From the IMG/VR virus record IMGVR_UViG_3300023184_000511, positions 1 through 24,096 of that record: DNA of 24,096 nt. One strand, written 5' to 3'. A program made the translations under genes and the position numbers. Below the pieces are notes generated by a model. The model was given only the letters and a program-made list of their open reading frames with translations. It searched no databases and was not told the DNA's origin. The stretch is from a virus. This document shows positions 1-24,096 of the stretch, piece by piece (position 1 is the first letter of the stretch; each line of letters begins with the position of its first letter).

Positions 1-3000
1 AATAACCGCACTAATTGGTTGTTGTATCAATGCCCCATTTGTTCCGGTAACACCTGTATATTCACCTGATGTTTGATATAAGGTGAACTTCTGATTATCA
101 ACTTGTCCCGGGCTAACCGGTAAGTTAATATTAATAGTCATGTCTCCGGTTGCGGTAGTTAAATCATATGTATCAACTTGACTGGTCATCATACCTGTAC
201 CATTAATAGTATCGGTAATACTGAGAGGTGCTAAGTTTATGCCAGTTGCAATTTGACATGCAGTTGATCCTACAAAAGAAGAAATATAATATGTAGTACC
301 GGCAACAATGTTGCTCCATGTAGTTGTACTAACCACGCCGCTGCCTTGTGATGCAGTACCAGTACCAGTGCCTGCGACTGTTGCTACAAAAACAGTACCC
401 ACTGAGTTAGAACTAGCACCGCACAATGTAAAGTTAGTTGATCCTACACTAACAATCGTGTACACTTCACCTACTACAAAACTGCCAGCAGTTACTAAAC
501 CGGTAGCTGCTGCTTGAAATCTAGTACCAGCAGTATTTGATAATGCACCTAATGCAGCAAAGTCAGTAGTACCCACGGTAACAATAGTATAATAATTACC
601 AACTATCAAATTACCAGGAGTAAACGTAAAGTTGTTGAATATAATAGGGTCGTTTAAACTTAGACCACTTATTACATCATCCAATGTAATAGTATCTGCT
701 GCTGAATTAGTTGATACCATTGTGTATATCGATGGCGTTGCGGATCTAGACATAGTGAATGTTTGTAAATCGCAAACAGTAGTTACATAGTAAATATCGT
801 TTGCAACAATACCACCAAATACTTCTGTCCCGCCGCTAGTAAAGAATAATGGTAGTCCTACGTAGAAACCAGTTGTCCCGCCTGTTCCTAATGTATTCAA
901 TGGTATTGTAAGTTTATTAGTTTCAGTTTGTGTAGCGGTTACACTAGTAATACCCGGATAAATTACAGTGATGATTGCAGTATCGGATACTGATCCAACA
1001 TAACATTCTAATCCTGCAATACTTATGATTTGAGTATTTAAATCTAACACAGGTGAGCCGGTACTTGATACACTAATTTGAAAATCAGTTTCATTAATAA
1101 TGGATGCAACATAATAAACTGTACCGGCTGTTATTCCACTAGAGCCAACTGCGCCTGTAAATTTTATAGGCATACCAATGTATAAACCAATAGTTGATCC
1201 AGATGCATTGGGAGTAATTGCTGTAAAGGTAATATCGGGGTTAGTTGATGAACTAGGAACTGTTTGCGAATAGCTAACCGTGTATCGACCAACTCCACCT
1301 AATGTTTCTCCTGTAGTTAGAGGAGTAATTTGATTAAGTATTGTTGTACCATATTGTATAGCTGCACCGGTTAACAAATCATTTGCTCTAATGCTGCCGC
1401 CTGTAACAGAATTCACAGTTAATGTTGTGCTAGAAATTCTACCCTGTGCAACATACGGACCGGATGGTAGCAAACGAACAAAATCAGTAGCATCAGTATA
1501 TGATACATTACGGATCAATGACAGATAATCCACTGTTCTTTCATTTCTGACATCAGATATTTCAAATGCAATTCCCTGTGCACCGGCCAATATTGATGTT
1601 ATCGGTGGTTGTGTGCTTTCTAATTGAATAGATGAACTTGCAACTGCTTTACTATTAGAATATTTTCCCGCATAATATGCACCGTAATATCTACCTGCTA
1701 CCCAATCAATAACCCTAGAATTATATGTATTTCTATCAAATCTTAAAGTTGTAATATTTTCTCTAACCGGACTCGCAGAAGTAAGTGTAAATGCTCTTGC
1801 TCCTAAATTCAATGAATTTTGTGAGCCAGAACCTTGATTATATATTTGTACTCTATTGTGATCATATACTGCATCGCCGTAACCAGTATACAATGCCACA
1901 ACTATTAGAGGAGAAGTTTCCAATACATTGACGTAGTACCATTGATTTGGTACGATGCCGCCAGGGGGGGTAGTATTTGTGTCTACCTTATATTGAATTA
2001 AATCACCGGTTGATAATGTTGGCGCATATAATCTAATTGTATTAGATTGAACACTAACGGCTGAACTATCAAACACCACGCTTAACGCAGAATCAATAAT
2101 AATTTCAGGCTCAGACAAATAGCCTTGACCAGGATTAATAACATCTATTCTTAAAACCGAATCTAATGACATTACTGCTTCCAACTGAGCAGGAACAATC
2201 GGTCCAATATATTGAATTATTGCAGTATTAGTTACGGTTTGCGATAAGTTAACTATATAAATGCCAGCATCAACTTGATCGATGATTTGAGTATTGTCTA
2301 ATATACCAGTACCGGTAATATAATTACCAACAACAATAGAGCCGGTAACCACACTGGTTATATATAAGGTAACATTATCAATTATACCAGTAAATTCAGC
2401 ACTTTTGGTTTTATTTGGATTAACATATGCTACAACTCTAGGAGGTTCAATATAGTTTTTACCAGAATTTAACAACACTACAGCCGGTAACTCAATTAAA
2501 ATTTGTTCTCCTGGAATATGATCAGTTATTGCGGTACCATTTACACCTCTTTGTAATCCACTAACAACATTTAATGCAGTATTAACATAAGAGTAATTTA
2601 TTTCTTCATACCCTGAACTGCTACCAATTTTAATTGTACCATTAACCGGGAATCCTGATGCATTATCAACTACAAATTCCTGAGTATTAGTCGTAATATA
2701 AGATGCCAGTATTGTAATTGGGTAATCAGATTGGCCAACCAAACTAAGTCCTTTATTGGCAAACCACTGAGTGTATTCTTGTGTTTGCCAAATTGGATCT
2801 GATGCAGCATACTCATAATACCCGTTAGGATCCTGATATACTAATTGGGGTGTTACGAATTGTTGTACATCCGTATTAAACTGTGCAGGCAAATCAAAGT
2901 CAGTAATATCACCTTCAAATAAATCACCTCCGGTATACTTAAACAAGAATTCTTTAATTACCACATGATATGGTTTGACTTCATTTAAATACCCAGCTAA

Positions 3001-6000
3001 GAATTCTTGATTGTCAGATTGATATACTTCAATTGGTTTTAATTCTCTAATAGTATGTGACACATCTATGAATGAAGTTTTATTTAACCACGGTAAGTAA
3101 TTTTCTGATTCGATAGTTTCACTTTGAATGTATTCAAACAATAATATCAAACTTTTATTTCTAAAAATTAACAATTCACCTTGAAATAGCTGTTCGTTTA
3201 GTGCTCTTAAGATCCAACGAGTTTCTTCGCTAGGAAAACTATCATACGGTGATGTGTCAAAGAAATTATCACCAAATCCTATTCTAGCAGCAGAATAATC
3301 CCATAAGTAAGTATTAAACTTAATAGTGCCATTTGATAATCCAATGCGTCTCCAAACACCAGTGGATTCGTATATGTAGGTTTCTGAATTACCGTTACCA
3401 TTCATAGCAACAGTTGCAATCGTGCCGGCGTCTACAGCCAACGTTGACAAATCAGCATATAGTGATACTTGCAATGATGATTTAGTACTATCACTATAGC
3501 CAGTAGCCCACCAATTGGCATATGACCAATAATTTGGGGTTGAGTATTGTTCACCTGTATTGAATATTAAAACTTTACAAGTTCCAGTTCCTGTACCCAC
3601 TACTGTAGCAACAAATGCTGTACCTACACTATTTGCCAATGAACCACATAATGTAAAATCTGTGGTGCCGACGGTATTAATAACATATTGCTTACCGACT
3701 ATTAAGCTAGTAGCAGATATGATTACTTCAGCATCTGTGTCAGGGTCAATAGCATAAATTCTAGGATTTTCTTGAAACAAATCAGAATAGCGTCCGGTTT
3801 CTGTAATAGGGAATTGAGCCAATACTTCATTTGCATAAGTTAAATAATTCTTTAATGCAGCAAAACGATTAACAAAGAAACTTTGTTTTGGTCTAGCAAG
3901 CACACCGTATTGAACTAATCTAGGCAAGAACGGATCAGGTACTACTTGCCCCGCAGTATCAACACCGCATATACTATCTAACATTCTGCTGTATAGGTTG
4001 AACGGATCACCCCCGTTAGCAAGTTGATAATTGCCATGCAATGTGGATTGTGTTCTATTAATAGATGAGGGTAATCCAGGCAAGAAATCATCTGCATAAT
4101 TGGCCCTGATCAATGAGTATTGACTGTGAGATACATCGTTATTAGTTCCTGACGCATACCCTATATGGAATACAGAATCTTGGGCGTTGATATAACTACC
4201 AGAATTATATATACCAAACACGTTTGGCAACAATGGTGCAAAATAACTTATTCCAGAATTTTGCGGATTTGCAATATATCTTTCTACAATACTATCAGAT
4301 AGAGTTTTACCTCTTTCTGTAAATATGATATTTGTATTTTGAACCCAATAGTAATACAACGGCACTAACGAACCAGTTGAATTTAGTACGTAATGAATTG
4401 CATATGAATTAACATCTTTGGGTCTACCCGGACCTTGATAATTGACAGGTAATACAGGACTTGAAACCCAACTGTATACAACTATGTTACTACCCGGGAA
4501 CAATGTTCCCCAATATCTAGAATTATATATCACATCATCTTGATGGTAGTTAACAAATTTCATGGCACTAGTATCAAGCCACAACATACCAAGATGTTCT
4601 GCACCCCAACTACGTTGAGATGCAACGGTGTTTACATTGTTGTAATAAGCCGGGTCAGAATTAGAAACAAAATCAATGTTTTCTCTTGCTGCACCTAATA
4701 TTTTACCCTGTAACGGATCAATATAATCTAAATTAATTAAAGTATTATTAGTTTGGGCACTAAAAATCTGAGAGTTGTTGATTTTGTTAATGTCAACAAT
4801 TTCACTAGAACTTCTAAATACTGACCAGTCTTTTTGACCAAGCACATTATTAAACGTCACAACTTGCCCGTCAACCGAGCCTGGCATAAAATTAGGTGTG
4901 CCTATAACTACATTGTAATTATTGAAATCTAGCGCAGTACCATATCTAGGCTGAGAGCCATATTCTTCATCAAGATTATTTACGTTTTGTGCAAACACAA
5001 ACTTACCTGGATTTAGTAAACTTTCATTATAGTTTGAAAGATAATCAAACATATAAACTGCACCTGCATTTGGCTTAGGATCAACCCATTGAGTTGTATT
5101 GTTATCAAATACAGTATCATTATCTAACTCATCATCACTAAAATCAAACGTAGTCGCTTCATACCTTGTGCCTGTAGGAGCACTAGCAATAAAAGAATCA
5201 AACTCATTGAACTTAACGGTATAACCAAACTGTGTTGGACCTGTTAAATGAGGGCAATGTATTAATTGTGTCTTAGTATAAACATTTATACCCAATTCTG
5301 CGTAAGTAGCAGCATCTAATACAGATAACATCAACTTTTGATTTGGAAGTGATAAGTCTGGATTTATAACGCTAATCGCTAATTTATCTAATTCCGGCCC
5401 TGTTACAGAAGCATTAATATTAATTAATCCAACACCGTTAATTGCATTTGCTGCTGTTGCTGCATCACCTACAGGTATATTAACTAAATATCCATTTAAT
5501 AAAATTAGTCTAGTGGAAGTAACATTGGTTTTCTCAGTACCAATTATTATACCGTACTTTCCACCACCGTTAGTAAATCTATGTATTGCACCTTCTTCAT
5601 TAAGTTTGTTTAATTGAAACGGAGCGCCAACAAGAATTTCACTAGCACTGGTAGTAATATCTACGCTATTACCAAATTGAACGCCAACTCTAGGAGTTTC
5701 TTCTGTAGTAAATGTTTGTGCTAATATGAAATTTTGACCACTTACATTTATAATATCACCCGCAGTTAGAGAACCAGTGAACACTAAAGTAGAATTAACT
5801 ACAGCATAATTGTTATCAGATACTAATGTTCCGTTTTGTGAAACATAGATTGGTGTGGTTTGTACATATGTAGGGACAGATATACTTGCAACAGGTGTTA
5901 TTGAAATTACTGATACAGATGTTCTTGTTGTTTTAATTTGAATTTTAGTTCCGGGCGTGTCAATTGCTGCTACATAGTATACTACGGTTGGTGACACCCC

Positions 6001-9000
6001 GGTGCCCGCTAAACCATTGCCAGTAAACATAATAGGATCATCGACGGTGATGCCAGCGATACTGTTAAGTTTAATATAATCACCCGATAATGTATCTGTT
6101 GCAGTAGTTGATGTTGTAGGTGGACTCCAGGCTAATTGTAATGCTGGAGGAACATTTGGTCTACTATTAGTTTGTATTAAAATATTCTGTTCAATACGGT
6201 TGAATGTATAGGTGTATCCCCAGTTTTCTAATCCATTTGCATTTTGATAAGGAGTTCCAACTACTAGTGTAGTACCTGCATAATCAGTAGAGATAGAATA
6301 ACCAAACTGATCACCTGAAACTAAGCCACTAGTTGTAACATATGTTGCATATTCATACAAATCAGTTAATTGTGATTTTCTATATGCATATACTCTATTA
6401 AGGTCTGTTGCAGAAATATAAAGCCATTGTTTGTCACCGGAAATTGTTACAGAACTGCCCCAATTGGTAGAACCGTCTTCCGCAGAAATTGTTTGCAATT
6501 CACTAAGAATATTAAGTTCTTTAGTTATAATTAAATCATATATATAAACTTTAGGAGATACGCTTGTAGGTTCTGCTGCTACAATAATATTATCTGAGTA
6601 TGTTATAGCCGAACCAAATGAACCACTTTCGGTAATTGTTTGAAGTAACTGATATGTTTTAGTCAATGCATCAAATGTATAGCGATATATCTTGCCTGCA
6701 TTTGCATCACCAATTAAATATCCTAAATTATCGGTGTAGGCTACTGCACTACCAAATGTCTCTGCGGTTAAGTCAGTAATTGAACTCTCATATTGATAAT
6801 TGATGCTCTTACGATAAACTGCCCATGCACCGTCATTATTAGTGTCTACCCAAACTTTATTCTTAATAAATTCGCTATCTAATAAAGGTAAATTATTAAT
6901 ATCAGAAGGTTGTGCCACTCTCTGAGATTGGAATAGCATTGCAATACCTTGACCTGTAATGTTTTTAACACTTGGTCCAAGTACTAAATTAATTATTATA
7001 TTAAATTGATCCACAACAAGTGCTGCAAGATAGTATCCATTTACTGCCGGATCAAAGTTAACAATTGCAAATGGTTGATATTGTGTTATATTATGCGGTG
7101 CGGCAAATGTGATAGTGACTGTGTTGTTCAAATTATTTTTTGCATTAATAACTCTACCCCCGGACACAGGGGTATATACTTGCCAAGATTGTAAATAATC
7201 TGCCAACCACATGTAATCACGTACATATAATCGATCAATGGGGACTACTAAACCATTTTGCCCTATTGCCAACGGCAATTGAGAATAATAATATGATGAC
7301 AACTTAACGTCATTGAAATTGACATACCCTGCATCAGGGTACAATAATGACGGTTCACCTGCGCTAATTGTAGGTAATATATTTACATTGTCAACTGGTC
7401 TTTCGTAGTTGAATAAACTATACAACGGTACTTCTTGTTGAACACCGTAAGTGTTGGTTAAACTGTCAGTAATTCCCACAATTGCAGGGTTACCGGTCAA
7501 ATAATTTTGATTTAGTTTAAATTCAATGAAGTTGTTATTAAGTACCCCGCCAAATTCACCTGACAAAATAGCCCAATTTTCATATACATCATAATCAATT
7601 CCACCCTGTGGTAGATTTGCACCTTTGAATGCATTGGTTGCGTTTCGTGTACCTTTGTTTTTAATTAAGTTTTTATAAACGTTAACTTGTGTAATATCTG
7701 TTAAATCTGCAATTGCTAGATAATCACGCGGACGATATCCAATTAAACTAAAACTTAATAAATCAGCATCTTGTTCAAGATTTGCTTCGTTTACATTATA
7801 ATACAATGTACTTTCATAGGCGCGTGTACTTGGATTAGGTAACAATCCTTTTTGTATTAAATCGTAGCTAGTTAATTTCCAATCTCGTTCATCAAATATT
7901 TCTTTTGCCTGAACAATTTTAATTGCTGTCCAATATTTGTTTTTATATTTGACAATTTGACCTGTGGTATATTTAATTTCTCTAGTCCATTCTTGGATAT
8001 TATCCTGATTTAGAATAAATCCACTAGTGGTCATTGTACCGTTCCATTCTGCTGTTTTAGAGCCGGTTAAATAAATTCTATTTTGTCTTAAGCCGGTAAC
8101 TAAATTATAAATGGTATCATTAAACAACGTGGTATTATCAAACACAACACCATGTTCCATATTACTAATATTAAATTGACCGTAACCAATACTATCACCT
8201 TGACTTAATGGTTTAGCATTAAATAGAGTTTCATCTCTAAACACATTTAAATCTTTGGCTTGTATAGGATATAAATTTTCATTTAATACAAAGTTAGTTT
8301 GGGCCAATGTTAATGGTTGAACAATATAACTATCTTTGTTAATTGTTAAACTATTTGCGCTAGGGTTTAAAGTTACAATACTACCATTTTCCCATCCAGT
8401 TTGTGCCCAATATAAAAATTCCGAAATCATTTGACTCCAGTTGATTTCTATACCATATTGCATATCATCAAATATCATTCCGGCTGCTCGTAAGTAAGCG
8501 CCATATCCAGCAACAAAATTTGCCACTTCTTGTGGTGTGCCAAATATAGTACCGTACGGTACTATATTGATTGGGGTATCATAGTTTCTACTAACTCTAA
8601 CTTTTAATTTTTCTACAGTTATTATATCAGTATTAACATTTGATTGAGGTGATAGTGACTTAAAATATGCATTGCTTTGTGAATTACCAAATACCGCATA
8701 ACCAGTCGCTACTTGTTGAACAATAATGCTTGAATAAACAATTTTATCAAACGGTTGATTATCGTATAACAATACCGCATAACTTTCATCTGGTATCAAC
8801 AATGATGCACTAGCACTATTAGGTGTTCCCTTTTCAACATAGAATTTTAATAAAGTTTTATCACTAAAACCAGCCAAACGATATATTAAACGAACATCTA
8901 AATTATTCAATAATGATTTTATATTAGCAGTAGCATCAACTCCAACTTGTTTTTCATAATCTACAATCCAATTAATATAACTTGTTTTGGGTATTCCGTT

Positions 9001-12000
9001 ACCATAAATTTCAACTTCATTAATTACTAAATGACTTCTATTGTTTACTAGATATTGATCAAATTCCGGGCTATACTTATAATTATCTACATCAACACCT
9101 AAATTAAAGAATCTAGCAGGGCGTGATAATGCCATTATACGCATTAAATCAAATGGCCATGAACTACTTCTACGATAGCTTAATTCTGTAGGAGAATCGT
9201 CTCCCACTACCCAATCAGCTTGCAATGTATTATTAGTATAATTGCCTACTATAGAAATAAAAGGTGATAGCAGATTGCCGGCACTATCAACCGGGATTAC
9301 ATTTAATAAACCATCACGGACAGCCTGTGGAATTACAAAAGGATTTCCATTATTCCAATCTATACCTTGGGCCAAATCGCCCCACAATACTAAGTTATCA
9401 CTTGTGTATGGCGCAGGGCCATATCGTGTTTGCCACCAAGTTGGCTGTATTTTATATCCAAGCATTTCCCAAGGTGTACTATCGGGGGTAGTTGTATCAT
9501 AAAAATATTGATATACGCCTCTCCAATATCCCTGTTCAATTGGTTCACCGTTTATTCTATTTGCACTACTATTATAATTATAAGTGAATTCGTTATTTTT
9601 ATTAAAATATTGATGTTTATATTCTACACGATTTTGCCCTACCCAATTTAAAAATGCGGGGCTATACATATCCATATATTCATCATATGAATAGGGGCTG
9701 GTTCTAAAGAAACCGGGTACAATTTCATATTCTTGAATTGGTATAACATTACTTAATTTTAAATTGTTATAAACACGAGTTTCATATTCAAGCAATGCTT
9801 GATCTCTAAAATCAACTAATACCCCAATTGTTGGATCATAATCGCCATACAATTTATTATACGAACCGTCATGACCAAGAATAAAATAGGTTGGTTCTGA
9901 ATAATGATTATCTACAATAACTTCAGGTATAAATGCTGGATATAATCCTAATTTTGTAGGGGTATTAGGAGCATAGCTGCCGTATGTTTGATTGTATTCT
10001 TTGATAGTAATTTGATCACCGGGTGCTAAATCTGTAGTAATGGTCAATGAAGGTGCATCTGTGCTTACTATATAATCTTGTCCTTTTATTAATTGAGTGA
10101 CGGATTGAACACCGTCTGTTGTTCTATCAAGATAAACTAATACACCGTAGTAATTTGCAGTGGTAAAGTCATATATTCTAGTTAAAGGATAGATACTTAC
10201 ATCTAAACTGTTTGCAAATGAATATGTATTTTGAACATACGCGGCTTTGCCGGGTAGCATATCACTCCAAAAGAACGGCTGACTATTAGATTTGTTTGCA
10301 GCAATTTGCACTAATGCATTGTCTAGTATATATGAAGGATCAAATCTTTGGTTATATGCGGTTTTGTTAACGGTATCAACTAACAAAGTTTTAAATTTAA
10401 TATATTCTTTATTATTATATGCCAATGAGTTGAATAGATTATGATTTTGTTTTCTTAAGAAAGTGCCGGGCAATACTAAGGATGCACTATTCTGAATAAT
10501 ACGATTTCCCCATGGAACAACGTTGCCTAAATCACGAAAATTATTTGATCCAAATACTTCTCCTATTACATTTGGATTATTATAAAATATACTTTGATAT
10601 TGTCCGCGAATCTCACCAACATTAACTGTAGTTAACTCTGCATTTAATGGATTATTATTAAGATTAATTGGTATTGTATAGTATGCCTTAGGGCTAACTT
10701 GATCACTTAATAATAATATCTGTACGACGGTATCTGTAGTGGGATCAGTATTTAAATATACTAATGTATTTGTTGCTCCAACAGTAACAAGATACATATC
10801 AGATGTTTGAAGCACATTATTTACAAAAACTTGAATAGTAGGCCATTCAGTAACTAAGTTTGCAGCAATGTCACATAAAAATGACGGAGGGGTACCTAGT
10901 ACATAATCAAAAGAAAATAATTGATACTGTACGCTTGGTGCTACCGCAGTTTGCCAACCCAATTGTCTTTTAAAAGCATCTCTAGAGAAATAGTTATAAA
11001 CATAGCCAGTATTAACTTTTTGAGTTATTGGATTTTGTCCCTGAACATAAGTAAATGTATTGGAATTCAACGATACATCAAAACTAATATCACCTACATT
11101 ATTAACAGAACTGTATCTTATTGGGAACCCTAAAACAATATCATTAATTCCCGAACCAACTCCATACGCAAATAGTTTGTTGCCTGCAAAAGAACTTCCT
11201 ACGTAGACAGCCTTATCACCAAAACTTATATTGTTTTCATCAAATACATCAAACAACGGTGGTTGATTGACTGTTATTTTTTGTTGACCTTGTGTCCATA
11301 TATCTCCGTCAAAGTAAAAATCAAAACCCGCATGTTCATAACCTCTATAAACTGCCAATTGGTCGTTTACTAAAATAGCGCCATCATTTGCTTCGGCTAA
11401 TGTTATAATAGGTGTGGCGCTTCCAGTAACTGTTGAGAACCGTGACACATAAATTTTATTTCTAACTTCTAAATTAGTATCTGCTGCAAAAACTACTCTT
11501 GACCCTTCAAATAATGCGTAATTATCTACGGTAGTAGCAGTTGCAACTAATGATGCACCAGTCGCACCGGGGATTATTCCATAAGTACCTTGGCCCCATG
11601 ATACTACTATAGTTAGTGTAGTTGTACCAGTTACTGATTCAATTATTGAATTGGTAGGTAATACATTTGTAGAATCAGTAATATACAAACCAATATCAAA
11701 TGTACCAGTTACGTCTGCTGCTGCTATAGTAACAGTTGTACTTAATGGTTCCCAAGTTGTACTTATACTTCCACTTGCAGTTGTTAATTCTAATGTTTCC
11801 CCGCCGGCAGTTAAAGATAATTTAATATGAGTGCTATCAACAACTTCAGAAATGTAATAAGTGGTGATCTCATCTACATTACCCAAAACACCCAAAGTAG
11901 ATGCTGCCGGTATTACAATAATATCATTTACACGAAAACCTGTAGTGCTATTAACTGTTACCAAATTAGTAGTTAATGCAGTTTCAGTTATTGTTCTACT

Positions 12001-14163
12001 TATACTGTAATCTGTAGTAGCAATTGTTCCGGTATATTCAGTATATACTTGTACATCGGGATAGTAATTTTGTTGTCCGGCTACAATAGAGAATGCATCA
12101 GGTGTTCTTGTATCAATAAAATCAATTGGTGCTTTACCATATGTACCAGAATTAAAAAGTTTTAAGTTAGGATAAAATTCTATGATCGGGCGCTTTGCTT
12201 TGTTATCAGCAGTTGCATATATTGAAACTAAATCTGGATTATTGTTATACGTAGCTGTTGCATTGATAACATCAATATGAAACCAACGATTGCTTCTAGA
12301 CCATGCGTTCATATTAATTGCATTTCTAGCAATTGTTATATAATCTTGCATTACCGGAATTGAACTGCTAGCTTCCCAACTACCAACATCATATGCTAAC
12401 GAATCCCAAGGAATATATACACTTTCAGTAAATCCTTCAGGTACAACTAAATCGCTAACTGGTATTAATTCTATAGCAGTGCCTACGCCCTCAACGTAAT
12501 ATTGACCCGTTTTATATTTTGGCGGATATATATCGCCTTGCAATGTAATTTTTAATCCATTGGTAAATACTACACCTGAAAGTGATGTGTAATTTGGTCT
12601 ACCTAAAATATCAACATCAACATTAATTGTATTAGTAATATTACTTTCAATAATTTTAATTAAACCAACTTTGTTTGCATTGTTTCCATCTTGATAATAT
12701 AATGTATCTAACGTAGAACTTATATATGGTATTAATTGTATTTCACCGGCCTCATTTTGAAAGAAACTTTTATTTGCATATTGTGTTCCAAAATTTGGAA
12801 TAATTTTTTGTCCGGATGGAATAGCACTTGCGGGAACTAGGTTAATAACATAGCTGCCCGGAGTTCCTACATATTTTATTGTATATAAATTTTGATTTAC
12901 ATACGTGTAATAACCCTCTTCTAACAAACCTTGATTTGTATATGCGGTCATTGTTCCAGTAGCAGTTGTAAGTGCCTCTTGTGATCCATTTGGACTTAAT
13001 GATATAGTAAAATGAGTTGAATCCGTAATAGATTGTACGTAGTAAAGCGTGTTATCTGCTGTGGTTGAATATTGTTTTATTCCACCAAACGGGGTTGTTC
13101 CGGTAAAAGTAATACTTCCACCAACTATTAAGTTTGCAGTAGAACTACAAGTAATTAAATTACCAATACTATTAGTTGCTGTAATAGAAATAGATTGAGT
13201 TGCAACTAATTCATTATTAGTATCATACTCAGTATAATCATAGAAATTTTGAACAAATCCTATTTCGTTTGTTTCGCCAGTATCATAAAATAAGACAGTA
13301 AGACCGTTCAATGATGTTACCCCGTCAATTCCTGCAAAGCCGGTGACTGGTTGACCATTTAATGAACTAAATGGAATCGTAGATACTACACCTACAGGGT
13401 TATTACCGGGTAAGTTAAATTCATTTTGAGCATCTTTAAATGGCACCGAAAATGTTACAACACCCTGATTAACGCCATTGTTTTGTACTCCAAATACATC
13501 ACGAGTATACAAATTAGGTTGAGTTGGGCTATATCCTGTAACTCCGGGAGCACCTTGTATCCAAAAGCCACTTGCTTGATTTACGTTAAAAGTATATGTG
13601 CCGCCCCTAAGAAGCGTTAGTGTAGGATTTGTTGTTGATCCAGATGAGCCGACTACACCAATATTATAACCGTTACCAACATCGGTAACTACATAATCAT
13701 TATTAGTGAATACAGTTTGTGCTGAGACAACTACTGATTCAGGACCTTCTGGTATCCAATAGTATTGGTTAAAATTAATTAATTTATCTAAGTTAGTAAA
13801 ACTATCCCAAGAATAGAATTCACCTTCAAATAACCTATTATTATTATTAGTTTGACCACCTTCTAATTTTATACCATCGACAATACCCGGATAACTAATA
13901 AAATCTTGTGCAGTATTTGTGTTAGTTTTAGTAAAGACAACACCCGGATCTAATTGGTAATCTATTCTAGTTTTTGTAGGTTCGGTAACGTAATAGTTAT
14001 TTGCATTAACCCCATAACCAAATTTGCTACCCACATAACCTTGTATTTTTTTAGTGTTAGGTTGATCTACTAATACATCCAACGTTGCCCCTAAGAATTG
14101 AGCATTGGTTGGTGTTTTAAATATCTCAGGTAAAAAATTAAGTGTTCTTATTCTTGTTGCCAT
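1..14163 (-). CDS. Giant modular tail/baseplate protein, at least 4,721 aa, C-terminus outside the window
   Basis: The frame opens with ATG at 14163, 10 bases after the gp6-like stop, and no TAA, TAG or TGA occurs in frame down to position 1. Protein numbering below starts from this ATG. Residues 1-145 form a block likely to dock on the baseplate. Then follow a cupredoxin-like insert (about 180-243), long Tyr/Asn/Asp-rich beta-type sequence, an aromatic block (about 1545-1601), a CBM5/12-like module (2057-2101), an FG-GAP-like propeller (about 2458-2659), a VKPYH block (about 3721-3743), and three families of short degenerate repeats, densest after residue 3480. No signal peptide, obvious membrane segment or recognisable enzyme motif was seen. 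No good Shine-Dalgarno sits at the usual distance: the nearest GGA is 13 bases from the ATG. The position directly after gp6 matches gp7 of T4 or gpI of P2, both far shorter. Inference: a baseplate-anchored giant fibre or scaffold. The reading frame is certain; the function is not. Confidence 0.9.
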   Translation of the reverse strand, partial: MATRIRTLNFLPEIFKTPTNAQFLGATLDVLVDQPNTKKIQGYVGSKFGYGVNANNYYVTEPTKTRIDYQLDPGVVFTKTNTNTAQDFISYPGIVDGIKLEGGQTNNNNRLFEGEFYSWDSFTNLDKLINFNQYYWIPEGPESVVVSAQTVFTNNDYVVTDVGNGYNIGVVGSSGSTTNPTLTLLRGGTYTFNVNQASGFWIQGAPGVTGYSPTQPNLYTRDVFGVQNNGVNQGVVTFSVPFKDAQNEFNLPGNNPVGVVSTIPFSSLNGQPVTGFAGIDGVTSLNGLTVLFYDTGETNEIGFVQNFYDYTEYDTNNELVATQSISITATNSIGNLITCSSTANLIVGGSITFTGTTPFGGIKQYSTTADNTLYYVQSITDSTHFTISLSPNGSQEALTTATGTMTAYTNQGLLEEGYYTYVNQNLYTIKYVGTPGSYVINLVPASAIPSGQKIIPNFGTQYANKSFFQNEAGEIQLIPYISSTLDTLYYQDGNNANKVGLIKIIESNITNTINVDVDILGRPNYTSLSGVVFTNGLKITLQGDIYPPKYKTGQYYVEGVGTAIELIPVSDLVVPEGFTESVYIPWDSLAYDVGSWEASSSIPVMQDYITIARNAINMNAWSRSNRWFHIDVINATATYNNNPDLVSIYATADNKAKRPIIEFYPNLKLFNSGTYGKAPIDFIDTRTPDAFSIVAGQQNYYPDVQVYTEYTGTIATTDYSISRTITETALTTNLVTVNSTTGFRVNDIIVIPAASTLGVLGNVDEITTYYISEVVDSTHIKLSLTAGGETLELTTASGSISTTWEPLSTTVTIAAADVTGTFDIGLYITDSTNVLPTNSIIESVTGTTTLTIVVSWGQGTYGIIPGATGASLVATATTVDNYALFEGSRVVFAADTNLEVRNKIYVSRFSTVTGSATPIITLAEANDGAILVNDQLAVYRGYEHAGFDFYFDGDIWTQGQQKITVNQPPLFDVFDENNISFGDKAVYVGSSFAGNKLFAYGVGSGINDIVLGFPIRYSSVNNVGDISFDVSLNSNTFTYVQGQNPITQKVNTGYVYNYFSRDAFKRQLGWQTAVAPSVQYQLFSFDYVLGTPPSFLCDIAANLVTEWPTIQVFVNNVLQTSDMYLVTVGATNTLVYLNTDPTTDTVVQILLLSDQVSPKAYYTIPINLNNNPLNAELTTVNVGEIRGQYQSIFYNNPNVIGEVFGSNNFRDLGNVVPWGNRIIQNSASLVLPGTFLRKQNHNLFNSLAYNNKEYIKFKTLLVDTVNKTAYNQRFDPSYILDNALVQIAANKSNSQPFFWSDMLPGKAAYVQNTYSFANSLDVSIYPLTRIYDFTTANYYGVLVYLDRTTDGVQSVTQLIKGQDYIVSTDAPSLTITTDLAPGDQITIKEYNQTYGSYAPNTPTKLGLYPAFIPEVIVDNHYSEPTYFILGHDGSYNKLYGDYDPTIGVLVDFRDQALLEYETRVYNNLKLSNVIPIQEYEIVPGFFRTSPYSYDEYMDMYSPAFLNWVGQNRVEYKHQYFNKNNEFTYNYNSSANRINGEPIEQGYWRGVYQYFYDTTTPDSTPWEMLGYKIQPTWWQTRYGPAPYTSDNLVLWGDLAQGIDWNNGNPFVIPQAVRDGLLNVIPVDSAGNLLSPFISIVGNYTNNTLQADWVVGDDSPTELSYRRSSSWPFDLMRIMALSRPARFFNLGVDVDNYKYSPEFDQYLVNNRSHLVINEVEIYGNGIPKTSYINWIVDYEKQVGVDATANIKSLLNNLDVRLIYRLAGFSDKTLLKFYVEKGTPNSASASLLIPDESYAVLLYDNQPFDKIVYSSIIVQQVATGYAVFGNSQSNAYFKSLSPQSNVNTDIITVEKLKVRVSRNYDTPINIVPYGTIFGTPQEVANFVAGYGAYLRAAGMIFDDMQYGIEINWSQMISEFLYWAQTGWENGSIVTLNPSANSLTINKDSYIVQPLTLAQTNFVLNENLYPIQAKDLNVFRDETLFNAKPLSQGDSIGYGQFNISNMEHGVVFDNTTLFNDTIYNLVTGLRQNRIYLTGSKTAEWNGTMTTSGFILNQDNIQEWTREIKYTTGQIVKYKNKYWTAIKIVQAKEIFDERDWKLTSYDLIQKGLLPNPSTRAYESTLYYNVNEANLEQDADLLSFSLIGYRPRDYLAIADLTDITQVNVYKNLIKNKGTRNATNAFKGANLPQGGIDYDVYENWAILSGEFGGVLNNNFIEFKLNQNYLTGNPAIVGITDSLTNTYGVQQEVPLYSLFNYERPVDNVNILPTISAGEPSLLYPDAGYVNFNDVKLSSYYYSQLPLAIGQNGLVVPIDRLYVRDYMWLADYLQSWQVYTPVSGGRVINAKNNLNNTVTITFAAPHNITQYQPFAIVNFDPAVNGYYLAALVVDQFNIIINLVLGPSVKNITGQGIAMLFQSQRVAQPSDINNLPLLDSEFIKNKVWVDTNNDGAWAVYRKSINYQYESSITDLTAETFGSAVAYTDNLGYLIGDANAGKIYRYTFDALTKTYQLLQTITESGSFGSAITYSDNIIVAAEPTSVSPKVYIYDLIITKELNILSELQTISAEDGSTNWGSSVTISGDKQWLYISATDLNRVYAYRKSQLTDLYEYATYVTTSGLVSGDQFGYSISTDYAGTTLVVGTPYQNANGLENWGYTYTFNRIEQNILIQTNSRPNVPPALQLAWSPPTTSTTATDTLSGDYIKLNSIAGITVDDPIMFTGNGLAGTGVSPTVVYYVAAIDTPGTKIQIKTTRTSVSVISITPVASISVPTYVQTTPIYVSQNGTLVSDNNYAVVNSTLVFTGSLTAGDIINVSGQNFILAQTFTTEETPRVGVQFGNSVDITTSASEILVGAPFQLNKLNEEGAIHRFTNGGGKYGIIIGTEKTNVTSTRLILLNGYLVNIPVGDAATAANAINGVGLININASVTGPELDKLAISVINPDLSLPNQKLMLSVLDAATYAELGINVYTKTQLIHCPHLTGPTQFGYTVKFNEFDSFIASAPTGTRYEATTFDFSDDELDNDTVFDNNTTQWVDPKPNAGAVYMFDYLSNYNESLLNPGKFVFAQNVNNLDEEYGSQPRYGTALDFNNYNVVIGTPNFMPGSVDGQVVTFNNVLGQKDWSVFRSSSEIVDINKINNSQIFSAQTNNTLINLDYIDPLQGKILGAARENIDFVSNSDPAYYNNVNTVASQRSWGAEHLGMLWLDTSAMKFVNYHQDDVIYNSRYWGTLFPGSNIVVYSWVSSPVLPVNYQGPGRPKDVNSYAIHYVLNSTGSLVPLYYYWVQNTNIIFTERGKTLSDSIVERYIANPQNSGISYFAPLLPNVFGIYNSGSYINAQDSVFHIGYASGTNNDVSHSQYSLIRANYADDFLPGLPSSINRTQSTLHGNYQLANGGDPFNLYSRMLDSICGVDTAGQVVPDPFLPRLVQYGVLARPKQSFFVNRFAALKNYLTYANEVLAQFPITETGRYSDLFQENPRIYAIDPDTDAEVIISATSLIVGKQYVINTVGTTDFTLCGSLANSVGTAFVATVVGTGTGTCKVLIFNTGEQYSTPNYWSYANWWATGYSDSTKSSLQVSLYADLSTLAVDAGTIATVAMNGNGNSETYIYESTGVWRRIGLSNGTIKFNTYLWDYSAARIGFGDNFFDTSPYDSFPSEETRWILRALNEQLFQGELLIFRNKSLILLFEYIQSETIESENYLPWLNKTSFIDVSHTIRELKPIEVYQSDNQEFLAGYLNEVKPYHVVIKEFLFKYTGGDLFEGDITDFDLPAQFNTDVQQFVTPQLVYQDPNGYYEYAASDPIWQTQEYTQWFANKGLSLVGQSDYPITILASYITTNTQEFVVDNASGFPVNGTIKIGSSSGYEEINYSYVNTALNVVSGLQRGVNGTAITDHIPGEQILIELPAVVLLNSGKNYIEPPRVVAYVNPNKTKSAEFTGIIDNVTLYITSVVTGSIVVGNYITGTGILDNTQIIDQVDAGIYIVNLSQTVTNTAIIQYIGPIVPAQLEAVMSLDSVLRIDVINPGQGYLSEPEIIIDSALSVVFDSSAVSVQSNTIRLYAPTLSTGDLIQYKVDTNTTPPGGIVPNQWYYVNVLETSPLIVVALYTGYGDAVYDHNRVQIYNQGSGSQNSLNLGARAFTLTSASPVRENITTLRFDRNTYNSRVIDWVAGRYYGAYYAGKYSNSKAVASSSIQLESTQPPITSILAGAQGIAFEISDVRNERTVDYLSLIRNVSYTDATDFVRLLPSGPYVAQGRISSTTLTVNSVTGGSIRANDLLTGAAIQYGTTILNQITPLTTGETLGGVGRYTVSYSQTVPSSSTNPDITFTAITPNASGSTIGLYIGMPIKFTGAVGSSGITAGTVYYVASIINETDFQISVSSTGSPVLDLNTQIISIAGLECYVGSVSDTAIITVIYPGITSVTATQTETNKLTIPLNTLGTGGTTGFYVGLPLFFTSGGTEVFGGIVANDIYYVTTVCDLQTFTMSRSATPSIYTMVSTNSAADTITLDDVISGLSLNDPIIFNNFTFTPGNLIVGNYYTIVTVGTTDFAALGALSNTAGTRFQAAATGLVTAGSFVVGEVYTIVSVGSTNFTLCGASSNSVGTVFVATVAGTGTGTASQGSGVVSTTTWSNIVAGTTYYISSFVGSTACQIATGINLAPLSITDTINGTGMMTSQVDTYDLTTATGDMTININLPVSPGQVDNQKFTLYQTSGEYTGVTGTNGALIQQPISAVI
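355..480 (-). repeat. VGTTDFT repeat, copy B (tandem with copy C)
   Basis: Residues 4562-4603: FVVGEVYTIVSVGSTNFTLC, GASSNSVGTVFVAT, GTGTGTA. It is close to copy A in protein sequence, and the underlying DNA is also recognisably similar (shared runs around the CGGxAxNSVGT codons). It therefore probably arose by duplication rather than convergence. Confidence 0.65.
508..609 (-). repeat. VGTTDFT repeat, copy C (tandem with copy B)
   Basis: Residues 4519-4552: LIVGNYYTIVTVGTTDFAAL, GALSNTAGTRFQAA. It is followed after a few residues by copy B, giving a true tandem pair. It is more diverged at its end, lacking the GTGTGT tail. Confidence 0.6.
712..927 (-). repeat. YYV-type degenerate module, copy 5
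   Basis: Residues about 4413-4484: TNKLTIPLNTLG, GFYVGLPLFFTSGG, NDIYYVTTVCDLQTFTMS. It follows copy 4 closely, giving a near-tandem pair. Weaker relatives (WYYVNVLETSPLIVVALY near 1900-1970 and TTYYISSFVGSTACQIATG near 230-310) fit the core only partly and are not listed separately. Confidence 0.55.
1030..1236 (-). repeat. YYV-type degenerate module, copy 4
   Basis: Residues about 4310-4378: DITFTAI, GLYIGMPIKFTG, GTVYYVASIINETDFQISVS. This is a clear match to the core of copy 1 (IGMPIKFTG / YYVASI...FQIS). It is separated from copy 5 by only about 35 residues. Confidence 0.55.
1258..1431 (-). repeat. ITGTGI...YxVSxSQTV module, copy 2
   Basis: Residues about 4245-4302: STTLTVNSVTGGSIRANDLL, TGAAIQYGTTILNQI, GRYTVSYSQTV. 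It has the same order of elements as copy 1 and runs directly into YYV-module copy 4, so modules of different families are concatenated. A weaker relative lies around 11640-11760 (FDIGLYITDSTNVLPTNS). Confidence 0.55.
2221..2373 (-). repeat. ITGTGI...YxVNxSQTV module, copy 1
   Basis: Residues about 3931-3981: VTLYITSVVTGSIVVGNYIT, then GTGILDNTQI and YIVNLSQTVTNTAI. The pattern LxVTxVxxGxIxVGxxIxGTGI...T.I......G.Y.V..SQTV is one I recall as frequent in phage tail proteins. Confidence 0.55.
2500..2685 (-). other. EEINYSYV...GLQRGVNGT block of the giant protein
   Basis: Residues about 3827-3888 read FVVDNASGFPVNGTIKIG, YEEINYSYV, GLQRGVNGTA, GEQI. The order G.I.IG.E.I.Y...........G..RGVNGT.....G..I is a short beta-element I recall from many phage tail and fibre proteins. 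The function is unknown. Confidence 0.4.
2935..3003 (-). other. VKPYH block of the giant protein
   Basis: Residues about 3721-3743 read FLAGYLNEVKPYHVVIKEFL. It is preceded by a helical, Leu/Ile/Glu-rich stretch (WILRALNEQLFQGELLIF near 3160-3220). I remember the EVKPYH.KI.EF motif in large structural proteins of marine myoviruses, but this was not checked. It may mark the end of an ancestral core before the repeat-rich C-terminal part. Confidence 0.35.
3577..3705 (-). repeat. VGTTDFT repeat, copy A
   Basis: Residues 3487-3529: LIVGKQYVINTVGTTDFTLC, GSLANSVGTAFVAT, ending GTGTGTC. The pattern (V)VGxxYxIxTVGTTDFTxxGaxxNSvGTxFxATxxGTGTGT is shared with copies B and C. Confidence 0.65.
5905..6090 (-). 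repeat. YYV-type degenerate module, copy 3
   Basis: Residues about 2692-2753: LSGDYIKLNSIAGITVDDPI, MFTGNGL, VVYYVAAIDTPGTKIQI. It keeps the (V)xDPIxF...YYVxxI core but lacks the LTTATG end. It lies just downstream in the protein of the FG-GAP-like segment. Confidence 0.45.
6187..6792 (-). other. FG-GAP-like beta-propeller segment of the giant protein
   Basis: Residues about 2458-2659 hold four spaced FG-GAP-type blades: TFGSAVAYTD, SFGSAITYSD, NWGSSVTISGD and DQFGYSISTDYAGTTLVVGTP. Between them are YRYTFDALTKTYQLLQTI, VYIYDL and VYAYRK strands, the usual alternation in integrin-alpha-type propellers. The segment is preceded by VWVDTNNDGAWAVYRK. Such propellers usually mediate protein or glycan binding. 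Four clear blades are fewer than the six or seven of a closed propeller; others may be too degraded to see. Confidence 0.55.
7861..7995 (-). other. CBM5/12-like (chitin-binding type 3) module in the giant protein
   Basis: Residues 2057-2101 read QEWTREIKYTTGQIVKYKNK, then YWTAIKIV and DERDWKLTSYD. The arrangement W....Y..G..V.Y....Y.A.........W matches the short aromatic signature of family 5/12 carbohydrate-binding modules, which are common in phage tail proteins. The aromatic residues at the expected spacing are the evidence. A role in binding host glycans is an inference from the family. Confidence 0.5.
9361..9530 (-). other. Aromatic-rich conserved block of the giant protein
   Basis: Residues about 1545-1601 contain GYWRGVYQYFYDT, PWEMLGYKIQPTWW, RYGPAPYTSDNLVLW and GDLAQG. 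The density of Trp, Tyr and Pro is far above the rest of the protein. I recall near-identical motif strings (PWEMLGF..KP.WW, YG.APYT) in very large structural proteins of marine myoviruses, but cannot confirm this here. About 50 residues further on is another striking stretch, SYRRSSSWPFDLMRIMALS. No enzymatic motif is recognised. Confidence 0.4.
11761..11964 (-). repeat. YYV-type degenerate module, copy 2
   Basis: Residues about 734-801: LVTVNSTTGFRVNDIIVI, then TTYYISEVVDSTHIKLSL and LELTTASGSIS. It aligns by eye with copy 1 over its full length (YYV..I.DST.F.IS versus YYISEVVDSTHIKLS; LTTATG versus LTTASG). Confidence 0.6.
12943..13167 (-). repeat. YYV-type degenerate module, copy 1
   Basis: Residues about 333-407 of the giant protein: NLITCSSTANLIVGGSITF, then LYYVQSITDSTHFTIS, ending LTTATGTMTA. 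The core pattern is (V/I)GxxIxF...YYVxxIxDSTxFxIS...LTTATG. It recurs at least four more times in this protein (see the other copies). The fold is unknown to me; the pattern suggests a small beta-domain. Confidence 0.6.
13435..13626 (-). other. Cupredoxin-like insert in the giant protein
   Basis: Residues about 180-243 read LTLLRGGTYTFNV, then GFWIQ, GVQNNGVNQG and VVTFSVP. This order (L.RG.TY.F.V, FWI, GV.NNG...G..TF.VP) is the pattern I associate with small cupredoxin-like beta-sandwich domains in marine phage and bacterial proteins. The usual C-terminal Cys/His/Met ligand segment after the TF.VP strand is not visible; the sequence continues FKDAQNEFNLPG instead. The insert is therefore probably structural or carbohydrate-binding rather than a copper site. 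Confidence 0.45.
13729..14163 (-). other. N-terminal conserved block of the giant protein (possible baseplate docking domain)
   Basis: Residues 1-145 include the stretch LNFLPEIFKTPTNAQFLGAT, then VGSKFGYGV, an EPTKTRIDYQLDPGVVF run, FYSWDSF, and INFNQYYWIPEGP. From memory this pattern begins very large structural proteins in aquatic T4-like phages. The LPEIF...FL start also loosely resembles the LPxIY...FL opening of gpI-type tail proteins. That resemblance, and the position after gp6, are the only grounds for proposing a wedge-docking role. Confidence 0.5.
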
Positions 14164-14170
14164 AATCTAT

Positions 14171-14178
14171 TATTTATC
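14171..14178 (-). promoter_or_regulatory. GATAAATA, candidate late-promoter element before the giant gene
   Basis: On the coding strand the octamer GATAAATA ends 7 bases before the ATG at 14163 and contains the gp6-like stop codon TAA (14176-14174). T4 late promoters use TATAAATA. The same octamer precedes gp25 and gp6 here. An alternative is that the GGAT part is a weak, distant ribosome-binding site with an A/T spacer. Confidence 0.45.
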
Positions 14179-17100
14179 CGATTTGTAATTGTGCTGGTGT
14201 AAGTGCTGCTATAACTAATACATCATTTGCTGTCGCCCCATTAACAAAGATTTCATATGGCGCTGATTTAATTTCATATAAATCACCAAATGACATCAGT
14301 GGATTGTTGGGCACTAATACAGCAGAACTGATTAAACTTCCACATTCGTTATGCAAATATGCACTTAATTCGGAAAAGTAAAACGTATCTCCAAAATTCC
14401 AATTGTTGATATCAAAATAATTATTCATGGCAGTTAAGACCGCACTACGAATTTCACTATTACTAGCACTGGTTCTACTATCTCTAATAACTTTAATAGT
14501 TGCACGTAATGCAGGTAATGCCTTAGGACCAAATAATGGTTGAAATGCCACACTATTTAAAATTACACTATCAGTAAGCATTTTGAAATCATTCACTTGA
14601 CCATATGATTGTGTTAATTCATTTATAGTTGGTTTTTCTGGTTCAGGTACTGTATTTGTAGTATCTTGTATATAATTAGTATAGGCAGTATAATAAGCCT
14701 GTGTTACCACATATAAATCAATAATGTTTGTTGTAGCAGGATCGATACGTGTCGTATTGTTACTATTATGACGATATTGAAATTGTAATCCTTGACGACC
14801 AGGTCTAGTAATATATTGACCAGTCGGTTCTTGTTCTAATACATAGAACGGAGTTGTAACTGCACTATCTTGTACGGTTGTATAAAAAATATTATCGGCA
14901 TATGCATAAAATAATTGTCCTAAAGGGTAATCATATTTTGCATTTTCAATTTGTGTTGAAGTTGGATATGAGTAAACAACATCAGTAGATGGTATAATTT
15001 GATATCTAGATAAATTAATAGCATCCTGAACTAAACTAAAAAATACATATATACCAATATTGGCATTATTAGGAACATATCCTGTTACTGCATTAAAGAA
15101 ATCTGGATTAGATATAATAGTTTGATTATTGATATCAGTAGTTGAAATTTCAACTTCAAAATCATCTATATATCCGTCAGAAAAAACTGTTTGTCCTACT
15201 ATATTAGTTTGTATATTATTTGTTAAAGGGTAATTGGAATTATATTGTGTATTAGTTGCCAGGACAGTTACACTATCTTGTAATATTTTTCCAGAAAAAG
15301 GATCGTAAACTAGCTTGTCTCTTTCGAATGCAAATCTAGTATCAGCTACACTTCCAAATAGATATTCTAATGATTTATACGTTATAGTATATCTGTTGTT
15401 TCCTAAACTATTAAAGTTTACGAACCAACCAGTAGTATTATAATTTTCAATAGACCATCTATCTTGGTTAATACTCAATGAATTATTGAATAACAAAGAA
15501 AAACTTTGTTGCAGTTGCATCTTAAGAATACATTCTTGTATAATAGTAGCTGACAATGAATTATCAAACGAAGGGATAATTGTTGTTAGTATAGCGCCAG
15601 TTGGTATATATCCATTAAATGATATTGGGCCTGCTCCATTAGTAAATGCACCTCTACCATTATTATATCCATCACCAATTACATATAATGCTGTAGTCCA
15701 GAAATAAGTAGCGTCGGATGGGCTCGGTATACCCGAAACTAATCTATTGTTACTATCAAAATAATAACCAGATGGTGCTACAAATTTACATAATGCACCC
15801 TTACTGATATATTTTACGTTATGAGTAGAGTAAGTACCAACCGAGATAGGGGTATTTTGATTATGTTCTATATCATAAAAATAACCAGTTAATGAGTTTG
15901 CAGCAACACTACTTGTTTGCCAATATACTGTTCCGTCACCTGACGCAGAATTAACATTATATCTAGGATAATATTGATTATAATACTGCATAGAACGATT
16001 TGCTGCTAGGGCAGCAGACAATGAATCTGATAAGAAAGTAATGATATCACCGGTGGTATTAATATTAAGAGTTAATACTCCATTACTATCATCAAAATAC
16101 ATAGCGCCGTCATTGGCAAAACTATTTAAACTACTGTATTTGCCAGTTGGATCAAGTAAATCTAAATTCTTACTTACACCAACGCTACTTCTGTTAACTG
16201 CTTTTGATTTAATAATAGAACTGTATAATGTATACGGGAAGTTATTATAATCTTCACCGTTAACCATGCGGTTCTGTGTGTAATATCTTGTTGGGGCACG
16301 TTGTTTGATTTGTGCTAATGGTTCACGAACTTGTGCATTTGATACTGGGGTTGATAATTGTAATCCTAATGTCAATGTTTCAGCACGACCGTAACGGTTT
16401 AAATAGGTAAACGATACGCTGATCCCTTGCATTTCTGACGGGTCAATTGTATAAGTTAATGCATTCCCTGCACGTACATATGCTCTATAATTACCTACAG
16501 GGATTTCGCTAAAAACACCATCTCCAAATACGTAACTTACTTGGTCATTAAAACGAGAGGTGACACTAAAAATTTGGCGTCTGCTTGATTCGGTTTGTAG
16601 ATACGCATCAGCATAGATGTTGTCCACTTGTTTCCATAATAATGGCGTATTGTTATTAGTACTAACTTGATATAGCCAAGTATCAGTATTATTGATACCT
16701 TCAATATCAATATCTACTACTTGATTAGAAATTTGTTGCTGTAAATTAAAATCATAATTTTGCAATGTGCCTTGTTTAAAGTAGAAGAAATAACCTGTAT
16801 TTGGACTACCATAACCTAAACCGTCGTTACGATATAACATATTAAAGCGACCAGTCGGTGCTGGAGGAATTTCATAAACATAATCTTCATTTAAACTAGT
16901 TACACTTACTAATTCAAATGGCATTGTCATCCCGTCAACTGATGAGGTGAAGGGCACGATTGGTAAACTATTAGTTGGTATAGCCAATGTATATTCACTT
17001 GTTTTAACACCTAACAAATCTGATGTATTACCTGGATTTCCAATTCGTTGAGAATTAATTAATGCACTATTGATAATAGTATTATACTGTTCCAACCAAT

Positions 17101-17551
17101 ATGGATTTGCAGGGTCATTCCATAATATAGGAATATTACCTAAATTAATTCCGTTTAAATCTGTTATATTTTCACTAGTTCTAATGCTAGTTATTTTAAT
17201 AAAGCCTTGGCCGGCTAAATTTCTTTTAGGGGTATAGCTTACTAAATTAGCTAGTTTTACAACGCTATCTCTACGTTCCGCAGTATCAATGAAGTTTTCA
17301 CGGGTGTTCAGGTCATCACGGAAAGCAAGACCTTGACCCATAAAGGCCATAACATCCATTAACGCAATAAATTCTGAACTTTCAATGAAGTCGTTGAAAG
17401 TTTCAGGGTAATATACACGCAAATAATCTATGAAACTTTTGCGTAGGGTCTCATAATCATAACTCCTGAAGTCTGCTTCACGGAAAGTTTGATATATGGT
17501 TTTCCAATCGTTTACCCCGAATAATGATGATTGTCTTGAACTTGTAGCCAT
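14174..17551 (-). CDS. gp6: Baseplate wedge protein, gp6/gpJ-like (1,125 aa)
   Basis: This is a structural protein of the baseplate wedge. In T4, gp6 dimers hold the inner ring together and bind gp25 and gp7. The N-terminus is characteristic: DYETLRKSFIDYLRVYYPE, NDFIESSEFIALMDVMAFMG, LNTRENFIDTAERRDSVVKL, LANLVSYTPKR (residues about 38-110). Around residue 428 is RMVNGEDYNNFPYTLY, also typical. The last 200 residues follow the gpJ-type C-terminus: IDLYVVTQAYY, PTINELTQSYG, FGPKALPALRATIKV, SEIRSAVLTAMNNYFDIN, NWNFGDTFYFSELSAYLH. It is clearly longer than T4 gp6 (about 660 aa); the extra sequence lies mainly between about residues 450 and 900 and is Asn/Tyr/Ser-rich. The start at 17551 sits just downstream of a weak AGAG (17559-17562) and a GATAAATA element. 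The gene lies between gp25 and the giant gene, as expected. Confidence 0.9.
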   Translation of the reverse strand: MATSSRQSSLFGVNDWKTIYQTFREADFRSYDYETLRKSFIDYLRVYYPETFNDFIESSEFIALMDVMAFMGQGLAFRDDLNTRENFIDTAERRDSVVKLANLVSYTPKRNLAGQGFIKITSIRTSENITDLNGINLGNIPILWNDPANPYWLEQYNTIINSALINSQRIGNPGNTSDLLGVKTSEYTLAIPTNSLPIVPFTSSVDGMTMPFELVSVTSLNEDYVYEIPPAPTGRFNMLYRNDGLGYGSPNTGYFFYFKQGTLQNYDFNLQQQISNQVVDIDIEGINNTDTWLYQVSTNNNTPLLWKQVDNIYADAYLQTESSRRQIFSVTSRFNDQVSYVFGDGVFSEIPVGNYRAYVRAGNALTYTIDPSEMQGISVSFTYLNRYGRAETLTLGLQLSTPVSNAQVREPLAQIKQRAPTRYYTQNRMVNGEDYNNFPYTLYSSIIKSKAVNRSSVGVSKNLDLLDPTGKYSSLNSFANDGAMYFDDSNGVLTLNINTTGDIITFLSDSLSAALAANRSMQYYNQYYPRYNVNSASGDGTVYWQTSSVAANSLTGYFYDIEHNQNTPISVGTYSTHNVKYISKGALCKFVAPSGYYFDSNNRLVSGIPSPSDATYFWTTALYVIGDGYNNGRGAFTNGAGPISFNGYIPTGAILTTIIPSFDNSLSATIIQECILKMQLQQSFSLLFNNSLSINQDRWSIENYNTTGWFVNFNSLGNNRYTITYKSLEYLFGSVADTRFAFERDKLVYDPFSGKILQDSVTVLATNTQYNSNYPLTNNIQTNIVGQTVFSDGYIDDFEVEISTTDINNQTIISNPDFFNAVTGYVPNNANIGIYVFFSLVQDAINLSRYQIIPSTDVVYSYPTSTQIENAKYDYPLGQLFYAYADNIFYTTVQDSAVTTPFYVLEQEPTGQYITRPGRQGLQFQYRHNSNNTTRIDPATTNIIDLYVVTQAYYTAYTNYIQDTTNTVPEPEKPTINELTQSYGQVNDFKMLTDSVILNSVAFQPLFGPKALPALRATIKVIRDSRTSASNSEIRSAVLTAMNNYFDINNWNFGDTFYFSELSAYLHNECGSLISSAVLVPNNPLMSFGDLYEIKSAPYEIFVNGATANDVLVIAALTPAQLQIG

Positions 17552-17568
17552 AGATTTTCTCTTTTAAG

Positions 17569-17576
17569 TATTTATC
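17569..17576 (-). promoter_or_regulatory. GATAAATA, candidate late-promoter element before gp6
   Basis: The octamer lies in the only sizeable gap of the window (17552-17604, 53 bases), 17 bases upstream of the gp6 ATG. Unlike the other two copies it is not embedded in a stop codon, so coding constraint cannot explain it here. It resembles the T4 late element TATAAATA with G for the first T. Confidence 0.5.
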
Positions 17577-17604
17577 ATACCTGAAAAGATGAGTTTTTTA
17601 CGGA

Positions 17605-18054
17605 TTATTGAATAATCGCACGATTAGTATTAGCGTCAAAGAATACAGCTAAGGTATTTGCATTATTGAAGGGGGTTACTGCAAATTCGACTTCTAATAA
17701 TATACCGTTCTCTTGCGGAAAGGCTTTGACATAATTTAGATTCATTCTAGGGTCTAATCCGGCTACTCTTTTGATTTCAGTTTCTAATTGAAATTGAACA
17801 TCTGCTGTATTAGGCTCAAAAACAAAGGACCATAATGTAGTACCATATCCCGGTTGTCCTACTTTTTCTCCCTGTCTAATATTTAATGCATTTATAAAAT
17901 CATTTACTACTAGCTTCTCGTCAATTAATCTATATTTTCTACCGGCATTAACCGATGTTAATATACTACCAAATCCCCCGTCAACCCCGGAGTTGACGTT
18001 GGTAGTTTTAGGTTTGTTTGCATTAACGGTACTGAATCCAATGTATGAAGGCAT
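17605..18054 (-). CDS. gp25: Baseplate wedge protein, gp25/gpW-like (149 aa)
   Basis: This is a small wedge protein that joins gp6 and the tail sheath start in T4; gpW plays the same role in P2. The family core is visible: LVVNDFINALNIRQGEKVGQ, PGYGTTLWSFVFEP (residues about 48-85), then IKRVAGLDPRMNLNYVKAFP and ILLEVEFAV. The invariant pattern N...T/QGE+...P.(F/Y)GT.L...LFEP is kept, and the length is near the family norm of 130-150. The N-terminal 30 residues (IGFSTVNANKPKTTNV) are a low-complexity lead. The ATG at 18054 is 7 bases from the spike stop; AGGA at 18065-18068, inside the end of the spike gene, is a plausible ribosome-binding site 10 bases away. This suggests translational coupling. 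Confidence 0.92.
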   Translation of the reverse strand: MPSYIGFSTVNANKPKTTNVNSGVDGGFGSILTSVNAGRKYRLIDEKLVVNDFINALNIRQGEKVGQPGYGTTLWSFVFEPNTADVQFQLETEIKRVAGLDPRMNLNYVKAFPQENGILLEVEFAVTPFNNANTLAVFFDANTNRAIIQ

Positions 18055-18058
18055 GATG

Positions 18059-18066
18059 TATTTATC
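18059..18066 (-). promoter_or_regulatory. GATAAATA, candidate late-promoter element before gp25
   Basis: On the coding strand the sequence is AGGATAAATACATC followed by ATG. The octamer contains the spike-gene stop TAA (18064-18062) and ends 4 bases before the start codon. AGGA overlaps its left edge and could serve as ribosome-binding site, so the two functions cannot be separated by eye. Confidence 0.4.
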
Positions 18067-21000
18067 CTGTTGTTGATAATTTAGTGGTTGTCGCTTGTGC
18101 AGTTTCTAACGCTTTTTTAGCAGCATCATATTTTTTCTTTGCTGCTTCAACTTGAGGGTCACCGGCTGGATATTCTTGTTCTGCTACTGAAAATTCCAAT
18201 AGTGCTAATCGATAGTCGTCGGTCTTTTCCATAGTGTCTTTAATAGCTGTTTCAAGTGATGCTTTCTTTGCAGTTACTGCACCTAATGCTGCCTTTGCCC
18301 CGTCCCCTACACTACCACTAAAGTTTGGAGTTGGCACTCCGCCTCCCAATAGATTGCCTATTTGACCGTCTAGTGTGCTTCTATCATTGGTATTAGATGC
18401 TACAGTTGGTAATTGGATTGGTACCGGGCCAGCGCTGGCCAACGAAGCCATATTTGTTTGTAGTGCAGTAGCTGCGTCAGCACTTAATCCTGTACTTGCT
18501 AATCCAGATAAACTTGCAGTACCTGATTTTAATTTATCTTCTAACCCAGCAGTCAATCCTGAAGCAGCGTTTGTACCACTTTCTAACAATCCTCCTGCAC
18601 TTGCTGTTAAGCTATCGGTCGAGGGCATGCCAGAAGCTAATGCATTTTGCACCGACGCTGCACCTCCAGTGAGTGCGGAAGTAGATGAATTGTTTATTAA
18701 AGATGTAACGGATCCTACACCGGGCACGCCACTTAAAGCATTGGTTGCTGCACCCGCAGCATTATTAACTACTGTAGATACTGCTCCTGAACCAGTTGGT
18801 AATGCACCGAGGCCGCTTGCCAGTGAAGCCGCATTCGTCACAGAACTAGATTTGGCAGCTGATGTTAATGCTGCTATTTGGCCGCCACCTAATGCTGCTG
18901 TTGCGCTGCCAGTCAATGCTGATACACCTGTTGTTAATCCTCCGGCAGCACCTGATACTAACCCAGTAACTCCCCCCAATGCACTAGATGCGGTACCGGT
19001 AACAGAACCCAATGCGCTTGATGCTCCACTTAACAATGTGCTTGGGCTGGCGCCTGTTAGTGCTGATGCGCCTGCGCCAAGCGCACCCGCAGCGTCAGTT
19101 ATACCACTTGTTGCTCCTCCCAATACAGTAGATCCAACACCGGTAACAGACTTTAATGCCTTTGATGCACTAGCTGCAATAGCAGTTAGATTTTGAGGCA
19201 CACCGACTTGAAAGGATTTAAATCCGTTTTTAACTGCATCAAATGCTGATGCAGCAACTCCTTTGGCTGCATCCATCACACCTGACAAGCCGGTTGCTTT
19301 CCCTAATTCAGATAAAGAGGAAGAGATTGAGCCCAAGCCGCCCATTCCTGTTTGCGATAATCCGGCTGCGAAATTTCCAGAACTAATTGCATCAGTTACT
19401 TTACTACCGGCTGCGCCTGCTACGCCGCCTGCTGCACTTGTTAATGCGGCGGCCGGATTACTTGCAGCACCTTGAATTGCTGAGAGAGTGTTACCTACAC
19501 CTGCCGTAGCACCTGATAATACCATGCCTGCAACTGCGCCGGGCGCTTCTGCACCAGTCATTGCCCCCGCCGAAGTTAATGCTGATTGTGATGCCTGCAA
19601 ATTATTAACTACTGCACCTGCTTGTGCAGCGGGGTTATTAACCAAAGAAGTTAAACTTGATGCCCCGGCTTGTCCAGTAAACAAATTATTTGTCATTGCT
19701 GATTGAACATTAGCCCCGCCTGCAACTAGTCCATTAATTAAAGTTGCTGAGCCTGGCTTAAGTGTGCCGGCTGCTTGTAATTGACTAGGAGTTAATCCTG
19801 CTGCGCCAACTATAGCAGAAGGTACACCTGCTATATTTGCAACGCCAGCACCACCTGCAATTGCTGCTGCTGCAGGGCCATTTGCTGCGGCTTGTGCAGT
19901 TGCACTAACTAAAGCTGATGTTGTGTTTTTATCTAATGCTGTACTTGCGGCTTTGACATCAGGTACTGTAGCTGCGCTAGCAGGTGTAATTGCATCTCCT
20001 GTTTTAGGAGGACCTGCCGATTTGTTTGTTGCGGCTACGGCTGCATTTGGAGCAGGCGGAAGCGAGGCTCCTGCATCAATGTTAGTTTTTACATCTACTC
20101 CTTGGCCTGCATTAGCCCAAGGTGCATGTGCGGGTGCTCTACTCACAATAGTAAGTAATTTTCCCGGTGCCGCCATAAAACCTTTTTGTTTATCGTACAA
20201 TGTATCAGTCTGTGCAAGTTGAGTCAATGACTTAACATCTGCCGGGACTGTCCCAGTTGATCCTGTATTAAGATTAACTTTTGATCCATTAATATATGTT
20301 ACTGCACTACTTGCAAATGATGCTTCCCCGCTAGCTGCCATACTCATTGGTCCAGTAACCTTATGTGTATGTGTCCCTTTTGTTTGAATATTGTAATCTG
20401 TCCCTACTTTATGTACCGTTTCTTTCTCTGTTTCAATTGCCATTGATTCTGCATATATGTTTAATTTCTTTTTAGCATTTATATTGATATTATTGTCAGC
20501 ATGTAAATTTAAATCACCTTGAGTTCTAATATTTACTGAGTTCATGGAATATAGATCAATGGTACCTTCTTTACCCAGTTCAATGTATGATTGTCCATTA
20601 GAATGTAATATCATCAACGTTTGACCATTATCGCTCATTAATATTTGATGACCCAATGCTGTTCTGATACGTACTACTTGATCGTTACCAATAAGATCAC
20701 CGTCATCCATAATGATAGAGTGACCTCCCCTACGTGCTACAACTTTTAATTGTTCATTGTTGCTTGCTTTCAAGTTTGATGCAACAGAACTATCATCATA
20801 TCCACCTGAATATATAGGTCGACCGGGTGAACTTACCCCCCATCCAACTCTTGACGGACTTTCTCTTTGTGAACTAGTACCGATCGTTCCTCGAATAGGA
20901 TCTCTGATTATCCCCTGTTGATTCATAATCATTGCTTGATAGCTATGAACCGGTCTTGCTGTTTTTAAGAAATCTGAACTACCAGCCTGTGACTCATTAT

Positions 21001-21505
21001 TGGTGTTCATATTAGTAACAGGTAAGCGTGTTGCGCCGCCGTAACCATCTGCTTCAGCTTGATTACCTGTGATAATGTTATCGCTAGCACCTATTGCAGG
21101 TACCATATACAATGCTTCTGGCTTAGGTACACATCCAATCCAATAACCAAAGTTAGGATCACCGTTAATGAATAGGCAAACAACAACGGAACCTATATCA
21201 GGAGGACTATACCACATCCCATAAGAACTTGGGTTGGCTTTGAAATCGCCATAGTCAGTATCACCCCCGGAGGCATCAGTAAGACCGTAAAAAGGTGTCA
21301 TGTATGAGACGGTCATCCATGAATTTCTATCGTCCGGGCTACTTCCTCCCATATCATCAATGTATACCTGCAGGCGGCCTGCCCTAATTGGATCAACATT
21401 ATCTTTGACAGTAGCTAGAACCGGGACATTTCTAAGATTAGCTTTACCGGCATCAGGTCTGCTAGCCTTGGTAGAACCTTTGGGGGCAAATGTATCTATT
21501 GGCAT
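18062..21505 (-). CDS. gp5: Baseplate central spike, gp5-like, without lysozyme domain (1,147 aa)
   Basis: This is the trimeric cell-puncturing spike at the centre of the baseplate. Residues about 25-130 form the gp5-type OB-fold: NVPVLATVKDN, DPIRAGRLQVYIDD, then GMWYSPPDIGSVVVCLFING and FGYWIGCVP. Residues about 255-415 are the VgrG/gp5-type beta-helix: GHSIIMDDGD, GHQILMSDNGQTLMILH, GTIDLYSMNSVNIRTQGDLN, LHADNNININAKKKLNIYAE. Near 455 is VSRAPAHAPW. T4 gp5 carries a lysozyme between OB-fold and helix; none is visible here, as the linker is only about 120 residues and lacks a recognisable catalytic motif. Residues about 475-1040 are extremely Ala/Gly/Ser-rich, and the last 80 residues are charged and helical (EAAKKKYDAAKKALETAQ). 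The ATG at 21505 follows AAGGAA (21511-21516) by 5 bases. It lies directly after the hub gene, as for gp27/gp5 pairs. Confidence 0.85.
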   Translation of the reverse strand: MPIDTFAPKGSTKASRPDAGKANLRNVPVLATVKDNVDPIRAGRLQVYIDDMGGSSPDDRNSWMTVSYMTPFYGLTDASGGDTDYGDFKANPSSYGMWYSPPDIGSVVVCLFINGDPNFGYWIGCVPKPEALYMVPAIGASDNIITGNQAEADGYGGATRLPVTNMNTNNESQAGSSDFLKTARPVHSYQAMIMNQQGIIRDPIRGTIGTSSQRESPSRVGWGVSSPGRPIYSGGYDDSSVASNLKASNNEQLKVVARRGGHSIIMDDGDLIGNDQVVRIRTALGHQILMSDNGQTLMILHSNGQSYIELGKEGTIDLYSMNSVNIRTQGDLNLHADNNININAKKKLNIYAESMAIETEKETVHKVGTDYNIQTKGTHTHKVTGPMSMAASGEASFASSAVTYINGSKVNLNTGSTGTVPADVKSLTQLAQTDTLYDKQKGFMAAPGKLLTIVSRAPAHAPWANAGQGVDVKTNIDAGASLPPAPNAAVAATNKSAGPPKTGDAITPASAATVPDVKAASTALDKNTTSALVSATAQAAANGPAAAAIAGGAGVANIAGVPSAIVGAAGLTPSQLQAAGTLKPGSATLINGLVAGGANVQSAMTNNLFTGQAGASSLTSLVNNPAAQAGAVVNNLQASQSALTSAGAMTGAEAPGAVAGMVLSGATAGVGNTLSAIQGAASNPAAALTSAAGGVAGAAGSKVTDAISSGNFAAGLSQTGMGGLGSISSSLSELGKATGLSGVMDAAKGVAASAFDAVKNGFKSFQVGVPQNLTAIAASASKALKSVTGVGSTVLGGATSGITDAAGALGAGASALTGASPSTLLSGASSALGSVTGTASSALGGVTGLVSGAAGGLTTGVSALTGSATAALGGGQIAALTSAAKSSSVTNAASLASGLGALPTGSGAVSTVVNNAAGAATNALSGVPGVGSVTSLINNSSTSALTGGAASVQNALASGMPSTDSLTASAGGLLESGTNAASGLTAGLEDKLKSGTASLSGLASTGLSADAATALQTNMASLASAGPVPIQLPTVASNTNDRSTLDGQIGNLLGGGVPTPNFSGSVGDGAKAALGAVTAKKASLETAIKDTMEKTDDYRLALLEFSVAEQEYPAGDPQVEAAKKKYDAAKKALETAQATTTKLSTTG
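18385..20070 (-). other. Ala/Gly/Ser-rich tail region of the spike protein
   Basis: About 560 residues (475-1040) are built mainly of Ala, Gly, Ser, Thr, Val and Leu with almost no aromatic or charged residues, for example GPAAAAIAGGAGVANIAG and GASALTGASPSTLLSGASSA. Part of it (residues about 568-690: QLQAAGTLKPGSATLINGLV, NLFTGQAGASSLTSLVNNPA, MTGAEAPG) resembles a segment I recall from other phage tail hub proteins, unchecked. The DNA here is visibly richer in G+C than its flanks because of GCN and GGN codons. This also creates long spurious open frames on the plus strand. Confidence 0.7.
18960..19170 (-). repeat. 11-residue (33-bp) repeats in the spike tail
   Basis: The protein shows ASSALGSVTGT immediately followed by ASSALGGVTGL, and an earlier relative ASKALKSVTGV. 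At DNA level the plus strand has CCCAATGCACTAGATGC (18975-18991) and CCCAATGCGCTTGATGC (19008-19024), exactly 33 bases apart, with CCGGTAACAGA between and again near 19141. The unit length of 11 residues fits a hendecad-type helix. Related, more diverged units flank them. Confidence 0.6.
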
Positions 21506-21510
21506 TTTTA

Positions 21511-21516
21511 TTCCTT
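21511..21516 (-). promoter_or_regulatory. Ribosome-binding site AAGGAA of the spike gene
   Basis: The coding strand reads AAGGAA, five bases (TAAAA), then ATG at 21505. It is the best Shine-Dalgarno in the window and fixes the spike start. It lies in the 12-base gap between hub and spike genes. No GATAAATA is present here, so the spike is probably expressed from an upstream promoter together with the hub gene. Confidence 0.7.
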
Positions 21517-21517
21517 A

Positions 21518-24096
21518 TTATCTATCATCGTCGGCGCTGTTAGTAGTTGTAAAATCCGCGGCTGCTGCCATTATAGCGGCGCCGTCATCCGATCCCATTG
21601 CATCACTATATGTTTCATATGGTGCTAATCCAGTGCCGCTAGCATTACTACCACTTGGAGTTGATGCTGGAGCATTGGTCCCTCGACCACGTTCGCCGGG
21701 CGCTTGTACAAAGCCTGAACTTTCTGCACGTTCTTGATCTGATTGTTTTTTAATGATATCACTCCATGTAGTAATATTTAAATCTAATTCTTGTTGAAAG
21801 GCACCACTTCGGAAAGTACTAGTAACTTTTAATAACATGTAACTTACACCTTTAACTTGGTCACGCACTTCTTTTGGAACTTCTACAAACTGTATTGATT
21901 CATTAATACTTAACAAACCGTCTTTATTATGATAATCTTCTGGTTCGTTGAAATTGATTTCAACAAAAACTTGCCCGCCATTTGGATTAATAGTGAAACT
22001 ATCTGTTTGATAGTACGGATCATAAACTTGTCCAATATCTGCCGCTGCTGAAGCAGGACTCGTGGAACATAAATAATCCGGATCTCCTAAAATTTGTACC
22101 TTTGCACTTGCCCATGAGGCAGGATCGTATAAACTAGTAAGATACGTGTTTTGTGCTTCCGCAGCTTTACCAGTTGAACCTACTCTAGCTTCAGATGTTC
22201 TCATTTGAGGTTGAACGCCAAGTTGTACTGATCCACTAGTATCATTAGCGCCGTCCTCACTACCCGATTTACCTAATCCAACGGTGAAGAATGCATTATT
22301 TATTTGCTGTTCATACCGCAAGATTTCTGAATTCTTTCCAGTATACCAATACTCATATCTCTTGTGAGGCCCATAATATGGTTTAGATGCATTTGCAAAC
22401 GGGCTTAATAAATATGGAGTTTCGTATGGTTGAATAACATATGTAATTTTATAGGCCCAGTCATTACGTTCAGTATCATATCCTAAACATTCTAATCTTG
22501 ATCCTAAATTATACCAGCGAATTCGTTTTTTACTACCAGGATCATCTGAATCATCTCCATTCTCATCAGGTTCTAATTTTGAAGTATAAACTTTTTTCAT
22601 TGCGTTAAACAGATAATCACTTTGACTTATAATTAAACTTATAGCTTGTAGAATAGAAGTATCATTCTTAAATCTAATTTGTTTTACTTGAAGATTGGGA
22701 TATACATCAACTGCAATACTATCATTGCTTTGGTTGATTTTTGCTGCAATCATACCGGACGTAGATTTTTCATCGTTTGAAGGTATTATCAATGATGCAT
22801 TTTTTAAATCTTCAGATGGCCCAATAAATTCAACATTATATATATTTGCAATTTTTTGAGTACCATCTTCTACCATTTTTTGCTGCTGGTCATTAAGAGA
22901 TGAGAGTAATCCAATAGTGTTTACACCGTCACCCATTAATGCGTTGTATACTGTATCAGCTTGAACTTGAACGTCTTTGTTCATTCTACCATTTTTTGTA
23001 TTCATTGATGACGCTTCTGGTAGACCCTTTGCGGTAACATTATATACAGTAGACCTACCGTCAATTTTAAATTTCATATCAGTAATACTTATATCAAAAA
23101 ATCTTTCAAATAAACCATTACTGTTACCAACTGGATTTGAAGTATCTGCTGAAAAATGTTCCGTACCGTTCGCTACATTGCCGTCTTTATCATATCCATA
23201 AAAACGCAATCCTAATACAAAAAATTGTTTAAGAGAATTTTTTTGTTCTTTGGCGTTAGGCAATTTACTATTTTGCATAATAGCATCTCTTGCTCTTTTT
23301 AAATTAGATATAAAACTAAAACCATATGGTTCAATAATATCAAATGATATTTCTATTGTGTTTGATGCTGTAGTTGTTTTTTTACCACTAGTATTAGTTA
23401 CTAGTTTAAGATTATCTATGTAGTAATCTAAATCGAATCCAGGTGCTCTAGATGATGAGTTATTATTAACCCCTCCGCTTTGTGCAAGTACATATGCTCC
23501 GGCGCCTGAACTTTTAACCTGAGCAGCAGCACCCGCGGCAGCGCCGGTTGCTAACGCAGAGTTTTTAAGTGCATCAATATCTTTTCTATTTGAAGCTATA
23601 AAAGCATTATATGCATCGGGTGTAATCATGTACAATGTTATATTGTAGGTGTAACTTGAGAGATTTCCTAAAGGATTCTGCTGTCTTTTATTTGGCTTGG
23701 TATTCTTCTTAGATGATGCTGTTCCTGCTTTGCCCGCTGTTGTTGTACCGGCCGGGGTGACACTAGATTGATCTTCTACTGTATTATCTGTTGTACCGGT
23801 ACCGGAACTGCTATCTCCCTTATCATCCTCATCTTGGTTGCTTCCGGCATCATTTTCTGCGTCAGGGTCTCCGTTTGCACCCGGATCGGCATTGGTATCC
23901 GGTTCGGCTTCTGCTGGTTTGGTGGTTGAACATGCATTTAATGCAGTACGCATAGCTGTGCGTTTTGTCTTTGCATCAGCTTTTGTACTCATCTCATTCA
24001 ACGCCCGAGAACCGGCACTAGTTACATTTTGCTGACGGATAAGTGTGTTAAATTGTGCAACCGAAATACCAAAAAAACCGGACTCTGCCGCATCAA
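21518..24096 (-). CDS. Probable baseplate hub protein (gp27-like), N-terminus outside the window
   Basis: The frame is open from the window edge to the TAA at 21518. An apparent start at 24001 is only a TTG, and the sequence upstream of it (SGFFGISVAQFNTLIRQQN) looks like normal protein, so the true start probably lies beyond 24096. After a helical lead (KADAKTKRTAMRTALNA) comes an acidic, Pro/Thr/Ser-rich linker (about 23690-23920). A beta-rich body follows: YTYNITLYMITPDAYNAFI, SNTIEISFDIIEPYGF, RFYGYDKDG, FERFFDISITDMKF. The C-terminal barrel has QILGDPDYL, VFVEINFNEPEDY and VTSTFRSGAFQQELDLNI. The last 60 residues are disordered and acidic (ending SADDDR). The (VTS)xFxxGxFxQxL ending and the position directly before the spike are typical of tail hub proteins (gp27, P2 gpD). 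Direct gp27 homology is not visible, so the name rests on context. Confidence 0.6.
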   Translation of the reverse strand, partial: DAAESGFFGISVAQFNTLIRQQNVTSAGSRALNEMSTKADAKTKRTAMRTALNACSTTKPAEAEPDTNADPGANGDPDAENDAGSNQDEDDKGDSSSGTGTTDNTVEDQSSVTPAGTTTAGKAGTASSKKNTKPNKRQQNPLGNLSSYTYNITLYMITPDAYNAFIASNRKDIDALKNSALATGAAAGAAAQVKSSGAGAYVLAQSGGVNNNSSSRAPGFDLDYYIDNLKLVTNTSGKKTTTASNTIEISFDIIEPYGFSFISNLKRARDAIMQNSKLPNAKEQKNSLKQFFVLGLRFYGYDKDGNVANGTEHFSADTSNPVGNSNGLFERFFDISITDMKFKIDGRSTVYNVTAKGLPEASSMNTKNGRMNKDVQVQADTVYNALMGDGVNTIGLLSSLNDQQQKMVEDGTQKIANIYNVEFIGPSEDLKNASLIIPSNDEKSTSGMIAAKINQSNDSIAVDVYPNLQVKQIRFKNDTSILQAISLIISQSDYLFNAMKKVYTSKLEPDENGDDSDDPGSKKRIRWYNLGSRLECLGYDTERNDWAYKITYVIQPYETPYLLSPFANASKPYYGPHKRYEYWYTGKNSEILRYEQQINNAFFTVGLGKSGSEDGANDTSGSVQLGVQPQMRTSEARVGSTGKAAEAQNTYLTSLYDPASWASAKVQILGDPDYLCSTSPASAAADIGQVYDPYYQTDSFTINPNGGQVFVEINFNEPEDYHNKDGLLSINESIQFVEVPKEVRDQVKGVSYMLLKVTSTFRSGAFQQELDLNITTWSDIIKKQSDQERAESSGFVQAPGERGRGTNAPASTPSGSNASGTGLAPYETYSDAMGSDDGAAIMAAAADFTTTNSADDDR

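Follow-up and report, generated by a model that had tools for sequence, protein, structure and literature searches.

A stop-free frame of 4,721 codons directly after gp6 encodes a much enlarged, modular variant of a poorly studied virion protein family of jumbo phages

The window analyzed here, a viral metagenomic fragment of 24,096 bases, carries a cluster of baseplate genes on its minus strand in the order gp5-gp25-gp6-giant (Table 1). The frame of the giant gene runs from an ATG at 14163 to position 1 through 4,721 sense codons with zero stops and is still open at the window edge; the stop of the gene lies beyond position 1 and the C-terminus of its product outside the window. This confirms an earlier note, which had described an open frame of more than 4,700 codons directly after gp6, as the gp6 ORF ends at 14174, ten bases ahead of the ATG of the giant. 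Over 1-14163, each of the other five frames contains 268-605 stops, and the chance of 4,721 stop-free codons at this base composition (34.6% GC, stop probability of 0.075 per codon) is ~10^-160. Upstream, an OB domain was found in the 1,147-aa gp5-like hub protein, and no lysozyme Pfam domain was detected in it; hub-lysozymes are annotated in T4, CBB, and RaK2. Within the hub gene, the part for the C-terminal half (18001-20000) has a GC content of 46-49%, versus ~34% in the giant gene, and contains an opposite-strand ORF of 273 aa at 18375-19196 (+); this segment may have been acquired separately or be of unusual composition.

Table 1. Genes of the window and features of the giant protein, in order along the minus strand.
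Feature	Residues	Position	Strand	Remarks
Virion structural protein		21518..24094	-	phrog_11190; 5' end outside window
gp5-like baseplate hub with OB domain		18062..21505	-	PHROG and Pfam profile matches
gp25-like baseplate wedge protein		17605..18054	-	PHROG match; PF04965 just under cut-off
gp6-like baseplate wedge subunit		14174..17551	-	phrog_10646, E 1.7e-252
Giant baseplate-associated virion protein		1..14163	-	PHROG_10938 family; profile E 4.6e-256
Conserved N-terminal domain	1-150	13714..14163	-	Common to RaK2, CBB, Atu_ph07, and PA5oct-like phages
YYV beta-module	326-406	12946..13188	-	Variable insertion site, occupied in some relatives
YYV beta-module	723-800	11764..11997	-	Second variable site
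Most widely conserved scaffold	1143-2054	8002..10737	-	49 invariant columns in 24 sequences including RaK2, CBB, and 121Q
Adaptor-like domain	1304-1393	9985..10254	-	AF2 model mb4a9e6d3cf37; modest scores
CBM5/12 (chitin-binding type) fold	2054-2101	7861..8004	-	Modeled; Foldseek and VIA
FG-GAP_2 repeat	2613-2654	6202..6327	-	Over Pfam cut-off
YYV beta-module	2687-2756	5896..6105	-	Module profile
GTTDF module	3487-3526	3586..3705	-	Variable site
Second highly conserved scaffold block	3551-3800	2764..3513	-	Beta domain and helices
RG module	3811-3887	2503..2733	-	Beta-barrel; second copy at C-terminal tip of complete relatives
YYV and GTTDF array	4320-4675	139..1206	-	Start of variable extension

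Because the window is a single metagenomic fragment that does not cover the end of the gene, the frame might have arisen from separate genes joined in error or from a chimeric contig. An IMG/VR scan with residues 1143-2054 of the window protein as the query yielded 230 candidate relatives, and the best 80 of these, which share ~64-72% identity, were fetched. In all 80, which come from many different metagenomes, the giant ORF runs on without a stop as far as the flanking sequence was fetched. In 19 relatives whose continuation was also fetched, an intact stop was reached after 5,702-7,756 aa, in one uninterrupted ORF each and with conserved neighbors (two of the 19, L018 and L021, have equal length and look near-identical). 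The C-terminus is conserved in these complete relatives, and genes of ~206, 400, and 317 aa follow in nearly all of those with enough sequence. Furthermore, in codon-aligned comparisons with four relatives, differences were most frequent at the third codon position, less so at the first, and least so at the second in each 400-codon slice, indicating that the giant ORF is translated and under coding selection over its whole length. An assembly artefact is thus vanishingly improbable; the same ORF in independent assemblies refutes it in practice.

Alignment of the last 120 residues of the window protein with the complete relatives predicts a total length of 6,231-6,926 aa by 17 relatives and of 7,755 aa by the longest one. 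If the relatives are a guide, the full window protein is predicted to comprise about 6,200-7,000 aa. The longest complete relative (L081) reaches 7,756 aa and a calculated mass of 838 kDa; it carries 16 GTTDF modules, mostly in its C-terminal part (aa 4280-7422 of the L081 protein, tail in L102), which suggests module amplification. The record of another relative, L070, contains a separate frame of 822 codons (G009:C1:212292-213557) that is similar to the variable modules on the C-terminal side of the window protein, and modules may thus be shared between virion genes. Our literature searches returned no account of phage proteins this long, the nearest one stated to be giant being the 5,002-aa tape-measure protein of P23-45 (PMC10770324), which the complete relatives exceed. 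The giant is likely to be among the longest phage or virion proteins. No relative of it was found in GTDB bacterial genomes, which hence gave no clue to the host, and none was found in IMG/VR with a PA5oct-type query. A search of seven relatives for psbA/Photo_RC was likewise negative.

Comparison with cultured phages placed the giant in a known family. The best stretch of its match to the PHROG_10938 profile is the most widely conserved scaffold, and homologues are present in RaK2-like phages and XacN1 (121Q, 3,323 aa; RaK2, 3,326 aa; CBB, 3,340 aa; XacN1, 3,313 aa), in Vibrio phage 2.275.O (3,771 aa), SCTP-2 (3,807 aa), and the PA5oct-like phage Deifobo (3,857 aa), and in Agrobacterium phage Atu_ph07 (4,449 aa) and Sinorhizobium phage Phosso (4,555 aa). 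The gp25-gp6-giant order is common to RaK2, CBB, 121Q, XacN1, Atu_ph07, and Phosso, and a gp6-type gene precedes the giant in Deifobo and the Vibrio phage. The exception is Salicola phage SCTP-2, in which the gp6 homologue, identified by a tblastn match, lies ~90 kb from the giant, so that the slot differs; the gene ahead of the giant there (L104 482-9772) has itself ~3,100 codons, a different wedge arrangement. RaK2 ORF070, CBB_236, and 121Q gp582 share with the window protein the slot after gp25 and gp6, the N-terminus, and the scaffold at ~aa 1394-2051, but they are only 3,323-3,340 aa long, and YYV and GTTDF were not found in them by module profiles. The giants of Atu_ph07, Phosso, and PA5oct-like Pseudomonas phages share the slot, the N-terminus, and the scaffold, and also have an RG module near their C-terminus, but they are ~1,150-3,900 residues shorter than the complete environmental relatives and lack the module-rich extension. 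That the giant is a virion protein, as the earlier note had supposed, is supported through its homologue CBB_236, for which mass spectrometry of virions gave 21 unique peptides that cover 7.7% of the protein (PMC5259590). phAPEC6 gp245 (381.9 kDa, 17 peptides), which adjoins the wedge protein gp244 (PMC7247149), is probably another family member, judging from its position and size. PHROGs files PHROG_10938 under "head and packaging"; this class is contradicted by gene position, as members lie mostly in the wedge cluster directly after gp6.

These comparisons also change how the locus should be viewed. The picture of one giant gene that fills the gp7 slot without interruption, built as a mosaic of small modules, was borne out. 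The view that such a gene is exceptional for a myovirus was not supported, since all related jumbo phages examined encode a homologous protein of 3.3-4.6 thousand residues, in most cases at the same position. The statement that this is normally the place of gp7/gpI is likewise true of T4 but not of the relatives, whose homologous protein there never has fewer than 3,300 aa; the comparison with T4 gp7 overstated the rarity of a giant protein after gp6. The window ORF is a much enlarged variant of a known, poorly studied virion protein family. What is new is its size and its build, namely a scaffold with module gain and loss at discrete sites and a C-terminal extension.

T4 gp7 (1,032 aa) resembles the giant in its position after gp6 and in its presumed wedge role, but it is several times smaller, and sequence homology between the two is not detectable. 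The giant could nevertheless be an expanded gp7 homologue whose core fold lies concealed in the conserved scaffold. Its place directly after gp6 agrees with this, as does the finding that a profile of 16 T4-like gp7 sequences had no match in 11 related genomes, including Atu_ph07, Deifobo, CBB, and RaK2 (four of the 11 are isolate genomes deposited as complete, and a T4 positive control found its own gp7). However, hhalign detected nothing between a single T4 gp7 sequence and the giant and gave probabilities of 0.5% or less for 500-residue slices of the giant against a 22-sequence gp7 profile. T4 gp7 was also absent among the fold matches listed for the AF2 models of the giant, which are weak and so exclude nothing. 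Tail_P2_I (PF09684) had no match either, but it is uninformative, as it has none in T4. We consider a grown gp7 unlikely, yet worth keeping in mind. By these sequence comparisons, gp7 is absent or unrecognizable in the related genomes and the giant sits in its place, and a functional replacement of gp7 by the giant is a reasonable inference.

Having placed the protein in its family, we analyzed its architecture by aligning it with the complete relatives and by building modules from iterated HMMs. Occupancy is full along the scaffold, which comprises some 3,800 aa and extends to ~aa 3,900, and is broken at discrete variable sites (aa 301-400, 701-800, 3451-3550, 3900-4000, and 4200-4350) with a mean occupancy of 27-66% and complete flanks. 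Several of these sites are accounted for by two modules whose occupancy differs between relatives: YYV (~76 aa, 257 copies in total), with seven copies in the window protein and 11-18 in relatives, and GTTDF (~40 aa, 44 copies in total), with three and 0-16 copies, respectively. The site near aa 730 holds YYV in some relatives and GTTDF in others. The module profiles returned just one YYV copy from the distant isolates, that of the Vibrio phage. A third module, RG, occurs at two places in the environmental giants, at ~aa 3,500-3,850 and ~50-60 residues from the C-terminus; both copies are present in Phosso, and only the C-terminal one was found in Atu_ph07 and Deifobo. This distribution would be explained most simply if, in the environmental lineage, ~2,000 residues or more were added in front of the conserved tip.

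Fold and profile searches assigned parts of the protein to recognizable domains. Residues 2054-2101 are modeled as a CBM5/12-like fold of the chitin-binding type, matching Streptomyces chitinase C (2d49) with a Foldseek probability of 1.00, a TMt of 0.66, and an rmsd of 2.1, at an E value of only 0.08. They also match the baseplate receptor-binding complex of Agrobacterium phage Milano (8fqc; Foldseek probability 1.00, and for 8fqc_Q1 a VIA Z of 6.7 and an rmsd of 1.8 over 45 residues), the tail fiber of phage 7-7-1 by fold, and chitin-oligosaccharide deacetylases (VIA Z ~6). The corresponding Pfam family, PF02839, was not found in the window protein and is sub-threshold in relatives (12.7-14.7 bits versus a cut-off of 26.2). 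Milano (8fqc) and 7-7-1 (9rkv) likewise have a small chitin-binding-type domain in a tail or baseplate protein, but in far smaller proteins (PDB chains of 173 and 570 residues), whereas the window protein combines it with many other modules in one chain. Residues 1304-1393 resemble the P1 baseplate (9vzk; VIA Z 7.5, rmsd 2.6 over 75 residues), CBA120 TSP4 (Z 7.2), and the T7 gp17 N-terminus (Z 4.8). Since the tool itself warns that a Z below 8 may reflect a mere common arrangement, this likeness to phage tail-adaptor or tail-fiber-adaptor modules is suggestive. The RG module at aa 3811-3887 gave a Z of 10.0 to 9in6_M and of 9.8 to 8jov_1, the FG-GAP_2 repeat is likely part of a beta-propeller, and one relative, L004, has BNR/YCF48-like blades that are sub-threshold in Pfam. 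By contrast, alignment-based sequence searches of both conserved scaffold blocks against the PDB returned chance matches only, a sequence search found no PDB relative of the YYV module, and NCBIfam had no match on the window protein. Pfam gave weak hints for YYV, to an endosialidase beta-barrel (E 0.008, two members) and to E1_FCCH, which we did not use as evidence. The two AF2 models have mean pLDDT values of 56 and 61 and pTM values of 0.36 and 0.38, and being so weak they leave most of the scaffold without an assigned fold.

What might such a protein do at the baseplate? We favor, with some reservation, an enlarged baseplate protein of the RaK2/PA5oct/Atu_ph07 type that is anchored at the wedge and whose outward modules contact the host, dock fibers, or both. 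Several copies per virion would be anchored to the gp6/gp25 wedge via N-terminal and scaffold parts, where the giant would perform what gp7 performs in T4. The outward part, consisting of glycan-binding-type and adaptor-type modules, would extend from the baseplate and be the first to touch the cell envelope and/or dock the tail fibers. The wedge would pass on the signal of receptor contact, so that the sheath contracts. By swapping modules, the phage could adjust what it touches while the wedge stays intact. The proposal is supported by the PHROG_10938 match, the gp25-gp6-giant order, the CBB_236 and phAPEC6 gp245 peptides, coding selection over the full length, the conserved C-terminus and downstream genes of the complete relatives, the discrete insertion sites and their modules of differing occupancy, the CBM5/12-like fold, the FG-GAP repeat, the L004 blades, the adaptor-like domain, the terminal RG module shared with Atu_ph07, Phosso, and Deifobo, and the negative gp7 profile search of the 11 related genomes. 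It is weakened by the lack of detectable gp7 homology and of PDB relatives of the conserved blocks, and by the weak AF2 models. Although carbohydrate-binding-type modules are present, conservation is highest in scaffold of unassigned fold; host binding or recognition by the giant is plausible.

The main rival is a purely structural scaffold of the wedge or its periphery, or a docking frame, with receptor binding left to separate tail fibers and the modules serving as spacers or docking sites. RaK2 indeed has separate branched, spike-studded fibers (PMC3622015, PMC9700779), the scaffold rather than the modules forms the most conserved blocks, the adaptor-like domain fits fiber docking equally well, and small beta-modules can also be spacers. 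However, CBM5/12 and FG-GAP are carbohydrate- or ligand-binding types, and rapid module turnover would be expected of a part that touches the host more than of a fixed scaffold; we regard the structural frame as possible but the less probable reading. A tape-measure protein, which can also be giant, as in P23-45, is highly improbable, given the location in the wedge cluster after gp6, with the family beside gp6, the threonine-rich composition, and the mixed alpha/beta structure, with much beta, of the modeled parts.

The family is common, with 230 candidate relatives in IMG/VR that are mostly annotated merely as "virion structural" or "hypothetical". More tentatively than wedge-anchored host contact itself, the environmental giants may represent a widespread jumbo-phage lineage in which gp7 has been replaced by a single modular protein of 5.7-7.8 thousand residues, at once wedge scaffold and multivalent glycan adhesin, that evolves by gain and loss of beta-cassettes. 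Our findings thus raise the questions of how a wedge without detectable gp7 assembles and whether a baseplate component can itself act as an evolvable receptor-binding surface.
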